Source: Herbidospora sakaeratensis (GTDB taxonomy: Bacteria > Actinomycetota > Actinomycetes > Streptosporangiales > Streptosporangiaceae). From it: a stretch of DNA of 64,000 nt. Positions 1-64,000 of the stretch are shown in pieces. The stretch's first letter is position 1, and every line of letters starts with the position of its first letter. Made by a program: the position numbers and the translations under genes. Below the pieces are notes generated by a model that saw only the letters and a program-made list of their open reading frames with translations, made no database searches and was not told the origin of the DNA. The DNA lies in contig NZ_BBXC01000007.1 of the NCBI RefSeq assembly GCF_001570525.1, positions 485,364 to 549,363 on the forward strand, in the 5' to 3' direction.

Positions 1-604
1 ACGACCGCCACTCCCGGGCCAGGGTCCGCAGCAGCGTCGTCTTGCCCGTCCCGGGCGGCCCGTGCAGCAGCAGCAACCGTCCGGGAGCGGAACCGGCCCG
101 CAGCGCCATCAGGGAGTCCAGCTTCCCCTGCGCCAGCCGGGGGTAGTTGCGCCGCACGTCGGCCCACGCCGAAGCGCCGATCGTCTTCGTCGAGCGTCTC
201 CGGCCGTGTTCGGACTTCCAGAAGAAGCCCATCGTCACGTTGTCGTCGTCGACCGGCCTCGGTTCGGCGGCGTCCTTCACGGTTTCGGCCACCACGGCCG
301 CGGCCAGGTCCTCGGTCACGGCCGTCACCGCGACCATCGCGTTGCCGCCCTTGTAGCGGATGACGCGCATGGTCCAGCCGTCGCCCTCGTACAGGCGGGA
401 GTCGGGGCCGTCGTCGGACGATGCGCCGCGCACCAGGACGCCGCCGGACGCGGTCAGGGGCGCGTCCTTGCGTACCCTTTCCACGCTGGCGGTCTGCGCC
501 CACGGCTGTACCCCGGTCGCGAAGGGGGAGAGGGCCAGGGCGTCGATGATGTCGGCGGGGCTGTCGCTGTCGTCGACCCACACTTTCATCTCGAGCGGAG
601 TCAT
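1..604 (-). CDS. AAA-type ATPase with N-terminal DUF5925-like domain (3' end outside window)
   Basis: Reading leftward from 604, the protein begins MTPLEMKVWVDDSDS and runs about 200 residues to the window edge. Just before the edge is a Walker A loop, LLLHGPPGTGKTTLL, typical of AAA ATPases, so the N-terminal ~170 residues are a separate domain and most of the ATPase lies outside the window. I recognise the layout as the actinobacterial DUF5925-AAA family, from memory only. The start at 604 is preferred over an in-frame ATG at 646 because a good -10 hexamer (GATAAT, 650 to 645 on this strand) overlaps the latter. The gene is divergent from the amidase at 704. Function unknown; such ATPases usually remodel proteins. 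Confidence 0.7.
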   Translation of the reverse strand, partial: MTPLEMKVWVDDSDSPADIIDALALSPFATGVQPWAQTASVERVRKDAPLTASGGVLVRGASSDDGPDSRLYEGDGWTMRVIRYKGGNAMVAVTAVTEDLAAAVVAETVKDAAEPRPVDDDNVTMGFFWKSEHGRRRSTKTIGASAWADVRRNYPRLAQGKLDSLMALRAGSAPGRLLLLHGPPGTGKTTLLRTLAREWRS

Positions 605-703
605 GGAGGTAATGATCCCGATCTGTCGGGGGAGGTGTCGACGCATTATCCGTTTACGCGTGGGACACGGGGGCGAAATCGGCCTCGCGTAGGAAGGTGA
701 GGC

Positions 704-1798
704 ATGGCGATCGATCCGTTCGTACCGTGGGGTGTCGCGACAGAGCAGTCCGACGGGCCCCGGCTGGCCGTCAAGGACGTCGTCGACGTCGAGGGGCTGC
801 CCACCGGGGCGGGGCATCCCGATCTGCTGGGGAAGAAGGCCGAGCGCGACGCGGAGGCCGTCGCGCGGCTGCGCTCCATGAGCGTGTTCGCGGGCAAGAC
901 GCACACCGACGAGCTCGCCTGGAGCCTGGGGGGCACCAACCAGCACTACGGTGCGCCCGAGAACCCGGCCGCCCCGGGTCACGTCTGCGGGGGGTCGTCG
1001 AGCGGGTCGGCCGCGGCCGTCGCCGCCGGCCGCGCCGATCTCGGGCTGGGCACCGACACCGCCGGTTCGGTCCGCGTCCCCGCCTCCTTCTGTGGTCTGT
1101 ACGGCTACCGCCCCACCCATTCCCGTGCTCCCCGCGACGGCATCGTGCCGTTGGCGCCCTCCTACGACGTTCCCGGGCTGCTGGCCAGGGAGCTGCCGCT
1201 GCTCGAATGGGCGGCCGACGTGCTGATCGATCCCGCGTCCCGGCCGGCGGCGCCCGAGAGGGCGTGGGTCCCGGCCGACCTCTGGGGCGAACTGTCCCCG
1301 CGGGTGGGGGCCGCGCTCGCCCCGGCCATCCGCGACCTGGGCCTGCCCGTCGACCGCACCCCGCTCGGGCTCGACGTCACCGACGCGTTCGCGGTCGCCC
1401 AGGCCGCCGAGGTCTGGGCCTGCCACGGCGCGTGGGTGCGCGAGAAGCGGCCCGTGTTCGGGCCCGGCGTCGCGGCGCGGTTCGAGCGGGCCGAGCGGCT
1501 CACCGCCGAGGAGGTCAGCCTGGCCCGCAAGACCGTCGCCGAGGCGCGGCAGCGGCTGCTCGACCTGCTGGAAGGGGCCGTCCTGGCGCTGCCGAGCGCC
1601 CCCGGCACCGCGCCCGCGCTCGGCCGGCCGGCCCGGACGCGGGCGGCCACGTTGCGGCTGACGTGCCTGGCGCCGATCGCCGGAGCGCCCGTGCTGGCGC
1701 TGCCGGCGGCGCGGGTCGACGGGCTGCCGCTGGGGTTGTCCCTCATGGCGGCCCCCGGAGGCGACGAGAACCTGTTCGCGCTAGCGTCGGGGGCATGA
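704..1798 (+). CDS. Amidase-signature family hydrolase
   Basis: A 364-residue protein with the amidase-signature catalytic set: Lys24 (LAVKDVVDV), the glycine/serine-rich GGSSSGSAAAV motif starting at residue 96, and GTDTAGSVRVP with the expected nucleophile Ser122. Ser98 sits 24 residues before it, the spacing known for the cis-Ser of this family (Ser-cisSer-Lys triad). It hydrolyses an amide bond; the substrate cannot be read from the sequence. It is shorter than typical members (about 450-500 residues), the missing part being C-terminal. A GGAAGGTGA ribosome-binding site precedes ATG 704. Its stop overlaps the mtnA start (ATGA), so the two are probably co-translated. Confidence 0.88.
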   Translation: MAIDPFVPWGVATEQSDGPRLAVKDVVDVEGLPTGAGHPDLLGKKAERDAEAVARLRSMSVFAGKTHTDELAWSLGGTNQHYGAPENPAAPGHVCGGSSSGSAAAVAAGRADLGLGTDTAGSVRVPASFCGLYGYRPTHSRAPRDGIVPLAPSYDVPGLLARELPLLEWAADVLIDPASRPAAPERAWVPADLWGELSPRVGAALAPAIRDLGLPVDRTPLGLDVTDAFAVAQAAEVWACHGAWVREKRPVFGPGVAARFERAERLTAEEVSLARKTVAEARQRLLDLLEGAVLALPSAPGTAPALGRPARTRAATLRLTCLAPIAGAPVLALPAARVDGLPLGLSLMAAPGGDENLFALASGA

Positions 1799-2724
1799 CG
1801 ACGATTGGCTGGGACGGCGACGCGATCGTCCTCATCGACCAGACCCGGCTGCCCGGTGAGGTCGTCCACCTCCGCATCACGACGGTCGCCGGGCTCGTCG
1901 ACGCGATCAAGCGGCTGGCCGTGCGCGGCGCGCCCGCCCTCGGGGTCGCCGGGGCGCTGGGGGTGGCGCTCGCCGCCCGTACGGGAGAGCCGATCGAACC
2001 CCTGGCGGCGGCCCGGCCGACCGCGGTGAACCTGGCGTGGGGGGTGCGGGAGGCCGCCCTGGCGGCCGATCCGCTGAAGCGGGCCCTGGAGATCCGCGAG
2101 GAGGACATCCGGGCCTGCCGCGAGATGGGGGAGCGCGGCGCCGACCTGCTGGCCGCCTACGGCGCGACCCGGATCATGACGATCTGCAACACCGGCGCGC
2201 TGGCCACCGTCGAGCGCGGCACCGCGCTCGGCGTCATCCAGACCCTGCACGAACGCGGCGCGCTCACCGAGGCCATCGCGCTGGAGACCCGGCCGCTGCT
2301 GCAGGGCGCCCGGCTCACCACGTGGGAGCTGCAGAAGATGGGCGCGCCGTTCCGGCTCGTCGTCGACTCGGCGGGGCCGTTCCTGCTGGCGCGGGGCGCG
2401 GCCGACGCCGTCGTCATCGGGGCCGACCGGATCGCCGCCAACGGCGACACCGCCAACAAGATCGGCTCCTACATGCTCGCCCTGGGCGCTCACCGGGCCG
2501 GGGTGCCGTTCGTCGTGGTCGCGCCCGAGACCACCGTCGACCCGCGCACACCCGGCGGCGGCGACATCGAGATCGAAGACCGGGGGAGCGCCGAGGTCAC
2601 CGCGCTGCCCGGGGTGGCGACCTACAACCCGGCCTTCGACGTGACGCCCGCCGAGCTCATCACGGCCATCGTCACCGAGCGGAGAGTGGTCCGTCCCGCG
2701 CGGGGCGAAACGCTCATTTCGTGA
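1795..2724 (+). CDS. mtnA: S-methyl-5-thioribose-1-phosphate isomerase
   Basis: A 309-residue protein of the eIF2B/MtnA family. It converts methylthioribose-1-phosphate to methylthioribulose-1-phosphate in methionine salvage. Visible hallmarks: the VRGAPALGVAGA motif (residues 43-54), Cys131 in MTICNTGALATVE and Asp211 in GADRIAANGDTANKIG. The 80-residue spacing between Cys and Asp equals that of the catalytic pair Cys160/Asp240 in Bacillus subtilis MtnA. ATG 1795 overlaps the amidase stop. No other salvage genes (mtnN, mtnP, mtnB, mtnC, mtnD) are in the window. The MetE-like gene directly downstream fits methionine metabolism. Slightly short for the family (about 340 residues). Confidence 0.92.
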   Translation: MTTIGWDGDAIVLIDQTRLPGEVVHLRITTVAGLVDAIKRLAVRGAPALGVAGALGVALAARTGEPIEPLAAARPTAVNLAWGVREAALAADPLKRALEIREEDIRACREMGERGADLLAAYGATRIMTICNTGALATVERGTALGVIQTLHERGALTEAIALETRPLLQGARLTTWELQKMGAPFRLVVDSAGPFLLARGAADAVVIGADRIAANGDTANKIGSYMLALGAHRAGVPFVVVAPETTVDPRTPGGGDIEIEDRGSAEVTALPGVATYNPAFDVTPAELITAIVTERRVVRPARGETLIS

Positions 2725-2799
2725 TCAAGAAACTGGTGACATGCGCTAGCGTCTTGACGACTTCCGTCATGTTCCAGACATCAATGGAGATGATTCGCA

Positions 2800-3918
2800 A
2801 TGCGCACAGAACCCCCCTTCCGTGCGGATCACGTCGGCAGCCTCCTGCGCCCGGCCACCCTGCTCCAGGCTCGTGACGACTACGCCAAGGGCGCCCTCGA
2901 CGCCGCCGGTCTGCGCGCCGTGGAAGACGCCGCCATCCGCGACGTCGTCGCCCTCCAGGCCGAGGCCGGCCTCCAGACGGCGACCGACGGCGAGTTCCGC
3001 CGCGCCTCCTGGCACATGGACTTCATCTACCGCCTCGGCGGCATCAGCGTGGCCGCCGACGAGCAGATCGTCGTCAAGTTCCGCAACGAGAACGAGAAGA
3101 TCGAGTTCACCCCCAAGGGGATGAAGGTCGACGGCAGGATCACCCTCAACGAGACGATCTTCGCCGACGACTTCGCCTACCTGCAGAGCGTGGCCGGCGA
3201 GGGCCAGACCCCCAAGCTGACCATCCCGTCGCCGAACATGGTCCACTACCGAGGCGGCCAGGCCGCCATCGACCCCGACGTCTACCCGGACATCGAGGAG
3301 TTCTGGGCCGACCTCGCGGCGGCGTACCAGAACGAGGTGGCCCGCATCGGCGCGCAGGGCTGCACCTACCTGCAGTTCGACGACACCTCCCTCGCCTACC
3401 TGAACGACCCCGCGCAGCGCGCCGAGATCGCCGCCCGCGGCGACGACGCCGACCACCTCCACCTGCGCTACATCCAGCAGATCAACACCGCCATCGCGAC
3501 CAAGCCCGAGGGCATGCGGATCACCACCCACATGTGCCGCGGCAACTTCCGCTCCTCGTGGGCCGCCGAAGGCTCCTACGACTTCGTCGCCGAGGCCCTG
3601 TTCGGCGAACTCGGCGTCGACGGCTTCTTCCTGGAGTTCGACGACGAGCGCTCCGGCGGCTTCGAACCGCTCCGCTACGTGCCCAAGGGCAAGTACGTCG
3701 TCCTCGGCCTCGTCACCACCAAGTCGGGCGCCCTGGAGTCGAAGGACGACCTCAAGCGGCGCATCGAGGCCGCCTCGAAGTACATCGACGTCGACCAGCT
3801 CTGCCTGTCCCCGCAGTGCGGGTTCTCTTCCACCGTGGAGGGCAACTCCCTCACCCAGGAGGAGCAACTCGCCAAGCTGCGGCTCATCGTTGAGACGGCG
3901 CGCGAGGTCTGGGGCTAG
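2800..3918 (+). CDS. MetE C-terminal-domain-like methyltransferase (YxjG/YxjH type)
   Basis: A 372-residue single-domain relative of cobalamin-independent methionine synthase. The N-terminus RTEPPFRADHVGSLLRP and the ATDGEFRRASWHMDF block are typical of the short YxjG/YxjH group, which carry only the catalytic barrel of MetE. Candidate zinc ligands include His532-like THMCRGN (about residue 245) and C-terminal CLSPQCGFSS. Full MetE is about 750 residues. It presumably transfers a methyl group to homocysteine or another thiol; the donor is uncertain. GGAGA at 2786-2790 is the ribosome-binding site. The gene follows mtnA by 75 bp. That gap is too short for an S-box riboswitch; TTGACG at 2754-2759 could be a -35 element. 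Confidence 0.82.
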   Translation: MRTEPPFRADHVGSLLRPATLLQARDDYAKGALDAAGLRAVEDAAIRDVVALQAEAGLQTATDGEFRRASWHMDFIYRLGGISVAADEQIVVKFRNENEKIEFTPKGMKVDGRITLNETIFADDFAYLQSVAGEGQTPKLTIPSPNMVHYRGGQAAIDPDVYPDIEEFWADLAAAYQNEVARIGAQGCTYLQFDDTSLAYLNDPAQRAEIAARGDDADHLHLRYIQQINTAIATKPEGMRITTHMCRGNFRSSWAAEGSYDFVAEALFGELGVDGFFLEFDDERSGGFEPLRYVPKGKYVVLGLVTTKSGALESKDDLKRRIEAASKYIDVDQLCLSPQCGFSSTVEGNSLTQEEQLAKLRLIVETAREVWG

Positions 3919-4030
3919 CGAGACCGATGACCGTTGGGCATATCGGCCGTCGATCTGGGCAAAGCGCCACTCGCGCCATCCGGCGGCCAATATGCTCGGC
4001 GTCCTGTCCAACCTGTTCGGGAGTTTCCTC

Positions 4031-5896
4031 GTGGCGATCTCGCTGGTGACCCGCTCGCAATGGGGGGCCCGCGCTCCCAAGGGGTCCTACTCCCCGCTGA
4101 CGTCCACGAAGGGTGTCAAGGTCCACTACACGGGCGGCCGCGTGCCCCCGGAGATCGTCAACGACCACAACCTCTGCATCGCCCAGGTCAGGTCGATCCA
4201 GAACTTCCACATGGACGGCAACGGCTGGATAGACATCGGCTACTGCGTCGACGAGCAGACCGAGATCCTCACCCGCGACGGCTGGAAGTCCTACCGGGAG
4301 ATCCAGCCGGGCGACCTGACCCTGACGCTGAACCACGAGACCGGCCTGTCCGAGTGGCAGCCCCTTCTCGACGTGTACGTCTTCCCCGCCCAGTCCCGAA
4401 CCATGATCCGCATGGAAGGCGACCGGCACTCCTCGCTCACCACTCCCCAGCACCGCTGGCCGGTCGAGCGCTATCGGCGCCGGACCGGCACGGTTCGGGT
4501 CAAGGACGACCGCGGCCGATGGGTGGCGACCGGCCGAAGCCGCCGTGAGGTCACCTCCCGGGAGCGCCTGTGGGCGACCACGGAGACGCTCACGTACTGG
4601 GACCGCATCCCGATCGCCGCTCCCTGCGCCGACCTGCCGACCGAGGCCAAGTGGTCGGACGCCTTCGTCGAACTGGTCGCCTGGTTCTGGACCGAGGGCA
4701 CCATCAAGCGCTCCAGGGACAAGACGCCCAGCACCTCTGTGGCGATCTATCAGGCGGTGAAGAACGCGGCGAACGTCAGCCGTCTGCGGATGGCCCTGAC
4801 CGAGGTCTTCGGCCCTGACTCGGGCGCGTTCCCCCGGCTCGGCCGAAACACCGACGGCGTGCCGCGATGGCGTGAGGCGCTCAACGACGACCTCGTGGAG
4901 TTCCATCTCTCCGCCGATGCCGGTCCCCATCTCCTCGACGTCGCGCCCGACCGGGTGCCCACTCATGAGTTCCTGCTGTCCTTGACCAAGGCCCAGCTCG
5001 GGCTGTTCATCGAGACGTCGCTGGCCGCCGACAACGCCGGTGAGGACAAGCTCGCGCAGAAGAACCGGGCCGCCTCCGAGGCTTTCATGTTCGCGGTCCT
5101 GCTGTCCGGCCGCAGCGCCTCCCTGCGCCGCAGGCCGCCCACCGCCTCCTGCAAGACCGACATGTGGCAGGTCGCCATCCGCCGGCAGGAGTTCTTCGGG
5201 CCGCGCGCGGCCAGGCAGAGCAAGGGCGAGTTCCAGATCTCGGAGGAGATCTACGACGGCGAGATCTGGTGTCCGCGTACCGAGAACCAGTCTTGGCTCG
5301 CCCGCCGGAACGGCTCCGTCTACTTCACCGGCAACTCGATGATCGCCTGCCCCCACCGGAAGGTGTTCGTCGGGCGGGGGCCCGACCGGCTGCCCGCCGC
5401 CAACGGGTCCGGCCTCAACTCCGACCACTACGCCGTGCTCGGCCTGGTCGGCAACGCCGGGTTCGTGAAACCCACCAACGATCTGCTGCACGGCATCCTC
5501 GACGCGATCGACTACCTCCGCCAGGAGGGCGGCGCCGGGACCGAGATCAAGGGGCACCGCGACGGCTTCTCCACCGACTGCCCGGGAGCGGCGCTCTACG
5601 CGTGGGTGGAGCGGGGCGCGCCCCGGCCCGGGGGCGGCACCCCCGGCACCCCGCCCGGCGGGCAGATCCCGGCGTGGCCGGGGCGGTTGTTCACCTTCCC
5701 GCCGGTCACCGTCGGTGACGACGTGAAGCGGTGGCAGCAGCAGATGAAGAAGATCGGGTTCGAGTTGGAGGCCGACGGCGCCTACGGGCAGCGGTCGCGC
5801 GACGTGTGCAAGACGTTTCAGCGCCGGGTCGACCTGCCCGACGACGGGATCGTGGGGCGGCGTACCTGGGAGGAGTCGTTCCGCTACACCTTGTGA
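4031..5896 (+). CDS. Intein-containing N-acetylmuramoyl-L-alanine amidase (PGRP domain) with C-terminal peptidoglycan-binding domain
   Basis: The precursor is 621 residues. Host residues 1-71 (MAISLVTRSQWGARAPKG…GWIDIGY) and the part resuming at SMIACPHRKVFVGRG join into a normal Amidase_2/PGRP domain: zinc-ligand candidates are His32 (KVHYTGG), His in KGHRDGF and Cys in STDCPG. A proline/glycine linker leads to a PG_binding_1 domain (VGDDVKRWQQQMKKIGF…GIVGRRTWEESF). Between them lies a 364-residue intein (see next entry). After splicing the enzyme would be about 257 residues and would cleave the muramic acid-L-Ala bond in peptidoglycan. GTG 4031 is chosen because GGGAG lies 8 bases upstream; an in-frame ATG at 3992 has no such site. 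No signal peptide is visible from either start. Confidence 0.87.
   Translation: MAISLVTRSQWGARAPKGSYSPLTSTKGVKVHYTGGRVPPEIVNDHNLCIAQVRSIQNFHMDGNGWIDIGYCVDEQTEILTRDGWKSYREIQPGDLTLTLNHETGLSEWQPLLDVYVFPAQSRTMIRMEGDRHSSLTTPQHRWPVERYRRRTGTVRVKDDRGRWVATGRSRREVTSRERLWATTETLTYWDRIPIAAPCADLPTEAKWSDAFVELVAWFWTEGTIKRSRDKTPSTSVAIYQAVKNAANVSRLRMALTEVFGPDSGAFPRLGRNTDGVPRWREALNDDLVEFHLSADAGPHLLDVAPDRVPTHEFLLSLTKAQLGLFIETSLAADNAGEDKLAQKNRAASEAFMFAVLLSGRSASLRRRPPTASCKTDMWQVAIRRQEFFGPRAARQSKGEFQISEEIYDGEIWCPRTENQSWLARRNGSVYFTGNSMIACPHRKVFVGRGPDRLPAANGSGLNSDHYAVLGLVGNAGFVKPTNDLLHGILDAIDYLRQEGGAGTEIKGHRDGFSTDCPGAALYAWVERGAPRPGGGTPGTPPGGQIPAWPGRLFTFPPVTVGDDVKRWQQQMKKIGFELEADGAYGQRSRDVCKTFQRRVDLPDDGIVGRRTWEESFRYTL
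4244..5335 (+). other. Intein (Hint splicing domain with LAGLIDADG-like homing endonuclease) inside the PGRP amidase
   Basis: The insert starts with Cys1 (CVDEQTEILTRDGWKSY, block A) and carries a block B-like segment SSLTTPQHRW with Thr and His. It ends with the block F/G pair WCPRTENQSWLARRNG…VYFTGN, followed by Ser+1. The penultimate residue is Gly instead of the usual His, a variant expected to slow Asn cyclisation but known in some Hint families. The centre has two LAGLIDADG-like helices: FVELVAWFWTEGTIK and AQLGLFIETSLAADNAGE, with Glu and Asp as candidate metal ligands. Removing these 364 residues restores the PGRP sequence GWIDIGY-SMIACPHRK exactly in frame. Whether the nuclease is still active cannot be told. 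Confidence 0.9.
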
Positions 5897-5938
5897 ACCC
5901 GCGGACGGCCGGTAGAGGTCCGCTTCAGCGCTTCGGCC

Positions 5939-5944
5939 TATCAT
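5939..5944 (+). promoter_or_regulatory. Candidate -10 element for a leaderless mutA transcript
   Basis: TATCAT lies 7 bases before ATG 5952. The only GGAG in front of the gene (5947-5950) ends one base before the start codon, too close to work as a ribosome-binding site. A leaderless mRNA is therefore the simplest reading. No convincing -35 hexamer was found. Confidence 0.4.
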
Positions 5945-5951
5945 CCGGAGC

Positions 5952-7610
5952 ATGACAGTGGATCTGGCGGCCGGATTCGATCCCGGTTCGCGGGAGGAAT
6001 GGCGGGCACTGGCGCTGTCGGTGCTGCGCAAGTCGGGATACGAGGGCGACGACCCCGAGGGGCGGCTCGCGACGCGCACCCCCGACGGCGTGACGATCGT
6101 GCCGCTCTACGACGAGGCCCCTGAGCTGCCGCGCCCGGTCGGCCACGCCGGGCCGTGGGACGTGCGGCAGCGGCACGCCCACCCCGACCCCCGGGTGACC
6201 CGGGAGGCGATCCTGGCCGACCTGGAGAACGGCGTCTCGTCGCTCTGGCTCGACCTGGCCTCGATCGATCCGGCCGCGCTGCCGGTGGTGCTCGACGGGG
6301 TGCTGCTCGACCTGGCGCCGGTCGTGCTCGACGCCGGTGACCGGGCCGCGCGGGCCGCGCACGCCTTTCTCCAGTTGAACGAGACCGCGTCCCAGTTGGA
6401 CGATTTGCCGGGCGGGAACCTGGGTTTCGCGCCCGGCGATCCCGATCTGGCGGAGTTCGCCGGCCGGGCCCGCGGGGGGCTGCGGCTGGTCGTGGTCGAC
6501 GCGCTGGCCTACCACGACAGGGGCGCCGCCGACGCGCAGGAGCTCGCCGCGTCGATCACGCAGGGTGTCGCCGCGCTGCGGCGGCTCACCGAGGCCGGGT
6601 TGCCGGTCGAGCGGGCGTTCGAGCTGATCGAGTTCCGGTACGCCGCCACCGCCGACCAGTTCCTCACGATCGCCAAGCTCCGGGCGGCCCGCCGGTTGTG
6701 GGCCCGGGTGGCCGAGGTGGCGGGCGGCCCGCCCGTGCAGCTCCAGCACGCGGTGACCTCGGGCGCGATGATGACGGCGCGCGACCCGTGGGTGAACATG
6801 CTGCGCACCACGCTGGCCTGCTTCGCGGCCGGGGCCGGGGGCGCCGACGCGGTGACGGTGCAGCCGTTCGACGCCGCGCTCGGGCTGCCCGACGCGTTCG
6901 CCCGCCGGATCGCCCGCAACACCCAGTCGCTGCTGGTCGAGGAGGCCGGGGTGGCGCGGGTCGCCGACCCGGCCGGGGGTTCCTGGTACGTGGAGCACCT
7001 CACCGACGACCTGGCGAACGCCGCCTGGGATCTGTTCCGGCAGGCCGAGAAGCACGGCGAGCAGGTGATCGAGGAGGCGATCCGGCAGGCCAGGGCGTCC
7101 AGGGAGAAGGACGTCGCCCGCCGCCGGCGGCCCGTCACCGGGGTGAGCGAGTTCCCGAACCTGGCCGAGAGGATCCCGGTGCGCGAGCCCGGCCCGGGTC
7201 TGCCCGGCACGCCCGACCGCTACGCCGAGCCGTTCGAGCGGCTGCGCGACCTCGCCGACCGGCAGGAGACCCGGCCGGCGGTGTTCCTGGCCACGCTCGG
7301 GCCGGTCGCCGTGCACACCGCCCGCGCCTCGTTCGCCGCCAACCTCTTCGCCGCCGGCGGCGTCGCGACCGTGACCGGCGAGGTGGCCGACTACACCGGC
7401 GCCCCGGCGGTGGTCTGCGTCTGCTCCTCCGACCGCCTGTACGCCGAGCAGGCCGCCCAGGCCGCCGCCGCGCTCAAGGCGGCCGGGGCCGCGAAGGTGT
7501 GGCTGGCCGGCAAGGGGGAGTATGAGGGTGTCGACGCCACCCTCTACGCGGGGTGTGACGCCCTGGAGGTCCTGGAGACCACGTTCGACGACCTGGGAGT
7601 GGACCGATGA
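5952..7610 (+). CDS. mutA: Methylmalonyl-CoA mutase small subunit
   Basis: A 552-residue MutA-type subunit. The N-terminal TIM-barrel part includes [31 protein letters not shown] and the downstream motifs [22 protein letters not shown] and [26 protein letters not shown], all mutase signatures. The C-terminal Rossmann-like region lacks the DxHxxG cobalamin motif, as expected for the non-catalytic small subunit. It forms a heterodimer with MutB and helps interconvert (R)-methylmalonyl-CoA and succinyl-CoA in propionate and odd-chain/branched-chain degradation. It is shorter than the ~610-640 residues usual for small subunits. The stop overlaps ATG of mutB (ATGA at 7607-7610). Confidence 0.92.
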
Positions 7611-9724
7611 TCCCCGACTTCAGCGAGATCCCGCTCGGGACCGGCCACCCCGAGGCCGCCAAGGTCGACGGCGAGGTGTGGGAGACCCCCGAGGGCATCG
7701 CGGTCAAGCCCGTCTACGACGCCGCCGACCTGCCCGGCTACCTGCCGACCTACCCCGGCAAGGCGCCGTTCCTGCGTGGCCCCTACCCGACGATGTACGT
7801 CAACCAGCCGTGGACCATCCGCCAGTACGCCGGGTTCTCCACCGCAGAGGAGTCCAACGCCTTCTACCGCCGCAACCTGGCGGCCGGGCAGAAGGGCCTG
7901 TCGGTCGCGTTCGACCTGGCCACCCACCGGGGCTACGACTCCGACCATCCGCGGGTGCGGGGCGACGTCGGCATGGCCGGGGTGGCGATCGACTCGATCT
8001 ACGACATGCGGCAGCTGTTCGACGGCATCCCGCTCGACCGCATGTCGGTGTCGATGACCATGAACGGCGCGGTGCTGCCGGTCCTGGCGCTGTACATCGT
8101 GGCGGCCGAGGAGCAGGGGGTGAAGCCGGAACAGCTCCAGGGGACCATCCAGAACGACATCCTCAAGGAGTTCATGGTCCGCAACACCTACATCTACCCG
8201 CCCGAGCCGTCGATGCGGATCATCTCCGACATCTTCGAGTTCACCTCGCAGAGGATGCCGAAGTTCAACTCGATCTCGATCTCCGGCTACCACATCCAGG
8301 AGGCCGGGGCCACGCTCGACCTGGAGCTGGCGTACACGCTGGCCGACGGGGTCGAATACCTGCGGGCGGGCACCAAGGCGGGCCTGGACGTCGACGCGTT
8401 CGCGCCGCGCCTGTCGTTCTTCTGGTGCATCGGCATGAACTTCTTCATGGAGGTCGCCAAGCTGCGCGCGGCCCGGCTGCTGTGGGCGCGGCTGGTGCGC
8501 GACTTCGGCGCGACCAACCCCAAGTCGTTGTCGCTGCGCACCCACTCGCAGACCTCCGGCTGGTCGCTGACCGCGCAGGACGTCTACAACAACGTCGCCC
8601 GCACCTGCGTCGAGGCGATGGCGGCGACCCAGGGCCACACGCAGTCGCTGCACACCAACGCGCTCGACGAGGCGCTCGCGCTGCCGAGCGACTTCTCGGC
8701 CCGCATCGCCCGCAACACCCAGATCGTGCTGCAGCAGGAGTCGGGCACCACGCGGGTGATCGACCCGTGGGGCGGCTCCTACTACGTCGAGCGGCTCACC
8801 GAGGAACTGGCCCAGAAGGCGTGGGCGCACATCCAGGAGGTCGAGGAGGCCGGCGGCATGGCCCGCGCCATCGACCTGGGGCTGCCCAAGCTCCGCATCG
8901 AGGAGGCCGCGGCCCGCACCCAGGCCCGCATCGACTCGGGCCGCCAGCCGGTCATCGGCGTCAACAAGTACCGCCCGGAGGCCGACGAGCCCATCGAGGT
9001 GCTGAAGGTCGACAACAGCGCCGTCCGCGACCGGCAGCTCGCCAAGCTGGCCCGGCTGCGGGCGGAACGCGACCCGGCCCAGGTCGAGCGGGCGCTGGCG
9101 GCGCTGACCGAGGCCGCCGCCGGGAGCGGCAACCTGCTGGCCCTCGCGGTCGACGCCGCGCGGGCCAAGGCGACCGTCGGGGAGATCTCCGACGCGCTGG
9201 AGAAGGTGTTCGGCCGCCACGAAGCCCGCATCCGGACCATCTCCGGGGTCTACCGCCAGGAGGCCGGCGCCGACATGAGCAGGATCGACGAGGTGCGCGA
9301 AGCCTGCGCCGAGTTCGCCGAGGAGGAGGGCCGCCGGCCCCGGATCCTGGTGGCGAAGATGGGCCAGGACGGCCACGACCGGGGCCAGAAGGTGATCGCG
9401 ACCGGCTTCGCCGACCTCGGTTTCGACGTCGACGTCGGCCCGCTGTTCCAGACGCCCGAGGAGGTCGCCCGGCAGGCGGTCGAGGCCGACGTCCACGTGG
9501 TCGGGGTGTCGTCGCTGGCGGCGGGGCACCTGACGCTCGTCCCGGCGCTGAAGAAGGCGCTGGAGGAGCACGGCGCGGGCGACATCATGATCGTGGTCGG
9601 CGGGGTGATCCCGCCCGGCGACTTCGACGCGCTGCGCGCGGCGGGCGCCGACGCGATCTTCCCGCCCGGCACCGTCATCGCCGACGCCGCCCTCGACCTC
9701 GTCGCCGGCCTGCGGAACCGATGA
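7607..9724 (+). CDS. mutB: Methylmalonyl-CoA mutase large (catalytic) subunit
   Basis: A 705-residue catalytic subunit. The barrel has [29 protein letters not shown]-type sequence around residue 105 and [19 protein letters not shown] near 315. The C-terminal B12-binding domain has [11 protein letters not shown] with His590, the lower axial ligand of adenosylcobalamin in the DxHxxG motif, then the SLAAGH and VVGGVIPP segments. It carries out the radical carbon-skeleton rearrangement of methylmalonyl-CoA to succinyl-CoA. It is coupled to mutA upstream and meaB downstream, both by 4-bp overlaps, a classic operon. The intergenic space before the operon (55 bp) leaves no room for a cobalamin riboswitch. 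Confidence 0.96.
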
Positions 9725-10656
9725 TCGCCGAAGGGGTCGTGCGGGGCGACCGCCGGTCGATCGCGCGGGCCATCACCCTGGTCGAGTCGACCCGCGCCGA
9801 CCACCGTGAGCAGGCCCAGCGCCTGCTCACGGAGCTCGCCCCGGCGGCCGGGAAGGCCCGCCGGGTGGGGGTCAGCGGGGTGCCGGGCGTGGGCAAGTCG
9901 ACGTTCATCGAGGCGCTCGGCACGATGCTGACCGGCGAGGGCCACAAGGTGGCGGTGCTCGCCGTCGACCCGTCCTCCAGCAGGTCGGGCGGCAGCATCC
10001 TGGGCGACAAGACCCGGATGAGCCGCCTGGCGGTCGACCCGAACGCCTTCATCCGCCCGTCGCCGACCGCCGGGACCCTCGGCGGGGTGGCGAAGGCGAC
10101 GCGCGAGGCGATGGTCGTCGTCGAGGCGGCCGGGTACGACGTCGTGCTCGTCGAGACCGTCGGGGTCGGGCAGTCGGAGACGGCGGTGGCCGAGATGGTC
10201 GACACCTTCCTCGTGCTCTCGCTCGCGCGGACCGGCGACCAGCTCCAGGGCATCAAGAAGGGCGTGCTGGAGCTGGCCGACGTGATCGCGGTCAACAAGG
10301 CCGACGGCGAGTTCGAACTGGCGGCCAAGAAGGCGGCCCGCGAACTGTCCGGCGCGCTGCGCCTCCTCAACGCGCACACGCCCGTGCTGACCTGCAGCGG
10401 CATGACCGGGGCGGGGCTGCCCGAGTTGTGGGCGCACGTCCTCAAGCACCAGGAGACCACCGACCTGACGGCCAAACGGCAACGCCAGGCGGTCGACTGG
10501 ACGTGGGCGATGGTCCGGGAGCGGGTCCTCGGCGACCTGCGCGAGAAGACATGGAGAATCGCCCCGGAGATCGAACGGCGGGTCCTCGATGGGGAACTGA
10601 CTCCGGCCCAGGCGGCCGAGCTGCTGTACAGAGGGGGGTCACAGGTCCAGGGATGA
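9721..10656 (+). CDS. meaB: Methylmalonyl-CoA mutase-associated GTPase MeaB
   Basis: A 311-residue G3E-family GTPase. The P-loop GVPGVGKST is at residues 53-61, followed by [20 protein letters not shown], which holds metal/switch residues typical of MeaB/ArgK, then [10 protein letters not shown] and the guanine-specificity motif NKAD. MeaB protects mutase from inactivation and gates adenosylcobalamin loading. The start ATG 9721 overlaps the mutB stop. The 3' end overlaps the convergent XpaC-like gene by 18 bp. Older databases label this family as a lysine/arginine/ornithine transport ATPase; the mutAB context settles the MeaB role. Confidence 0.95.
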
Positions 10657-11217
10657 TCCGCCGAACCGGTCCTGGAGGAAGCGGCCCTGGTCCTTCAACG
10701 CCTGTTCGTCGCCCGCGTGGACCGCGTCCGCCACCCGGCCGAGGCCCGTTTTCAGCAGGTCGAGCTGGCTGAGCAGCTCCGCGTGGGCGGCCTCCCGGCG
10801 GGCCAGCGGCAGGCGGCCGTAGGCGTCCAGGCTCGTCGGGAGGTAGTCGCGGATCGTCTGCGCGACCACGTGGAGGTGGTCGGGGGACTCGACCCGGCCC
10901 AGCACGCCGCGGAGCGTCTCGGCCAGGTCGACCACGCGGTCGATCACGTCGGGCGGCAGCCCGCGCAGCCGCCCCATCAGGGTGTCGAGTTCGGCCCGCA
11001 GCGCCGACGTCTCGGCCGTGGCGAGGGACAACACGACCCTGGTCTTGTCCGAGGGGGCCAGCAGCGCGCCCAGGCCGTACAGGCCGACGACCACGACGGG
11101 CCAGAAGGCGCCCGCGACGCCCAGGAAGACCAGGCCCACGCCGACCAGCCCGCAGACCGAGCCGACGATGTTCTTCGTCGAGCCCAGGTAGGTCAGGATC
11201 CGGTCACTGGTAGCCAC
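10639..11217 (-). CDS. XpaC-like membrane protein of the TelA operon (tentative)
   Basis: A 192-residue protein with two close hydrophobic segments near the N-terminus (about residues 18-54, [31 protein letters not shown] split by a turn). A long, charged, helical cytoplasmic-looking domain with [18 protein letters not shown] follows. Hairpin-plus-helical architecture next to a telA gene resembles the xpaC-yaaN pair of Bacillus subtilis (yaaN is TelA-like); the sequence match itself is unproven. The start is GTG 11217, with AAGGAG five bases upstream inside the end of the vWA gene (14-bp overlap). Last gene of the four-gene operon; its 3' end overlaps meaB by 18 bp. Confidence 0.6.
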
Positions 11218-12712
11218 GGATCTCCTTGAACGCCTCGGCCAGCGAGCCGTTCCTGGCGTCGAAGACGGCGCCGCCGGTCAGGGTCGCGATCTCGTTCATC
11301 TCCTCGACGTCGCTGTCGCCGAACAGCACCACGAAGGTGCGCACCGCCTTCTTCTCGGCGGGCAGCCCCTGGTAGTAGAGCTGGAAGTCGAGGTACTCCG
11401 ACCCGTCGGTGTTCTCGCCGTCGGTCATCAGCACGATCGACGAGTAGCGCCCCGGGTCGACCGGCTGCTCGTAGGCGGCGCGCAGCGCGTCGTAGATGGC
11501 GGTGCCGCCGTCGGCCGACAGGCTCTCGGCGTAGGTCTTGATCTGGCCGAGCACGGCTTCGGGCCCCGTCTCGGGCACCTGGTAGTCCTGCTGCCCCTTC
11601 AGCCGGTCGGCGAACGGCAGCAGGGTGACCTGCTCGCGGTTGCGGAACCGGGAGAAGGTGCCGTAGGCGGAGGTGTCCGCGCCGGTCAGCGTCACGAGCG
11701 CGGTGCGCAGGCTGTCGATGCGGTCGCCCTCCATCGACCCGGAGGTGTCCAGCACGAACACCGCCCGCGCGGGCACCCGCACCTGGTTCAGGTAGGCCCC
11801 GATGAGCTCGTCGGCCGCCGAGCGCCGGTTCGGGAACGGCAGCTCCACCAGCGGCGCCGACCCGAACTCGGGCGCGAGCGCGACCCCGGGCACGATCGGC
11901 CGCCGGTGGGTGGCCGTCATGATCTTGCGCTGGGTCTCGGGTGTACGCAGCCACGCGACCAGCTCGTCGTACTGCTCCTTGCGGTCCGACCCCGCCAGCA
12001 GGGTGAGCGGGTAGTCCGCCGACACCACCCCGTCCGACGGATAGACCAGCGTCAGCTTCTCGCGCATGCCCAGCAGCACCGACTCGTAGTTGACCAGCCC
12101 GTCGACGTCGGGCCGCGCGGTGTAGGCGTCGGCCAGCCAGCCCGACGAGCCGGAGGTGAGCTTCTGCGCGGAGAAGAACTCCTTGAGCCGGGGCGTCACC
12201 GCCGAGATGGTCTGCGCGTCGAGGGCCTCGCCGGCGTCCGACAGCGCCGCCGCGACCCCGACCAGGGCCGAGAACCCGGAGTTCGAGGAGGCCGGGTTGG
12301 TCATGCCGAACGTGAACCGGTTCGCGGCGGCGGTGGTCGCGATGTCCGACCAGGTCACCGGCTTGGCGTCCCAGCCGAGCTCGGCGGCCTTGGCGGGCTT
12401 GAGCCCCAGCACCACCGGCGAGTTCATGATCTTCGTCTGGGTCGACAACTTCTCCCGCGCCCCGTCGATCAGCGACAGGTAGCGGTTGGAGGAGAACCAC
12501 GTCGCGTCGTAGTCGCCCGCGTCGCCGCGGGCCACCTGCTCGGCGCCGTCGAGGGTGCCGGTGTAGGTGAACTCGACCTCGACGCCCGACTCCTTCAGCA
12601 GCGGTTCGAGGTCGGCGACCTCACTGCCCGCCAGGATGCGGAACGGCTCGTCGGCCGAGCACGCGGTCAGCGACGCCGCGACCAGCGCCAGCGCCAGGAG
12701 GGCTCGCCTCAT
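11204..12712 (-). CDS. Lipoprotein with substrate-binding-like and von Willebrand factor A domains
   Basis: A 502-residue protein. Residues 1-18 form a lipoprotein signal peptide with lipobox LTAC (Cys18). Residues about 25-300 resemble an extracellular solute-binding protein (SSNRYLSL, PVVLGLKPAKAAELGW, FGMTNPASSNSGFSALVG). A vWA domain follows with a MIDAS motif DTSGS at residues 322-326 and a matching MTDGENTDGSEY segment. It is presumably anchored outside the membrane and metal-dependent in binding a partner. No ABC permease or ATPase accompanies it, so import is unlikely to be its job. The start ATG overlaps the telA stop by 4 bp. Such SBP-vWA proteins are often annotated beside TelA in actinomycetes; their role is unknown. 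Confidence 0.82.
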   Translation of the reverse strand: MRRALLALALVAASLTACSADEPFRILAGSEVADLEPLLKESGVEVEFTYTGTLDGAEQVARGDAGDYDATWFSSNRYLSLIDGAREKLSTQTKIMNSPVVLGLKPAKAAELGWDAKPVTWSDIATTAAANRFTFGMTNPASSNSGFSALVGVAAALSDAGEALDAQTISAVTPRLKEFFSAQKLTSGSSGWLADAYTARPDVDGLVNYESVLLGMREKLTLVYPSDGVVSADYPLTLLAGSDRKEQYDELVAWLRTPETQRKIMTATHRRPIVPGVALAPEFGSAPLVELPFPNRRSAADELIGAYLNQVRVPARAVFVLDTSGSMEGDRIDSLRTALVTLTGADTSAYGTFSRFRNREQVTLLPFADRLKGQQDYQVPETGPEAVLGQIKTYAESLSADGGTAIYDALRAAYEQPVDPGRYSSIVLMTDGENTDGSEYLDFQLYYQGLPAEKKAVRTFVVLFGDSDVEEMNEIATLTGGAVFDARNGSLAEAFKEIRGYQ

Positions 12713-13803
12713 CGCTCGCTCCGCTCCAGGTACTTCTGCGCGTTCTCGATCTCCACCGTCAGGCTGCTCACCGTGGTGGCCATGTTCTCCACGGCCCGCG
12801 CGCGGAACTCGTCGATGGTGTCGATGGTGGCGTAGATGTTGTCGAACGCCTTGCGCAGCGAGTCGAGGTCGACCGTCGTCGCGGCGGCCTGCGCTTGGAT
12901 GTCGGCGGCCTGGCCGCGCAGCAGCTCGCTCGTCGACACGATCAGGTCGGAGGTGGTCGCGTTGAGCGCGGTGATCTGGTCGAGCACGAGCTTCTGCCCG
13001 GCGAGCGCCTGGGCGACCACGACCGCCGTGCGCAGCGCGGCCATCGTCGTGGTGGTGGCGCGGTCGACGCCCTTGATGAGCTCCAGGTTGTTCTTGCGCA
13101 CCAGGTCGAGGGCCAGGTAGCCCTGCGCCGAGACGGCGAGCTGGGTGAGCAGGTCCTGGTGGCGCTGCCGCACCGCGAACAGGGCGTCGCTGCGCAGCGC
13201 GGTGACGCGCTCCTCGTCGGGCTCGCGCAGGATCAGCTCCTCGATCTCGGCGTCGAGGGCGGTGGCCATGACGGCGTACTCCTGGAGCTTGAGCATCGCG
13301 TCCCACAGCAGGCGGCGCTCGCCCTCGATGGCGGCGTTGTCCTTGCGCAGTTCGTCCTGGCCCGACTTGAGCGAGCGCACGATGTCGTCGAGGTGCTTCT
13401 GCGCGCTCTGGTACTTGGCGAAGTAGTCGCGCAGCTTGCCCGGTAACAGGCCCATCAGGCGGCGGCCGGTGGTGGCGTTCTTCGGGTCGAGGTCGACGAT
13501 CGTGCGGCGCAGGGACACCAGGTCGTCGGCGACCGGCCCCTCCGCCGCCTTCAGCGGGCGGCGGAGCATGCGGTTGGAGACCTGCGACGACGCGCCGATC
13601 TCGGACGCGCCCATCGCGGTGATGTCGCCGACCTTCTTGGTGAAGTCGGGGGAGCGCGGGTCGAGCGCGGCCAGCTCGCCGGCGAACGCGCGGGCCCGTC
13701 CGGCCAGTTCGGCGTCGCGTTCGCCGGAGATCGGCATCATCCGCGACGCCTTCTCCGCGGGCACCGGTGGGACCGGCTCCGGTGGCGTGAGTACCAGGTC
13801 CAT
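12709..13803 (-). CDS. Toxic anion resistance protein, TelA/KlaA family
   Basis: A 364-residue, almost wholly helical cytoplasmic protein of the TelA family. Recognisable parts are the LLPGKLRDYFAKYQSAQKHLDDIVRSL segment (near residue 124), the DLVRKNNLELIKGVDRATTTTMAALRTAV block (near 230) and the C-terminal helices AFDNIYATIDTIDEFRA. TelA proteins were named for plasmid tellurite resistance, but chromosomal copies are linked to general envelope or stress tolerance and the mechanism is unknown. The ribosome-binding site GAGGAA lies just upstream of ATG 13803. It is 10 bp after the anchored SBP gene and overlaps the vWA gene by 4 bp, so all four are probably one transcript. Confidence 0.88.
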   Translation of the reverse strand: MDLVLTPPEPVPPVPAEKASRMMPISGERDAELAGRARAFAGELAALDPRSPDFTKKVGDITAMGASEIGASSQVSNRMLRRPLKAAEGPVADDLVSLRRTIVDLDPKNATTGRRLMGLLPGKLRDYFAKYQSAQKHLDDIVRSLKSGQDELRKDNAAIEGERRLLWDAMLKLQEYAVMATALDAEIEELILREPDEERVTALRSDALFAVRQRHQDLLTQLAVSAQGYLALDLVRKNNLELIKGVDRATTTTMAALRTAVVVAQALAGQKLVLDQITALNATTSDLIVSTSELLRGQAADIQAQAAATTVDLDSLRKAFDNIYATIDTIDEFRARAVENMATTVSSLTVEIENAQKYLERSER

Positions 13804-13813
13804 CAGGGTTTCC

Positions 13814-14860
13814 TCAGAGGTAACGCTCTTCGATCATGGCGACGAGCTGTTCCAGGTGGTCGTAGGTGGGCGGCTCGACCACGTCGACCAGGTCGCGGGT
13901 GAGCGGGGTGCCCTCGGCGAGGCCGGCGAACACGCCGGGGTCGGCGGTGCGGAAGCCGTGCTTGGCGGCGAGCTCGGCGAACTCGGGGTCGTCGGTCAGC
14001 AGCCGGCCGATCTCGGTCGCGTTCTCGTCGAAGGGCACCAGGGTGTGCTTGCTGAGCACCGTCGGCGACGGGTAGAGCAGGCGCATCTGCGGGCTGATCG
14101 AGCCGTCGGCGGCGAACAGGCGGGCGGCGTACTGGGCCTCGTACACCATGATCATCGGGGTTTTCCCCATGCCCATGGCGAGGTAGTCCTCGAACGGCGC
14201 CTCGGAGGTCGACTCGCTGTAGCCCTGGTCGAGGAACAGCGGCGAGACCCGCTCGGCGACCTTGGCGTCGGCCCCCCGCACGACGTCGTCGCCGTTGGCG
14301 ACGTAGCTGGTCAGCGCCAGGTACATGGCCGCCGAGTTCGAGGTGCGGATGTCCGTCGTGGTGAGCAGCACCCGTTTTCTGGCTTTGTACGCCGAACCAG
14401 GCAGCGCATCCCACCGAGTGCCTTTATCTACTATTTCCAGATATTTCTTGATGTCGAACGTGGTGCCACTCACGACCCCCGCCTGGGTCAGCGTGGCCAC
14501 GATCGGCTCGAAGGTCGCCACCGCCATGGGCGAGAAGAACGGCGCGAAGGTCGCGGCGACGCCGCGGTCCTTCTTGATCTTCTCGGCGGCGGGCGCGCTC
14601 GACGGAAAGGCGAACGAATAGGTGCTCAGGTCCACGCCGGCGGCGATCTCGCGGGACCCGGCGGTGTCGACCTCCACCTGGAGGCCGTGCTTCGCGAAGG
14701 CGGCCTTGACCTGGGGGTCGTCGAAGAACGGTTTCTTCTCCGACCCGATGACGCCGCGGACGACGGTGACCCCTGACCCGAGGTTGCCCAGGACGAGGGC
14801 CGCGACGACCCCTCCCCCCAGAAGGACGGCCAGTGCCACGCCGAGTAATCTTCTCCTCAT
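13814..14860 (-). CDS. Membrane-anchored substrate-binding-like protein, first gene of the TelA operon
   Basis: A 348-residue protein. It starts MRRRLLGVALAVLLGGGV, one hydrophobic segment without a lipobox Cys, so it is likely an uncleaved N-terminal anchor. The remainder looks like a type 2 periplasmic-binding fold (FPSSAPAAEKIKKDRGV, FEPIVATLTQAGVV, TTTDIRTSNSAAMYLALTSYVANGDDVV, MIMVYEAQYAARLF). No transporter genes are nearby. Together with the SBP-vWA lipoprotein two genes on, it would give two extracytoplasmic ligand-binding proteins to one TelA. AGGGTG lies just before ATG 14860. The role is unknown; sensing an extracellular ligand is my inference. Confidence 0.7.
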   Translation of the reverse strand: MRRRLLGVALAVLLGGGVVAALVLGNLGSGVTVVRGVIGSEKKPFFDDPQVKAAFAKHGLQVEVDTAGSREIAAGVDLSTYSFAFPSSAPAAEKIKKDRGVAATFAPFFSPMAVATFEPIVATLTQAGVVSGTTFDIKKYLEIVDKGTRWDALPGSAYKARKRVLLTTTDIRTSNSAAMYLALTSYVANGDDVVRGADAKVAERVSPLFLDQGYSESTSEAPFEDYLAMGMGKTPMIMVYEAQYAARLFAADGSISPQMRLLYPSPTVLSKHTLVPFDENATEIGRLLTDDPEFAELAAKHGFRTADPGVFAGLAEGTPLTRDLVDVVEPPTYDHLEQLVAMIEERYL

Positions 14861-15077
14861 CTCACCCTGAATTATGTGAGACGCTGCGAAAACCGGCGTG
14901 TGTCACAAAAAGAATTCAGAGCTCGTTCACCACGATTTCACGGGTGACGGTTCTTACTCCCGGTTCGGGTTTTCTCCCCCCGCGTTCGACCTCACTGCAC
15001 CCCGACGCACGATTGCACCCCATGCCCGGTGATGCGGTGTGACGATGCTGTCGCTTTCGGATATCGGGGAGGCGACC
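14861..15077. other. Divergent intergenic region between the TelA operon and the metallohydrolase gene
   Basis: This 217-bp stretch must hold the promoters of both flanking transcription units. It is visibly richer in A+T near the TelA operon side (tgtcacaaaaagaattcag). I see no RNA gene, no clear hairpin terminator and no confident -35/-10 pair. Confidence 0.5.
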
Positions 15078-17021
15078 ATGCATCATGACCCGTTGTTGCC
15101 ACCGGTGGTGGCACGGGCCCTCGACGACTACCGCGCCCTGCTGGCCGAGCACGGCATCACCTGGGGTGAACCGCCGATCGGCTACGTGCGCATGCTGAGC
15201 TTCCTCCGGTTTCCGGACGAGGCTTACCAGATGTCCGGCGACACCGACCTCGACCGGGCCTTCCGCGACGCCGTCAGCGGCCGGGAGGCGCCCGACGGGC
15301 TCACCGTGCTGCGGCTCACCGCCGGCGGCTACATCCTGGAGGCCCGTTCGTGCGCGGTGCTCTCCGCGACCCCCGTGGCGGGCGTGCTCCTGGTCGACTC
15401 GGCCCGCACGACCACCGCCACCGTCACCCTCGACGGGACCGAGCACGTCCTCGGCCCGGGCGGCGCCCACCTGGCCGAGTTCACCAGCGACAGCGACCTG
15501 CGCTGCGACGGCGAGCCGGTCGACCTGTCGGTGCTCACCCGGGCGGCCGTGCCCGCGCGGCTGCGCCTGCGGGCCGGGTTCCCCTGCCGCTGGAGCGTGA
15601 CATCGACCGACGGCCAGGGCTGGTGGCCCGACGGCGTGCCGCAGCGGCGCGACTACCACGGCGTGCCCTACTTCCACGGCGACGACCTGACGGTGCCGGT
15701 GCCGGCCGAACCGCTGGTCGTCCGGGTGACCCGCGGCATGGAGTACGACGTCGCGGAGACCCAGGTCGTGCCGTCGCCCTGGCGTGAGACCACGGTCGAG
15801 CTCACCCCGGCCCGCGTGTACGACGCCGCCGCGAAGGGCTGGTACGGCGCCGACCTGCACGTCCACCTCAACTGGGCGGGCGACGTGGTGGCCGCCCCCG
15901 CCGAGGCCGCCGTCATGCAGCACGGCGAGGACCTGCACGTGCTCAACCTGGTGGCGGGCAACGTGGCCGGCCGCCGCGTCTACGACCAGGAGGCGCTGCA
16001 CCACTGGGCCGGCCGCGACCTGCCCTGGTCGGACGCCGGGCACGTCGCCCGGATGGGCGTCGAATACCGCAACGACCTGCTCGGCCACGTGCACGCCTTC
16101 GGATTGGCCGCCCCGCCGTCGATCTACCACACCGGCTTCCTCGACGACGCCGACTGGCCGCCGAACGGCGCCGCCTGCGGTGAACTGCGCGAACTGCAGG
16201 CGGTGCTCGGCTACGCCCACCCGTTCCACGGCCCGGTCGCCACCCCCGCCGACGTCGTCGGCGCGGGCAACCGCGACTGCAACGCCCGCGCCCTGGTCGT
16301 CGACGCCGCGCTCGGCCTGGTCGACGGCGTCGAGCTGCTGCACTTCTCGGAGTTCTCCGGCACCGTCGAGGTCTACCGCCGCCTGCTCGGCGCCGGCAAC
16401 CGCCTGGCCGCGCTGGCGGGCACCGACTCGATGTTGTCCTACACCCGGCAGGACACCGTCTCCAGCCCGCCCGGCTGGGAACGCGTGTACGCCCGTCTCG
16501 GCGGCCCCCTCTCCGCCGAGGCGTACGCGCACGCCGTGCGACAGGGCCGCACCTTCGCCACCACCGGCCCGTGGCTGGAGCTGACCGCCGGGGGAGCCGA
16601 GATCGGCGACACCTGGTGCCTGGCGGCCGGCGACGAGGTCGAGATCGTGGCCCGCAGCGTCGGCCCCGAGGTCGAACGCCTGGAGATCGTCACCGCCGAC
16701 GGCGTGGTCGCCGCCGGTCCGGGCGGCGAACTGCGGACCACCCTGAGGGTCACCGAACCGACCTACGTCGTGGCCACCGCGAGCGGCGGCCCCCACCGCC
16801 GCAGCCTGCACCGCCGGGTGTACGCCCACACCAGCCCCATCTACGTCGACGTCGCGGGCCGCCCGGTCGCCCGGGTCGAGGACGTGCGGTGGTGCCTCGA
16901 CTGGCTGGCGCTGCTCGACCAGACCGTGCGCTCGCACGCCCGCCTCGACTCCCCGAGCCAGCTCGCCGACCACCTCGACCTGATCGAGAAGGCCGCCCAG
17001 ATCTACCGCTCGCGCCTCTGA
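15078..17021 (+). CDS. CehA/McbA-type metallohydrolase (PHP superfamily)
   Basis: A 647-residue protein. The N-terminal ~240 residues are a beta-rich region without a clear family. Near residue 255 comes GWYGADLHVHLNWAGD, the HxH metal-binding start of PHP-type hydrolases as seen in CehA/McbA carbamate or amide hydrolases. More candidate ligands follow: VLGYAHPFHG, GVELLHFSEFSG and AGTDSMLSY. A C-terminal beta domain ends the chain. Substrate unknown. ATG 15078 is chosen because GGGGAGG sits six bases upstream; a GTG 13 codons earlier lacks this. No signal peptide is apparent. It is not clearly in an operon: the ABC-F gene follows after 136 bp with its own promoter. Confidence 0.75.
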   Translation: MHHDPLLPPVVARALDDYRALLAEHGITWGEPPIGYVRMLSFLRFPDEAYQMSGDTDLDRAFRDAVSGREAPDGLTVLRLTAGGYILEARSCAVLSATPVAGVLLVDSARTTTATVTLDGTEHVLGPGGAHLAEFTSDSDLRCDGEPVDLSVLTRAAVPARLRLRAGFPCRWSVTSTDGQGWWPDGVPQRRDYHGVPYFHGDDLTVPVPAEPLVVRVTRGMEYDVAETQVVPSPWRETTVELTPARVYDAAAKGWYGADLHVHLNWAGDVVAAPAEAAVMQHGEDLHVLNLVAGNVAGRRVYDQEALHHWAGRDLPWSDAGHVARMGVEYRNDLLGHVHAFGLAAPPSIYHTGFLDDADWPPNGAACGELRELQAVLGYAHPFHGPVATPADVVGAGNRDCNARALVVDAALGLVDGVELLHFSEFSGTVEVYRRLLGAGNRLAALAGTDSMLSYTRQDTVSSPPGWERVYARLGGPLSAEAYAHAVRQGRTFATTGPWLELTAGGAEIGDTWCLAAGDEVEIVARSVGPEVERLEIVTADGVVAAGPGGELRTTLRVTEPTYVVATASGGPHRRSLHRRVYAHTSPIYVDVAGRPVARVEDVRWCLDWLALLDQTVRSHARLDSPSQLADHLDLIEKAAQIYRSRL

Positions 17022-17031
17022 CGTAAATGGT

Positions 17032-17061
17032 TTGCGGGCTGGTGACCAGCTCGCCTAGCGT
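17032..17061 (+). promoter_or_regulatory. Candidate sigma-70-type promoter of the ABC-F gene
   Basis: TTGCGG (17032-17037) and TAGCGT (17056-17061) are separated by 18 bp, close to the consensus used by actinobacterial housekeeping sigma factors. Transcription would start near 17068, leaving a leader of about 90 nt before the ABC-F start codon. Confidence 0.5.
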
Positions 17062-17106
17062 GGACGACGTCACATCGCCTGCCCAGGGGAGATCCGTTGG
17101 AGCTCT

Positions 17107-17143
17107 AGAGATCATGTCCGTTTCTCTCTGACACATGACCTCT
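17107..17143 (+). promoter_or_regulatory. Leader stem-loop upstream of the ABC-F gene (possible translational attenuator)
   Basis: AGAGATCATGT (17107-17117) pairs with ACATGACCTCT (17133-17143): ten base pairs with one A·C mismatch and a 15-nt loop. The GGAG ribosome-binding site of the ABC-F gene (17144-17147) follows directly after the 3' arm. A five-codon reading frame begins in the 5' arm and stops in the loop just before the 3' arm. Genes for ribosome-protecting ABC-F and Erm proteins are often controlled by such antibiotic-responsive leaders; applying that here is inference. Confidence 0.5.
17114..17131 (+). CDS. Putative five-residue leader peptide MSVSL
   Basis: ATG TCC GTT TCT CTC TGA lies in the ABC-F leader. 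GGAG at 17099-17102 is 11 bases upstream, a little far. The frame starts inside the 5' arm of the hairpin and ends two bases before the 3' arm, so a ribosome stalled on it would hold the stem open and free the ABC-F ribosome-binding site. A still shorter frame, TTG GAG CTC TAG (17097-17108), follows AGGGGAG at 17085-17091. Neither is proven to be translated. Confidence 0.3.
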   Translation: MSVSL

Positions 17144-17157
17144 GGAGTTGGTGCGCC

Positions 17158-18726
17158 ATGTTGCGCTGCGACGATCTCTTCTTCTATTGGGCCGACGGCA
17201 CCCCCGTCTTCGAAGGCCTCGACCTCGTGATCGGCCCCGGCGTGACCGGGCTGATCGGGGTGAACGGTTCCGGCAAGTCCACCCTTCTGAAACTGGCCGC
17301 CGGCGAGCTGGTGCCCATCAGGGGCTCGATCCAGGTGTCGGGCTCGGTCGGCCATCTGCCGCAGAACCTCCCGCTCGGCGTGCGGCGCACCGTCTCCGAC
17401 CTCATGGGCATCACCGAGGCCCGGCGCGCCCTGCACGCCATCGAGGCCGGGGACACCGCCGAGGAGCACTTCGAGAACGTCGTCTGGGACGTCGAGGAAC
17501 GCGCCCGCGCCGAACTCGACAAGCTGGGCCTCGACGACGTCGGCCTCGACCGGACCGTCGCCACGCTCTCGGGCGGCGAGACGGTGATGGTCGGCCTGGC
17601 CGCCGAGTTCCTGCGCGCCCCCGACGTGCTGCTCCTCGACGAACCGACCAACAACCTCGACCTGGCCGCCCGCCACCGGCTCTACGACGCCGTCACCGCG
17701 TGGCCGGGCACGATCGTCGTGGTCAGCCACGACCGGGTGCTGCTCGACCTCGTCGACCGGCTCGCCGAACTGCCCGACGGGCGGATCTTCGGGGGCGGGC
17801 TGACGGCGTACGAGGACGTGCTCGACGTGGAGCAGGAGGCGGCCGAGCGGATGGTCCGCGCGGCCGAGGGCGAGGTGCGGCGCGAGAAGCGCGACCTCGC
17901 CGAGGCGCACGAGAAGATCGCGCGACGGGCCAAGAACGGCAGGAAGGCGGCGCTGACCAAGGGCCTGCCGAAGATCGCCATCGGCGCCCGGAAACGCGCC
18001 GCCCAGGAGAGCGCCGGCAAGCACCGCATCCTGCACGAGGAGCGGCTGTCCGACGCCCGCGACCGGCTCACCGAGGCGGAGGACGCGGTCCGCGACGACG
18101 CCGAGATCCGCGTCGACCTGCCGGGCACGGCCGTGCCGCAGACCCGGATGGTGCTGGAGTTCCCGCTCGGCGGCACGTTCGTCACCGACCGCGACGTGTC
18201 GGGGCCGCTGGAGGTGGTGCCCGAACGGCGCGGCCGGGAGCCGTCGGAGCTCGTCATCCGGGGGCCCGAGCGCATCGCGCTGCTCGGCCCGAACGGCTCG
18301 GGCAAGACGACGCTGCTGGAGGCCGTCACGCGGTGGCCCGCGCTGGTGCCGACGCGGTATCTGCCGCAGCGGCTCGACGTGCTCGACGAGACGGTCAGCA
18401 TCGCCGACAACGTGCGCGCCGTCGCGCCCGGCGCGTCGGAGAACGAGATCCGCGCGGGCCTGGCGCGGTTCCTGTTCCGGGGCGACCGCGCCGACCAGAT
18501 CGCCGGCACGTTGTCGGGCGGGGAGCGGTTCCGGGCCGCGCTGGCCCGGCTGCTGTTCGCCCAGCCGCAACTGCTGCTGCTCGACGAGCCGACCAACAAC
18601 CTCGACCTGGCGAGCGTGCGCCAGCTCGCGGGCGCGTTGTCGGCCTACCGGGGCGCGCTGATCGTGGCCAGCCACGACCTGCCGTTCCTCGACTCGATCG
18701 GCGTCACGCGGCGGCTGGACCTCTGA
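17158..18726 (+). CDS. ABC-F family ATP-binding protein (ribosome protection/translation factor type)
   Basis: A 522-residue soluble protein with two ABC domains and no membrane segment. Domain 1 has Walker A GVNGSGKST (34-42), signature LSGGE (137-141) and LLLDEPTNNLDL. Domain 2 has GPNGSGKTT (377-385), LSGGERFRAALARLLF and LLLLDEPTNNLDL. Between them is a charged helical linker of about 80 residues (VEQEAAERMVRAAEGEVRREKRD…), the P-site tRNA interaction element of ABC-F proteins. These bind the ribosomal E site; some expel macrolides, lincosamides or streptogramins, others act in translation. Which applies is unclear; the structured leader favours an antibiotic-inducible role. It is monocistronic and ends at a hairpin terminator. 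Confidence 0.9.
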   Translation: MLRCDDLFFYWADGTPVFEGLDLVIGPGVTGLIGVNGSGKSTLLKLAAGELVPIRGSIQVSGSVGHLPQNLPLGVRRTVSDLMGITEARRALHAIEAGDTAEEHFENVVWDVEERARAELDKLGLDDVGLDRTVATLSGGETVMVGLAAEFLRAPDVLLLDEPTNNLDLAARHRLYDAVTAWPGTIVVVSHDRVLLDLVDRLAELPDGRIFGGGLTAYEDVLDVEQEAAERMVRAAEGEVRREKRDLAEAHEKIARRAKNGRKAALTKGLPKIAIGARKRAAQESAGKHRILHEERLSDARDRLTEAEDAVRDDAEIRVDLPGTAVPQTRMVLEFPLGGTFVTDRDVSGPLEVVPERRGREPSELVIRGPERIALLGPNGSGKTTLLEAVTRWPALVPTRYLPQRLDVLDETVSIADNVRAVAPGASENEIRAGLARFLFRGDRADQIAGTLSGGERFRAALARLLFAQPQLLLLDEPTNNLDLASVRQLAGALSAYRGALIVASHDLPFLDSIGVTRRLDL

Positions 18727-18734
18727 ACACGCGA

Positions 18735-18767
18735 CGAGCCGCGACCCTGTGACAGGGCCGCGGCTCG
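18735..18767. terminator. Hairpin terminator between convergent ABC-F and zinc-ribbon genes
   Basis: CGAGCCGCG pairs with CGCGGCTCG, and inside it CCCTG with CAGGG around a TGA loop, with one A·C mismatch between the two stems. It lies between two convergent stop codons and has no T-run, so it probably serves both directions, as is usual in high-G+C genomes. Confidence 0.75.
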
Positions 18768-18782
18768 CCGGACGTTCGGGGG

Positions 18783-19064
18783 TCAGCTGGAGAAGAGCAT
18801 GCCCACCCAGCTGTTGCGGCGGTGGCCGTAGTGGCCGCCGTGGTGACCACCGTGACCCCAGGCGGGACCGTGGGCGGGCGGCGGCGGGGGCGGCGGGGCC
18901 GAGTAGTGCTGCTGGGCCCACTGGCTCTCCATGCGGCTCAGGGTCTCGAGCTCGCCGTAGTCGAGGAAGATGCCGCGGCAGTTGTCGCACTGCTCGATGT
19001 GGACGCCGTTGCGGTCAAGAGTCCGCATGTTGCCTCTGCACTTAGGGCACTGCATGAGGTTCAT
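18783..19064 (-). CDS. Small zf-TFIIB-type zinc-ribbon protein
   Basis: A 93-residue protein. CPKC (residues 6-9) and CDNC (26-29) form a four-cysteine zinc ribbon with the family's CRGIFLDYGELE stretch after the second pair. A proline run (about residues 57-63) and a His/Gly-rich tail (HGGHHGGHYGHR) follow. The family (zf-TFIIB, often called YfmB/YjdM-like) is common in actinomycetes and has no settled function; the histidine tail could bind metal. It is convergent with the ABC-F gene and sits 27 bp upstream of the phosphotransferase on the other side, with separate transcription likely. Confidence 0.8.
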   Translation of the reverse strand: MNLMQCPKCRGNMRTLDRNGVHIEQCDNCRGIFLDYGELETLSRMESQWAQQHYSAPPPPPPPAHGPAWGHGGHHGGHYGHRRNSWVGMLFSS

Positions 19065-19091
19065 CTCCTTATGTGACGTGCATCGTTCACT

Positions 19092-19907
19092 CTAGGACAG
19101 CGGCGGGGCGGCGAGGATCCTCTCGCAGGAGGACATCAGAGCCGCCGCCGCGTCGTCAAGCGGGACGCCGTCTTCGCGGGCATTGGCCACCGCGACGGCC
19201 GCCAACTGGACGGTCAACGCGCGGGCCGGGCCGTCGAGTTCCCGCCACATGTCGTCGCCGGAAATCGCGGTGCCGCCGGCCCGCAGGTAGGAACGTGACA
19301 GCCGGTCCCAGCCCGCCGGGTCCATCAGCCCGTTGGCGAACCACGCCGCGGGCCGGGCCAGATCCCATGCCGGGTCGCCCCAGCCGAGGTCGTCGGGGTC
19401 GATGAGCGTCCAGGCGCCGTCGTGGCGCAGCAGCTGGCCGAGGTGCCAGTCGCCGTGCGTCAGCACCCGCCGCCGCTGGTTGAGGTTCAGGGTGGTGTAC
19501 GCCCTGCGGGGGAGGTCGTGCGGGTCGAGCCGGGCCACGGCGCGTGTCACCCGGTCGGGGCCGCCCATCATGGGCACGCCGTCGGGCACCGGCTGGCGGT
19601 GCAGCTCGGCGAGCAGCTCGCCGGCCTCCTCCCACGGGGCGTCGTCGAGGTCGTCGGGCGTGAGCGGGGTGCCGGCGGGCCACACGGTGACGACGCGGTC
19701 GCCGACCCGGTCGACCGACAACGCCCGGAGCATCAGCCCCGCGGGCAGCTCGACGGCCAGGCGCGCCTTCAGCGCGGCCTCGTCGGTGTCGGCCTCGTGG
19801 GCCTTCACCACGACGTCGCCCACCCGGACCACGAGCACACGGGTGTCCTTCAGCACGGTGGGATCGCCGCCGCCCGCGTGGCGGACGAGTTCGTCGAGGA
19901 GGGACAC
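19092..19907 (-). CDS. Aminoglycoside phosphotransferase (APH)-family kinase-like protein
   Basis: A 271-residue protein of the APH/choline-kinase fold. The Brenner motif is HGDWHLGQLL (residues 151-160) with catalytic Asp153, but the usual Asn of HGDxxxxN is Gln here. IDPDDLGWGDPAWDLA (169-184) supplies the DFG-like metal-binding Asp. The N-lobe has VVVKAHEAD with a candidate Lys35. Members phosphorylate antibiotics or metabolites such as sugars, homoserine or choline; this one's substrate is unknown and I would not call it a resistance gene. GTG 19907 is 16 bp from the divergent LLM gene. A TAGATT -10-like hexamer six bases upstream suggests a leaderless transcript. Confidence 0.78.
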   Translation of the reverse strand: MSLLDELVRHAGGGDPTVLKDTRVLVVRVGDVVVKAHEADTDEAALKARLAVELPAGLMLRALSVDRVGDRVVTVWPAGTPLTPDDLDDAPWEEAGELLAELHRQPVPDGVPMMGGPDRVTRAVARLDPHDLPRRAYTTLNLNQRRRVLTHGDWHLGQLLRHDGAWTLIDPDDLGWGDPAWDLARPAAWFANGLMDPAGWDRLSRSYLRAGGTAISGDDMWRELDGPARALTVQLAAVAVANAREDGVPLDDAAAALMSSCERILAAPPLS

Positions 19908-19923
19908 CCGGACAATCTAAGAC
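19908..19923. promoter_or_regulatory. Shared A+T-rich -10 region for two divergent, apparently leaderless genes
   Basis: Only 16 bp separate GTG 19907 (-) and ATG 19924 (+). The central acaatctaaga offers CAATCT on the plus strand and TAGATT on the minus strand, each 6-8 bases from its start codon. Neither gene has room for a ribosome-binding site. Assignment as a bidirectional promoter is inference from spacing. Confidence 0.4.
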
Positions 19924-20811
19924 ATGAGAATCGGCTTCGGTGTGCCCGTGTCGGGCACGTGGGCGACCCCCCAGATCATGGCCCGGGTGGCGACGCGGGC
20001 GGAGGAGCTCGGCTACCACGAGGTCTGGACGTTCCAGCGGCTGCTCCATCCCGCCGGCACCGACATCGGCGCCGTCTACCGCAGCGTGCAGGACCCGATC
20101 GTGTCGCTGGCCTACGTCGCGGCGCTGACCTCGCGCATCAGGCTCGGCGTGGCCGTGCTCAACCTGCCCTTCTTCTCGCCCGCGCTGCTGGGCAAGCAGC
20201 TGGCCACGCTCCAGTCGGTGAGCGCCGGGCGGCTCGACGCCGGGCTCGGGCTCGGCTGGATGGAGGAGGAGTTCATCGCCTCGAAGGTGCCGCTGGAGCG
20301 CCGGGGCAAGCGCGCCGACGAGTACCTCATGCTGCTGCGCCGGTTCTGGACCGACGAGGTGATCGAGCACCACGGCGAGTTCTACGACGTCGTGCCCTCA
20401 CGGCAGGAGCCGAAGCCGGAGACGCCGCCGCCCATCCTGCTCGGCGGTGGTGCGCCCGCCGCGCTGCGCCGGGCCGGACGGCTGGCCGACGGGTGGATCA
20501 GCTCCAGCCGCATGCTCGGCGACGACCTCCCGGCCATGATCGGCCAGGTGAAGGAGGCCGCCGCCGAAGCGGGCCGCGAGGTGACCCGCTTCGTCTGCCG
20601 CGGCGTCACCCGGCCCGGCAAGGACGCGAGCCAGCCGCTCTCCGGCCCGTACGAGAAGATCCGGGAGGACGTCGAGGCGCTCGCGGAGCAGGGCATGACC
20701 GAGGTCTTCCACGACCTCAACTTCAACCCCGCCTTCGGCGCGCCCGACGCCGACCCGGCCGTCTCCCTGGCCCTGGCCGAGGAGGCGATGGAGAACCTGG
20801 CCCCTAGATGA
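19924..20811 (+). CDS. LLM-class, probably F420-dependent, oxidoreductase
   Basis: A 295-residue luciferase-like monooxygenase fold protein. Signatures: [14 protein letters not shown] at the N-terminus, [35 protein letters not shown] near residues 70-105 and [11 protein letters not shown], with [24 protein letters not shown] near 170. The pattern fits the actinobacterial TIGR03619 type of F420-dependent enzymes. It would transfer hydride between a reduced deazaflavin and an unknown substrate in the cytoplasm. It begins 16 bp from the divergent APH-like gene and overlaps the next, convergent LLM gene by 8 bp at the 3' end. Confidence 0.85.
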
Positions 20812-21823
20812 GGCCGTACGCCCCGGCGATCAGCTCGTAGGAGCGGATGCGCGTCCCGGTGCCGTGCGTCATCGTGGTGATCATGAGCTCGTCGGCCTCG
20901 GTGCGCTTGCGCAGCTCGTCGAGGTGGGCGCGGACCTGCTCGGGGGTGCCCAGGGCGACGTTCGCGAGGCGGTCGCGGACGAACTCGGCCTCCATGGGGC
21001 TGAACTCGTACTCGGTCGCCTCCTCGGGGGTCGGGAAGGCTCCCGGGTTGCCCGACCGCAGCCGGAGGAACGACAACGCGCCCGGCAGCGCCTGCCGGTA
21101 CGCCTCCTCCTCGGTCTCGGCCGCCAGCGCCGAGACGCCGATCATCGCGTAGGGCTCGGCCAGCACCTCCGACGGGCGGAAGGAGGCACGGTAGAGCTCC
21201 AGCGCCGGTTCGGTGTTGGCCGCGCTGAAGTGGTGCGCGAACGCGAACGGCAGGCCGAGCAGCCCGGCGAGCTTGGCCGAGAAGCCGCTCGACCCGAGCA
21301 GCCAGATCGGCGGGCGCTGCGGCCCGCGCGGGATCGCCTGGATACGCGGGAAGGTGCCGTCGAGGAAGGCGGTCAGCTCGTTCACGTGCTGGGGGAACTC
21401 GTCGGGGTCGACCTCGGCCCGGCGGCGCAGGGCGTGCGCGGTGGCCATGTCGGTGCCGGGCGCGCGGCCCAGCCCCAGGTCGATGCGGCCCGGGTGCAGC
21501 GCCTCCAGGGTGCCGAACTGCTCGGCCACCACCAGCGGGGCGTGGTTGGGCAACATCACGCCGCCCGACCCGACCCTGATGCGCTCGGTGGCCGCCGCCA
21601 GATGCGCGATCAGCACGGCGGGCGACGAACTGGCCACCCCCGGCATGCCGTGGTGCTCGGCCACCCAGATGCGGTGGAAGCCCCACGCTTCGGCTTTCCT
21701 GGCCAGGTCGGTCGCGCCGCGCAGCGCCTCGGTGGGGGTGATCCCCACGCCTACCGTCGCGAGTTCGAGGACCGACAGCGGGACCTCGGCCGTGCCCCGT
21801 GCGACACCGTGGATGTTGTCCAT
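20804..21823 (-). CDS. LLM-class flavin-dependent oxidoreductase (MsnO8-like)
   Basis: A 339-residue bacterial luciferase-like protein. The motifs [43 protein letters not shown] (about residues 49-80) and [42 protein letters not shown] are those of the MsnO8/alkanal-monooxygenase-like group, which usually binds FMN. Substrate unknown. Starting at ATG 21823, it lies nine bases from a perfect 25-bp inverted repeat shared with the divergent HAD gene, which probably regulates it. Its 3' end overlaps the convergent F420-type gene by 8 bp. Confidence 0.86.
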
Positions 21824-21831
21824 AACCCCAG

Positions 21832-21856
21832 ATAACCGGAGTCTTACTCCGGTTAT
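21832..21856. promoter_or_regulatory. Perfect 25-bp inverted repeat: candidate operator between divergent LLM and HAD genes
   Basis: ATAACCGGAGT (21832-21842), a CTT spacer, then ACTCCGGTTAT (21846-21856): both 11-bp arms match perfectly. It occupies the middle of a short intergenic gap, nine bases from the LLM start and 11-23 bases from the HAD start. The size and symmetry fit a TetR- or MarR-type dimer site. No such regulator gene is adjacent. Confidence 0.65.
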
Positions 21857-21879
21857 TTCCTTCTGCGATGCTTAGCCCC

Positions 21880-22659
21880 ATGAGTGAGCGCAAGCCGATC
21901 GAATGCTGGCTGTCCGACATGGACGGCGTCCTGGTCCACGAAGGTCAACCCGTGCCGGGAGCCGACGAGTTCATCAAGCGGCTGGAGGCCTCGGGGAAAC
22001 GGTTCCTCGTGCTCACCAACAACTCGATCTACACCCCGCGCGACCTGTCGGTGCGGCTCCGGTCGGCCGGGCTCGAGGTGCCGCCCGAGGCGATCTGGAC
22101 CTCCGCGATGGCCACCGCCGACTTCCTGTCGGCCCAGCGGCCCGAGGGCAGCGCCTACGTGATCGGCGAGTCGGGCCTGACCACCGCCCTCCACGAGGCC
22201 GGCTACGTGCTGACCGACCTGAACCCCGACTACGTCGTGCTCGGCGAGACCCGCACCTACAGCTTCTCCCACATAACGCGTGCGATCCGGCTGATCGAGA
22301 ACGGCGCCCGCTTCATCGCCACCAACCCCGACGCCGTCGGCCCCTCCCACGAGGGCAACCTCCCGGCCTGCGGCGCGGTCGCCGCGATGATCACCAAGGC
22401 GACCGGCGTCGACCCCTACTTCGTCGGCAAGCCCAACCCGATGATGATGCGCAGCGCCCTCAACCGCATCGACGCCCACAGCGAGTCGACCGCGATGATC
22501 GGCGACCGCATGGACACCGACGTCGTCTGCGGCATGGAGGCGGGCCTGCACACCATCCTGGTGCTGACCGGCGTCTCCAAGGCCGACCAGATCGACCGCT
22601 GGCCCTACCGCCCCTCGCAGGTCGTGAACTCGGTCGCCGACCTCGTCGACCTGGTGTAG
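21880..22659 (+). CDS. HAD-IIA (NagD-like) sugar phosphatase family hydrolase
   Basis: A 259-residue HAD-superfamily phosphatase. Motif I is [10 protein letters not shown] with nucleophile Asp13 and Asp15; motif II is VLTNNS; the later [10 protein letters not shown] holds the motif III Lys and [16 protein letters not shown] the motif IV acidic pair. The type IIA cap lies between motifs II and III. It likely dephosphorylates a small phosphorylated metabolite (NagD prefers nucleotides and sugar phosphates in vitro). An upstream ATG at 21868 is in frame, but ATG 21880 ([10 protein letters not shown]) matches the normal start; neither has a ribosome-binding site, suggesting a leaderless message. 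It shares the 25-bp palindrome with the divergent LLM gene. Confidence 0.9.
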
Positions 22660-22698
22660 CTGCCACGTTCTGGCAGGTACGGGTGCCAGGGTGGAGGC

Positions 22699-23313
22699 AT
22701 GCACACCATCTACCTGGAGCTCGGCAAGAAGCGGGTCTTCGCCAACTCGGTCGACTGGCCGGGCTGGAGCCGGTCGGCCAAGTCCGAGGACGACGCGATC
22801 GAGGCGCTGCTCTCCTATGAGGAGCGCTACCGCGTGGTGGCCGACCGGGCCGGGCTGGTGTTCGAGCCGGGCGAGATCCGGGTCGCCGAGAAGATCACCG
22901 GCGACGCGACCACCGACTTCGGCGCGCCCGCCCTGCCCGCCGTCCTCGACTCCGAGCCGTGGGGCGCGGCCGAGGCGGCCAAGAACGCCGCGCTGATGAA
23001 GGCCGCCTGGGAGGTCTTCGACGCCGTCGTCGGGATCACGCCCGAGGAGCTGCGCAAGGGGCCCCGGGGCGGCGGGCGCGACCGCGACAAGATGGTCGAC
23101 CACGTGGTGAACGCCGAACGGGCCTACGCCGCCAAGCTCGACGTGCGGATCAGGCCGGCCGAGGTCGCCGGGATGCGGCCGAGACTGCTGGAGGTGGTCT
23201 CGCGCCCGCTCGACGGCGACGACTACCGGTGGCCGGTGCGCTACGCCTCCCGGCGCATCATCTGGCACGTGCTCGACCACGTCTGGGAGATGGAGGACCG
23301 GACCGAGCGCTAG
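22699..23313 (+). CDS. Hypothetical protein: HicB-like N-terminus plus DinB-like helical domain
   Basis: A 204-residue protein. Residues 1-45 (TIYLELGKKRVFANSVDW, then PGWSRSAKSEDDAIEALLSY) resemble the small beta-alpha fold of HicB-type antitoxins. From about residue 95 on, the chain is helical, with His-containing helices KMVDHVVNAERAYAAKL and IIWHVLDHVWEMEDR that recall DinB/YfiT metal-binding four-helix bundles. No HicA-like toxin is adjacent, so a toxin-antitoxin role is unlikely. Its stop codon overlaps the convergent arfB stop within a shared CTAG. Function unknown; both domain guesses need a profile search. Confidence 0.55.
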   Translation: MHTIYLELGKKRVFANSVDWPGWSRSAKSEDDAIEALLSYEERYRVVADRAGLVFEPGEIRVAEKITGDATTDFGAPALPAVLDSEPWGAAEAAKNAALMKAAWEVFDAVVGITPEELRKGPRGGGRDRDKMVDHVVNAERAYAAKLDVRIRPAEVAGMRPRLLEVVSRPLDGDDYRWPVRYASRRIIWHVLDHVWEMEDRTER

Positions 23314-23705
23314 AAGACGTCGCGGCGCAGCCGCTTCACGTCCGACCGGCGTTTCTTGTTCTCCAGGCGGCGCTCCACCTGGCCCTTCGAGGGCTTGGTC
23401 GGGCGCCGCTTCTTCGCGGGCGGCGCGATGGCGTCGCGCAGGGCCGCCTCCAGGCGGACGCGGGCGGCCTCGCGGTTGCGCAGCTGCGAGCGGAACTCCT
23501 GGGCGGCGATCGTCAGCACGCCGTCGACCAGCCGGTGGGCCAGCCGCTCAAGGGCCCGTTCCTTCTGTACGTCGGTCAGCGCGCCCGACTGCGCGATGTC
23601 GAAGCTCAGCTCCACCCGGCTGTCGGTCGTGTTCACACCCTGGCCGCCGGGCCCGGAGGAACGCGAGAACCGCCAGCGGAGCTCGGCCTCCGGGATCTCG
23701 GTCAT
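23310..23705 (-). CDS. arfB: Alternative ribosome-rescue factor / peptidyl-tRNA hydrolase ArfB
   Basis: A 131-residue protein of the class I release-factor family. The GGQ motif is at residues 20-22 within SRSSGPGGQGVNTTDSRVEL, the segment that hydrolyses peptidyl-tRNA in stalled ribosomes. The C-terminal tail is strongly basic (PAKKRRPTKPSKGQ, RRLENKKRRSDVKRLRRDVF), which in ArfB enters the empty mRNA channel. No codon-recognition domain is present, as expected. Length is normal for ArfB (about 140). It is convergent with the upstream-strand neighbour, overlapping 4 bp. Probably monocistronic. Confidence 0.92.
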   Translation of the reverse strand: MTEIPEAELRWRFSRSSGPGGQGVNTTDSRVELSFDIAQSGALTDVQKERALERLAHRLVDGVLTIAAQEFRSQLRNREAARVRLEAALRDAIAPPAKKRRPTKPSKGQVERRLENKKRRSDVKRLRRDVF

Positions 23706-23756
23706 GCCTCTCAGATTAGCCGTGCCATCAACGCATTTTTCCGGCACTGTGGGCGG

Positions 23757-24578
23757 GTGACCATCGTCGGCGTGCACGGCATCGGCAAGTACAAGTACTT
23801 CGAACAGGGCGGCGGTTCCCCGGTCAAGGCGGCCGAGCTGATGCTCGCCAAATGGAACCGCTACCTGCACGACGGCGGGTTCCCCGGGAGAGATCCGGTC
23901 GCCGAGGTCGCCTACTACGCCCACCACCTGCGCAAGGGCGCCCCGCAGCCGCCGAAGAAGATGGCGCCGCCCGAGAAGATGGTCTTCACCGACTGGATGC
24001 GCCAGGTCGAGGACCACCGCGTCGCCGCCGCCGCGGGCGAGACCCTGACGGCGGTGGCCCACCGGCTGGCGGGCTGGCTGCTCGACCGGCTCGGCGCCGG
24101 GGCGCTGAGGTTCGCCGAGGACTTCTGCCCCGAGGTGGCCACCTACCTGGGCGGCGGCGCGCCCCGCACGTCGTCGCGCGACGCGGTGGCCGCGGTGATC
24201 CGGCGGCGCAGGCCCCGGGTGGTGATCGCCCACTCGCTGGGGAGCGTGGTGACGTACGAGGCGTTCTGGGCGCATCCCGATCTGCGGGCCGACCTGCTGG
24301 TCACGCTCGGGTCGCCGCTGGGCATGCGGAACGTGGTGTTCGAGCGGCTCGCGCCGCTGCCGGTCGCGGGCATGGGGGCCCGGCCGCCGGGGGTCGGGCG
24401 GTGGATCAACGTCGCCGACAAAGACGACATCGCCGCCATTCCCGCCGAGTTGCGCCCGGTTTTCAAGGGTGTGGAACGCGACGTGCAGTGCAACATCGAC
24501 TGGCTGGATTTTCATACCGTCCGCAATTACCTGGGTTGTGGTGTCTTGAACTCCCATTTGCGGGACTTTCTCCAGTAA
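23757..24578 (+). CDS. Alpha/beta-hydrolase-fold protein upstream of the Hsp90-like gene
   Basis: A 273-residue protein. TIVGVHGIGKYK near the N-terminus resembles the oxyanion strand-turn of lipases, and RVVIAHSLGSVVTYEAFW holds the nucleophile elbow with Ser in HSLGS (about residue 162). Candidate acid and base residues occur in INVADKDDIAA and DWLDFHTVRNYLG. There is no signal peptide, so it acts in the cytoplasm. GTG 23757 is taken as the start; a ribosome-binding site is weak. The Hsp90-like gene begins 21 bp downstream, and a TPR gene overlaps that one, so the three may form one operon. Substrate and role unknown. Confidence 0.7.
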   Translation: MTIVGVHGIGKYKYFEQGGGSPVKAAELMLAKWNRYLHDGGFPGRDPVAEVAYYAHHLRKGAPQPPKKMAPPEKMVFTDWMRQVEDHRVAAAAGETLTAVAHRLAGWLLDRLGAGALRFAEDFCPEVATYLGGGAPRTSSRDAVAAVIRRRRPRVVIAHSLGSVVTYEAFWAHPDLRADLLVTLGSPLGMRNVVFERLAPLPVAGMGARPPGVGRWINVADKDDIAAIPAELRPVFKGVERDVQCNIDWLDFHTVRNYLGCGVLNSHLRDFLQ

Positions 24579-24599
24579 AAAGCTCGATAGGGTCGTCGC

Positions 24600-26381
24600 G
24601 TGCCGTACACCGAAGGGACCCGGGCCTTTCAGGTCGACCTGCGCGGAGTGGTCGATCTGCTCAGCCGGCATCTCTACTCCAGTCCGCGCGTCTACGTCCG
24701 TGAGCTGCTGCAGAACGCCTGCGACGCGATCGTCGCGCGGCGGGCGGGCGATCCGATGGCGCCCGGGCGCATCCGGGTGGAGGTGGGGCCCGGCACGATC
24801 CGGGTGCACGACACCGGGATCGGGCTCACCGAAGACGAGGTGCACACGCTGCTGGCGACGATCGGGCGCTCGTCCAAGCGCGACGAGCTCGGGTTCGCGC
24901 GGCACGAGTTCCTGGGCCAGTTCGGCATCGGCCTGCTGTCGGGGTTCCTGGTCGCCGACGAGATCCACGTCGAGTCGCGGTCGGCCTCCGGCGGGCCCGC
25001 CGTGGTGTGGACCGGGCGGTCGGACGGCAGCTACGACGTCGCCGCCGGAGCCGCCGGGCCGGGCGAACCGGGCACCACGGTCACCTTACGCCCGCGCCGC
25101 GACGCGGCCGTCTGGACTTCCAGCCGGACCGTAACGGAATTGGCCCAGCTCTTCGGCTCGCTGCTGCCCGTCGAGGTGAGCGTCGACGGCGTCGCGGTGT
25201 CCGGCGCGGGCGCGCCCTGGCAGGTCCGCCACGCCAGTCCCGCCCTGAGGCGGGAGGCGCTGACGGCGTACGGGAGAGAGCTCTTCGGCTTCTCCGCCTT
25301 CGACGTGATCGACCTGGCGGTGCCCGAGGCGGGGCTGACCGGGGTGGCGTTCGTGGTGCCCCACCCGGCCAACCCAGGGGCCCGCGACGCGCACCGCGTC
25401 TACCTCAAGGGCATGCTGCTGTCGGAGAAGCTGACCGGGCTGCTGCCCGAGTGGGCGTTCTTCGTGCGGTGCGTCGTCGACGCCGCCGAGCTGCGCCCGA
25501 CCGCCTCCCGTGAGGCGCTCTACGACGACGACCTGCTCGAACACACCCGCGACGCGCTCGGCGCGCAACTGCGCGAGTGGCTGGTGCGGCTGGCCACCAC
25601 CGACCCGGCCCGGTTGCGCGGCTTCCTGCGGCTGCACCACCTGGGCGTGAAGGCGCTGGCCCTGCACGACGACGACATGCTGCGGCTGGTCGACCGGTGG
25701 ATCGAGTACGAGACCGCCGAAGGGCCGATGACCCTCGCCCAGTTCCGGGTCCGGCACCCGGCCGGGCGTTTCACGACCAGCGTCGACGAGTTCCGCCAGC
25801 TCTCCGGGGTCTGCGCGGCCCAGGGCGTGGGGCTGCTGAACGCCGGTTACGTGTACGACGGCGACATCCTCGCCCGGCTCACCCGCATCGAACCGGGCCA
25901 CGGGCTCTCCCGCCTCGAACCGGCAGAGCTCACCACCCGCATGGCCCCCGTCGACCCGGCCGCCGAACTGGCGGTCCGCGGCTTCCTCGCCACCGCCGCC
26001 ACCGCGCTGGCCCCGCTCGGCTGCGAGGTCGTGCTGCGCGACTTCGACCCGGCCGCGCTGCCCGCCCTCTACCTGACCAGCCGGGCCGCCCGCCACGAGG
26101 CCCAGGCCCGCGAGGCCGGCGAGATGGCGGGGGAGATGTGGGCCGACGTGCTGGGCGCGCTCGACGCCGGCCGGGGCGAGCAGCCGCAACTGGTGCTCAA
26201 CCATCGCAACCCGCTGGTGCGCCGGGTCACCCGCCTGTCCGACCCAGACCTGGCCGCCACCGCCGTCGAGGCGCTCTACGGCATGGCGCTGCTGCACGGC
26301 CACCACCCGATGCGGGCGGCCGACACCGCCACGCTCAACCGGTCGTTCCTCGGCCTGCTCGACTGGGCCGTCAATGGATGA
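24600..26381 (+). CDS. Hsp90 (HtpG)-family protein
   Basis: A 593-residue GHKL ATPase of the Hsp90 family. The N-box is VRELLQNACDAIVARR with Glu35, Asn39 and Asp42; DTGIGLT is at 71-77; the ATP-lid glycine motif GQFGIGLLSGF starts at 106; and TVTLRPR ends the nucleotide domain. The middle part has VYLKGMLLSE and RPTASREALYDDD, which carries the catalytic Arg-type loop. The C-terminal third diverges from Escherichia coli HtpG (624 residues) and lacks MEEVD. The start is GTG 24600. Its stop overlaps the TPR gene start by 8 bp. It probably serves a dedicated client rather than being the general chaperone; that is inference from the gene context. Confidence 0.85.
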   Translation: MPYTEGTRAFQVDLRGVVDLLSRHLYSSPRVYVRELLQNACDAIVARRAGDPMAPGRIRVEVGPGTIRVHDTGIGLTEDEVHTLLATIGRSSKRDELGFARHEFLGQFGIGLLSGFLVADEIHVESRSASGGPAVVWTGRSDGSYDVAAGAAGPGEPGTTVTLRPRRDAAVWTSSRTVTELAQLFGSLLPVEVSVDGVAVSGAGAPWQVRHASPALRREALTAYGRELFGFSAFDVIDLAVPEAGLTGVAFVVPHPANPGARDAHRVYLKGMLLSEKLTGLLPEWAFFVRCVVDAAELRPTASREALYDDDLLEHTRDALGAQLREWLVRLATTDPARLRGFLRLHHLGVKALALHDDDMLRLVDRWIEYETAEGPMTLAQFRVRHPAGRFTTSVDEFRQLSGVCAAQGVGLLNAGYVYDGDILARLTRIEPGHGLSRLEPAELTTRMAPVDPAAELAVRGFLATAATALAPLGCEVVLRDFDPAALPALYLTSRAARHEAQAREAGEMAGEMWADVLGALDAGRGEQPQLVLNHRNPLVRRVTRLSDPDLAATAVEALYGMALLHGHHPMRAADTATLNRSFLGLLDWAVNG

Positions 26382-28401
26382 CGTCCACGAGCTGATCGAC
26401 CGGGCGCGGGCGCTGCCCTACGGCGAGGCGAAGACCACGCTGCTGGAGACGGCCCTGCGGCACGCCGAGGCGACCGGCGACAAGGCCCTGACCTGGGCGG
26501 TCCGGATGGAGCTGACCGAGGCCTACCAGTACGGCGCCGAGCACGCCAAGGCCTTCGCGGCCTTCGCCCGCTGCCTGGCCGACCACGACGCCGAGCCCGG
26601 CGGCTTCGGCGAGTGGTCCGTCCACAACCTGCTCTGGCAGTTCAAGTGGATCGTCGGCGACCTGCGCCGCTTCCCCGAGGTGCCGCTGGCCCGCACCCAC
26701 CAGATGCTCGACGACATGGAGCGCCGCTACCGCGAGAACGGCGACGGCCTGCACGCCGTCTGGGCCGCCCGCTGCGCGCACGCCGCCCACCTGGGCGACC
26801 ACGCCGCCGCCGACGAGCTCTACCACCGCTGGACGACCACCCCGCGCGACATCCTGAGCGACTGCGAGGGCTGCGACCCGACCTCCCGGGCCTTCTACCT
26901 GATCCTGCGCGGCCGCGACGAGGAGGCCGTCGAGCTGGCCGAGCCGGTGCTGCGCGGCGAGCTGACCTGCCACGTCCAGCCGCAGAGCATCCTGACCACG
27001 CTGCTGCCCGCCTACGTGCGGACCGGCCGGTTCGCCGAGGCCGCGCACGCCCACCGGGTCGCCTACCGGGCGATCCGCGGCGACGCCAACGAGGTCGAGG
27101 AGATCGCCTCCCACCTGTGGTTCTGCGCGGTCACCGGCAACCTGGCCCGCGGCCTGGAGATCCTCACCCGCGAACGCCCGCTGCTCGACCGGGCCCCGAA
27201 CCCCGGCGCGGCCATGTGGTTCGCGGCGGCCGGCGCGCTGCTGCTCCGCCTGCTCCGCGAGCAGGGCCACGCCGGGCCCAGCGACCCGGCCGAGGAGGCC
27301 GCCCTCACCGCGAGGGCCCGCGAGATCGCGGGCCGGTTCGACGCGCGCAACGGCACCTCCGAGCAGAGCCGCCGCGTCGACGAGTGGCTGACCGCCGAAC
27401 CGCTGGGCGAGCACGTGCCGCTCGACCCCCGCGCCCGGCACTCCCCGCCGCCGATCCCGCCCGCCCCGCTGCCGCCCGCGCACACCCCCGAAGAGCTGCT
27501 CGACCTGGCCGAGGAGGCGTGGCAGCGCGGCCGCGTCGACGAGGCCAAGGCCGCCTGGGCCCGGTACGACACGTGCCCGCCCGACCCCTCCCTGGAGGCG
27601 CGCCGGGCCGACGGCCGGGGCCTGGTCGCCATGGTCGACGGCGACACCGCGACCGCGCTGGCCGAATGGCGGCGGGCCGCCGGCCTGCACACCGACGACG
27701 ACCGCCGTCAGGGCTCCCTCGGCCGCATCGGCCTGCTGCTCTGCCAGCTCGGGCAGGGCGACGAGGGCCTGCCGATGGTCGAGCGGTCGGCCGGGGCGCT
27801 GAACACGCCGAACGCGATCATCCGGCTCGCGCACGCCTACCTGACCCTGGGCCGCGACGACGACGCGGAGCGGGTGCTGGCCGCCGCGCCGCCCACCGGC
27901 GCCGGCCTGCTGCTGCTCGCCAACGTGCGCGGCGACGTCGCGACCGCGCTGCGCGCCCGCGACGCCCTGCGGGCCGAGGACGACCGCGAGGGCCTGGCCC
28001 GCGCCTGCGGCCTCCACGCCCACCTGCTGCTGTCGGCCGGGGTCGACGAGACGGGCGCCCGCGAGGTGCTGGCCGCCTACGACGAGGCCCTCGCCAACGC
28101 CCCGGCGTCCGACCGGGCCGGGATCCACCACGACCGGGGCAGCCTGCACCTCCAGCTCGGGCTGGTCCCCGAGGCGCTCGACGACCTCGTCGAGGCGGTC
28201 GCCCAGTACGTCGCCGACGGCGACATGGAGCCGGTCCGGTACGCCCGGTTGTCGCTGGCCGAGGCGTACGCCCGGCTGGGCCGCCCGGTCGAGGCGGAGA
28301 TCGCCGCCGAGGAGGCGCTCGGCGGGTTCCGGGCCGCAGGTGACGACGAGGTGTGCGCGCGCATCGAGGAATTCATCGCCGACCTGCAAGAAGACGACTG
28401 A
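26374..28401 (+). CDS. Tetratricopeptide-repeat protein coupled to the Hsp90-like gene
   Basis: A 675-residue, wholly helical, soluble protein made of TPR-like helix pairs. Examples are DKALTWAVRMELTEAYQYGAEHAKAF near the N-terminus, RGRDEEAVELAEPVLRGEL near 190, and a classical run at the C-terminus (AGIHHDRGSLHLQLGLVPEA, YARLSLAEAYARLGRPVEAE). A proline-rich spacer (SPPPIPPAPLPPAH, about residues 355-370) divides it into two halves. A CDGCD-like pair occurs in LSDCEGCDPTS. TPR domains are the standard co-chaperone modules of eukaryotic Hsp90. Here the start codon lies inside the Hsp90-like gene, so co-translation is likely. Function unknown. Confidence 0.75.
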   Translation: MDDVHELIDRARALPYGEAKTTLLETALRHAEATGDKALTWAVRMELTEAYQYGAEHAKAFAAFARCLADHDAEPGGFGEWSVHNLLWQFKWIVGDLRRFPEVPLARTHQMLDDMERRYRENGDGLHAVWAARCAHAAHLGDHAAADELYHRWTTTPRDILSDCEGCDPTSRAFYLILRGRDEEAVELAEPVLRGELTCHVQPQSILTTLLPAYVRTGRFAEAAHAHRVAYRAIRGDANEVEEIASHLWFCAVTGNLARGLEILTRERPLLDRAPNPGAAMWFAAAGALLLRLLREQGHAGPSDPAEEAALTARAREIAGRFDARNGTSEQSRRVDEWLTAEPLGEHVPLDPRARHSPPPIPPAPLPPAHTPEELLDLAEEAWQRGRVDEAKAAWARYDTCPPDPSLEARRADGRGLVAMVDGDTATALAEWRRAAGLHTDDDRRQGSLGRIGLLLCQLGQGDEGLPMVERSAGALNTPNAIIRLAHAYLTLGRDDDAERVLAAAPPTGAGLLLLANVRGDVATALRARDALRAEDDREGLARACGLHAHLLLSAGVDETGAREVLAAYDEALANAPASDRAGIHHDRGSLHLQLGLVPEALDDLVEAVAQYVADGDMEPVRYARLSLAEAYARLGRPVEAEIAAEEALGGFRAAGDDEVCARIEEFIADLQEDD

Positions 28402-28413
28402 CCGTCGCCTGGC

Positions 28414-28464
28414 GTTCATTGACAACGGGTACCCGCTTATCTGTTCATTTTTGGTTATCACGCT
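28414..28464 (+). promoter_or_regulatory. Candidate PHO box (PhoP-binding direct repeats) upstream of phoD
   Basis: GTTCATTGACA (28414-28424), GTTCATTTTTG (28443-28453) and the contiguous GTTATCACGCT (28454-28464) match the 11-bp direct-repeat units beginning GTTCA that Streptomyces PhoP binds. A TTGACA hexamer overlaps the first unit (28419-28424). The location 50-100 bp before a PhoD-type phosphatase gene fits phosphate-starvation control. Inference from pattern only. Confidence 0.5.
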
Positions 28465-28515
28465 GGTCAGAGCCGTAAAACAATTCCGACAGACTGACGG
28501 TCTGCACTGTCAGAC

Positions 28516-30030
28516 GTGCAGCGCAGATCGTTCATCTCCGGCGTGCTCCTGGCCGCCGCGGCGCCCGCTCTCCCGGCTCTCCCGTCCCGAGCCCTGAAGG
28601 CCGATCCCTTCGCCGTCGGCGTCGCCTCGGGGGATCCGTCCCCTGATGGCTTCGTGGTGTGGACCCGTCTCGTGATCGACCCCTACGGCGCGGACGGCCG
28701 GGGTTCGATGCCCTCGCGGGACATCGACGTGAAGTGGCAGGTGTCCACAGACGAGAAATTCGCGACCATCGTGCGCGACGGGACGGCCACCGCGTCGGCC
28801 CGCTCGGCGCACAGCGTGCACGTCGAGCTGGAGGGGCTCCAGCCCGGCCGGGAGTACTTCTACCGGTTCCGGGCCGAGAACTCCGTCTCGCCCGTCGGCC
28901 GCACCCGCACCAGCCCGTCCGTCGTGTCGCCGCTGACCTTCGCCATCGCGGCCTGCGCCCACTGGGAGCACGGCTACTACACGGCGTACCGGCGGCTGGC
29001 CGAGCAGGAACCCGACCTGGTCGTCCACCTGGGCGACTACATGTACGAGTACCAGCCCAACGGCTACACCGCGCCCTTCGGCAACATCCGCACCCATTCG
29101 GGCGGGGTGAAGTGCGCGACGCTGGCCGACTACCGGATGCGGCACGCGCAGTACAAGAGCGACCCCGACCTGCAGGCCGCGCACGCGGTCGCGCCGTGGC
29201 TGGTCGCCTTCGACGACCACGAGATCGAGAACAACTGGGCCGCCGACGTGTCGGCCAGCGACGCGCCCGCCTTCGAGCAGCGCCGCGCGTTCGCCTTCCA
29301 GGCGTACTACGAGAACATGCCGCTCCGGCGGGCCAGCGTGCCCAAGGGCGCCTCGATCACGATCAACCGGCGGGTCTCCTGGGGGCCGCTGGCCCGCTTC
29401 CACCTGCTCGACACCCGCCAGTTCCGCGACGACCAGGCGTGCGAGGACGGCGTGCGGGCCGGCTGCGACGACCGCCTCGACAGCGGGCGCACCCTCCTGG
29501 GCAAGGCCCAGCACAAGTGGCTCGTCGACGGCCTGCGCGACTCCCCGGCCCAGTGGAACCTCGTCGGCCAGCAGATCGTGATGACCCAGAAGGACCTCAA
29601 GGTCGGGCCCGGCCGCGAGTCGAACCTCGACTCCTGGGACGGCTACGCCGCCGAGCGCGACCAGTTGCTGCGCGGCATGGCCGGGGTGAGCAACCCGGTC
29701 GTGCTCACCGGTGACGCGCACATCCACCACGCGGCGGAGTTGCGCACCGACTTCGACGACCCCGAGACCAACGTCGGCGTCGAGCTGGTCGCCACCTCGA
29801 TCGCCAGCGACGGCGACGGCTACCGCGACACCGAGCGCATGTCGGCGCTGCGCGCCGAGAACCCGCACATCAAGTACCTCGACCAGCGCCGCGGCTACAT
29901 CCTGGCCCGCCTGTCGGAGCAGGAACTCACGGCCGACTTCCGCACCCTCGACTACATCAGCCGCCGGGGCGCCCCCGCGAAGACCTCGGCCCGGTTCACC
30001 GTCCCGGCGGGCGAGCGGAGGTTCGCGTGA
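28516..30030 (+). CDS. phoD: Secreted PhoD-type alkaline phosphatase/phosphodiesterase
   Basis: A 504-residue protein. MQRRSFISGVLLAAAA is a Tat-type signal with twin arginines at 3-4. The mature enzyme has the PhoD N-domain (FAVGVASGDPSPDGFVVWTRL) and metallophosphatase motifs: HLGDYMYEY, FDDHEIENNW, and TGDAHIHH near residue 400, which supply the iron/calcium ligands of PhoD. Such enzymes release phosphate from phosphomonoesters, phosphodiesters and teichoic acid. GTG 28516 is the only start upstream of the Tat motif. It is preceded by a possible PHO box. The stop overlaps the GTG of the FG-GAP gene (GTGA), so the two are co-expressed. Confidence 0.9.
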   Translation: MQRRSFISGVLLAAAAPALPALPSRALKADPFAVGVASGDPSPDGFVVWTRLVIDPYGADGRGSMPSRDIDVKWQVSTDEKFATIVRDGTATASARSAHSVHVELEGLQPGREYFYRFRAENSVSPVGRTRTSPSVVSPLTFAIAACAHWEHGYYTAYRRLAEQEPDLVVHLGDYMYEYQPNGYTAPFGNIRTHSGGVKCATLADYRMRHAQYKSDPDLQAAHAVAPWLVAFDDHEIENNWAADVSASDAPAFEQRRAFAFQAYYENMPLRRASVPKGASITINRRVSWGPLARFHLLDTRQFRDDQACEDGVRAGCDDRLDSGRTLLGKAQHKWLVDGLRDSPAQWNLVGQQIVMTQKDLKVGPGRESNLDSWDGYAAERDQLLRGMAGVSNPVVLTGDAHIHHAAELRTDFDDPETNVGVELVATSIASDGDGYRDTERMSALRAENPHIKYLDQRRGYILARLSEQELTADFRTLDYISRRGAPAKTSARFTVPAGERRFA

Positions 30031-31274
30031 TCCTCGGCGTGGTGGCCCTCACCATCCCCCTGCTCACCGGCCTGGCCCCGCAGTGCGACGCCTTCGTGGC
30101 CATCGCCCAGCCCTACGCGACCGTCGACGGCCAGGTCAGAGCGGGCGCGGTACGCATCCTCGACGGCCCCCTGATCACCCAGGACGACCCGGAGCCGGGC
30201 GACATGTTCGGCTCCGCCCTGGCGACGGGCGACTTCGACGGCGACGGCTGCGCCGACCTGGCCGTCGGCGCCTCCGAGGAGGACGCCGGCCCCGGCGGCC
30301 GCGACGGGCACGGCGTCGTCGAGATCCTGTACGGCCTGACCTCCCGGAAGACCGTCACCCTGCCCGGCAAGGGGGCCGACCGCTTCGGCGCGGCCCTCGC
30401 GGCGGGCGACCTCGACGGCGACGGCGACGACGAACTGGCCATCGGCGCGCCCGGCGGCGGCTCGGTCTACGTCCACGGGCAGGGGCCGAAGCTGCGCCGG
30501 ATCAAGAACACCGGCGGCGCGGTGACCGACCAGTTCGGCGAGGCGCTGGCCACCGGCGACTTCGACGGCGACGGCACGGACGAGCTGGCCATCGGCGCGC
30601 CCGGCGCCAACCTGATCCGCCAGGGCGAGGGCACCGTCACCCTGATCGGGAAGAACGGCCGCCGCCTGCTCTACTCGCAGGAGACCTACGGCATCGACGG
30701 CCTCTCGGAGAGCTGGGACGCCTTCGGCGCGGCCCTGGCCACCGGCGACTTCAACGCCGACGGCCACGACGACCTGGCGATCGGCGTGCCCGGCGAGGGC
30801 CTGAACAAGCTCCAGCGGGCCGGCGACTACGGCGAGGGGGCCGTGGACGTCGTCTACGGCTCACCCGGCGGCCTGCGCCCGGCCACCGCCGAAGCCTGGA
30901 CGCAGAACAGCCTGGCCGGCGACGCGATCATGTACGACCGTTTCGGCACCTCCCTGGCCGCGGGCGACCTGAACGGCGATGGCGACGACGAGCTCGTGGT
31001 CGGGGTGCCCGGCGAGAACGCCGTCCAGGTGCTGGCCGGCACCCGCACCGGCGGCCTGACCAAGAACCACAACCTGCTGATCCCCGGCCCGAAGGGCGCC
31101 GAGTTCGGGGCGGCCGTCCTGGTGCACGGCGGCGACCTGATCGTCGGCGCGCCGACCAAGGGCGAGGTCTACCGCTACCGGGGCAGCGTGAAGAAGGGCT
31201 CCTACCCGGGCGTGGGGAGGAAGGGCGAGAAGATCGCCGAAGGGAACGGGTTCTTCGGCTTCGGCCTCGGCTAG
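30027..31274 (+). CDS. Secreted FG-GAP (integrin alpha-like) beta-propeller protein
   Basis: A 415-residue protein with a short hydrophobic N-terminus (MILGVVALTIPLLTGLAP), probably a signal peptide. At least five FG-GAP repeats follow, each with FG…LATGDFDGDG…DLAVGAP-type sequence and a DxDxDG calcium loop (near residues 70, 130, 175, 240 and 315). It is expected to fold as a calcium-binding seven-bladed propeller outside the cell. No enzymatic motif is visible. Coupling to phoD suggests it acts in or near the same phosphate-related process, perhaps binding a polymer or surface. Its TAG overlaps the convergent MFS gene's stop within CTAG. Confidence 0.82.
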   Translation: MILGVVALTIPLLTGLAPQCDAFVAIAQPYATVDGQVRAGAVRILDGPLITQDDPEPGDMFGSALATGDFDGDGCADLAVGASEEDAGPGGRDGHGVVEILYGLTSRKTVTLPGKGADRFGAALAAGDLDGDGDDELAIGAPGGGSVYVHGQGPKLRRIKNTGGAVTDQFGEALATGDFDGDGTDELAIGAPGANLIRQGEGTVTLIGKNGRRLLYSQETYGIDGLSESWDAFGAALATGDFNADGHDDLAIGVPGEGLNKLQRAGDYGEGAVDVVYGSPGGLRPATAEAWTQNSLAGDAIMYDRFGTSLAAGDLNGDGDDELVVGVPGENAVQVLAGTRTGGLTKNHNLLIPGPKGAEFGAAVLVHGGDLIVGAPTKGEVYRYRGSVKKGSYPGVGRKGEKIAEGNGFFGFGLG

Positions 31275-32641
31275 AAGCGGATCCTGATGCCGACCACGGA
31301 GATCAGCGCCGAGATCGCCATCATGCCCGCGCAGGCGTACATGGACAGCCGGAAGGCCGTGTCGAACAGCGCGGGGTTCAGGTAGGCCTCGCCGGTCAGC
31401 CCGACCAGCGGCGGGACCGCCGCCACGGCCAGCAGGCTGCCGGTCCGGGCCAGGGCGTTGTTGACCCCGCTGGCGATGCCGGCGTGCCGCTGCGAGGCGG
31501 TGGCCAGCACGGTCGCCGTCAGCGGGGCGACCGTCAGCGACAGGCCCAGGCCGAACAGGGTCACCGGCGGCAGCACCTCGGTCAGGTAGTGGGCGCCGTA
31601 GCCGATCCGGCTCATCCACATGAACGCCAGCCCCGACAGCAGGATGCCGATCGTCATGGGCCAGCGCGGGCCGATGCGGCGGGCCAGTTCCCCGGCGTGC
31701 GGGGAGATCACCAGCATCAGCAGCGTCACCGGCACCAGGGCCGAGCCCGCCGCGAACGCCGTGAACCCCGAGACGGTCCGCAGCTGGAGCACGAGCACGA
31801 AGAACACCACGCCCATCGCGGCGTACATGAACAGCGTCACCGCGTTGACGGCGGTGAAGGCGGTGTTCTTGAACAGGCCCACCGGCACCAGCGCCTGCGC
31901 GCCCCGGTGGTGTTCGACGATCACGAAGGCGGCCAGGATGGCCGCGCCCAGGACCATCGGCACGACCTCGGTCTCGATCAGGCCGTAGGTCAGCGCGGCC
32001 AGCCCGATCGCCGCCAGCCCCGCGCCCAGCGCGTCGAAGCGGCCGGCCGCCTCCTCGTCGCGGGTCTCGGGCACGTGCCGCGCCGCGATCAGCAGCACGA
32101 TCACCGCCAGCGGCAGGTTGATGAGGAAGACCCAGCGCCAGCCGATCGTCTGCACGATCCAGCCGCCCAGCAGCGGGCCGATGGCGGCGGCCGTGCCGCC
32201 CAGGCCCGACCAGGCGCCGATCGCCTTCGGCCGGTCCTGCGCCGCGAACGTGGCCTGGATGATCGCCAGCGAGCCTGGTGTCAGCAGCGCGCCGCCGATG
32301 CCCTGGAGCGCGCGGGCCGCGATCAGGGTCTCCATGCTGGGCGCCAGCCCACAGAGGGCCGAGGCGATGGCGAACCAGACCACGCCGATCATGAACACCT
32401 TGCGGCGGCCGTAGCGGTCGCCCAGGGAGCCGCCCAGCAGGATCAGCCCCGCGAGGGTCAGCGTGTAGGCGTTGATCGTCCACTGCAGGCCCTCGATGTC
32501 GGCGTCGAGCGCCCGGCCGAGGTCGGGCAGCGCCACGTTCACCACGGTCCCGTCGAGGAGCGCCATGCCCGAACCGAGCACCGTCGTCGCCAGGATCCAG
32601 CGGCCCTTGGCCGTGCTGAGCTGCACCGCTTCCGTTGTCAC
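31271..32641 (-). CDS. MFS drug transporter, DHA2 (EmrB/QacA-like) family
   Basis: A 456-residue integral membrane protein with about 14 hydrophobic segments. Family motifs: LLDGTVVNVALPDLGRALDA in TM1 (motif D1), LGDRYGRRKVFM in loop 2-3 (motif A), ARALQGIGGALLTPGSLAII (motif B), and GWIVQTIGWRWVFLINLP (motif C region). It exports hydrophobic drugs or metabolites by proton antiport. GTG 32641 is chosen as start: it precedes TTEAVQLSTAKGRWILATTV, and TATGTT lies six bases upstream, consistent with a leaderless transcript. No regulator gene is adjacent. Confidence 0.9.
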   Translation of the reverse strand: MTTEAVQLSTAKGRWILATTVLGSGMALLDGTVVNVALPDLGRALDADIEGLQWTINAYTLTLAGLILLGGSLGDRYGRRKVFMIGVVWFAIASALCGLAPSMETLIAARALQGIGGALLTPGSLAIIQATFAAQDRPKAIGAWSGLGGTAAAIGPLLGGWIVQTIGWRWVFLINLPLAVIVLLIAARHVPETRDEEAAGRFDALGAGLAAIGLAALTYGLIETEVVPMVLGAAILAAFVIVEHHRGAQALVPVGLFKNTAFTAVNAVTLFMYAAMGVVFFVLVLQLRTVSGFTAFAAGSALVPVTLLMLVISPHAGELARRIGPRWPMTIGILLSGLAFMWMSRIGYGAHYLTEVLPPVTLFGLGLSLTVAPLTATVLATASQRHAGIASGVNNALARTGSLLAVAAVPPLVGLTGEAYLNPALFDTAFRLSMYACAGMMAISALISVVGIRIRF

Positions 32642-32893
32642 GGGACCAACATAGTCACCAGGCCGGCCTGCTCCCGGCACCGGGATCGAGTACCGGTACG
32701 GCCGTATTTCGTGCCCCAAATGGTTTTTTCTTTTCTCACGCCTTTCCCGGAGTGATGTGAGGGAGAGCCGCTTACCGCCAAAATGACTGATGTTTATTGG
32801 CAGATGTCATGCTTGAAGGCCCCGCCTCCAGCCAGATAGTCACGGTGTGTCAGTGCGGCATGTCATGTCGCAGCAGCACCCTAAGGGGGTCTC
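32642..32893. other. Divergent intergenic region upstream of MFS and metallopeptidase genes
   Basis: A 252-bp gap that is notably less G+C-rich than its surroundings. It has a perfect 10-bp palindrome GTACCGGTAC (32690-32699), a T-rich tract (ttttttcttttct, about 32722-32735) and two copies of ATGTCATG further on. AAGGGGG before 32894 is the peptidase ribosome-binding site. Possibly operator sites; no RNA gene seen. Confidence 0.4.
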
Positions 32894-35071
32894 ATGACAC
32901 GCAGACGTGTCATCGCGTTAGCAGTCACCGCCCTTGCCCTCCCGTTCGCGACGCTCCTCCCCGCCACCGCCGGGGCCGCGGCGCCGGCCCCGCCCTCGGC
33001 GCCGCTGAACGACTTCCGGCACTGGGACGGCAAGCTCGCCGACACCTTCCAGGGCAAGGAGATCGACCTGCCGGCCCGTTACGAGCCGTCGAAGGCGCGC
33101 AGGTCGACCGCCGCCGCGGCCGCCACGCCGCCGGTGGGCACGGTGCGGAACTGGCTGGCCATCGACGACACGCAGGCCGGGGGAGCGCCGTTCCCGAAGG
33201 CGTTCACCCTGCGCGGCGTCGGCGACAAGATCGAGGTGTGGGTCGCGAACGATCTGTCGTTCCCGGCCGGGGACTGCCGGGCGCAGATCCCGAACTCCAC
33301 GACGATCACCGACGCGCAGGTCGCCTACTTCGTGAACGAGTTCGACACGAACATGTACCCGAAGGAGACGGCGGCCTTCTCCACCCCGCCCGACCGCGAC
33401 GGGACCAACGCCCGCATCCCCGGTGACTACACCGGCGACGGCGACAAGACGGTCGCGCTGATCGACAACATCCGCGACGACAACTTCTACGACTTCCCGG
33501 CCAACCCGACCTACATCGCGGGCTTCTTCTCGGCCGGCATCAACGAGCGCGTCGACCGCAACGTCATGACCGTGGACGCCTTCGACTGGGCCCACCGGAC
33601 CGGCGACCAGCCGGCCGACGAGCCCACCGGCGACCTGTGCACCAGCCGCCCGGCCCGCCCGAACGCCTACGAGGGCACGTTCGCGCACGAGTGGCAGCAC
33701 CTGCTCATGTACTACACCGACCCGTTCGAGGGGAACTGGATCAACGAGGGCCTCTCGGACTTCGCCCAGACCCTCACCGGCTACGTCGACGCCCGGGCCA
33801 CCATCAACGACTTCGGCGCCGACAGCCACATCTACTGCTTCCAGGGCTTCGGCAACGTCCAGGCCCGGTACAACCCCAACCCGCGCCAGTGCGGCGGCCC
33901 GCAGAACTCGCTGACCCTCTGGGGTGAGGGCGAGCCGAGCGAGGTGCTCGCCGACTACGGCAACGCCTACGAGATCATGCTCTTCCTGTACGACCGCTAC
34001 GGCGCCGACTTCATGTCGACGTTGCACCGCGACGGCGAACACCAGGGCCTGGCCAGCCTGCAGGCCGCGCTGGCGGCGGAGGGCGCCGACCTCTACCGGG
34101 TCATCCACGACTACCAGTCGATGGTCCTGCTCGACCGGATCGTGGAGAGCCGCACCGGCATCGTGCTGGGCGTGCCCAAGTCGCGGGTGACCTCGGCCTC
34201 GCTGAGCTCCACCGTGAACCTGGCCAACCCCGACACCTACGACACGCCCGGCGCCGCCCCCAACGGCGCCGACTACGTGACGCTCCAGAAGGCCAACGGC
34301 CAGCCGTTCAAGGGCAGCGAGCTGCGCACGCTGAAGTTCACCGGCGCCACGGGCCTGCCCGCCCTGCCGCTGGCCTGGACGATCGTGACCAACGAGCCCG
34401 ACCGCCCCGGCAACCCGGTGCTGTTCTCCGGCAACGAGAACAACCTGAACGTCAGCGCCGTGGCCGAGGTGAGCGTCCCGGCCGCCGACCCGACCCTGCG
34501 CCTGCTCGCCAAGTACGGCGCCGAGGAGGGCTACGACTACGGCTACGTCGTCGTCTCCACCGACGGCGGCGCGACCTACACCCCGGTCGCCGGCGACCAG
34601 ACCGTCGAGGGCCCGCTCGGCCCGTCGCTGAACGGCACCACCAGCGGTTTCGAACCGCACACGTTCGACCTGTCCGCCTACGCGGGCCAGAACGTCCTGC
34701 TCGGCTTCCAGTACGTCTCCGACGGCGGCGTCAACGAGGGCGGCCTCTACCTCGACGACGTCACCGTCGGCGGCACCGTCGTCAGCGACGGCTCCAGCCT
34801 GGAGCCGTTCGACTCCTTCACCGAGATCAAGCCGACGGCCGTGCACAACTGGAACGTCCGCCTGGTCGGCCTCGACGAGAAGCACAAGGTCGCCGCCCAG
34901 GTCGAGTTCAACGGCAAGGGCACGATCAACCTCAACCGCCTCGAACTCCTGCTCGCCCGCCCGTTCACCAAGATCGTGGCGATCGTGGCGTACGACGAGC
35001 CGACCGAGCTCGGCCAGCAGTACGCGCCCTACACCCTGACGGTGAACGGCGTGACCCAGCCCGGCGGCTGA
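32894..35071 (+). CDS. Secreted HEWQH metallopeptidase, immune-inhibitor-A-like
   Basis: A 725-residue exported protein. MTRRRVIALAVTALALPFAT…AGAAA is a Sec signal peptide (cleavage near residue 30). The zinc site is HEWQH at residues 265-269 with a third ligand candidate Glu285 in NWINEGLSDFA. The N-terminal ~90 residues may be a propeptide. From about residue 500 there is a MAM/jelly-roll-like beta domain (FEPHTFDLSAYAGQNVLLGF, GLYLDDVTVGG) often found C-terminal in immune inhibitor A and related extracellular proteases. It probably degrades external proteins. AAGGGGG is the ribosome-binding site. A strong terminator follows at 35132. Confidence 0.82.
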   Translation: MTRRRVIALAVTALALPFATLLPATAGAAAPAPPSAPLNDFRHWDGKLADTFQGKEIDLPARYEPSKARRSTAAAAATPPVGTVRNWLAIDDTQAGGAPFPKAFTLRGVGDKIEVWVANDLSFPAGDCRAQIPNSTTITDAQVAYFVNEFDTNMYPKETAAFSTPPDRDGTNARIPGDYTGDGDKTVALIDNIRDDNFYDFPANPTYIAGFFSAGINERVDRNVMTVDAFDWAHRTGDQPADEPTGDLCTSRPARPNAYEGTFAHEWQHLLMYYTDPFEGNWINEGLSDFAQTLTGYVDARATINDFGADSHIYCFQGFGNVQARYNPNPRQCGGPQNSLTLWGEGEPSEVLADYGNAYEIMLFLYDRYGADFMSTLHRDGEHQGLASLQAALAAEGADLYRVIHDYQSMVLLDRIVESRTGIVLGVPKSRVTSASLSSTVNLANPDTYDTPGAAPNGADYVTLQKANGQPFKGSELRTLKFTGATGLPALPLAWTIVTNEPDRPGNPVLFSGNENNLNVSAVAEVSVPAADPTLRLLAKYGAEEGYDYGYVVVSTDGGATYTPVAGDQTVEGPLGPSLNGTTSGFEPHTFDLSAYAGQNVLLGFQYVSDGGVNEGGLYLDDVTVGGTVVSDGSSLEPFDSFTEIKPTAVHNWNVRLVGLDEKHKVAAQVEFNGKGTINLNRLELLLARPFTKIVAIVAYDEPTELGQQYAPYTLTVNGVTQPGG

Positions 35072-35131
35072 TCGTGCTGACCCGGCGCTGCGTGCAGATG
35101 CCTGACTAGCCGGGCGGGCATTCGAGATGCT

Positions 35132-35175
35132 CCGTGACCCGCATGCCTGGGGCTAGGCGTGCGGGTCACGGTTTT
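35132..35175 (+). terminator. Strong intrinsic terminator after the metallopeptidase gene
   Basis: CCGTGACCCGCATGCCT pairs with the downstream AGGCGTGCGGGTCACGG (one mismatch pair in a 17-bp stem) around a GGGGCT loop, and TTTT follows at 35172-35175. This is the only hairpin plus T-run terminator noticed in the window. Confidence 0.9.
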
Positions 35176-35189
35176 GTCCGGGCTCTGGG

Positions 35190-35217
35190 CCCGAGCCCGG
35201 CACGTGCCGGGCTCGGG
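35190..35217. repeat. Perfect 28-bp palindrome without loop
   Basis: CCCGAGCCCGGCAC is followed immediately by its exact reverse complement. It begins 15 bases after the terminator's T-run and ends 56 bases before the next gene. It could be a second terminator hairpin (with a small forced loop), a cruciform or a dimer operator for the gene at 35274. Confidence 0.7.
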
Positions 35218-35273
35218 GCGTGCGATTCTCGTCGCCCTCCAACCTTTTGCGGCGGTGGCGCGTCTCACCAGTC

Positions 35274-35837
35274 ATGATCAAGCGAATCATTTCAATCGCC
35301 GCCGTCGTCGCGGCCGTGGGCGCCTTGACGCCCGCCACGGCACAGGCATCGGCCGGGCAGGTGCTCAAGCTGCGCAAGGGACTGACGATCACCCTGCCGA
35401 ACGCCTGGAAGGTGCACGGCAAGGGCGACTTCACCTACGTGGTCGCCGGTAAGTGCAAGAAGCTCCATCAGCCCGGCTGTCACCAATTCTCGATCTTCGG
35501 CCCGAAGGGCATCGCCATAGGGGATGAGCTGTTCGAGCCCTACACGGGCAAGTCGCCCTACTACCCTGCCACCGACGTGCAGCCGTGCCCGCTGAACGCG
35601 AAGTGGAGCTACGGTGGCGGCGCCAAGCTCCTCACGTCCGGCTATCGCGAGATCGGCAAGGGGCACAAGGCGCAGTACCGCGCCTGGCGGATCACGTGCG
35701 TCGGGAACGACTCGTCCAAGGTGAAAGCGACCTTCATCCAGCGCGAGTGGCTGCTGCCGAAGTCCAAGATCCTCGTCGTCGACAAGTTCAGCACTGCCGG
35801 CCTGTCCGAGGTGCTCACGAACGCGGTCTGGCGCTGA
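35274..35837 (+). CDS. Small secreted protein of unknown function
   Basis: A 187-residue protein. ATG 35274 gives MIKRIISIAAVVAAVGALTP-ATAQASA, a clean Sec signal peptide cleaved near residue 25; upstream in-frame starts would spoil it. The mature part has four cysteines (KCKKLHQPGC, QPCPLNAK, ITCVGND) that could form two disulfides, and mixed charged/aromatic beta-like sequence. No family recognised. It stands alone between a double hairpin and the STM4015-type genes. Confidence 0.7.
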   Translation: MIKRIISIAAVVAAVGALTPATAQASAGQVLKLRKGLTITLPNAWKVHGKGDFTYVVAGKCKKLHQPGCHQFSIFGPKGIAIGDELFEPYTGKSPYYPATDVQPCPLNAKWSYGGGAKLLTSGYREIGKGHKAQYRAWRITCVGNDSSKVKATFIQREWLLPKSKILVVDKFSTAGLSEVLTNAVWR

Positions 35838-36008
35838 CCGATCGGCTGATCACCGGCGCTCGGGTACCTCAAGCCGGAACTGGCCTCGTCCGACGGGCAG
35901 GCCATGACGGTTCGAAAGGGAATCCGGCCACGATCTCCGGGCAGCTTCGATCACGAAATGTGGGCCAGATCGCTGATTTGTCGCCGCGTTCTGGTAGGAA
36001 CAGGGCCC

Positions 36009-36980
36009 ATGCTGACAATCCTCCCGGAGAACATCCACCCTGACCCGTGGGACCTCTACGACGAGACCTACGCCGGTCTGGACGTCTGCGTCTTCCCGCC
36101 GGACGACGACGACGACGAGAAGCTCCCGGCCGCCGGGTCGGTGGCGTGGCGGATCGCCGAACCCGACGCCTACGACGCCGAGGAGGGCGCGTTCGCCGGG
36201 ACCCTCCAGGTGTTCCTCGACCAGGTCGCGACCGAAGAGGTGCGGGCGCTGGTCATCGGGTGCTGGGAGCAGGCGTACGACACCGACTCCGCCGCGATCG
36301 TCACCCTGTTGGCCGAGAACGCCAAACGGTTCCCGGCGCTGCGGGCGATCTTCCTGGGCGCGATCCAGTCGGAGGAGGCGGAGATCTCCTGGATCCAGCA
36401 GTCCGACGTCACCGCGCTGCTGACCGCCTTCCCGCAACTGGAGCGGCTGGAGGTGCGCGGCGGCAGCGGCCTGGCGCTCTCGCCGGTCCGGCACGAGAAC
36501 CTGCGGGTGCTGCGGTTCGAGACCGGCGGCCTGCCCGCCGAGGTGGTGCGCGCGGTCGCCGCGTCCGACCTGCCCGCCCTTGAGCACCTCGACCTGTGGC
36601 TCGGCATCGACAACTACGGCGGCGACTCCACCGTCGCCGACCTGGCCCCGATCCTGGCCGGCGACCGGCTGCCCGCCCTGAAGCACCTGGGCCTCCAGGA
36701 CAGCGACCACCAGGACGAGATCGCCGCCGCCGTGGCGGCCGCCCCGATCGTGGCCCGCCTCGACGTGTTGTCGCTGGCCATGGGGACGCTGGGCGACGAG
36801 GGCGCCGAGGCGCTGCTCAGCGGCCAGCCGCTGAGCCACCTGAAGATGCTCGACCTGCGCCACAACTACGTGACCGACCCGCTGGCCGAGCGCCTGCGCG
36901 TCTTCGTCGGCGACGCCGAGCTCGACCTGGAGGAGCGCAAGGAGCGCGACGACTGGATCTACGTGTCGGTGGCCGAGTGA
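36009..36980 (+). CDS. STM4015-family leucine-rich-repeat protein, copy A
   Basis: A 323-residue soluble protein of the STM4015 family, first of four tandem paralogues. The N-terminus is acidic (PPDDDDDEKLPAAG). The shared core runs from EEVRALVIGCWEQAYD through EISWIQQSDVTALLTAFPQL and LRVLRFETGGL, then LPALEHLDLWLGIDNYGGDS, and ends in LRR-like units (LPALKHLGLQDSDHQDEI, LDVLSLAMGTLGDEGAEALL, LKMLDLRHNYVTDP). The last residues are WIYVSVAE, a tail shared by all copies. ATG 36009 has AGGAA eight bases upstream. The family is known only from conserved context with STM4011-4014; its role is unknown, presumably protein binding. The stop overlaps copy B (GTGA). Confidence 0.85.
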   Translation: MLTILPENIHPDPWDLYDETYAGLDVCVFPPDDDDDEKLPAAGSVAWRIAEPDAYDAEEGAFAGTLQVFLDQVATEEVRALVIGCWEQAYDTDSAAIVTLLAENAKRFPALRAIFLGAIQSEEAEISWIQQSDVTALLTAFPQLERLEVRGGSGLALSPVRHENLRVLRFETGGLPAEVVRAVAASDLPALEHLDLWLGIDNYGGDSTVADLAPILAGDRLPALKHLGLQDSDHQDEIAAAVAAAPIVARLDVLSLAMGTLGDEGAEALLSGQPLSHLKMLDLRHNYVTDPLAERLRVFVGDAELDLEERKERDDWIYVSVAE

Positions 36981-37840
36981 CCCACGAGTTCTTCAGCGAC
37001 GTGTCCGACGGTGTCTGGACTCTCCAGGCGATGGAGGAGGACGACGACGTCCTCGCGGAGATGGACGCCGTCTTCGAGCGGGGCGACACCGACAAGGTGG
37101 TCGCCGTCCACGTCGACTCCTGGCCCGAGATGTACGAGGAGAGCTCGGCGGCCATCGTCGAGAAGCTGGTCGCCAACGCGCACCTGCTCCCCGGCCTGCG
37201 CGGCCTGTCCCTGGGCCACGTCGACCCGGAGTGGTGCGAGATCTCCTGGATCCAGCTCAGCGACCTCACGCCGCTGCTGACCGCGTTTCCCGGCCTGGAG
37301 CGCCTTGACCTGCGGGGCGGCGACGGGCTGGCGCTGACCCCGCTCCGGCACGAGAGCCTGCGGGTGCTCCGGGTGGAGTGCGGCGGCCTGCACAGTTCGT
37401 TCGTCCGGTCGCTCGCCGCCTGCGACCTGCCCGCGCTGGAGCACCTGGAGCTCTGGCTGGGCGTCGAGCGCTACGGCGGGAACACCTCGGTCGCCGACCT
37501 GGCCCCGATCCTGGCCGGTGACCGGCTGCCCGCCCTGAGGCATCTGGGGCTGCAGGACAGCGAGATCCAGGACGAGATCGCCGCCGCGGTGGCGTCCGCG
37601 CCCGTCGTGGCCCGGCTCGACGAACTCGACCTCTCGATGGGCACGCTGACCGACGCCGGGGCCGAGGCGCTGCTCGACGGCCAGCCGCTCAGCCACCTGA
37701 TGGTGCTCGACCTGCACCACAACTTCCTCAGCGACGCGATGGCCGAGCGCGTCGAGAAGGCGCTTCCGGGGGTCGACGTCAAGCTGCACAACCGCCTCGC
37801 GCCGCGCGACGACCGGTTCTACGTGGCGGTGTCCGAGTGA
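36977..37840 (+). CDS. STM4015-family leucine-rich-repeat protein, copy B (short N-terminus)
   Basis: A 287-residue paralogue starting at GTG 36977 inside the stop of copy A. It lacks the ~35-50 N-terminal residues with the GLPVxxF/AW segment seen in the other copies and begins MTHEFFSDVSDGVWTLQAME. The core is intact: DKVVAVHVDSWPEMYEESSA, CEISWIQLSDLTPLLTAFPGL, LPALEHLELWLGVERYGGNT, LPALRHLGLQDSEIQDEI, and the tail RFYVAVSE. The short N-terminus could mean loss of one structural element; the gene is otherwise undamaged. GTGA overlap with copy C again implies coupled translation. Confidence 0.83.
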   Translation: MTHEFFSDVSDGVWTLQAMEEDDDVLAEMDAVFERGDTDKVVAVHVDSWPEMYEESSAAIVEKLVANAHLLPGLRGLSLGHVDPEWCEISWIQLSDLTPLLTAFPGLERLDLRGGDGLALTPLRHESLRVLRVECGGLHSSFVRSLAACDLPALEHLELWLGVERYGGNTSVADLAPILAGDRLPALRHLGLQDSEIQDEIAAAVASAPVVARLDELDLSMGTLTDAGAEALLDGQPLSHLMVLDLHHNFLSDAMAERVEKALPGVDVKLHNRLAPRDDRFYVAVSE

Positions 37841-38784
37841 CCTCGCTCAGCCTGCCGCTGTACCCCCGGCAGAACGACGACCACCGGAAGCGCTATGCCA
37901 ACCTGCCGGTCGTCGGCTGGTACGGCGACGATCCCGGGGAACCTCCCGCAGACAGCCCCGGAGCCTGGCACCTGTCGGTGTTCGAGACGGATTTCGGCAA
38001 GCTCATGGACGCCTTCTTCGAGCGGGTCGACACCGAGACGGTGCCGGCCCTCGTCATCGGCGACTGGCGCGACATGTACACGGACAGCTCGGCGCCCATC
38101 GTCGAGAAGCTGGTCGCCAACGCCCACCGGCTGCCCGCCCTCCGGGCGCTGTTCCTGGGCGCGACGACGGGCGAGTGGTGCGACATCTCCATGATCCAGC
38201 AGAGCGACGTCACCGCGCTGCTGACCGCGTTCCCCGACCTGGAACGCCTGGAGATCCGGGGCGGTGAGGGACTGGCTCTCAGCCCGGTCCGGCACGAGAA
38301 GCTGCGCATGCTCCGGGTCGAGAGCGGCGGTCTGAGCGGCGCGTTCGTCAGGGGAGTCGCCGCCTGCGATCTCCCGGCGCTGGAGCACCTGGAGCTCTGG
38401 CTCGGCGTCGAGGAGTACGGCGGCGACTACACCGTCGAGGACCTCGCGCCGATCCTGAGAGGCGACCGGCTGCCCGCCCTGCGGCACCTGGGCCTGCAGG
38501 ACAGCGACCGCCAGGATGAGATCGCCGCCGCCGTCGCGGCCGCCCCGGTCGTGGCCCAATTGGAGAACCTCGCCCTGTCGATGGGCACGCTGACCGACGA
38601 GGGCGCGGAGGCCCTGCTCGGCGGCCAGCCGCTGACCCACCTCGACCAGCTCGACCTGCACCACCACTTCCTGAGCGACCCGATGATGCAGCGCGTCGAG
38701 AAGGCGCTGTTCGTGGTGGGCGTCGACCTCGGCGACCGCCCGTACGACGACGACGGCTGGTTCTACGTGGCGGTGGGCGAATGA
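37837..38784 (+). CDS. STM4015-family leucine-rich-repeat protein, copy C
   Basis: A 315-residue paralogue from GTG 37837. It has the fuller N-terminus (YANLPVVGWYGDDPG, GAWHLSVFE), then ETVPALVIGDWRDMYTDSSA, CDISMIQQSDVTALLTAFPDL, LRMLRVESGGLSGAFVRGVA, LPALEHLELWLGVEEYGGDY, LPALRHLGLQDSDRQDEI, and the C-terminal WFYVAVGE. DNA and protein similarity to copy D is high in the second half, pointing to duplication or gene conversion between C and D. ATGA overlap with copy D. Confidence 0.85.
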   Translation: MTSLSLPLYPRQNDDHRKRYANLPVVGWYGDDPGEPPADSPGAWHLSVFETDFGKLMDAFFERVDTETVPALVIGDWRDMYTDSSAPIVEKLVANAHRLPALRALFLGATTGEWCDISMIQQSDVTALLTAFPDLERLEIRGGEGLALSPVRHEKLRMLRVESGGLSGAFVRGVAACDLPALEHLELWLGVEEYGGDYTVEDLAPILRGDRLPALRHLGLQDSDRQDEIAAAVAAAPVVAQLENLALSMGTLTDEGAEALLGGQPLTHLDQLDLHHHFLSDPMMQRVEKALFVVGVDLGDRPYDDDGWFYVAVGE

Positions 38785-39698
38785 CGATCTCCCTCGACCT
38801 GCCCCGGCACACCGACGACACCGACGTCTACTACCGCCGCTACGCCGGCCTGCCGACGGTCGACTTCAACGGCAAGGCCGACCACCCGCCGGGCGAGGTG
38901 GCCTGGGAGGTGGGCTCCTGGGAACTGGCCGACTTCTACGACGCCGTCGACAGCCGCCAGGTGCGCGCCCTCGTCGTCGGCGGCTGGGACGCCGACCCCC
39001 ATCAGGTGGTCGAGGACCTGGTCGCCGCGGCCCCCCGGCTGCCGGCGCTGCGCGCGCTCTTCTTCGGGGCGATCCCGCAGGAGGCGCAGGAGATCTCCTG
39101 GATCCACCAGACCGACGTCACCCCGCTGCTGACCGCGTTCCCGGATCTGGAACGCCTGGAGACCCGCGGCGGCATGGGCCTGCGTCTCTCGCCGGTTCGC
39201 CACGAGCGGTTGCGCATGCTCCGGGCCGAGAGCGGCGGCCTGGACGGCGACTTCGTGCGCGGCGTCGCGGCGTGCCGGTTCCCCGCGCTGGAACACCTGG
39301 AGCTCTGGCTCGGCGTCGACGAGTACGGCGGCGACTACACCGTCGAGGACCTCGCGCCGATCCTGACCGGCGACGACCTGCCTGCCCTGAAGCACCTGGG
39401 CCTGCAGGACAGCGACCGTCAAAACGACGTCGCCGCCGCCGTCGCCACCGCGCCGATCGTGGCCCGGCTCGACAGCCTCGCCCTGTCGATGGGCACGCTC
39501 ACCGACGAGGGCGCCGAGGCCCTGCTCGGCGGCCAGCCGCTCACCCACCTGCGCCGGCTCGACCTGCACCACCACTACCTGAGCGACGCCATGATGGCCC
39601 GGTTGTCCGCCGCTCTCGCCCCGGTCGAGCTCGATCTGGAGTCCCAGGAGGACCCGGAGGAGTACGACGGCTGGCTCTACACCGCGGTGAACGAGTGA
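38781..39698 (+). CDS. STM4015-family leucine-rich-repeat protein, copy D
   Basis: A 305-residue paralogue from ATG 38781. The N-terminus holds RYAGLPTVDFNGKADHPPGE and VAWEVGSWE, the form closest to what I recall for the STM4015 family. The core: RQVRALVVGGWDADPHQVVE, QEISWIHQTDVTPLLTAFPD, LPALKHLGLQDSDRQNDV, LDSLALSMGTLTDEGAEALL, and the tail WLYTAVNE. The stretch LEHLELWLGV-(E/D)-EYGGDYTVEDLAPIL is nearly identical to copy C. GTGA overlap with the ATP-grasp gene links the repeat proteins to the enzymes. Confidence 0.86.
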   Translation: MTISLDLPRHTDDTDVYYRRYAGLPTVDFNGKADHPPGEVAWEVGSWELADFYDAVDSRQVRALVVGGWDADPHQVVEDLVAAAPRLPALRALFFGAIPQEAQEISWIHQTDVTPLLTAFPDLERLETRGGMGLRLSPVRHERLRMLRAESGGLDGDFVRGVAACRFPALEHLELWLGVDEYGGDYTVEDLAPILTGDDLPALKHLGLQDSDRQNDVAAAVATAPIVARLDSLALSMGTLTDEGAEALLGGQPLTHLRRLDLHHHYLSDAMMARLSAALAPVELDLESQEDPEEYDGWLYTAVNE

Positions 39699-40729
39699 TC
39701 GTCGTCGGCACCCCCGGAGACCGCCGCGCCGACCTGTTCGGCGCGGCGGCCCGCGCCCACGGCCTGGGCGAGATCACCGTGGTCCCGTGGACGGAGGTGC
39801 TGACCGGCGCTCCGCTCGCGTTCTCGGGCCTGGTCCGGGTCGACTCGCCCGGCGAGTCGGCCGAGGCCGACGCCCTGCTGCGGGGCGCGGGCGACCCCAC
39901 CCGCGTCGGGGGAGGGGCGACCTGGTACACCCGGTTCGTGGACGGACTCGGACGGGTGGCCGGGGCGGGCGGCGAACTCCTGGCCAACGTCGAGGAGATC
40001 GCCGTCATGTTCGACAAGCGACGCTGCCACGCCCTGCTCGCCGGGGCGGGCCTGCCCGTGCCCGGAGGCGTGACCGTGACCTCCTACGGCGAGCTGCGCG
40101 ACCAGATGCGGGCACGGTCGTGGCCCCGGGTGTTCGTCAAGCCCGCCCACGGCAGTTCCGCGTCGGGGGTGATCGCCTTCGAGACCTCCGGGACCCGCCT
40201 GCGGGCCGTCACCTCGGCCACCGAGGACCTGCGGAACTCGCTGGCGGTCCGGACGTACACCGACGAATCGACCGTCGCCCGGATCGTCGACGCGCTGGCT
40301 CCTGACGGGCTGCACGTCGAGCGCTGGTTCCCGAAGGCGTCGGTGCCGGGCGGCTGCTTCGACCTGCGGGTGGTCACCGTGGCCGGGCGGCCGACCCACG
40401 CGGTGGCGCGGGTGAGTCGGGTGCCGATGACCAACCTGCACCTCGGCGGGAGACGCGGCGACGTGGGGGAGATCCGGGCCCGGCTGGGCGCCGGCCGGTG
40501 GGACGAGGCGATGGAGATCTGCGCCCGCACCGCCGCCTGCTTCCCCGGCAGCCTGACGACCGGCGTCGACCTGATGATCGGCGCCGACTGGCGGTCGATG
40601 GCGGTCGCCGAGGTCAACGCCTTCGGTGACCTGCTGCCCGGCCTGGGCGCGCTCGACGGCAGCGGCCTGACGACCTACGAGTGCCAGGCGCGGGCCATCG
40701 CGGCGGGGTGGCGACCGTGCGCGACATGA
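39695..40729 (+). CDS. STM4014-family ATP-grasp protein
   Basis: A 344-residue protein. An N-terminal Rossmann-like part (MIVVGTPGDRRADLFGAAAR) is followed by an ATP-grasp domain from about residue 105: DKRRCHALLAGAGLPVP, WPRVFVKPAHGSSASGV with the nucleotide-binding Lys, GLHVERWFPKASVPGGCFDLRVV, and MAVAEVNAFGDLLPGL with metal-binding Glu/Asn. ATP-grasp enzymes ligate a carboxylate to an amine or thiol through an acyl phosphate. The substrate is unknown; the locus contains no obvious precursor peptide. Start GTG 39695 overlaps copy D; stop overlaps STM4013 (ATGA). Confidence 0.88.
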   Translation: MIVVGTPGDRRADLFGAAARAHGLGEITVVPWTEVLTGAPLAFSGLVRVDSPGESAEADALLRGAGDPTRVGGGATWYTRFVDGLGRVAGAGGELLANVEEIAVMFDKRRCHALLAGAGLPVPGGVTVTSYGELRDQMRARSWPRVFVKPAHGSSASGVIAFETSGTRLRAVTSATEDLRNSLAVRTYTDESTVARIVDALAPDGLHVERWFPKASVPGGCFDLRVVTVAGRPTHAVARVSRVPMTNLHLGGRRGDVGEIRARLGAGRWDEAMEICARTAACFPGSLTTGVDLMIGADWRSMAVAEVNAFGDLLPGLGALDGSGLTTYECQARAIAAGWRPCAT

Positions 40730-41523
40730 ACACGGTCGTGGGGACCCACGACATCCTGCTCGTCACCCTCGACACGCTGCGGTGGGACGTGGCCGAACGG
40801 CTCATGGCCGAGGGGCGCACGCCGGGCTTCGCCCGGTTCCTGACCTGGGAGAAGCGGCACAGCCCCGGCAGCTTCACGTTCGCCTCGCACGCCGCCATGT
40901 TCGCCGGGTTCCTGCCGACGCCGGTCACCCCCGGGCCGCACACCCGGCCGTTCGCGGCGTCGTTCCCGGGCAGCGCGACCACCGCGCCGCAGACCTGGGT
41001 GTTCGACGCGCCCGACCTGCCGACGGGGCTGGCGAAGGCCGGATATCGCACGGTCTGCGTCGGCGGGGTCGGATTCTTCAACCGGCTGAGCCCGCTGGGG
41101 TCGGCGCTGCCCGGCCTGTTCCAGGAGAGCCACTGGGCGCCCGAGTTCGGGGTGACCGCCCCCGACTCCTTCGAACGGCAACTCGACCGGGCCGAGGAGG
41201 TGCTCGACGGCGTGCCGGAACCGGTCTTCCTGTTCCTGAACGTCTCGGCGCTGCACCAGCCCAACCGCTTCTACCTGCCCGGCGCGGCCGACGACTCGAT
41301 CGAGTCGCACGCGGCCGCGCTGGAGTACGTCGACCGGCACGTCGCCCGGCTGTTCGCCCTGATGACCCGCCGCCGGCCGTGTTTCGTGATCGTCTGCTCC
41401 GACCACGGCACCGCCTACGGCGAAGACGGCCACGTGGGCCACCGGCTCGCGCACGACGTCGTCTGGACCGTGCCCTACGCAGAATTCGTCCTCGACCGGA
41501 GCTCCGATGATCAGTCCGTATGA
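40726..41523 (+). CDS. STM4013-family alkaline-phosphatase-fold hydrolase
   Basis: A 265-residue protein of the alkaline phosphatase/sulfatase superfamily. ILLVTLDTLRWD holds the first metal-binding Asp (residue 16) and the pairing CSDHGTAYGEDGHVGHR the second-site Asp/His cluster near residue 225. The nucleophile is probably a Ser or Thr in PGSFTFASHAAMFAG; the sulfatase CxPxR motif is absent. It has no signal peptide, so it acts in the cytoplasm, hydrolysing or transferring a phosphate-type ester. ATG 40726 is chosen because it overlaps the STM4014 stop; an in-frame GTG at 40717 is possible. Its 3' end overlaps STM4012 by 17 bp. Confidence 0.87.
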   Translation: MNTVVGTHDILLVTLDTLRWDVAERLMAEGRTPGFARFLTWEKRHSPGSFTFASHAAMFAGFLPTPVTPGPHTRPFAASFPGSATTAPQTWVFDAPDLPTGLAKAGYRTVCVGGVGFFNRLSPLGSALPGLFQESHWAPEFGVTAPDSFERQLDRAEEVLDGVPEPVFLFLNVSALHQPNRFYLPGAADDSIESHAAALEYVDRHVARLFALMTRRRPCFVIVCSDHGTAYGEDGHVGHRLAHDVVWTVPYAEFVLDRSSDDQSV

Positions 41524-42757
41524 GAGTTACGTCTACGCGTACCCCCACAAGACCGCCTACCGACCGCTCGACCCGCGCCCGGCGCTGACCGACGTGTGGC
41601 GGGGCGAGCGGGCCGGGTCGTTCTACGCCCACATCCCGTTCTGCGAGATGCGCTGCGGCTTCTGCAACCTGTTCACCCGGACGGGCGCCCCCGAAGAGCT
41701 GGTGGCGGCCTACCTCGACGCGCTCGAACGCGAGACGCTCGCCCTGTCGGACGCGCTCGACCCGGCGTTCACCACAGCGGCGATCGGCGGCGGCACGCCC
41801 ACCTACCTGAGCCCGGCCGAGCTCACCCGGTTGTTCGACGTCACCGGCAAGATCACCCCTTGGGGCGAGATCCCGCTGTCGGTGGAGACCTCCCCGGCGA
41901 CCGCGACGCCCGACCGGCTGGCCGTGCTGAAGGAACGCGGCACGACCCGGGTCTCCATCGGGGTGCAGAGCTTCGTCGACGAGGAGGCCCGCGCGGCGGT
42001 CCGGCCCCAGAAGCGCGCCGAGGTCGACGGGGCCCTCGACGCGATCAGGGCGACCGGCTTCCCGATCCTGAACATCGACCTGATCTACGGCATCGACGGC
42101 CAGACGGCCGCCTCGTGGCGGCACTCCCTGGAGACCGCGCTGCGCTGGGCCCCCGAGGAGCTCTACCTCTACCCCCTCTACGTACGCCCCCTCACCGGCC
42201 TCGGCAAGATCGGCCGCGACTGGGACGACCAGCGGATGGAGCTCTACCGCGAGGGCCGCGACCTGCTGCTCGACCGGGGCTACGAGCAGGTGTCGATGCG
42301 CATGTTCCGGCTGCCCGGCACCGGGACCTCGACCGGCTACTGCTGCCAGACCGACGGCATGGCGAGTGTGGGGTGCGGGGCCCGGTCGTACACGGGCACC
42401 CTGCACTACTCCCACGAGTACGCGGTCGGCGCGCGGCACGTACGGTCGATCATCGACGACTACGTGCGCCGCGACGACTTCACCGAGGCCCTGATCGGCT
42501 TCACCCTGGACGAGTCCGAGCGGCGGCGGCGGCACACGATCCAGAGCCTCCTCCAGAAGGACGGCCTCGACCTGGCCCTCTACCGGAGCCGGTTCGGCGG
42601 CGAGCCCGACGTCACGGCGGTGCCGGCCGAGTGGCTGGTCCGCGACGGCGACGTGCTGCGGCTGACCGGCGAGGGCCTGGCCCACTCCGACGCGGTCGGC
42701 CCGGCCCTGTTCTCCGCCGAGGTCCGCGCCCTGATGGCGGGCAACGACGCCCGATGA
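41507..42757 (+). CDS. STM4012-family radical SAM protein (HemN-like)
   Basis: A 416-residue radical SAM enzyme. The [4Fe-4S] cluster ligands are Cys46, Cys50 and Cys53 in FYAHIPFCEMRCGFCNLF, followed by AAIGGGTPTYLS and LSVETSPATATPDRLAVLKE, RVSIGVQSF and NIDLIYGIDGQT, all HemN-class motifs. A HemN C-terminal-like domain (RRHTIQSLLQKDGLDLALY, LTGEGLAHSDAVGP) follows. It resembles coproporphyrinogen dehydrogenase and HemN-like methyltransferases but belongs to the STM4012 group of unknown reaction. The surrounding genes rule out heme synthesis. Coupled to STM4013 (17-bp overlap) and STM4011 (4-bp overlap). Confidence 0.9.
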   Translation: MISPYESYVYAYPHKTAYRPLDPRPALTDVWRGERAGSFYAHIPFCEMRCGFCNLFTRTGAPEELVAAYLDALERETLALSDALDPAFTTAAIGGGTPTYLSPAELTRLFDVTGKITPWGEIPLSVETSPATATPDRLAVLKERGTTRVSIGVQSFVDEEARAAVRPQKRAEVDGALDAIRATGFPILNIDLIYGIDGQTAASWRHSLETALRWAPEELYLYPLYVRPLTGLGKIGRDWDDQRMELYREGRDLLLDRGYEQVSMRMFRLPGTGTSTGYCCQTDGMASVGCGARSYTGTLHYSHEYAVGARHVRSIIDDYVRRDDFTEALIGFTLDESERRRRHTIQSLLQKDGLDLALYRSRFGGEPDVTAVPAEWLVRDGDVLRLTGEGLAHSDAVGPALFSAEVRALMAGNDAR

Positions 42758-43614
42758 CGCACCTGACGATCCTCTATCGCGGGCCGCTGGCCAGCTGCGA
42801 CTACGACTGCGCCTACTGCCCGTTCGCCAAACGGCGGGACACCCCCGAGCAGCTGCGCGCCGACCGGGCGGCCCTGCTCCGCTTCACCGCGTGGACCGCC
42901 GAGCAGGACCACGAGGTGAGCGTGCTGTTCACGCCGTGGGGGGAGGGCCTGGTCAGGTCGTGGTACCGGGAGGCGATGGTCGGGCTCAGCCACCAGGCCA
43001 ACGTGCGCCGCGTGGCCGTCCAGACCAACCTCAGCTCCCGGACCGGCTGGCTCGACCGGGCGAACCCCGAGAAGCTGGCGCTCTGGGTGACCTACCACCC
43101 GACCCAGGTGACCTACGACCGGTTCCTGGCCAAGGTCACGGCGCTGCCGGTCCCCCACAGCGTCGGCGTCGTGGGCGACCCGGCCCATCTGGAGCACGCC
43201 CGGCGGCTCCGGAAGGACCTCCCGGCCGCCACCTACCTGTGGATCAACGCCGAGGAGGGCCGGACCTACACCGACGACGAGGCGGCCCGCTGGCAGGAGA
43301 TCGACCCGCTGTTCCACTACAGCCGCTTCCCGCATCTCAGCGCGGGCCAGGCGTGCCGGACCGGCGACACGGTGATCTCCGTTGACGGCGACGGGACGGT
43401 CCGGCGGTGCCACTTCATCCCGACGGTCCTGGGAAATCTCTATGACGGCACGTTCCGCGCCCGGCTGGGGCCGAGGGCCTGCCCGAAGCTGGAGTGCGAC
43501 TGCCACATCGGCTACGTGCACCTCGAACCGACCGGCCTGTACGACGTCTTCGCCGGGGGCGTGCTGGAACGTATCCCTCACAGGGTTCTCCCAGAACCGT
43601 CCAGGAAGCCCTGA
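42754..43614 (+). CDS. STM4011-family radical SAM protein
   Basis: A 286-residue radical SAM enzyme with CxxxCxxC at Cys15, Cys19 and Cys22 (LASCDYDCAYCPF). The short barrel has SVLFTPWGEGLVRSWY and VAVQTNLSSRTGWL. Five more cysteines cluster near the C-terminus (GQACRTGD, VRRCHFIP, RACPKLECDCHIGY), consistent with a SPASM-like auxiliary iron-sulfur cluster. Such clusters are common in enzymes that modify peptides or proteins. Last of the eight coupled genes; the ABC exporter begins 24 bp later. The reaction is unknown. Confidence 0.88.
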   Translation: MTHLTILYRGPLASCDYDCAYCPFAKRRDTPEQLRADRAALLRFTAWTAEQDHEVSVLFTPWGEGLVRSWYREAMVGLSHQANVRRVAVQTNLSSRTGWLDRANPEKLALWVTYHPTQVTYDRFLAKVTALPVPHSVGVVGDPAHLEHARRLRKDLPAATYLWINAEEGRTYTDDEAARWQEIDPLFHYSRFPHLSAGQACRTGDTVISVDGDGTVRRCHFIPTVLGNLYDGTFRARLGPRACPKLECDCHIGYVHLEPTGLYDVFAGGVLERIPHRVLPEPSRKP

Positions 43615-43638
43615 GCCGGAGGGCGCAGGCTCGGCCGC

Positions 43639-44508
43639 ATGATCGAAGTGACCCGGCTGAGCAGACGCCACGGCGACGTCGTCGCCGTCGACGACCTGAC
43701 GTTCGACGTGAAACCCGGCGCGGTGACCGGGTTCCTCGGCCCCAACGGGGCCGGCAAGACGACCACGATGCGGCTGATCCTCGGGCTCGACGCCCCGCAC
43801 GCGGGGAGCGCCCGGATCCTCGGCGCGCGCCTCGCCGACCTGCCCGAGCCGATGCGGGCGGTCGGGGCGCTGCTGGACGCGGCGGCCGTGCACCCCCGCC
43901 GGTCGGCCCGCGACCACCTGCGCTGCCTCGCGGTGAGCAACCGGCTCGGGCGGCGGCGGATCGACGAGGTGCTCGACCTGGTCGGGCTGACGGCGGTGGC
44001 GCACCGGCACGCGGGCGGCTTCTCGCTCGGCATGAAGCAGCGCCTCGGGCTGGCCGCCGCGCTGCTCGGCGACCCCGGCGTGCTGATCCTCGACGAGCCG
44101 GTCAACGGGCTCGACCCCGAGGGCATCGTCTGGATCCGCACCCTGCTCCGCGACCTGGCCGCCGAAGGGCGGACCGTCCTGGTCTCCAGCCACCTGATGG
44201 CCGAGACGGCGGTGACCGCCGACCGGCTGATCGTGGTGGCGCGCGGGCGGCTGATCGCCGACACCACCGTCGAGGCCCTCGCCCGGCCCGACGGGGTGCT
44301 GGTGCGCACCCCGGAGGCCCGCCGGTTCGCGCGGGCCCTCGTCGCCCACGGCGCCTCGGGGGTCGAGCCCGACGGCGACGAGCTCGTGGTGCGGGGGCTG
44401 GCGCCGAGGCGCGTCGGCGAGCTCGCCGCCGCCGAGGGAGTGGTCCTGTACGAACTGACGCCCCGCCGCGCGTCGCTGGAAGAGGCGTTCATGGAGCTGA
44501 CCCGATGA
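43639..44508 (+). CDS. ABC transporter ATP-binding protein (drug-exporter type)
   Basis: A 289-residue ATPase. Walker A GPNGAGKTT (about residues 36-44), signature FSLGMKQRLGLAAALLG, Walker B VLILDEPVNGLDPEGI and switch His in VLVSSHLMAE. The layout with an ~80-residue C-terminal extension fits BcrA/CcmA-type exporters. With the permease coupled downstream (ATGA) it forms a two-gene exporter. It starts 24 bp after STM4011 on the same strand and could be read through from that operon; GGAGG at 43619-43623 is too far for its own start. Confidence 0.9.
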   Translation: MIEVTRLSRRHGDVVAVDDLTFDVKPGAVTGFLGPNGAGKTTTMRLILGLDAPHAGSARILGARLADLPEPMRAVGALLDAAAVHPRRSARDHLRCLAVSNRLGRRRIDEVLDLVGLTAVAHRHAGGFSLGMKQRLGLAAALLGDPGVLILDEPVNGLDPEGIVWIRTLLRDLAAEGRTVLVSSHLMAETAVTADRLIVVARGRLIADTTVEALARPDGVLVRTPEARRFARALVAHGASGVEPDGDELVVRGLAPRRVGELAAAEGVVLYELTPRRASLEEAFMELTR

Positions 44509-45272
44509 TCGCCGCCATCCGCTCCGAATGGGCCAAGACGCTGACCACCCGGTCGAGCTGGTACACCCTGGCGGCGGTCATCGCGCTCGGCGCGCTGTTC
44601 GCGCTGCTGTTCGGCTACGCCGGCGCCGCCGAACACGCCCGGATGACCGCCGCCGAGCAGGCCGCCTACCGGCCCTCGCCCGACTTCCGGCCGCTGATCT
44701 TCGTGCAGATCGCCGTCGGCTACTTCGGCCTGCGCGCCTTCACCGTCGAGCACCTCACCCGGACGATGGCGCTGACCCTGACCACGGTGCCCCGCCGGGG
44801 CCGGGTGCTGGCCGCCAAGGCGATCGTCTGCGCCGGGCTGACGCTCGCGGCCGGGACGGTGACCGGGCTCGTCGTGGTCTTCGTCAACCGGGCCGTGCTG
44901 ACCTCGCGGCAGGTGCCCGTCAACACGCTCTCCGAGCCCGGCATGCTCCGGGTGCTGGCCGGGCCGGGGCTGCTGCTGACCCTGCTCGGCCTGATCGGCC
45001 TGGCCGTCGGCTGCCTGGTGCGCAGCACCTCCGGGGCGCTGGTCGTCACGATCGTGATGGGGGTGTTCGTCCCGGCGATGGCCTCGCTCTACCCCGAGTG
45101 GCTGGCCTGGCTGATCCTCAGCTACTGGCCGATCACGGCCGGGCTGCGGCTGCTCAGCCTCGACGCCGACCCCGACCTGCCGGGCCCGGCGGCCGGCCTC
45201 GCCGTGACCTGCGCCTGGGCCGTGATCCTGCTGGCCGCCGCGTACGCGGTCTTCCGGCGGCGGGACGCATGA
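44505..45272 (+). CDS. ABC transporter permease (ABC-2 type)
   Basis: A 255-residue membrane protein with about six hydrophobic segments (SSWYTLAAVIALGALFALLF, FVQIAVGYFGLRAF, IVCAGLTLAAGTVTGLVVVF, GLLLTLLGLIGLAVGCLV, ALVVTIVMGVFVPAMASL, GLAVTCAWAVILLAAAY). A large extracytoplasmic loop after TM1 is typical of ABC-2 permeases. It partners the upstream ATPase. Substrate unknown. ATG 44505 overlaps the ATPase stop. The two-component system starts 22 bp further on, an arrangement common for bacitracin/lantibiotic-type sensing exporters, though that role is not shown here. Confidence 0.88.
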   Translation: MIAAIRSEWAKTLTTRSSWYTLAAVIALGALFALLFGYAGAAEHARMTAAEQAAYRPSPDFRPLIFVQIAVGYFGLRAFTVEHLTRTMALTLTTVPRRGRVLAAKAIVCAGLTLAAGTVTGLVVVFVNRAVLTSRQVPVNTLSEPGMLRVLAGPGLLLTLLGLIGLAVGCLVRSTSGALVVTIVMGVFVPAMASLYPEWLAWLILSYWPITAGLRLLSLDADPDLPGPAAGLAVTCAWAVILLAAAYAVFRRRDA

Positions 45273-45294
45273 TGTGGGGGACGAAAGGGGCGTG

Positions 45295-45972
45295 ATGGAG
45301 CGGCTGCTGGTCGTCGACGACGAGCCGACGGTACGGGAACTGCTGTCGGCGACCCTGCGCTTCGCCGGGTTCGAGGTCGCCTCGGCCGCCACGGGGGCCG
45401 AGGCCGTCGAGGCGGTCCGGCTCTCCCGGCCCGACCTGATCCTGCTCGACGTGATGCTGCCCGACCTCGACGGCTTCCAGGTCGTCCGCCGGCTGCGCGA
45501 CCTGGCCCGGCCGCCGGTGCCGGTGTTGTTCCTGACCGCCCGCGACTCCCCGGCCGACAAGGTCACCGGCCTCACCCTGGGCGGCGACGACTACGTCACC
45601 AAGCCGTTCGACCTGCCGGAACTGCTGGCCCGCATCCGCGCGATCCTGCGCCGCACCGGCGTCCCGCACGCGCACGCCGTGGTCGTCGGCGACCTGGAGG
45701 TCGACGTCGAGGGCTGCCACGTGCGCCGGGCCGGGGTGACGGTCCGCCTGTCGCCCACCGAGTTCCGCCTGCTCAGCTACCTGGCCGAGCACGCGGGCCG
45801 GGTGGTGTCGAAGACCTCGATCATCGAGGACGTCTGGCAGTACGACTTCGCCGGCGACACCAGCATCGTCGACACCTACGTCAGCTACCTGCGCCGCAAA
45901 CTGGAGACCGGCGGCCCCCGGCTCATCCACACCGTCCACGGCGTCGGCTACGTCCTGCGCGAGCCCCGATGA
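45295..45972 (+). CDS. OmpR-family response regulator (TrcR/PrrA-like)
   Basis: A 225-residue two-domain regulator. The receiver has the acidic pair Asp8/Asp9 (VVDDEPT), phospho-acceptor Asp52 (LILLDVMLPD), FLTAR and YVTKPFD with the conserved Lys. The C-terminal winged helix has VRLSPTEFRLLSYLAEHAGRVVSK and VDTYVSYLRRKLE…VHGVGYVLR. ATG 45295 follows AAAGGGG by six bases; upstream in-frame starts lack this. It is coupled to the histidine kinase (ATGA) and 22 bp after the ABC permease, so it may control that transporter. Confidence 0.93.
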   Translation: MERLLVVDDEPTVRELLSATLRFAGFEVASAATGAEAVEAVRLSRPDLILLDVMLPDLDGFQVVRRLRDLARPPVPVLFLTARDSPADKVTGLTLGGDDYVTKPFDLPELLARIRAILRRTGVPHAHAVVVGDLEVDVEGCHVRRAGVTVRLSPTEFRLLSYLAEHAGRVVSKTSIIEDVWQYDFAGDTSIVDTYVSYLRRKLETGGPRLIHTVHGVGYVLREPR

Positions 45973-47609
45973 CCTCCCTGCGCGGACGCCTCCTCCTGAT
46001 CACCTGCGCGCTGCTGGCGGCCGGCCTCCTGCTGAGCGGCTCCATCGTCGTCGGCCTGCTCCGCTCGGGCCTGGTCGACCGCGTCGACACCCAGCTCCGC
46101 GTGTTCGGCGGCATCATCTCGGCCATCCCGCCCGTCCTCACCTCCCGCACTCCGGCCGACCGCGCGGCCGGCAACGCGCTGAGCACCAACCTCGACCTGA
46201 TCAACCGCCTGTACATCGCGGAACTCGGCCCCGACGGCAAGCCGATCTCGGAGGTCCGCCTCCCACCGGGCCCGGGCGGCCCCGAACTACCAGCCGACGT
46301 GAGCGCCGACCCCGGAACGGACAGTCGCGCGCCGACCGCCCGCAGTGATGACGCGCGCGGCCCGGAGACGGCCGCTCCCGAGACGGCCGCTCCCAAGACG
46401 GCCGCTCCTAAGCCGGGCGTTCCCACGCCGACCGCTCCCACGCCGACCGCTCCCACGCCGACCGCTCCCACGCTGGGCGCTCTCGCGCCGGGCGGGGGTG
46501 CCGAGTGGGCTGTTCGGGACCACCAGCCCTTCGAGGCGCGGGATTCCGCAGGCGGGGCCGACTGGCGGGTGCTCGTGGTGCCGCGTCAGGGGACCGGCAC
46601 CTTCGTGGTCGTGGCGGCCTCGCTCGACGCCGTGCAGGCCACGGTCGGGCGGGTGCGCGTCGTCTACGTCGTCTCCGGACTGGGGTTGCTGGCGCTGCTC
46701 ACGCTCGCGGGGTGGTTCGCCATCAGGGCCGGGTTGCGGCCGCTGCGGGCCATCGAGGAGACCGCCGCCGCCATCGCCTCCGGGGATCTCGCGCGGAGGG
46801 TGCCCGACGCGGCTCCCGACACCGAGGTCGGGCGGCTGTCGGCCGCGCTCAACGGCATGCTCGGGCAGGTCGAGCGGGCCTTCGCCGCGCGGACCGAGTC
46901 GGAGGCCCGGCTGCGGCGGTTCGTCGCCGACGTCGGGCACGAGCTGCGCACCCCGCTCGTCGGCATCAAGGGGTTCTCCGAGCTCTACCGCATGGGCGGG
47001 CTGACCGAGGTCGCCCCCGCGATGGCCAGGATCGAGAGCGAGGCCGGGCGGCTGGGCCGGCTCGTGGAGGACCTGCTGCTGCTCGCCCGCCTCGACGAGG
47101 GCGGCGCCGCCCTGCCGCTGGAGCTGGCCCCGATGGACCTGCGCACCCTGGCCGCCGACGTCCGCCTCGACCTGCGCGCCCTCGCCCCCGACCGGCCGGT
47201 CGACCTGACCGGCCCCGACGGCGGGCCGCCCGGCTCGGCCCCGGTGATCGGCGACGAGGCCCGGTTGCGCCAGATCGTCACGAACCTGGTCGGCAACGTG
47301 GTCGAGCACACCCCCGGCGGCAGCCCCGTGCGCATCGGGGTCGGCACCCGAGACGGCGAGGCGGTGCTCGTGATCGAGGACCACGGCCCTGGCCTCACCC
47401 CGGAGGAGGCCGCCCGGGTCTTCGACCGCTTCTCCCGCGCCGACGCCTCCCGCAGCAGATCGGGCCCCGGCGGCGCGGGCCTCGGCCTGGCCATCGCCCG
47501 CTCCCTGGCCGAAGCCCACGGAGGCCGCCTCGACCTCCGCACCGCACCAGGCCGGGGGGCCGCCTTCACCCTGGCGATGCCCGGTCAGGTCTCCTTTTCG
47601 GGGAAGTAG
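45969..47609 (+). CDS. Sensor histidine kinase with repeat-containing extracellular domain (TrcS/MprB-like)
   Basis: A 546-residue kinase. TM1 is near residues 8-30 and TM2 near 222-244, enclosing an extracytoplasmic domain of about 190 residues. HAMP follows (IRAGLRPLRAIEETAAAIAS), then the H-box RRFVADVGHELRTPL with phospho-acceptor His324, and the ATPase with N-box (RQIVTNLVGNVVEHT), EDHGPGLT and GGAGLGLAIARSL. The sensor domain contains a low-complexity run of eight 5-residue repeats (PETAA/PTPTA type, residues about 133-172), encoded by a 15-bp tandem repeat; this looks like a flexible linker insertion. Signal unknown. The 3' end overlaps the convergent DUF6745-like gene by 25 bp. Confidence 0.92.
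   Translation: MTSLRGRLLLITCALLAAGLLLSGSIVVGLLRSGLVDRVDTQLRVFGGIISAIPPVLTSRTPADRAAGNALSTNLDLINRLYIAELGPDGKPISEVRLPPGPGGPELPADVSADPGTDSRAPTARSDDARGPETAAPETAAPKTAAPKPGVPTPTAPTPTAPTPTAPTLGALAPGGGAEWAVRDHQPFEARDSAGGADWRVLVVPRQGTGTFVVVAASLDAVQATVGRVRVVYVVSGLGLLALLTLAGWFAIRAGLRPLRAIEETAAAIASGDLARRVPDAAPDTEVGRLSAALNGMLGQVERAFAARTESEARLRRFVADVGHELRTPLVGIKGFSELYRMGGLTEVAPAMARIESEAGRLGRLVEDLLLLARLDEGGAALPLELAPMDLRTLAADVRLDLRALAPDRPVDLTGPDGGPPGSAPVIGDEARLRQIVTNLVGNVVEHTPGGSPVRIGVGTRDGEAVLVIEDHGPGLTPEEAARVFDRFSRADASRSRSGPGGAGLGLAIARSLAEAHGGRLDLRTAPGRGAAFTLAMPGQVSFSGK
46365..46484 (+). repeat. 15-bp tandem repeat (8 units) inside the histidine kinase gene
   Basis: Eight 15-bp units in register with the reading frame: two of GAGACGGCCGCTCCC, two diverged AAG-type units, three of ACGCCGACCGCTCCC, one degenerate. 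They encode the proline/threonine/alanine pentapeptides of the sensor domain. Unit numbers could change by slippage without a frameshift. Confidence 0.9.
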
Positions 47610-48664
47610 TTCTCCTCGTTCACCCCGAACGTCCACGCCACACCCTGGCGGGCCCGCTGGACCCACGGCGGCACCCGCAGGAAGTAGGTGCGGAAGGTGC
47701 CGTCGGGCTCGGCGGTCGAGTTGACCACCTCGACCGTCACCACGTCTTCGTCGTCGGGCAGGCTGATGCGCCACAGGATGCCGGTCTCGTCGCGGTGGAG
47801 CGGGGTCGCGCCCGATTCGGACAGGTAGCGGTCGAAGCCGAAGTGTTCGAGCATGACCCGGCGCAACTCGGCGTTCTCCTCGTCGCGGATGCGCTCGGGG
47901 GTCAGGTCGGCCATTGACGCGACGAAGCCCTCGGGCACCGGCATGCCGTGCCACGACTCCAGCGCGAACCCGTCGGGGAAGACCAGCGCCGGGCCGTCGG
48001 AGCGGTGGAGGCGGCCCGCCTCGTCGAGGTGGAGCTCGGCCGGGCGCTCGCAGACGATGGCCGCGTTCGCATAGGGGAACCACCAGCCCGCGTGGCGGGA
48101 CACCCGGGTCAGCCCGGCCAGGCCGGGGGCGTCGGCGAAGGCCGACAACCAGGCGGCGTCGTGCTGGCCGAGCACGGCGTCGAGCGCGGCCTGGCGCAGC
48201 AGGTCGCCGGCCCCTTCGCCGCCGAGCACCGACAGGCCGCGGCGGATCTCCTGGACGACCGTGTTCACCCTCGGCCACAACAACCCGCCGGTCGACTCCC
48301 ACACCCGCGCCCACCCGGCCCCGCCGGTCTCGCGCAGCACGTCGGCGCGGGCCCACTCCCAGGGCTGGGTGCGCACCTCCTCGCGGACGGAATGGCCGAG
48401 CGGCTGGGCCAGCAGCGGCGCGGCCGACAGGATGAGCGAGCCCAGGCCGGCCTTGTTCAGCGCGTCGACGGCGGCCTCGCCGCCGTGGTGGATGGCGGCC
48501 GCCGCGGCGGCGACGACCGGCGACCCGGCCCACAGGATCACCGAGGGGGCGGCCAGCCCGGCGGCGGCGTAGGCCTCGCGGACGCCCGCCTCGGCCTCGG
48601 CGCGGTCGCCGGGGCCGGTCATGAAGGCGACGTCGGCCCAGGTCATGGTGGTCTCGACGCTCAT
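47585..48664 (-). CDS. DUF6745-like protein of unknown function
   Basis: A 359-residue soluble protein. The segment GRLHRSDGPALVFPDGFALESWHGMPVPEGFV (quoted in part: residues near 235 hold HRSDGPALVFPDG and WHGMPVP) is the hallmark I associate with DUF6745, a family of unknown function. The N-terminal half is alanine-rich and helical; the C-terminus is beta-like (GILWRISLPDDEDVVTVEVV). ATG 48664 shares one base with the upstream small gene's stop (TGATG), so the pair is an operon. A similar small-protein/DUF6745 pairing is something I recall in other actinomycetes, without firm support. Confidence 0.6.
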   Translation of the reverse strand: MSVETTMTWADVAFMTGPGDRAEAEAGVREAYAAAGLAAPSVILWAGSPVVAAAAAAIHHGGEAAVDALNKAGLGSLILSAAPLLAQPLGHSVREEVRTQPWEWARADVLRETGGAGWARVWESTGGLLWPRVNTVVQEIRRGLSVLGGEGAGDLLRQAALDAVLGQHDAAWLSAFADAPGLAGLTRVSRHAGWWFPYANAAIVCERPAELHLDEAGRLHRSDGPALVFPDGFALESWHGMPVPEGFVASMADLTPERIRDEENAELRRVMLEHFGFDRYLSESGATPLHRDETGILWRISLPDDEDVVTVEVVNSTAEPDGTFRTYFLRVPPWVQRARQGVAWTFGVNEENYFPEKET

Positions 48665-48960
48665 CAGTCGGCCACCACCCGGAACGAACCCGGCACGTAT
48701 TCACGCTGACGGACGATCCGGAACCAGCCCTTGGGCAGCGGGATCGCGGCGTGCTCCTCGTGCACCAGCCGGCCGCCCTCGGGCAGGTGGAGGTAGCCGG
48801 GGTAGAGGGTGCCGGGGCCGTGGAGCGCGTGGGCGTGGCCGGTGGCCTCGCCCAGGGCGAGCACGATGCGGCCCTTGTGGTCACGCGGCTCGGAGACGAG
48901 ACCGGGAGGCACCGACGCCTCGGGGACCGGCATGATCAGGATGTCACCCTGTCGGTACAT
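48664..48960 (-). CDS. Small beta-rich protein paired with the DUF6745-like gene
   Basis: A 98-residue protein beginning MYRQGDILIMPVPEASVPPG. It is predicted mostly beta, with GEATGHAHALHGPGTLY rich in His and a C-terminal WFRIVRQREYVPGSF. ATG 48960 has GGAAGG six bases upstream, better than the TTG two codons earlier. No domain recognised; the RQGD-start small proteins occur beside DUF6745 genes and in some phages. Translationally coupled to the 359-residue gene. Confidence 0.65.
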   Translation of the reverse strand: MYRQGDILIMPVPEASVPPGLVSEPRDHKGRIVLALGEATGHAHALHGPGTLYPGYLHLPEGGRLVHEEHAAIPLPKGWFRIVRQREYVPGSFRVVAD

Positions 48961-48987
48961 GACCAACCTTCCGTGTTCGGGGGTTGA

Positions 48988-49851
48988 TCAGAAACTATCG
49001 ACGGCCACCGACATTTCCCGGGCGACGGCGGCGAAGCCGGCGATCAGCGGGCTGCGGCGGCTGCCGCTCCAGGCCAGGCACACCTCGTTCGGCGGGATGT
49101 CGCCCACCGCGACGTGGCCGACGTCGGGGCGGGTGTAGAAGGCCGCCGCCGACAGCGGCAGGATGACGACGCCGTGACCTGCTGCGACGTGTTCGAGCTT
49201 CTCCTCCACGGCGCGGAACCGCACCTCGGGGTCGCGCCGCGTCGCGACCGCGCGCCACTCGGGGACGGCGTCGGGGTTCTGCAGGAGGCACTCGCCGGCC
49301 AGGTCGGCGATGCCGACGGCGTCCTTGCCCGCCAGGGGGTGGCCGGCGGGCAGCACGACGACGCGCGGCTCGCTCCACAACGGGAGCACGCGCAAGCCGC
49401 GCCGGTCGATCGGCAGGCGGACGTAGCCGACGTCGACCCGGCCGTCGTGGATGGTGGCGGTCTGGTCGTCCCAGGTCGTGCGGACCACCTCCACCGTCAG
49501 CCCCGGATGGCGCTCGCCGAAGGCCCGCACCGCCGAGGTGACGATCAGGCCGGGCATGAACCCGACCGTGAACACCTCACCGCCCCGGGCCGCGCGGGCG
49601 ACGCGGCGGCGCAGCCCCTCGGCCGAGGCCAGCAGCGGGCGGGCGTCGGCCAGCAACTGCTCGCCCGCCGGGGTGAGCTCGGTGGCGCGTTTGGTGCGGA
49701 CGAAGAGCTGGGCCCGCAGCTCCTCCTCCAGCGCCCGGATCTGGCGCGACAACACCGGCTGGGCGATGTGCAGGGCCTCGGCGGCGCGGCCGAAGTGCAG
49801 CCGCTCGGCCACCGCCACGAAGTAGCGCAGCTTCCGCAGGTCGACGTCCAC
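48988..49851 (-). CDS. LysR-family transcriptional regulator
   Basis: A 287-residue regulator. The N-terminal winged helix is canonical (LRKLRYFVAVAERLHFGRAA, EALHIAQPVLSRQIRALEEE, LFVRTKRATELTPAGEQLL) and the remainder is a LysR-type effector-binding domain starting FTVGFMPGLIV. It is divergent from the SDR gene at 49977 with a 125-bp gap, the usual arrangement for a LysR regulator and its target. It may also act on the catabolic operon that follows the SDR. Effector unknown. Confidence 0.92.
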   Translation of the reverse strand: MDVDLRKLRYFVAVAERLHFGRAAEALHIAQPVLSRQIRALEEELRAQLFVRTKRATELTPAGEQLLADARPLLASAEGLRRRVARAARGGEVFTVGFMPGLIVTSAVRAFGERHPGLTVEVVRTTWDDQTATIHDGRVDVGYVRLPIDRRGLRVLPLWSEPRVVVLPAGHPLAGKDAVGIADLAGECLLQNPDAVPEWRAVATRRDPEVRFRAVEEKLEHVAAGHGVVILPLSAAAFYTRPDVGHVAVGDIPPNEVCLAWSGSRRSPLIAGFAAVAREMSVAVDSF

Positions 49852-49976
49852 CAGCGCCTCCTCCCGGTCGTGATGCCCTCAGGGTATTGCAGGCGACGAA
49901 CGAGGTCTTGGACGGCGGCCTGGCGGCGGAGCCATCGTGAAGGGGTCGGCGCACTTTTCGTACAGGAGCAGAGAAC
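49852..49976. promoter_or_regulatory. LysR/SDR divergent promoter region
   Basis: This 125-bp gap should contain the LysR-type (T-N11-A) binding site and both promoters. AGGAG at 49963-49967 serves the SDR start. I could not single out one T-N11-A site with confidence. Confidence 0.4.
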
Positions 49977-50696
49977 ATGGATCTTCACGGCAAAAGGGTC
50001 GTCGTGCTCGGCGGCACCTCGGGGATCGGGCTGGCCACGGCGCGGGCGGCGGCGCGGCAGGGGGCCGTCGTGACGGTCGCCTCCCGCCGCCGGGCCGGGG
50101 TCGACCACGCCCTCGCGTTGCTGCCGGAGGGCGCGGTGGGCCGGGTCGCCGACCTCACCGACGCGGCGGCGGTGGCGGCGGTCCTCGCCGAGGCGGGGCC
50201 GATCGACCACCTCGTCTACACCGCCGGGGAGCCGCTGGCGCTCATGCCGGTCGACGGCCTCGACCTCGACGCGGCCCGCGACTTCTTCGCCGTGCGCTAC
50301 TTCGGCGCGCTGGGCGCGGTGCGCGCCGTCCTGCCCCACCTGCGGGCCGACGGGTCGATCACGCTCACGACCGGGACCGCCAAGGACCGGCCGGGGCCGG
50401 GCTGGTCGGTCGCGGCGAGCATCTGCGGGGCGATCGAGTCGCTGACCCGGGCGCTGGCCGTCGAGCTCGCGCCGATCAGGGTCAACGCGGTGGCTCCCGG
50501 GTTCGTGCGCTCGCCCCTGTGGGCCGGGATGGGGGAGGAGGCCCGCGAGCGCATGTACGCCGAGGCCGGGGCCGTGATCCCGGTGGGCCGGGTGGGCGAG
50601 GTCGAGGACGTCGCGCGGGCGTACGTGTTCCTGATGACCGAGCCGTTCGCCAGTGGGACCGTGCTGACCGTGGACGGCGGGCACGTGCTCGTCTAG
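49977..50696 (+). CDS. SDR-fold protein lacking the canonical YxxxK catalytic motif
   Basis: A 239-residue Rossmann-fold protein. The cofactor motif GGTSGIGLATA (residues 12-22) and DLTDAAAV are present, and HLVYTAGEPLA replaces the usual NNAG. At the active site, where SDRs have YxxxKGAIESLTRAL, this protein reads AASICGAIESLTRAL: Tyr becomes Ala and Lys becomes Cys. VNAVAPGFVRSPLW and the C-terminal TVLTVDGGHVLV are normal. It may be a binding protein or use a different chemistry. ATG 49977 has AGGAG upstream. Divergent from the LysR gene; 23 bp before the ThDP gene. Confidence 0.85.
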   Translation: MDLHGKRVVVLGGTSGIGLATARAAARQGAVVTVASRRRAGVDHALALLPEGAVGRVADLTDAAAVAAVLAEAGPIDHLVYTAGEPLALMPVDGLDLDAARDFFAVRYFGALGAVRAVLPHLRADGSITLTTGTAKDRPGPGWSVAASICGAIESLTRALAVELAPIRVNAVAPGFVRSPLWAGMGEEARERMYAEAGAVIPVGRVGEVEDVARAYVFLMTEPFASGTVLTVDGGHVLV

Positions 50697-50719
50697 CCCA
50701 AATCCGGCAAAAGGGGCGT

Positions 50720-52546
50720 GTGACCACAAATCGGGTGGGTACGGCCGGGCTCATGACCCAGACCGTCGGTGACTACGTGGTACGACGCCTGCAGGAATGG
50801 GGCGTGCAGCAGGTGTTCGCCTATCCGGGCGACGGGATCAACGGCATCCTGGCGGCCCTGGGCCGGGCGGACGACGTGCCCCGGTTCGTGCAGAGCCGGC
50901 ACGAGGAGATGGCCGCCTTCGCGGCCGTCGGCTACGCCAAGTTCAGCGGCCGGTTCGGGGTGTGCATGGCCACCTCGGGCCCGGGGGCGATCCACCTGCT
51001 GAACGGCCTCTACGACGCCAAGCTCGACCACGTGCCGGTCGTGGCGATCGTCGGCCAGACCGCCCGCAGCGCGATGGGCGGCAGCTACCAGCAGGAGGTC
51101 GACCTCCAGGCGTTGTTCAAGGACGTCGCCTCGGAGTACCTCGTCGAGGTCAACGTGGCCGAGCAGCTGCCGAACGCGCTCGACCGCGCGATCAGGACCG
51201 CCGAGGCGTCCCGCGCCCCGACGGCGGTGATCATCCCCTCGGACCTCCAGGAGGAGAGGTACGCCCCGCCGGAGCACGCGTTCAAGATGGTGCCCTCCAG
51301 CCCGCCCGGCACGGTCTGGGCGCGGTCGGTGGCCGCTGAGCCCGACCTCGCGCGCGCCGCCGACGTGATCAACGCGGGGGAGAAGCTCGCCGTCCTGGTC
51401 GGGCAGGGGGCCCGGGGCGCGGCCGAGGAGGTGCGGCGGCTCGCCGACCTCACCGGCGCGGGGGTGGCCAAGGCGCTGCTGGGCAAGGACGTGCTGCCCG
51501 ACGACCTGCCCTACGTGACGGGGTCGATCGGGCTGCTCGGCACCCGGGCCAGCTACGAGATGATGCGCGACTGCGACACCCTGCTGATCGTGGGCTCCAA
51601 CTTTCCGTACACCCAGTTCCTGCCGGAGTTCGGGCAGGCCAGAGCCGTGCAGATCGACGTCGACGGCCGCTTCATCGGCATGCGCTACCCCACCGAGGTC
51701 AATCTGATCGGCGACGCCGCCGCCACGCTCACGGCGCTGCTCCCGATGATCCGGCCCAAGGTCGGCAGCGAGTGGCGGGAGACCATCGAGCGGAACGTGG
51801 CCGACTGGTGGGACGTCATGGAGCGTGAGGCCGAGGTGACGGCCAAGCCGGTCAACCCGATGCTGATCGTCTCGGAGTTGTCCCGGCGCATTCCCGGCGA
51901 CGCGATCGTGACGGCCGACTCGGGCTCGTCCACCAACTGGTACGCCCGCAACCTGCGCATGCGCGAGGGCATGCGGGGCTCGCTCTCGGGCACCCTGGCC
52001 ACGATGGGCCCCGGCGTGCCCTACGCGATCGGCGCGAAGTTCGCCCATCCGGGCCGTCCCGTGGTCGCCCTGGTGGGCGACGGGGCCATGCAGATGAACG
52101 GCCTGGCCGAACTGATCACCATCGCCCGCTACCACCACCTGTGGCGCGACCCGCGCCTGGTCGTCTGCGTCTTCCACAACAACGACCTCAACCAGGTGAC
52201 CTGGGAAATGCGCGCCATGGGCGGCGCGCCGAAGTTCGAGGCGTCGCAGAGCCTCCCCGACGTCGACTACGCCGGGTTCGCCCGTTCCCTCGGCCTGGAG
52301 GGCGTCACCGTCACCGAGCCCGAGGCGCTGGGCCCGGCCTGGGACCGGGCGTTCGCGGCGGGCGTGCCGGCGGTGCTCGACGTGCACTGCGACCCGGAGG
52401 TGCCGCCGATCCCGCCGCACGCGACCTTCGACCAGGTCACGTCGGTCGGCGAGGCCGTCGTCAAGGGCGACCCCAGCGCGTTCCACCTGATGGCGCAAGG
52501 GGTGAAGACCAAGGCACAGGAGTTCCTGCGGTGGCCGCACACCTGA
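50720..52546 (+). CDS. Thiamine-diphosphate-dependent enzyme (acetolactate synthase / pyruvate oxidase superfamily)
   Basis: A 608-residue three-domain ThDP enzyme. The N-terminal Pyr domain has VFAYPGDGINGILAAL and the cofactor-activating Glu in QSRHEEMAAFAAVGYAK; the central domain carries LAVLVGQGARGAAEEV; the C-terminal PP domain has VALVGDGAMQMNGLAEL…VCVFHNNDLNQVTWE, the GDG-N metal/diphosphate motif. It is closer to pyruvate-oxidase (PoxB)-like thiamine enzymes than to IlvB. It decarboxylates a 2-oxo acid; the product depends on substrate. GTG 50720 after AAAGGGG is preferred over ATG 50753. It overlaps the enolase-superfamily gene by 16 bp. Confidence 0.87.
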   Translation: MTTNRVGTAGLMTQTVGDYVVRRLQEWGVQQVFAYPGDGINGILAALGRADDVPRFVQSRHEEMAAFAAVGYAKFSGRFGVCMATSGPGAIHLLNGLYDAKLDHVPVVAIVGQTARSAMGGSYQQEVDLQALFKDVASEYLVEVNVAEQLPNALDRAIRTAEASRAPTAVIIPSDLQEERYAPPEHAFKMVPSSPPGTVWARSVAAEPDLARAADVINAGEKLAVLVGQGARGAAEEVRRLADLTGAGVAKALLGKDVLPDDLPYVTGSIGLLGTRASYEMMRDCDTLLIVGSNFPYTQFLPEFGQARAVQIDVDGRFIGMRYPTEVNLIGDAAATLTALLPMIRPKVGSEWRETIERNVADWWDVMEREAEVTAKPVNPMLIVSELSRRIPGDAIVTADSGSSTNWYARNLRMREGMRGSLSGTLATMGPGVPYAIGAKFAHPGRPVVALVGDGAMQMNGLAELITIARYHHLWRDPRLVVCVFHNNDLNQVTWEMRAMGGAPKFEASQSLPDVDYAGFARSLGLEGVTVTEPEALGPAWDRAFAAGVPAVLDVHCDPEVPPIPPHATFDQVTSVGEAVVKGDPSAFHLMAQGVKTKAQEFLRWPHT

Positions 52547-53613
52547 TCGACCGGGTCACGGCGCGGGCCTACCGGGTGCCCACCGGCGAACCGGAGACCG
52601 ACGGCACCCTCGGCTGGGACGCCACCACCGTCGTCGTGGTCCGCGTCGAGGCGGCCGGGGAGACGGGGCTCGGCTGGACCTACGCCGACGCGGGCTGCGT
52701 GCCGCTGGTGGAAGGCGTGCTGGCCGGGGCGGTGACCGGGAAGCCGGTGCTCGACGTGCCGGCCCGGTGGGCGGCCATGCGGCACGCCGTGCGGAACCTG
52801 GGGCGCCCCGGGCTGGTGTCGTGCGCGATGTCGGCGGTCGACATCGCCCTGTGGGACGCGGCGGCGCGGACGTGCGGGCTGCCGCTGTGCCGCCTGCTCG
52901 GCCGGGTGCGCGCGTCCGTGCCCGTCTACGCCAGCGGCGGCTTCACCTCGATGGACGACGAGAGCCTGCGCGCCTGGGCCGAGGCGTCGGTGCGCCGCAC
53001 CCCCCGGCTGAAGATCAAGATCGGCGCCGACCTCGACCGGGTGGCGCTCACCCGCGCCGCCGTCGGCGCGGCGGCGGAGGTGTACGTGGACGCCAACGGC
53101 GCCTACACCGTCGGCGAGGCCCGCCGCGTCGCCGGACGGCTCGCCGACTGGGACGTGACCTGGTTCGAGGAACCGGTCTCCAGCGACGACCTCGCCGGTC
53201 TCGCCGCCGTGCGCGCGGTCAGCCGGGCCGACGTCGCGGCCGGGGAGTACGGCTACGACCTGCCCTACTTCGCCCGCATGACCGAGGTCGTCGACTGCCT
53301 GCAGGTCGACGTGACCCGCTGCGGCGGCTACACCGAGTTCGCCCGCGCCGCCGCGCTGGCCGCCGCCGCCAACCGGGACGTGTCGGCGCACTGCGCGAAC
53401 TCCCTCTCGGCGCACGCGGGCGCGGCCACCCAGAACCTCCGGCACCTCGAATGGTTCGCCGACCACGAACGCGTCGAGAACCTGCTCTTCGACGGGTGCC
53501 TGGAACCCGCGGACGGTGTCGTCACCCCGCCGGTGACGGTGTCCGGCCACGGCATGTCCGTCCGGGAGGACGTCGCCCGGCGCTACGCGGTCGAACTCGG
53601 AGGAGACCCATGA
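52531..53613 (+). CDS. Enolase-superfamily enzyme, mandelate-racemase-like
   Basis: A 360-residue protein of the mandelate racemase/muconate lactonising group. Catalytic layout: KxK at Lys161/Lys163 (LKIKIGAD), metal ligands Asp187 (YVDANG), Glu213 (WFEEPV) and Glu239 (AAGEYG), and an Asp260/His287 dyad (LQVDVTR, SAHCANS). The 27-residue spacing of the dyad equals that in mandelate racemase (Asp270/His297), so it likely abstracts the alpha proton of a 2-hydroxy- or sugar-acid carboxylate. GTG 52531 has AGGAG eight bases upstream within the ThDP gene. Coupled to the FAD/Fe-S gene by ATGA. Confidence 0.9.
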   Translation: MAAHLIDRVTARAYRVPTGEPETDGTLGWDATTVVVVRVEAAGETGLGWTYADAGCVPLVEGVLAGAVTGKPVLDVPARWAAMRHAVRNLGRPGLVSCAMSAVDIALWDAAARTCGLPLCRLLGRVRASVPVYASGGFTSMDDESLRAWAEASVRRTPRLKIKIGADLDRVALTRAAVGAAAEVYVDANGAYTVGEARRVAGRLADWDVTWFEEPVSSDDLAGLAAVRAVSRADVAAGEYGYDLPYFARMTEVVDCLQVDVTRCGGYTEFARAAALAAAANRDVSAHCANSLSAHAGAATQNLRHLEWFADHERVENLLFDGCLEPADGVVTPPVTVSGHGMSVREDVARRYAVELGGDP

Positions 53614-56513
53614 CGATCATCGACGCCCCGCCCGCCCTCGAAGCGGCCCTGCGCGACCGGGTCGACGGCGAGGTCAGGTTCGACGCGGGCAGCCGCGCCG
53701 CCTACTCCACCGACGCGTCCAACTTCCGCCAGGTGCCTCTGGGCGTGGTGGTGCCCCGCACCCCGGACGCCGGGGCCGAGGCGGTCGCCGTCGCCCGCGA
53801 CTTCGGCGCGCCCGTGTTGTCGCGGGGCGGCGGCACGAGCCTCGCCGGGCAGTGCGCCAACACCGCCGTGGTGATCGACTGGTCGAAGTACTGCACCACG
53901 CTCGAATCGGTGGACGCCGAGGGCCGCACCTGCGTCGTCCAGCCGGGCATCGTCCTGGACGACCTGAACCGGCGGCTCGAACGCCACGGCCTGCGGTTCG
54001 GCCCCGAGCCCGCCACCCACATGAACTGCACCCTCGGCGGCATGATCGGCAACAACTCGTGCGGCGCGACCGCGCAGCGCACCGGCAAGGTCGTCGACAA
54101 CGTCGCCCGCCTGGAGGTGCTCCTCTACGACGGCACCCGCTTCTGGTGCGGCGAGACCACCGACGAGGAGTACGCCGCCGTCGAACGCCGGGGGGACCCC
54201 CGGGCGGCGGTCTACCGGCGGTTGCGCGCCCTGCGCGACGACCACGCCGACGAGATCCGCCGGCGCTACCCCGACATCCCCCGCCGGGTGTCCGGCTACA
54301 ACCTCGACTCCCTGCTGCCCGAGCACGGCTTCGACGTCGCCGGGCTGCTCGTCGGCAGCGAGTCGACCCTGGTCACCGTGTTGCGCGCGGAACTGGAACT
54401 GGTGCCGGTGCTGCCCGAACGCGCCCTGGTCGTGCTCGGCTACCCCGACATCGCCGCCGCGGCCGACGCGGTGCCCGCGATCCTGCCGCACGACCCGATC
54501 GCGCTGGAGGGCGTCGACCACAAGCTGGTCCGCGACGAGCAGCTCAAGCGCCTCAACCCCGACGCGCTCGGCGAGCTTCCGGCAGGCCGGGCCTTCCTGA
54601 TGGTCCAGTTCGGCGGCGAGACCGCCGAGGAGGCGCGGTCGCGCGCCCAGGGCCTGCTCGACGACGGGCACCGCGCCGACGTCCGGTTCCTCGGCGACCC
54701 CGTCCGCGAGGACGAGCTCTGGCACGTCCGGGAGGCGGGCCTGGGCGCGACCGCGCACGTCGCCGACCGGCCCGACACGTTCGAGGGCTGGGAGGACTCC
54801 GCCGTGCCGCCCGACCGGCTCGGCGAGTACCTGCGCCGCCTGCGCGACCTCTACCGGGAGTTCGGCTACGAGAGCGACACCGGCCCGGCGCTCTACGGCC
54901 ACTTCGGGCAGGGCTGCGTGCACACCCGCATCCCCTTCGACCTCTACACCGCCGACGGCGTCGCGGCCTACCGCCGGTTCATGGAGCGGGCCGCCGACCT
55001 CGTCGCCGAACTGGGCGGGTCGTTCTCCGGCGAGCACGGCGACGGCCAGAGCCGGGGCGAACTGCTGCCCCGGATGTTCGGCCCCGAGATCGTCGCCGCG
55101 TTCGGGCGGCTCAAGGCGATCTTCGACCCGGACGACCGCATGAACCCCGGCAAGGTGGTCGCGCCCGACCCGCTCGACGCCCATCTGCGGCTGGGCCCGC
55201 ACTGGGCCCCGGCCGAGCCGGGCGGCCTGCGGTTCGCCTATCCGCACGACGGCGGCTCGTTCGGCCAGGCGGTCAACCGCTGCGTCGGGGTCGGCCGGTG
55301 CCGTCAGCACAGCACCGACGGCGGCCAGGTGATGTGCCCGTCGTACCAGGTCACGGGGGAGGAGGAGCACTCCACCCGGGGCCGCGCCCGGCTGCTGTTC
55401 GAGATGCTGAACGGGCACGGCGACGAGACCCTCCACCGGGGGTGGCGCTCGCCGGAGGTCAAGGACGCCCTCGACCTCTGCCTGGCGTGCAAGGGCTGCA
55501 AGAGCGACTGCCCGGCGAACGTGGACATGGCGACGTACAAGGCGGAGTTCCTGTCCCACCACTACGAGGGCCGCCAGTGGCGGCGGCCCCGGTCCGACCT
55601 GGCGCTGGGCTGGTTGCCGGTGATCGCCGGGATCGTCGGCGGGCTCCGGCTCGGGCCGGTGGCGAACCGCCTGCGGGGCCTGGCCAGGACGGTCGCGGGG
55701 CTCGCCGACCGGGAGCTCCCGGCGTTCGGCGGCGAGAGCCTCCAGCACTGGTTCACCCGCAGGGGCGCGCGGGGGACCGGCGAACGCGGGACCGTGCTGC
55801 TGTGGCCCGACACCTTCACCAACCGGTTCCACCCGGAGGTCGGGCGGGCCGCCGTCGCGGTCCTGGAGGAGGCGGGCTGGCGGGTCGTGCTGCCGCCCGG
55901 TCCGGTGTGCTGCGGGCTGACGTGGATCTCCACCGGCCAGGTCGACACCGCCAAGCGGGTGCTCGGCCGGACCGTGGCGCGGCTCGCCGGGCACGTGCGC
56001 GACGGCGGCCTGGTCCTCGGGCTGGAACCCAGCTGCACGGCCGTGTTCCGCGGCGACGCCGAAGAGCTCTTCCCGGCCGACCAGGACGTGCGGCGGTTGC
56101 GGAACCAGACGGTCACCCTCGCCGAACTGCTCACCCGGCACAGCCCCGGCTACCGGCCGCCGCGCCTCGGCGTCGACGCGCTGGCCCAGGTCCACTGCCA
56201 CCAGCACGCCGTGCTGGGGTTCGACGCCGACGCGGAACTGCTGGACGCCGCCGGGGTGCGGGCCGAGCGCCTCGACTCGGGCTGCTGCGGGCTGGCCGGG
56301 AACTTCGGCTTCGAACGCGGCCACCTGGAGGTGAGCGAGGCGTGCGCCGAACGCGTGCTGCTGCCCCGCCTGCGGGCGGCCGGGCGGGAGACCGCCGTGC
56401 TCGCCGACGGGTTCAGCTGCCGGACCCAGATCCACCAGCTCGACAGCGGCGGCCGGGAGGGCGTGCACCTCGCTCAGCTGCTCGCCGTCGGGCTGCGTCA
56501 GGAGGGGCGATGA
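53610..56513 (+). CDS. FAD-linked oxidoreductase fused to Fe-S/CCG domains (D-2-hydroxyacid dehydrogenase type)
   Basis: A 967-residue fusion. Residues about 35-260 form an FAD-binding PCMH domain with SRGGGTSLAGQ (71-81) and GGMIGNNSCGA; a FAD-oxidase C-terminal domain follows, ending with SGEHGDGQSRGELLPRMFG. Then a ferredoxin-like part has Cys558 (CVGVGRCRQ) and Cys624 (CLACKGCKSDCP) clusters, and the C-terminus two CCG motifs (VCCGLTW, GCCGLAGNFGF) as in heterodisulfide-reductase/GlcF-type subunits. This matches the YdiJ/Dld3 class oxidising D-lactate, D-2-hydroxyglutarate or similar hydroxyacids and passing electrons to quinones. Coupled on both sides by 4-bp overlaps. Confidence 0.92.
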   Translation: MTIIDAPPALEAALRDRVDGEVRFDAGSRAAYSTDASNFRQVPLGVVVPRTPDAGAEAVAVARDFGAPVLSRGGGTSLAGQCANTAVVIDWSKYCTTLESVDAEGRTCVVQPGIVLDDLNRRLERHGLRFGPEPATHMNCTLGGMIGNNSCGATAQRTGKVVDNVARLEVLLYDGTRFWCGETTDEEYAAVERRGDPRAAVYRRLRALRDDHADEIRRRYPDIPRRVSGYNLDSLLPEHGFDVAGLLVGSESTLVTVLRAELELVPVLPERALVVLGYPDIAAAADAVPAILPHDPIALEGVDHKLVRDEQLKRLNPDALGELPAGRAFLMVQFGGETAEEARSRAQGLLDDGHRADVRFLGDPVREDELWHVREAGLGATAHVADRPDTFEGWEDSAVPPDRLGEYLRRLRDLYREFGYESDTGPALYGHFGQGCVHTRIPFDLYTADGVAAYRRFMERAADLVAELGGSFSGEHGDGQSRGELLPRMFGPEIVAAFGRLKAIFDPDDRMNPGKVVAPDPLDAHLRLGPHWAPAEPGGLRFAYPHDGGSFGQAVNRCVGVGRCRQHSTDGGQVMCPSYQVTGEEEHSTRGRARLLFEMLNGHGDETLHRGWRSPEVKDALDLCLACKGCKSDCPANVDMATYKAEFLSHHYEGRQWRRPRSDLALGWLPVIAGIVGGLRLGPVANRLRGLARTVAGLADRELPAFGGESLQHWFTRRGARGTGERGTVLLWPDTFTNRFHPEVGRAAVAVLEEAGWRVVLPPGPVCCGLTWISTGQVDTAKRVLGRTVARLAGHVRDGGLVLGLEPSCTAVFRGDAEELFPADQDVRRLRNQTVTLAELLTRHSPGYRPPRLGVDALAQVHCHQHAVLGFDADAELLDAAGVRAERLDSGCCGLAGNFGFERGHLEVSEACAERVLLPRLRAAGRETAVLADGFSCRTQIHQLDSGGREGVHLAQLLAVGLRQEGR

Positions 56514-57529
56514 AACCCGGGGAACAGGTCGTGGTCGTCACCGGCGCGAGCGGCGGCGTCGGCCGTGCCGTGGCCGAGGCGTTCGGGGCGCGCCGGGCGA
56601 AGGTGGCCCTGCTCGCGCGGGGCGTCCGGGGCCTGGGGGCGGCCGCCGGGGACGTGCGGCGCGGCGGCGGCACGCCGCTGGAGATCCCGGTCGACGTGTC
56701 GGACTTCGCGCAGGTGGACGCCGCCGCCGGGCGGGCCGAGGCCGAGCTCGGGCCGATCGACGTGTGGGTCAACGTCGCCTTCACCTCGGTCTTCGCCCCG
56801 TTCGCCGACATCCGGCCGGACGAGTACCGCCGCGTCACCGAGGTCACCTACCTCGGTTACGTCCACGGCACGATGGCCGCGCTGAACCGGATGCGGCCGC
56901 GCGATCGGGGGACCGTCGTCCAGGTGGGCTCGGCGCTGGCCTATCGGGGCATCCCGCTGCAGAGCGCCTACTGCGGGGCCAAGCACGCCATCCAGGGCTT
57001 CAACGAGGCGCTGCGCTGCGAGCTGCTGCACGGGCACAGCGGGGTGCACGTGACCATGGTCCAGCTGCCGGCCGTCAACACGCCGCAGTTCTCGTGGGTG
57101 TTGTCGCGACTGCCCCGCCAGGCCCAGCCGGTGCCGCCGATCTACCAGCCCGAGGTCGCCGCGCGGGCCGTGCTGCACGCCGCCGACCATCCGGAGCGCC
57201 GCGAGTACTGGGTCGGCGCGAGCACGGTGGCGACGCTGCTGGCCAACGCGGTCGCGCCGGGGCTGCTCGACCGCTACCTGGCCAGGACCGGCTTCGACTC
57301 CCAGCAGACCGACCGGCCGAGGTCGCGCCGTCAGCCGGCCAACCTGTGGGCGCCCGCCGACGGCCCGCACGGCCGCGACTACGGCGCGCACGGCGTGTTC
57401 GACGACCGGGCGGCGGCGGTCAGCCCGCAGGCGTGGGCCAGCCGGCACCACGTCGTGGTCGCCGCCCTCGGCGCGGTCGCGGGCGCGGCGGCCGTCGTCA
57501 TCCGGAGGCGCTCGCGTCACCCCGCGTGA
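56510..57529 (+). CDS. SDR-family oxidoreductase with C-terminal membrane anchor
   Basis: A 339-residue protein. TGASGGVGRAVAEAFG (about 11-26) is the NAD(P) motif and SAYCGAKHAIQGFNEAL the intact YxxxK active site. After residue 265 comes a linker rich in Arg/Pro/Asp, and the final ~25 residues (HHVVVAALGAVAGAAAVVIRRRSRHPA, only partly quoted: VVVAALGAVAGAAAVVI) are a hydrophobic helix ending in basic residues, a likely tail anchor. Substrate unknown. ATG 56510 overlaps the FAD/Fe-S gene. The 3' end overlaps the convergent PRC-barrel gene by 32 bp. Confidence 0.88.
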   Translation: MKPGEQVVVVTGASGGVGRAVAEAFGARRAKVALLARGVRGLGAAAGDVRRGGGTPLEIPVDVSDFAQVDAAAGRAEAELGPIDVWVNVAFTSVFAPFADIRPDEYRRVTEVTYLGYVHGTMAALNRMRPRDRGTVVQVGSALAYRGIPLQSAYCGAKHAIQGFNEALRCELLHGHSGVHVTMVQLPAVNTPQFSWVLSRLPRQAQPVPPIYQPEVAARAVLHAADHPERREYWVGASTVATLLANAVAPGLLDRYLARTGFDSQQTDRPRSRRQPANLWAPADGPHGRDYGAHGVFDDRAAAVSPQAWASRHHVVVAALGAVAGAAAVVIRRRSRHPA

Positions 57530-58286
57530 ACAGCTCGGCCAGCGGGAGCAGGGCCGCGCGCGGCTCGGTCAGCCTGATCGGGTCGCCGGGGTCGGCGACC
57601 TGCTCCCACGAGACGAACCGGCTGCCCCGGTGGAGGCGCCGGATCACCGCTCTGACCAGCGCCGGGCTGTTGCCGCCCGGGCCGCGCTCGTAGCCGAACA
57701 GCTGGCCGGTGTGCCGGGGGACCACGACCAGGCCGCTCAGCCGCAGCGCCTGCGTGGTCTCCCCGAGGAGCGGGCCGTCCTGGGTGAGCTGGACGTCGGC
57801 CACCTGGCCGACGGGCGCGCCGTCGCGGTCGACGACCCGGCGGCCGACCAGCGAGCTGAGCCGGTCGCGGGCCGGGACCTCTGGCCGCCGGACCGGACGG
57901 GGCTCGCGCAGCCCCGGGTCGGCGCCGCCGCTGCCGGGCAGCGGGTCGATCAGATGCTCCCGGACCCAGCGTTCCAGCGACGCCTCCGGCACGTCCCCGC
58001 CCACCGTCAGCGCGCTGCCGATCTCGCCGACCAGGGCCATCGGGATGCGGCGCGGGGCCGGGTCCTCCTCCGGCCGGAACAGGCGGGTGGTCCCGGTCAT
58101 CAGCCGGCCGGCCACGCCGCCGACGCGCGGGCCGAGCGCCAGCGGCCCGGCCAGGATCGCGGTCACGTACGGCGCCTCGCCCGGCTCCGTCTCCAGGTCG
58201 TCGACCTTGCAGAGCAGGCGGCCGTCGGCCCTGACCACCTGCCGGTCGAACAGGTGGAGATGGGCGTGCAGGACGCGGCCGGTCAC
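57498..58286 (-). CDS. PRC-barrel-domain protein partnered with the NRAMP-related transporter
   Basis: A 262-residue soluble protein with two PRC-barrel-like halves: VLHAHLHLFDRQVVRADGRL…VDDLE at the N-terminus and LSSLVGRRVVDRDGAPVGQVADVQL near residue 150, each with the characteristic (V/L)G(R/K)xVxDxxGxxxGxVxDL pattern. A short helical stretch (EASLERWVREHLIDPLPG) lies between. PRC barrels often regulate or couple membrane transporters or RNA processing. Start GTG 58286 overlaps the transporter stop (GTGA), supporting a partnership. Confidence 0.8.
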   Translation of the reverse strand: MTGRVLHAHLHLFDRQVVRADGRLLCKVDDLETEPGEAPYVTAILAGPLALGPRVGGVAGRLMTGTTRLFRPEEDPAPRRIPMALVGEIGSALTVGGDVPEASLERWVREHLIDPLPGSGGADPGLREPRPVRRPEVPARDRLSSLVGRRVVDRDGAPVGQVADVQLTQDGPLLGETTQALRLSGLVVVPRHTGQLFGYERGPGGNSPALVRAVIRRLHRGSRFVSWEQVADPGDPIRLTEPRAALLPLAELFTRGDASASG

Positions 58287-59506
58287 TGGCCCGCCTTGGT
58301 GGCCAGCATCAGCGGGACGGCCGCCACCGCGACCACCATGAGCAGGATCATGTAGAGGGTCCCCAGGGTGTTGGAGAGGCGGCCGTTGACCCGGTCGCCC
58401 ATGTAGTCGGGGTCGTTGGCGATCATCAGCACCGGCAGGTACGTCAGCGGCAGCGCCGCCGCCGAGAAGACCAGCGAATACTCGGTGACCTTGATCGGGT
58501 CGATCGTCGTCAGGATCAGCGCCACCGCGACGATCGTCGAGACCAGCAGCGTCGCGTGGAACCGGGCCGCCTCCCGGGGGCGCACGTACTTGCCCCACTG
58601 CCAGCCGAAGTACTGGCTGATCGAGTAGCCCGACGACAACGCCGTCTCCAGGGTCGCGCCGAACGTCGCGGCGAACACCCCGAAGATCACCAGGGCCAGC
58701 CCGATCTGGCCGAAGGCGAGCCCGGCCGGCAGCACCATCTGGCCGAGCGTGTCGACCTCGATCATCCGCGGCAGGAAGACGGTGGCCGCGCAGGCGGCGA
58801 TGGCGATCGACAACAGGCCGCCCAGCGGGAAGCCGACGAACACGTTGGCCCGCATGACGCCCAGGTCGCGCCGGGTCCAGCGTTCCTCGACGCCGCCGGA
58901 GGAGAAGAAGAACACCTCGTACGGCGTCATCGCCGCGCCCAGCAGGGCGACGGCGTAGAACCAGTAGGTCGCCGCCCCGTCGTCGGACGGATTGTGCGTC
59001 AGCTGGTGCCCCAGCTCCCCGTAGTCGGGGCCCAGGGCGAAGAAGGCCACCAGGAAGACGATCAGGGCGAGCCCGGCCAGGCCGAAGACCCGCTCCATCG
59101 TCTCGAACCTGACCCGCCACATCACCAGCCAGGCCACCAGGCCGACGGCGGGCACCCACAACAGGTAGTCGATCCCGGTGGCCAGCTCCAGCGCCAGGGC
59201 CGCGCCGCCGATCTCGGCGGCCAGGGTGAGCAGGTTGATGCCGAAGGACGCGGCCAGGTTGAGCAGGCCCGCGCGGGGGCCGAGGCGTTCCCGGACGAGA
59301 TCGAAGACGGGCCGCCCCGACACCGCCGCCACCCGCCCGGCCATCTCGGCGAACAGGCAGATGCCGACCACGCCGACCACGACCACCCAGGCCAGCGACA
59401 TTCCGAACCGGGAGCCGACCAGCGCGTTGGCGACCAGGTCGCCGATGTCGACGAACCCGCCGATCGCGGTCAGGATGCCGAGGGTGACGGCGAAGAACCG
59501 CTTCAC
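58283..59506 (-). CDS. NRAMP-related divalent cation transporter with altered metal-site motifs
   Basis: A 407-residue membrane protein with about 11 hydrophobic segments, matching NRAMP/SLC11 in fold pattern. The TM1 metal motif DPGN is D20-I-G-D23 here (IGGFVDIGDLVANA) and the TM6 motif MPH is TPY (GAAMTPYEVFFFSSG), so Asn becomes Asp and the selectivity Met becomes Thr. In bacterial NRAMPs that Met selects transition metals over Ca and Mg. Loss of it suggests a harder ion such as magnesium, as reported for NRAMP-related magnesium transporters; this is inference. GTG 59506 overlaps the lipoprotein gene stop. Confidence 0.85.
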   Translation of the reverse strand: MKRFFAVTLGILTAIGGFVDIGDLVANALVGSRFGMSLAWVVVVGVVGICLFAEMAGRVAAVSGRPVFDLVRERLGPRAGLLNLAASFGINLLTLAAEIGGAALALELATGIDYLLWVPAVGLVAWLVMWRVRFETMERVFGLAGLALIVFLVAFFALGPDYGELGHQLTHNPSDDGAATYWFYAVALLGAAMTPYEVFFFSSGGVEERWTRRDLGVMRANVFVGFPLGGLLSIAIAACAATVFLPRMIEVDTLGQMVLPAGLAFGQIGLALVIFGVFAATFGATLETALSSGYSISQYFGWQWGKYVRPREAARFHATLLVSTIVAVALILTTIDPIKVTEYSLVFSAAALPLTYLPVLMIANDPDYMGDRVNGRLSNTLGTLYMILLMVVAVAAVPLMLATKAGQ

Positions 59507-59931
59507 GACGGATGCCTCTCGGCGAAGGCCCGCAACCGGTCGGCCAGCGCGGCCAGGTCGGCCGCCGCCTTCTCCGGTTCGGCGATCTCCCGGAGCCGCA
59601 CCTCGTCGAGAAGCACCTGCACCTGCTCGGCGGCCTCCGAGGTCAGCTCCGTGATCTCCGCCCGGACTTCCACGGCCTGCTCCGACGGCGGCTGCACCGC
59701 GCCGAACTGGGAGTCCACGCTGCCGAGCGCGGTGGCGGTCTCGGTGAGGAGGGTCTGCAGGTAGGGGCGGGTCAGCCGCGCCTCGTGCTCGACCGCGAGC
59801 CGCACCAGCGCCACCGAGGAGGCGGCGGCCTCGGCCGTCGCGCCGGCCTTCTTGCCGTAGTCGGCGTCGTTCCACGCGGGGGAGGCGCAGCCCGCCAGGA
59901 GCAGCGGCACGATCAGCAGGAGCCGTCTCAC
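59503..59931 (-). CDS. Small helical lipoprotein of the transporter operon
   Basis: A 142-residue protein. RRLLLIVPLLLAGC is a lipoprotein signal with lipobox LAGC at residues 11-14 or so. The mature part is entirely helical and charged (TAEAAASSVALVRLAVEHEA, EVRAEITELTSEAAEQVQVLL, ADLAALADRLRAFAERHPS), likely a helical bundle. No family recognised. GTG 59931 is chosen because it begins at the basic residues of the signal and overlaps the 31-residue gene's stop (GTGA). Downstream it overlaps the NRAMP-like gene by 4 bp. Confidence 0.75.
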   Translation of the reverse strand: MRRLLLIVPLLLAGCASPAWNDADYGKKAGATAEAAASSVALVRLAVEHEARLTRPYLQTLLTETATALGSVDSQFGAVQPPSEQAVEVRAEITELTSEAAEQVQVLLDEVRLREIAEPEKAAADLAALADRLRAFAERHPS

Positions 59932-60023
59932 GGCCGCGTCCGCAGCAGGAAGTAGGCCAGCAGGCCCAGCAGCACCACGAACTGGCCCCACGCGGCCAGC
60001 AACACCAGTCCCTCGTCGGTCAC
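59928..60023 (-). CDS. 31-residue single-pass membrane peptide, first gene of the transporter operon
   Basis: GTG 60023 to TGA 59928 encodes 31 residues: a short acidic start (MTDEG), one hydrophobic helix (LVLLAAWGQFVVLLGLLAYF) and a basic tail (LLRTRP). The charge pattern fits an N-out or small tail-in membrane peptide. The exact 4-bp GTGA overlap with the lipoprotein gene and coding-like third-position G+C are the support for its being real. The ribosome-binding site (GGGGGCAG) is somewhat distant. It may assist the transporter, like other small membrane subunits. Confidence 0.6.
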   Translation of the reverse strand: MTDEGLVLLAAWGQFVVLLGLLAYFLLRTRP

Positions 60024-60060
60024 GGCTCGGCCACTGCCCCCGCCGGAGCAGGCCGAACGT

Positions 60061-61059
60061 TCACCCCTTGGTACGTCGGAGCAGCGCGATCACCGCGCGC
60101 TCGGCCGCGCCGTGGGTGGCCGGGCCGTCGCCGTCGCCCAGGTCGGCCAGCGCGCGGTCGATGGTCTTCCCGCGTTCGTACGCGGTGACCACGCGGGGGT
60201 CGACGTAGGAGGCGCGGGCCACGGCCGGGGTGTTGCCCAGGTGCCCGGCCACCTCCTTCATGACCCGGGTGATCGCCCGGCGGCGGCCGGTCCGGCTGCG
60301 CACCCGCTTGGAGACGGCCAGGCCGACGGCGGCGTACACGGTGGCGTGCCAGGTGCGGAAGTCCTTGGCGCTGACCTCGGCGCCGAAGCGGTCGCGCAGG
60401 TAGTCGTTGATGTCGTCGCTCTTGACGTCGACCCAGTCGCCGTCGCGCTGATATTGGAGCAGTTCGCCCTCGTCGCGCCCCTCGCGCAGAGCGGTGACGA
60501 CCGCGCAGACGTCGGGGTCGGTGATCTCGATCTCGCGCGGCACCCCGCCCTTGGCCGGATAGGCGCAGGAGACCCGGCCCCGCGAGCACGTCACGTGCTC
60601 CAGGCGCAGGGTGGCCAGGCCGAAGGACTCGTACGCCTCCCCGCCGACCCGGAACAGGCCGATGTCGAGCATCCGGGCGGCGGCGGCCAGCACCCGCTCC
60701 CGGGTCAGGCCCTTCTCGCCGAGGTCGGCCCGGACCCGCTCGCGGAAGGCGGGCAGCCGTTCGGCCAGCTTGCCGACCCGCTCGAACTTGGCCCGGTCCT
60801 GCTCCTCCCGCCAGGCGTCGTGGTAGCGGTACTGGCGGCGGCCGGCCGCGTCGGTGCCCACGGCCTGGATGTGGCCGTCGGGGTCGCGGCAGATCCACAC
60901 GTCCCGCCAGGCGGGGGGCAGCGCCAGCGCCCTGATCCGGCGCAGGGCGCGCAGGTCCTTCACGGGGCGGCCGTCGGCGTAGGCGTAGGAGAAGGACCGC
61001 CCGCGACGGCGGCGGGTGATGCCGGGTTCGGCGGGGTCGCTCGGACGCAGTTCGGGCAC
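60061..61059 (-). CDS. DNA topoisomerase IB (poxvirus/bacterial type)
   Basis: A 332-residue enzyme. The N-terminal domain has PGITRRRRGRSFSYAYADG and LPPAWRDVWICRDPDGHIQA, typical of bacterial TopIB. The catalytic domain has AYPAKGG (catalytic Lys candidate), KDFRTWHATVYAA (Arg/His) and Tyr285 in ASYVDPRVV as the nucleophile that attaches to the 3' DNA end. It relaxes supercoils without ATP. GTG 61059 is preceded by GGAGG at a proper distance. Monocistronic, divergent from the lipoprotein gene at 61117. Confidence 0.93.
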   Translation of the reverse strand: MPELRPSDPAEPGITRRRRGRSFSYAYADGRPVKDLRALRRIRALALPPAWRDVWICRDPDGHIQAVGTDAAGRRQYRYHDAWREEQDRAKFERVGKLAERLPAFRERVRADLGEKGLTRERVLAAAARMLDIGLFRVGGEAYESFGLATLRLEHVTCSRGRVSCAYPAKGGVPREIEITDPDVCAVVTALREGRDEGELLQYQRDGDWVDVKSDDINDYLRDRFGAEVSAKDFRTWHATVYAAVGLAVSKRVRSRTGRRRAITRVMKEVAGHLGNTPAVARASYVDPRVVTAYERGKTIDRALADLGDGDGPATHGAAERAVIALLRRTKG

Positions 61060-61116
61060 CCTGCCTCCGTGCCCGTCGTCGTGTCGCCCTAACGGACCGG
61101 GGGAACATCCGTTGAC

Positions 61117-61479
61117 GTGCTGAAATACGTGATGATCGCGCTGCCGGTCAGCGCCTGCGCCGCCGGGGCCGGGCCCGACGTCGAGGAGGCCGCGGGGCGC
61201 TTTTTCGCCGCCGTGGCCGCCGGGCAGGGGGCGGCGGCCTGCGCGCTGCTCACCGACGCGGCCGCCGCGAGCCTGCCCGAGCCGTGCGCGACCAGCATCC
61301 TGGACGCCGGCCTGCGCGGCGGCCCGGCCGAGGAGGTCGCCGTGTGGGGGTCGGAGGCCCAGGTGCGCCTCGCGCGGGACACCGTGTTCCTGCACCGGGG
61401 CCCCGGTGGCTGGCGGGTGCGCGGGGCGGGGTGCCGCCCCGACGGCGAGCGGCCCTACGACTGCGAGGTGTCCGGCTGA
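61117..61479 (+). CDS. Small lipoprotein of unknown function
   Basis: A 120-residue protein beginning MLKYVMIALPVSAC, a lipoprotein signal with lipobox VSAC. The mature domain resembles a small NTF2-like/SnoaL-type stress lipoprotein in length and pattern (AAGRFFAAVAAGQGAAACALL, EVAVWGSEAQVRLARDTVFL, GWRVRGAGC), with extra cysteines; this resemblance is tentative. The start is GTG 61117. The stop overlaps the ATG of the 27-residue gene (TGATG). Confidence 0.65.
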   Translation: MLKYVMIALPVSACAAGAGPDVEEAAGRFFAAVAAGQGAAACALLTDAAAASLPEPCATSILDAGLRGGPAEEVAVWGSEAQVRLARDTVFLHRGPGGWRVRGAGCRPDGERPYDCEVSG

Positions 61480-61562
61480 TGCGCGCCATGTTCGCCGTGA
61501 CCGTCGCGATCATCGTGGTCGGTCTGGCCTGTTTCCTGCTCGTCGGGTTCCTGCGCCGATGA
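61479..61562 (+). CDS. 27-residue single-pass membrane peptide
   Basis: ATG 61479 to TGA 61562: 27 residues with a short start (MRAMFAV), a hydrophobic helix (TVAIIVVGLACFLLVGF) and basic end (LRR). It shares a base with the preceding stop and overlaps the DUF6766 start by 4 bp (ATGA), so it sits exactly between two coupled genes. That tight fit is the main evidence that it is translated. Confidence 0.6.
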   Translation: MRAMFAVTVAIIVVGLACFLLVGFLRR

Positions 61563-62191
61563 TCCGCCGCAACGGGCTCAGCCTGTTCTTCCTGGTCATC
61601 TTCGTGCTCGCGCTGGCCGGTCAGTCGATCGCGGGCCTCGGGGCCTACAACGACGACCAGCTCGGCTCCGGCGGCGACCCCGTCTCGTGGGGCGCCTACG
61701 TCACCTCGGCCGACTTCGCGGTCGACGTCGCGGAGAACTGGCAGTCGGAGTACCTCCAGTTCCTGCTGTTCATCATGGTCACCGTCTGGCTGGTCCAGCG
61801 CGGCTCCCCGGAGTCGAAGTCCGACGGGACGGGCGACCAGGTGCGGCCGGGCAGCCCGGAATGGGCCAAGACCGGGGGCCTGCGGACCATGCTGTTCGCC
61901 AACTCGCTCGGCCTGGTGATGGGCGCGGCCTTCGTGCTCTCCTGGTACGCCCAGTCGGTCGCCGGCACCGCCGCCTACAACCGCGAACAGCTGTCCCGGT
62001 TGCAGGACCCGGTGACCTGGCCGGAGTACGTGGCCTCGCCGGACTTCTGGGACCGCACGCTGCAGAACTGGCAGTCGGAGTTCCTGGCGGTGCTCTCGAT
62101 GGTCGCCCTGTCGATCTACCTGCGCCAGCGGGAGTCGCCCGAGTCCAAGCCCGTCGGCGCGCCCCACGGGGAGACCGGCACGGACGTCTGA
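61559..62191 (+). CDS. DUF6766-family membrane protein
   Basis: A 210-residue protein with about four hydrophobic segments. Two similar halves each begin with a helix and carry AxxYN(D/R)(D/E)QL…DPVxW and a following WQSEYLQFL / WQSEFLAVL segment, the recognisable repeat of DUF6766. It starts MIRRNGLSLFFLVIFVLALA. Function unknown; the family is common in actinomycetes and proteobacteria. Coupled to the small peptide and lipoprotein upstream. Confidence 0.82.
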   Translation: MIRRNGLSLFFLVIFVLALAGQSIAGLGAYNDDQLGSGGDPVSWGAYVTSADFAVDVAENWQSEYLQFLLFIMVTVWLVQRGSPESKSDGTGDQVRPGSPEWAKTGGLRTMLFANSLGLVMGAAFVLSWYAQSVAGTAAYNREQLSRLQDPVTWPEYVASPDFWDRTLQNWQSEFLAVLSMVALSIYLRQRESPESKPVGAPHGETGTDV

Positions 62192-62246
62192 GTTGACGCT
62201 GCCATCACCTGACCGCTATTCATTGCCTAGCCGTTAGGGGTGGTGC

Positions 62247-62764
62247 ATGCAGGACGCGATACTGGCGATGCTCGCCAAGGAGCCGTCACACGGCTACGAC
62301 CTCGGCCTGCGGCTGCGGCGCGCCCTGGGCCCGCTCGGCGGGTCGATGAACGCGGGCCAGGTCTACGTGACGCTGGCCCGGCTGGAGAAGGCCGGCCTGG
62401 TCGTGCACGAACGGTCGGCCGGGTCGCCCGACCGGCCCGACCGCAAGGTGTACGCCCTCACCGACGCCGGCCACGAGCGGGTGACCGCGTGGCTGGCCGA
62501 GGTGAACCGGCCCAAGCCCGACCTGGTGGAGTTCCACCTCAAACTGGCCGCCGCGAGCGCGTCGCGGCTGGCCGACCCGGTCGAGCTCGTCGACGTCCAG
62601 CGCCGCGAGCTGCTCCGGCGGCTGGCCGAGGCGCAGCGGGCGGTGCTGGCCGAACCCGAGGGCTCCACCGGCGGCCTGCTGCTCGAAGGCGTCGCGCTGC
62701 GCCTGGAGGCCGACCTGCGCTGGCTGGAGGCGTGCGAACGGGTCTGGTCGAGGAGGGCGGAGGC

Positions 62765-62768
<4 letters not shown>
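62247..62768 (+). CDS. PadR-family transcriptional regulator
   Basis: A 173-residue regulator. The winged helix is PadR-type (ILAMLAKEPSHGYDLGLRLRRALGPLGGSMNAGQVYVTLARLEKAGLV, e.g. residues 33-48 hold NAGQVYVTLARLEK) followed by YALTDAGHERVTAWL and a helical dimerisation tail. It lies directly ahead of an ABC exporter and overlaps it by 4 bp, the usual layout for a PadR repressor of its own transporter. A short imperfect dyad CCTA-N5-TAGG lies upstream (62226-62238). Effector unknown. Confidence 0.9.
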
Positions 62769-63490
<722 letters not shown>

Positions 63491-63495
63491 CCGCC

Positions 63496-64000
63496 GTGGG
63501 ACGCCTTCTGCTCGTGGTCCGGCTCGTGCTGGGCGACCTGCGCCGCCATCCCGGCCCCGCCGCGCTGCTGGTGTTGTCGACGCTCGTCGCGACCGCCGTG
63601 CTCAGCCTCGGCATGTCGTTGCCCGGGGCCACCGAGCGGCTCTACCTCCAGACCCGGGCCGCCACCGCCGGGCCCGACGTGGTCGTGGTCGCCCCCGGCC
63701 GGAGCCGGGCGGCCGACGCCGCGCTGAGGTCGCTGGAGGACGTGCCGGGGGTGGCGGCGCGCAGCCGGACGTACCGGACCTTCTTCACCGAGATCACCAC
63801 CGGCGGCGGCGCGGTGCGCGCGGCGGTCCTCGGGGCCGACGCCGAACCCGGGCCGATCGACCGGCCGCTGGTGACGTCGGGGGCCTGGGTGCGCCCCGGC
63901 GGCGTGGTGGTCGAACGGGGCTTCGCCGGCGCGCTGCGCCTGCGCGTCGGCGACCGCGTCACCGTCGGCGGCCGGTCGTTCCCCGTGGTGGGCGTCGCGG
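63496..64000 (+). CDS. MacB/FtsX-type ABC permease (5' part only)
   Basis: The first 168 residues from GTG 63496 are visible. After MGRLLLVVRLVLGDLRRHPG comes TM1 (AALLVLSTLVATAVLSLGM), then the start of a periplasmic MacB-PCD domain (GPDVVVVAPGRSRAADAALR, VPGVAARSRTYRTFFTEI, VLGADAEPGPIDRPLV, RVGDRVTVGG). The remaining TM segments lie beyond the window. Together with the preceding ATPase it would form a two-component exporter or mechanotransmitter. Confidence 0.85.
   Translation, partial: MGRLLLVVRLVLGDLRRHPGPAALLVLSTLVATAVLSLGMSLPGATERLYLQTRAATAGPDVVVVAPGRSRAADAALRSLEDVPGVAARSRTYRTFFTEITTGGGAVRAAVLGADAEPGPIDRPLVTSGAWVRPGGVVVERGFAGALRLRVGDRVTVGGRSFPVVGVA

Follow-up and report, generated by a model that had tools for sequence, protein, structure and literature searches.

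The STM4011-STM4015 gene families constitute one bacterial system, in which the leucine-rich repeat (LRR) protein STM4015 ends almost without exception in a glutamate. The reading that we favour, with a probability of about 0.5, takes the locus for a single system of protein modification or of carrier-tethered assembly, where STM4015 would be charged by the ATP-grasp ligase STM4014 and then submitted to the action of radical SAM enzymes and a hydrolase. The family records hold names only and no function for the set was found in print among open-access papers, in agreement with the sequence-only reading, which knew of no described biochemical activity.

The window analysed is a stretch of 64,000 nt of Herbidospora sakaeratensis (assembly GCF_001570525.1, contig NZ_BBXC01000007.1, positions 485,364-549,363, forward strand). 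Eight plus-strand genes occupy positions 36009-43614, with consecutive overlaps of 4, 4, 4, 4, 4, 17 and 4 bp: four copies of STM4015, followed by STM4014, STM4013, STM4012 and STM4011. All the products exceed the NCBIfam cut-offs (275 bits for STM4015, 175 for STM4014, 250 for STM4013, 380 for STM4012 and 200 for STM4011), some of the proteins having been entered for scoring from one codon upstream of the start, in frame. Both the coupling of eight genes through seven overlaps and their assignment to these families, with four STM4015 copies, had been read from the DNA beforehand and are borne out. No RNA element over the Rfam gathering score was found within 34900-49200. The features discussed here are the following:

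36009..36980, plus strand: STM4015 copy 1, LRR protein, ending in DDWIYVSVAE (NF038076, 371.7 bits)
36977..37840, plus strand: STM4015 copy 2, GTG start, ending in DRFYVAVSE (NF038076, 337.1 bits)
37837..38784, plus strand: STM4015 copy 3, GTG start, ending in GWFYVAVGE (NF038076, 360.8 bits; model pLDDT 93.2)
38781..39698, plus strand: STM4015 copy 4, ending in GWLYTAVNE (NF038076, 353.6 bits)
39695..40729, plus strand: STM4014, ATP-grasp ligase, GTG start (NF038074, 375.1 bits; model pLDDT 88.9)
40726..41523, plus strand: STM4013, hydrolase or transferase of the alkaline-phosphatase superfamily, with a conserved Thr51 (NF038075, 402.6 bits)
41507..42757, plus strand: STM4012, HemN-like radical SAM enzyme (NF006067, 573.9 bits)
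42754..43614, plus strand: STM4011, SPASM-like radical SAM enzyme in which another five Cys are conserved (NF038073, 378.4 bits)
47585..48664, minus strand: DUF6745 protein (PF20530, 346.9 bits)
48664..48966, minus strand: 100-aa protein ending in RVVAD, without Pfam or NCBIfam match

The unity of the set is established by its distribution. Of 150 genomes of the order, a sample chosen independently of STM4011, 86 carry STM4015 over cut-off, and the same 86, no more and no fewer, carry STM4014 and STM4012, while the distribution of STM4013 and STM4011 departs from theirs by one or two genomes; the Fisher values for this co-occurrence ignore relatedness. Moreover, members of four phyla, Actinomycetota, Pseudomonadota, Deinococcota and Bacillota, share the gene order 4015-4014-4013-4012-4011, and in Bacteroidota the set is found decayed, on one plasmid. 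A set of 80 loci was retrieved via STM4011, so that gene linkage among them is partly by construction. Since the three families share the same 86 genomes, STM4011-STM4015 are one system, as had been claimed, and the families are correlated rather than scattered in the genome survey that had been called for; in a positive genome STM4015 has between one and eight matches, and each enzyme generally a single one over cut-off. The probability that these are unrelated genes, neighbours merely by chance, is next to nothing: no point in support of it was found, and the co-occurrence rejects it at this sampling, as does the order kept across phyla. Within E. coli the presence is patchy (154/5426 genomes).

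Four loci (L055, L066, L078 and L080) appeared in a first search to be devoid of STM4014, which was rejected on finding the gene over cut-off in all four genomes. With a better profile STM4014 was found in place in L066, so the split loci are three only, L055, L078 and L080, where STM4014 lies outside the locus sequence retrieved for the other enzymes. In these genomes, the split-off STM4014 is directly preceded by an STM4015 gene (L104, L107) or by a tail-bearing STM4015 remnant (L103), and another STM4015 remains beside 4013-4012-4011. As regards viruses, STM4011 occurs in two records of the phage collection, both labelled Salmonella, and STM4015 in one viral contig.

The four STM4015 copies are proteins of 287-323 aa. 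In Pfam they match LRR models weakly, without reaching the cut-off; for copy 3 the predicted structure (pLDDT 93.2) is of LRR fold, and it matches a solved relative from Bacteroides fragilis, PDB 2ra8. Copy 3 is 58, 67 and 65% identical to copies 1, 2 and 4, respectively. The genome carries a fifth STM4015 away from this locus, on contig C32, and the loss of its tail, suspected from profile coordinates, was rejected, as it ends in LYVSVAE. When conservation was assessed by secondary structure, not by coordinates, the LRR strands proved slightly more conserved than the loops (1.16 vs 1.25 bits), a difference so slight that a docking face on the LRR is not proven. Across phyla, conservation extends to several residues within the strands or immediately behind them; positions 160 and 162 vary between phyla.

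The general layout of STM4015 consists of this LRR body, a variable acidic linker and the motif [YF]-V-A-V-x-E at the C-terminus. The terminal Glu is present in 182 of the 183 copies that are distinct in their last 60 residues, a count which includes neither ORFs truncated at a locus end nor the small loci L083-L086, which are duplicates; the Glu-ended set comprises members from other phyla, members not located at the cluster and members that have shrunk, and the sole exception, in L019, ends in Arg. It was also found in 13/13 further copies, including those of E. coli, Deinococcus, Streptomyces, Embleya and a cyanobacterium (the 29-bit N-terminal piece of a frame-split copy in L116 being omitted), and around the cyanobacterial copy no cluster gene was found within 8.1 kb of sequence. 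The tail shows an entropy of 0.82 bits vs 2.38 bits for the preceding linker, and Asp and Glu make up 36-39% of positions -18 to -7 vs 16% of the body. The Tyr/Phe and the Glu are the most constant tail residues, the Glu alone being near-invariant, and Trp occupies position -8 in 112 of the 183 tails. Five internally shrunken copies retain such a tail, two of which (L065 and L072) look related. In the model of copy 3, the mean confidence of the last five residues is lower, at 77.

It could be thought that the terminal Glu is a by-product of the ATGA/GTGA overlaps. Nevertheless, it is present in 16/16 copies in which overlap of the stop codon with a start codon is impossible, so it is not accounted for by translational coupling, and no terminal residue reaches 60% in STM4014, 4013, 4012 or 4011 of the same loci; this origin is thus ruled out. 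The earlier suggestion that the LRR proteins might be the modified substrates is supported, and can now be narrowed to the C-terminal tail.

STM4014 possesses the conserved residues D107, K108, K149, D292, E306 and N308 (rows covering <85% of the profile are omitted from all residue counts given here, by which STM4014 loses three of its five other-phylum rows). Foldseek matches of its model include DcsG, PsnB, LysX/ArgX, Ddl and RimK. By TM-score, the predicted fold is most like that of ArgX, of the class joining amino acids to a protein C-terminal Glu: among the 50 matches listed, the highest values correspond to ArgX with LysW (3vpb chain B, 0.64/0.77), and the next among them to LysX/ArgX-LysW (5k2m, 0.61/0.74) and RimK-S6 (5zk6, 0.61/0.71). 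The best E-value among the matches listed belongs to the D-cycloserine synthetase DcsG, and DdlB is close in TM-score (0.61/0.66), so that STM4014 may instead act on a free small molecule.

As for the remaining enzymes, STM4013 scores 45 bits with Pfam Sulfatase and conserves D16, T51, H177, D226, H227, H239 and H243. T51, present in at least 97% of 86 sequences, presumably stands at the nucleophile position, as placed by eye against the sulfatase CxPxR motif, and no formylglycine Cys/Ser is found there. The CxxxCxxC cysteines of STM4012 (C46, C50 and C53) and of STM4011 (C15, C19 and C22) are kept in at least 97% of 83 and 87 sequences, respectively, and in all the other-phylum rows kept. STM4012 shares 28% identity with Salmonella HemN over 335 columns, and lies under the equivalog cut-offs of hemN_rel (135.9 vs 205.4), hemN (119.8 vs 324.95) and HutW (122.9 vs 400), while STM4011 has the additional conserved cysteines C201, C219, C243, C248 and C250 and reaches 16.2 bits for the SPASM domain vs a Pfam cut-off of 21.5.

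This enzyme kit is most readily read as a modification pathway, as had been proposed. In the scheme that we favour, STM4015 would be a dedicated protein substrate or carrier, comprising an LRR docking platform, a flexible acidic linker whose length varies, and a C-terminal hexapeptide with a free Glu. STM4014, with ATP, would activate the carboxylate of this Glu and join to it an amine, most likely an amino acid, after the model of LysX/ArgX on LysW and of RimK on ribosomal protein S6. Either the joined group or the tail would afterwards be the target of radical chemistry by STM4012 and STM4011. STM4013, with its conserved Thr, would function as a phosphotransferase or hydrolase dependent on metal, removing or adding a phosphate-type group; the end product could be a released compound or the LRR protein itself. 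Every reaction of this scheme, as well as their order, we infer. It is also possible, in tentative terms, that the purpose is a new kind of carrier-based biosynthesis, the acidic arm of the LRR protein swinging its Glu, once loaded by STM4014, to the radical SAM pair for the building of a metabolite, a cofactor or a permanent terminal modification. A bold variant of this starts from HemN, which catalyzes the oxidative decarboxylation of propionate side chains: the side chain of Glu is a propionate, so STM4012 could, by analogy, turn that of the terminal Glu, or of a joined Glu, into a vinyl group, with the loss of ~46 Da. Against the charging model, the tail differs from the EDWGE motif of LysW, and STM4014 falls far below the family cut-offs of LysX_arch (19 bits vs 275.6) and rimK_fam (25 bits vs 143.4). 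No peptidase for product release was identified among the annotated genes, and STM4015 copies distant from the cluster may serve in unmodified form.

A rather doubtful alternative would see STM4015 as a scaffold, whose tail is a docking peptide that gathers the enzymes around a free metabolite and is never modified itself. A docking motif would likewise look like a conserved C-terminal peptide behind a flexible linker, and the likeness of STM4014 to DcsG and Ddl agrees with it; yet docking has no obvious need for so strict a Glu at the very chain end, and an excess of STM4015 matches over usually one of each enzyme fits a substrate or carrier better. The precursors of PQQ are a Glu and a Tyr within PqqA, and a somewhat similar, RiPP-like fate can be imagined for STM4015: the radical SAM enzymes would alter either the tail as such or the Tyr and Glu in it, and a peptide or cofactor would be cleaved off. 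This would account for the constancy of these two tail positions and for the presence of two radical SAM enzymes, one of them with extra conserved Cys. Such a fate is improbable, given that the aromatic position is occupied in some of the 183 copies by Phe (20), Thr (1), Ser (1) or Asn (1), so that not all copies can depend on phenol chemistry, that neither protease nor exporter was identified within the annotation, and that the STM4015 body is a conserved fold of LRR type and not a leader peptide, the whole protein being far from a short leader plus core.

The sequence-only reading had also contemplated immunity-like receptors, which find no support. Defence or immune-type sensing, with different LRR copies recognising different invaders, would suit the several diverged tandem copies and the patchy presence in E. 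coli, but it is very unlikely: PADLOC, run on eight proteins in all, namely STM4015 (two copies out of four), the enzymes STM4011-STM4014, the DUF6745 protein and the 100-aa protein, returned two weak stray matches, of 18.4 and 21.2 bits, and no defence system. Besides, the positions kept across phyla in or just after the LRR strands, rather than diversified, speak against diversified ligand binding by the copies, which is a weak argument.

The set might have a second acceptor. At 47585-48966, beyond apparent ABC-transporter and two-component genes that follow STM4011, the DUF6745 gene and the 100-aa gene lie on the minus strand, sharing one base. The former occurs in 76 of 90 related loci and the latter in 73, both being together in 73/90; the earlier gene list, which was right in its eight core genes, was incomplete in missing this pair. 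The 100-aa gene is present in 55/150 genomes of the order sample, every one STM4015-positive, and its product ends in Asp in 73/73 cases; under the tentative carrier-based reading, this protein with its conserved terminal Asp could be loaded in like manner to STM4015.

Comparison with known systems places the locus in a wider context. On LysW, LysX attaches its substrate to the Glu that closes the C-terminal EDWGE motif, through the gamma-carboxyl group of that residue (PMC10433800). As in STM4015, the LysW carrier ends in Glu behind an acidic stretch, often with Trp, and is served by an ATP-grasp ligase of similar fold, whereas STM4015 is an LRR protein of ~300 residues instead of a small zinc-binding one, ends in [YF]VAVxE, and has radical SAM and phosphatase-fold enzymes as partners. 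Graspetide ligases (PsnB, MdnC), solved with precursor peptides, also resemble STM4014 in fold, but the STM4015 tail lacks a multi-residue acceptor/donor pattern beyond its terminal Glu. RimK acts on a protein C-terminal Glu and shares the ATP-grasp fold, while the system described here has a dedicated LRR substrate, radical SAM partners and the low rimK_fam score already given. Pearlins, whose carrier peptides are TglA/TmoA, likewise have their product assembled at the C-terminal end of a carrier made by the ribosome, and a radical SAM enzyme takes part in one case (PMC9303977). Their ligase, however, uses aminoacyl-tRNA; no match to a peptide aminoacyl-tRNA ligase was found among the eight core proteins with NCBIfam and Pfam. 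With respect to the Salmonella set, all five families are over cut-off in H. sakaeratensis, which differs in having four STM4015 genes, no HAD gene directly beside STM4011 and the DUF6745 pair nearby.

The strict terminal Glu on an LRR protein, together with a LysX-like ligase, turns an anonymous gene set into a biochemical question about one residue. If the favoured reading is true, it would represent a new carrier-protein architecture with radical chemistry in bacterial metabolism.

The set in the window consists of eight coupled genes, as the sequence-only reading had claimed, the positions and overlaps having been recovered and the curated NCBIfam cut-offs being surpassed by all eight proteins (8/8). 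Two further genes recur beside it:

36009-43614, plus strand: eight-gene set of four STM4015 copies followed by STM4014, STM4013, STM4012 and STM4011, with overlaps of 4, 4, 4, 4, 4, 17 and 4 bp
47585-48664, minus strand: DUF6745 gene
48664-48966, minus strand: 100-aa gene, overlapping the DUF6745 gene

The closest related loci are those of other Herbidospora genomes (STM4011 identity 85-95%). Upstream of the set, a gene at 32894-35071 shows by eye a signal-like start and a HEWQH zinc-protease-like motif, and a relative of it is also found upstream in the Herbidospora loci.

The proposal of a single pathway or complex was borne out by the genome survey, and important parts of that earlier reading hold. 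The survey covered 150 same-order genomes from 39 genera and counted a gene as present when its score passed the curated cut-off; on this basis STM4015, STM4014 and STM4012 share one identical set of 86 genomes and are absent from all the rest. The distribution of STM4013 includes one genome more (G354), while STM4011 is missing from G356, where a 112-bit piece lies at a contig end, and is additionally present, as a partial match, in G379. In the wider phylum sample, STM4015 was found in 6 of 296 genomes. Moreover, the order STM4015-4014-4013-4012-4011 is common to Methylobacterium, Deinococcus, Paenibacillus, Salmonella, E. coli and Streptomyces. A Salmonella query spanning STM4015 into STM4012 is matched by 154 of 5426 complete E. 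coli genomes, with a coverage of at least 80% in 153 of them, one E. coli locus having been inspected; in the Salmonella (L100) and E. coli (L112) loci the set adjoins typA. On a Bacteroides finegoldii plasmid (L099), STM4013 and STM4012 are terminal remnants only, and STM4015 bears an N-terminal extension resembling, by eye, a WGR domain. In three genomes (main loci L078, L080 and L055) STM4014 lies outside the main locus, directly 3' of an STM4015 gene (L104, L107) or of a tail-bearing STM4015 remnant (L103), and another STM4015 still precedes STM4013-4012-4011; L066, considered as a fourth split locus, was rejected on re-examination. The five genes almost certainly constitute one system.

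The DUF6745 and 100-aa genes belong to the set as well. Among 90 loci (80 related loci and 10 annotated records), both are present in 73, DUF6745 only in 3 (3/3 at contig ends) and neither in 14, of which L016, L019, L066 and L076 stop at most 1.2 kb past STM4011. Deinococcus and Methylobacterium likewise have both genes at the flank of the set; neither lies beside it in the Paenibacillus, Bacteroides, Salmonella and E. coli loci. DUF6745 directly adjoins STM4011 in many other loci, and in the window the stretch between them (43639-47609) carries, by eye, ABC-transporter-like and two-component-like genes. The 100-aa gene was found in 55 of the 150 same-order genomes, all with STM4015, and a close DUF6745 in those same 55; 7 more have DUF6745 matches alone, of at most 115 bits. 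In the phylum sample, the 100-aa protein was matched in 8 of 296 genomes (E up to 0.001): four matches are strong, all with STM4015, three are weak, and one of 82 bits (G028, contig C198, 5215-5508) comes from a genome in which STM4015 has no match; two STM4015-positive genomes of this sample have no 100-aa protein. The protein has conserved His motifs (GHxH, HxEH), and its last residue is Asp in all 73 loci that carry it, from three phyla, an ending that by itself says little in actinobacteria, since the protein is too conserved there, the Deinococcus and Methylobacterium sequences being more telling. The DUF6745 protein ends in Thr (73/76) or Ala (3/76).

Pfam matches of STM4015 to LRR families are weak. 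The structure predicted from 65 sequences (pLDDT 93.2, pTM 0.92) agrees with that of a Bacteroides fragilis relative solved as 2ra8 (Foldseek E 5.1e-18), which is also found by sequence profile (E 5.2e-59), and with LRR proteins such as ribonuclease inhibitor. The body is followed by an acidic linker (36-39% Asp/Glu, vs 16% in the body) and by a C-terminal tail, where mean column entropy drops to 0.82 bits, against 2.38 for the adjoining linker and 2.02 for residues 1 to 65. Within the LRR part, conservation of the strands (1.16 bits) exceeds that of loops (1.25) and helices (1.35) by a small margin only. Positions 141, 142, 164, 190, 222 and 250, in or just after strands, are kept or nearly so in eight other-lineage sequences, and positions 160 and 162 are not. 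These patterns do no more than suggest a common docking face.

The chain end is a hexapeptide, most commonly Y-V-A-V-S-E. In a set of 183 copies, no two of them identical over the final 60 residues, position -1 is Glu in 182 and Arg in one (L019, 4016-4921, tail RYVAVGR), -3 is Val in 168, -4 is Ala in 152, -6 is Tyr in 160, Phe in 20 and Thr, Ser or Asn in one each, and -8 is Trp in 112. The terminal Glu might have been imposed by overlapping start codons; this was rejected, as all 16 copies in which no such overlap is possible likewise have Glu at the end. Both Glu codons occur at this site. In STM4014, STM4013, STM4012 and STM4011 of the same loci every terminal residue stays below 60%, the most frequent being Arg in STM4012 (51/86, with Cys in 25/86). 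Salmonella, E. coli and Methylobacterium tails retain the Glu with the aromatic residue shifted, and five internally deleted copies (L009, L031, L065, L072, L103) keep a tail of the same form. So do copies outside clusters, namely those of Streptomyces, Embleya and Calothrix and the fifth copy of this genome (L087, contig C32, 54935-55681, C-terminus LYVSVAE). The cyanobacterial Calothrix protein scores 259 bits, under the family cut-off of 275, and no other cluster gene was found within its 8.1-kb stretch. Of 14 further STM4015 rows, the 13 closed copies all end in Glu (13/13), and the 14th is a 29-bit N-terminal piece of an Embleya copy (L116, about 1489-2574) whose N- and C-terminal parts match different frames.

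Regarding the enzymes, the predicted structure of STM4014 (pLDDT 88.9) gave its lowest Foldseek E-values, among the matches listed, with DcsG, PsnB with its precursor, DdlB and LysX. The top TM-score among the 50 matches listed was that of the ArgX-LysW complex (3vpb chain B, 0.64/0.77), followed by 5k2m (0.61/0.74) and RimK-S6 (5zk6, 0.61/0.71), DdlB reaching 0.61/0.66 and PsnB up to 0.58/0.65. Residues passing the conservation thresholds include D107, K108, K149, D292, E306 and N308 (84 sequences, only two of which come from other phyla after coverage filtering). On this model, STM4014 would belong to a fold class that activates carboxylates like that of a free terminal Glu. STM4012 resembles HemN, with 28% identity to the Salmonella protein and PDB matches to HemN and the methyltransferase NocN; it carries CxxxCxxC and GGGTP, and its scores do not reach the family cut-offs for HemN, HemW or HutW. 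STM4011 has CxxxCxxC and five more conserved Cys, and sequence comparison with the PDB gave no relative; for STM4013 it gave chance-level relatives only. Conserved in STM4013 are Asp16, Thr51, His177, Asp226, His227, His239 and His243. Sulfatases have Cys or Ser where STM4013 has Thr (position judged by eye), which points away from a sulfatase and suggests that the protein is a phosphotransferase or phosphodiesterase. In the Salmonella and E. coli loci, STM4011 overlaps with a Cof-type HAD gene downstream of it, and in Bacteroides (L099) an HAD-like stretch, judged by eye, follows STM4011 in one reading frame; HAD genes in this place may hint at a phosphorylated intermediate.

It is likely that the STM4015 tail is acted on in some way. 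More specifically, STM4014 would charge STM4015 at its free terminal Glu and the radical SAM enzymes would act afterwards, a reading by analogy to which a probability of roughly 0.5 is given because of the near-invariant Glu, the STM4014 fold class and two precedents. LysX uses the gamma-carboxyl of the last residue of LysW, a Glu in the acidic EDWGE tail, as the attachment site for the amino group of its substrate (PMC10433800). In pearlins, according to PMC9303977, a radical SAM enzyme works on a residue appended to the carrier C-terminus. Against charging, STM4014 also resembles enzymes that act on amino acids in free form, and no peptidase turned up among the genes annotated.

In the open-access literature, the gene and family names yielded nothing beyond passing mentions, an absence which is no proof: STM4015 appears in a table row of a selection scan (PMC2784778) and STM4013 in one of a sigma54 study (PMC3844500). 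The NCBIfam names show that the families were already recognised by curators. The gene set is a widespread system without known function; what is added here are the terminal Glu of the STM4015 tail, the LysX-like fold of STM4014, the split loci with an STM4015-STM4014 pair and the DUF6745/100-aa extension.
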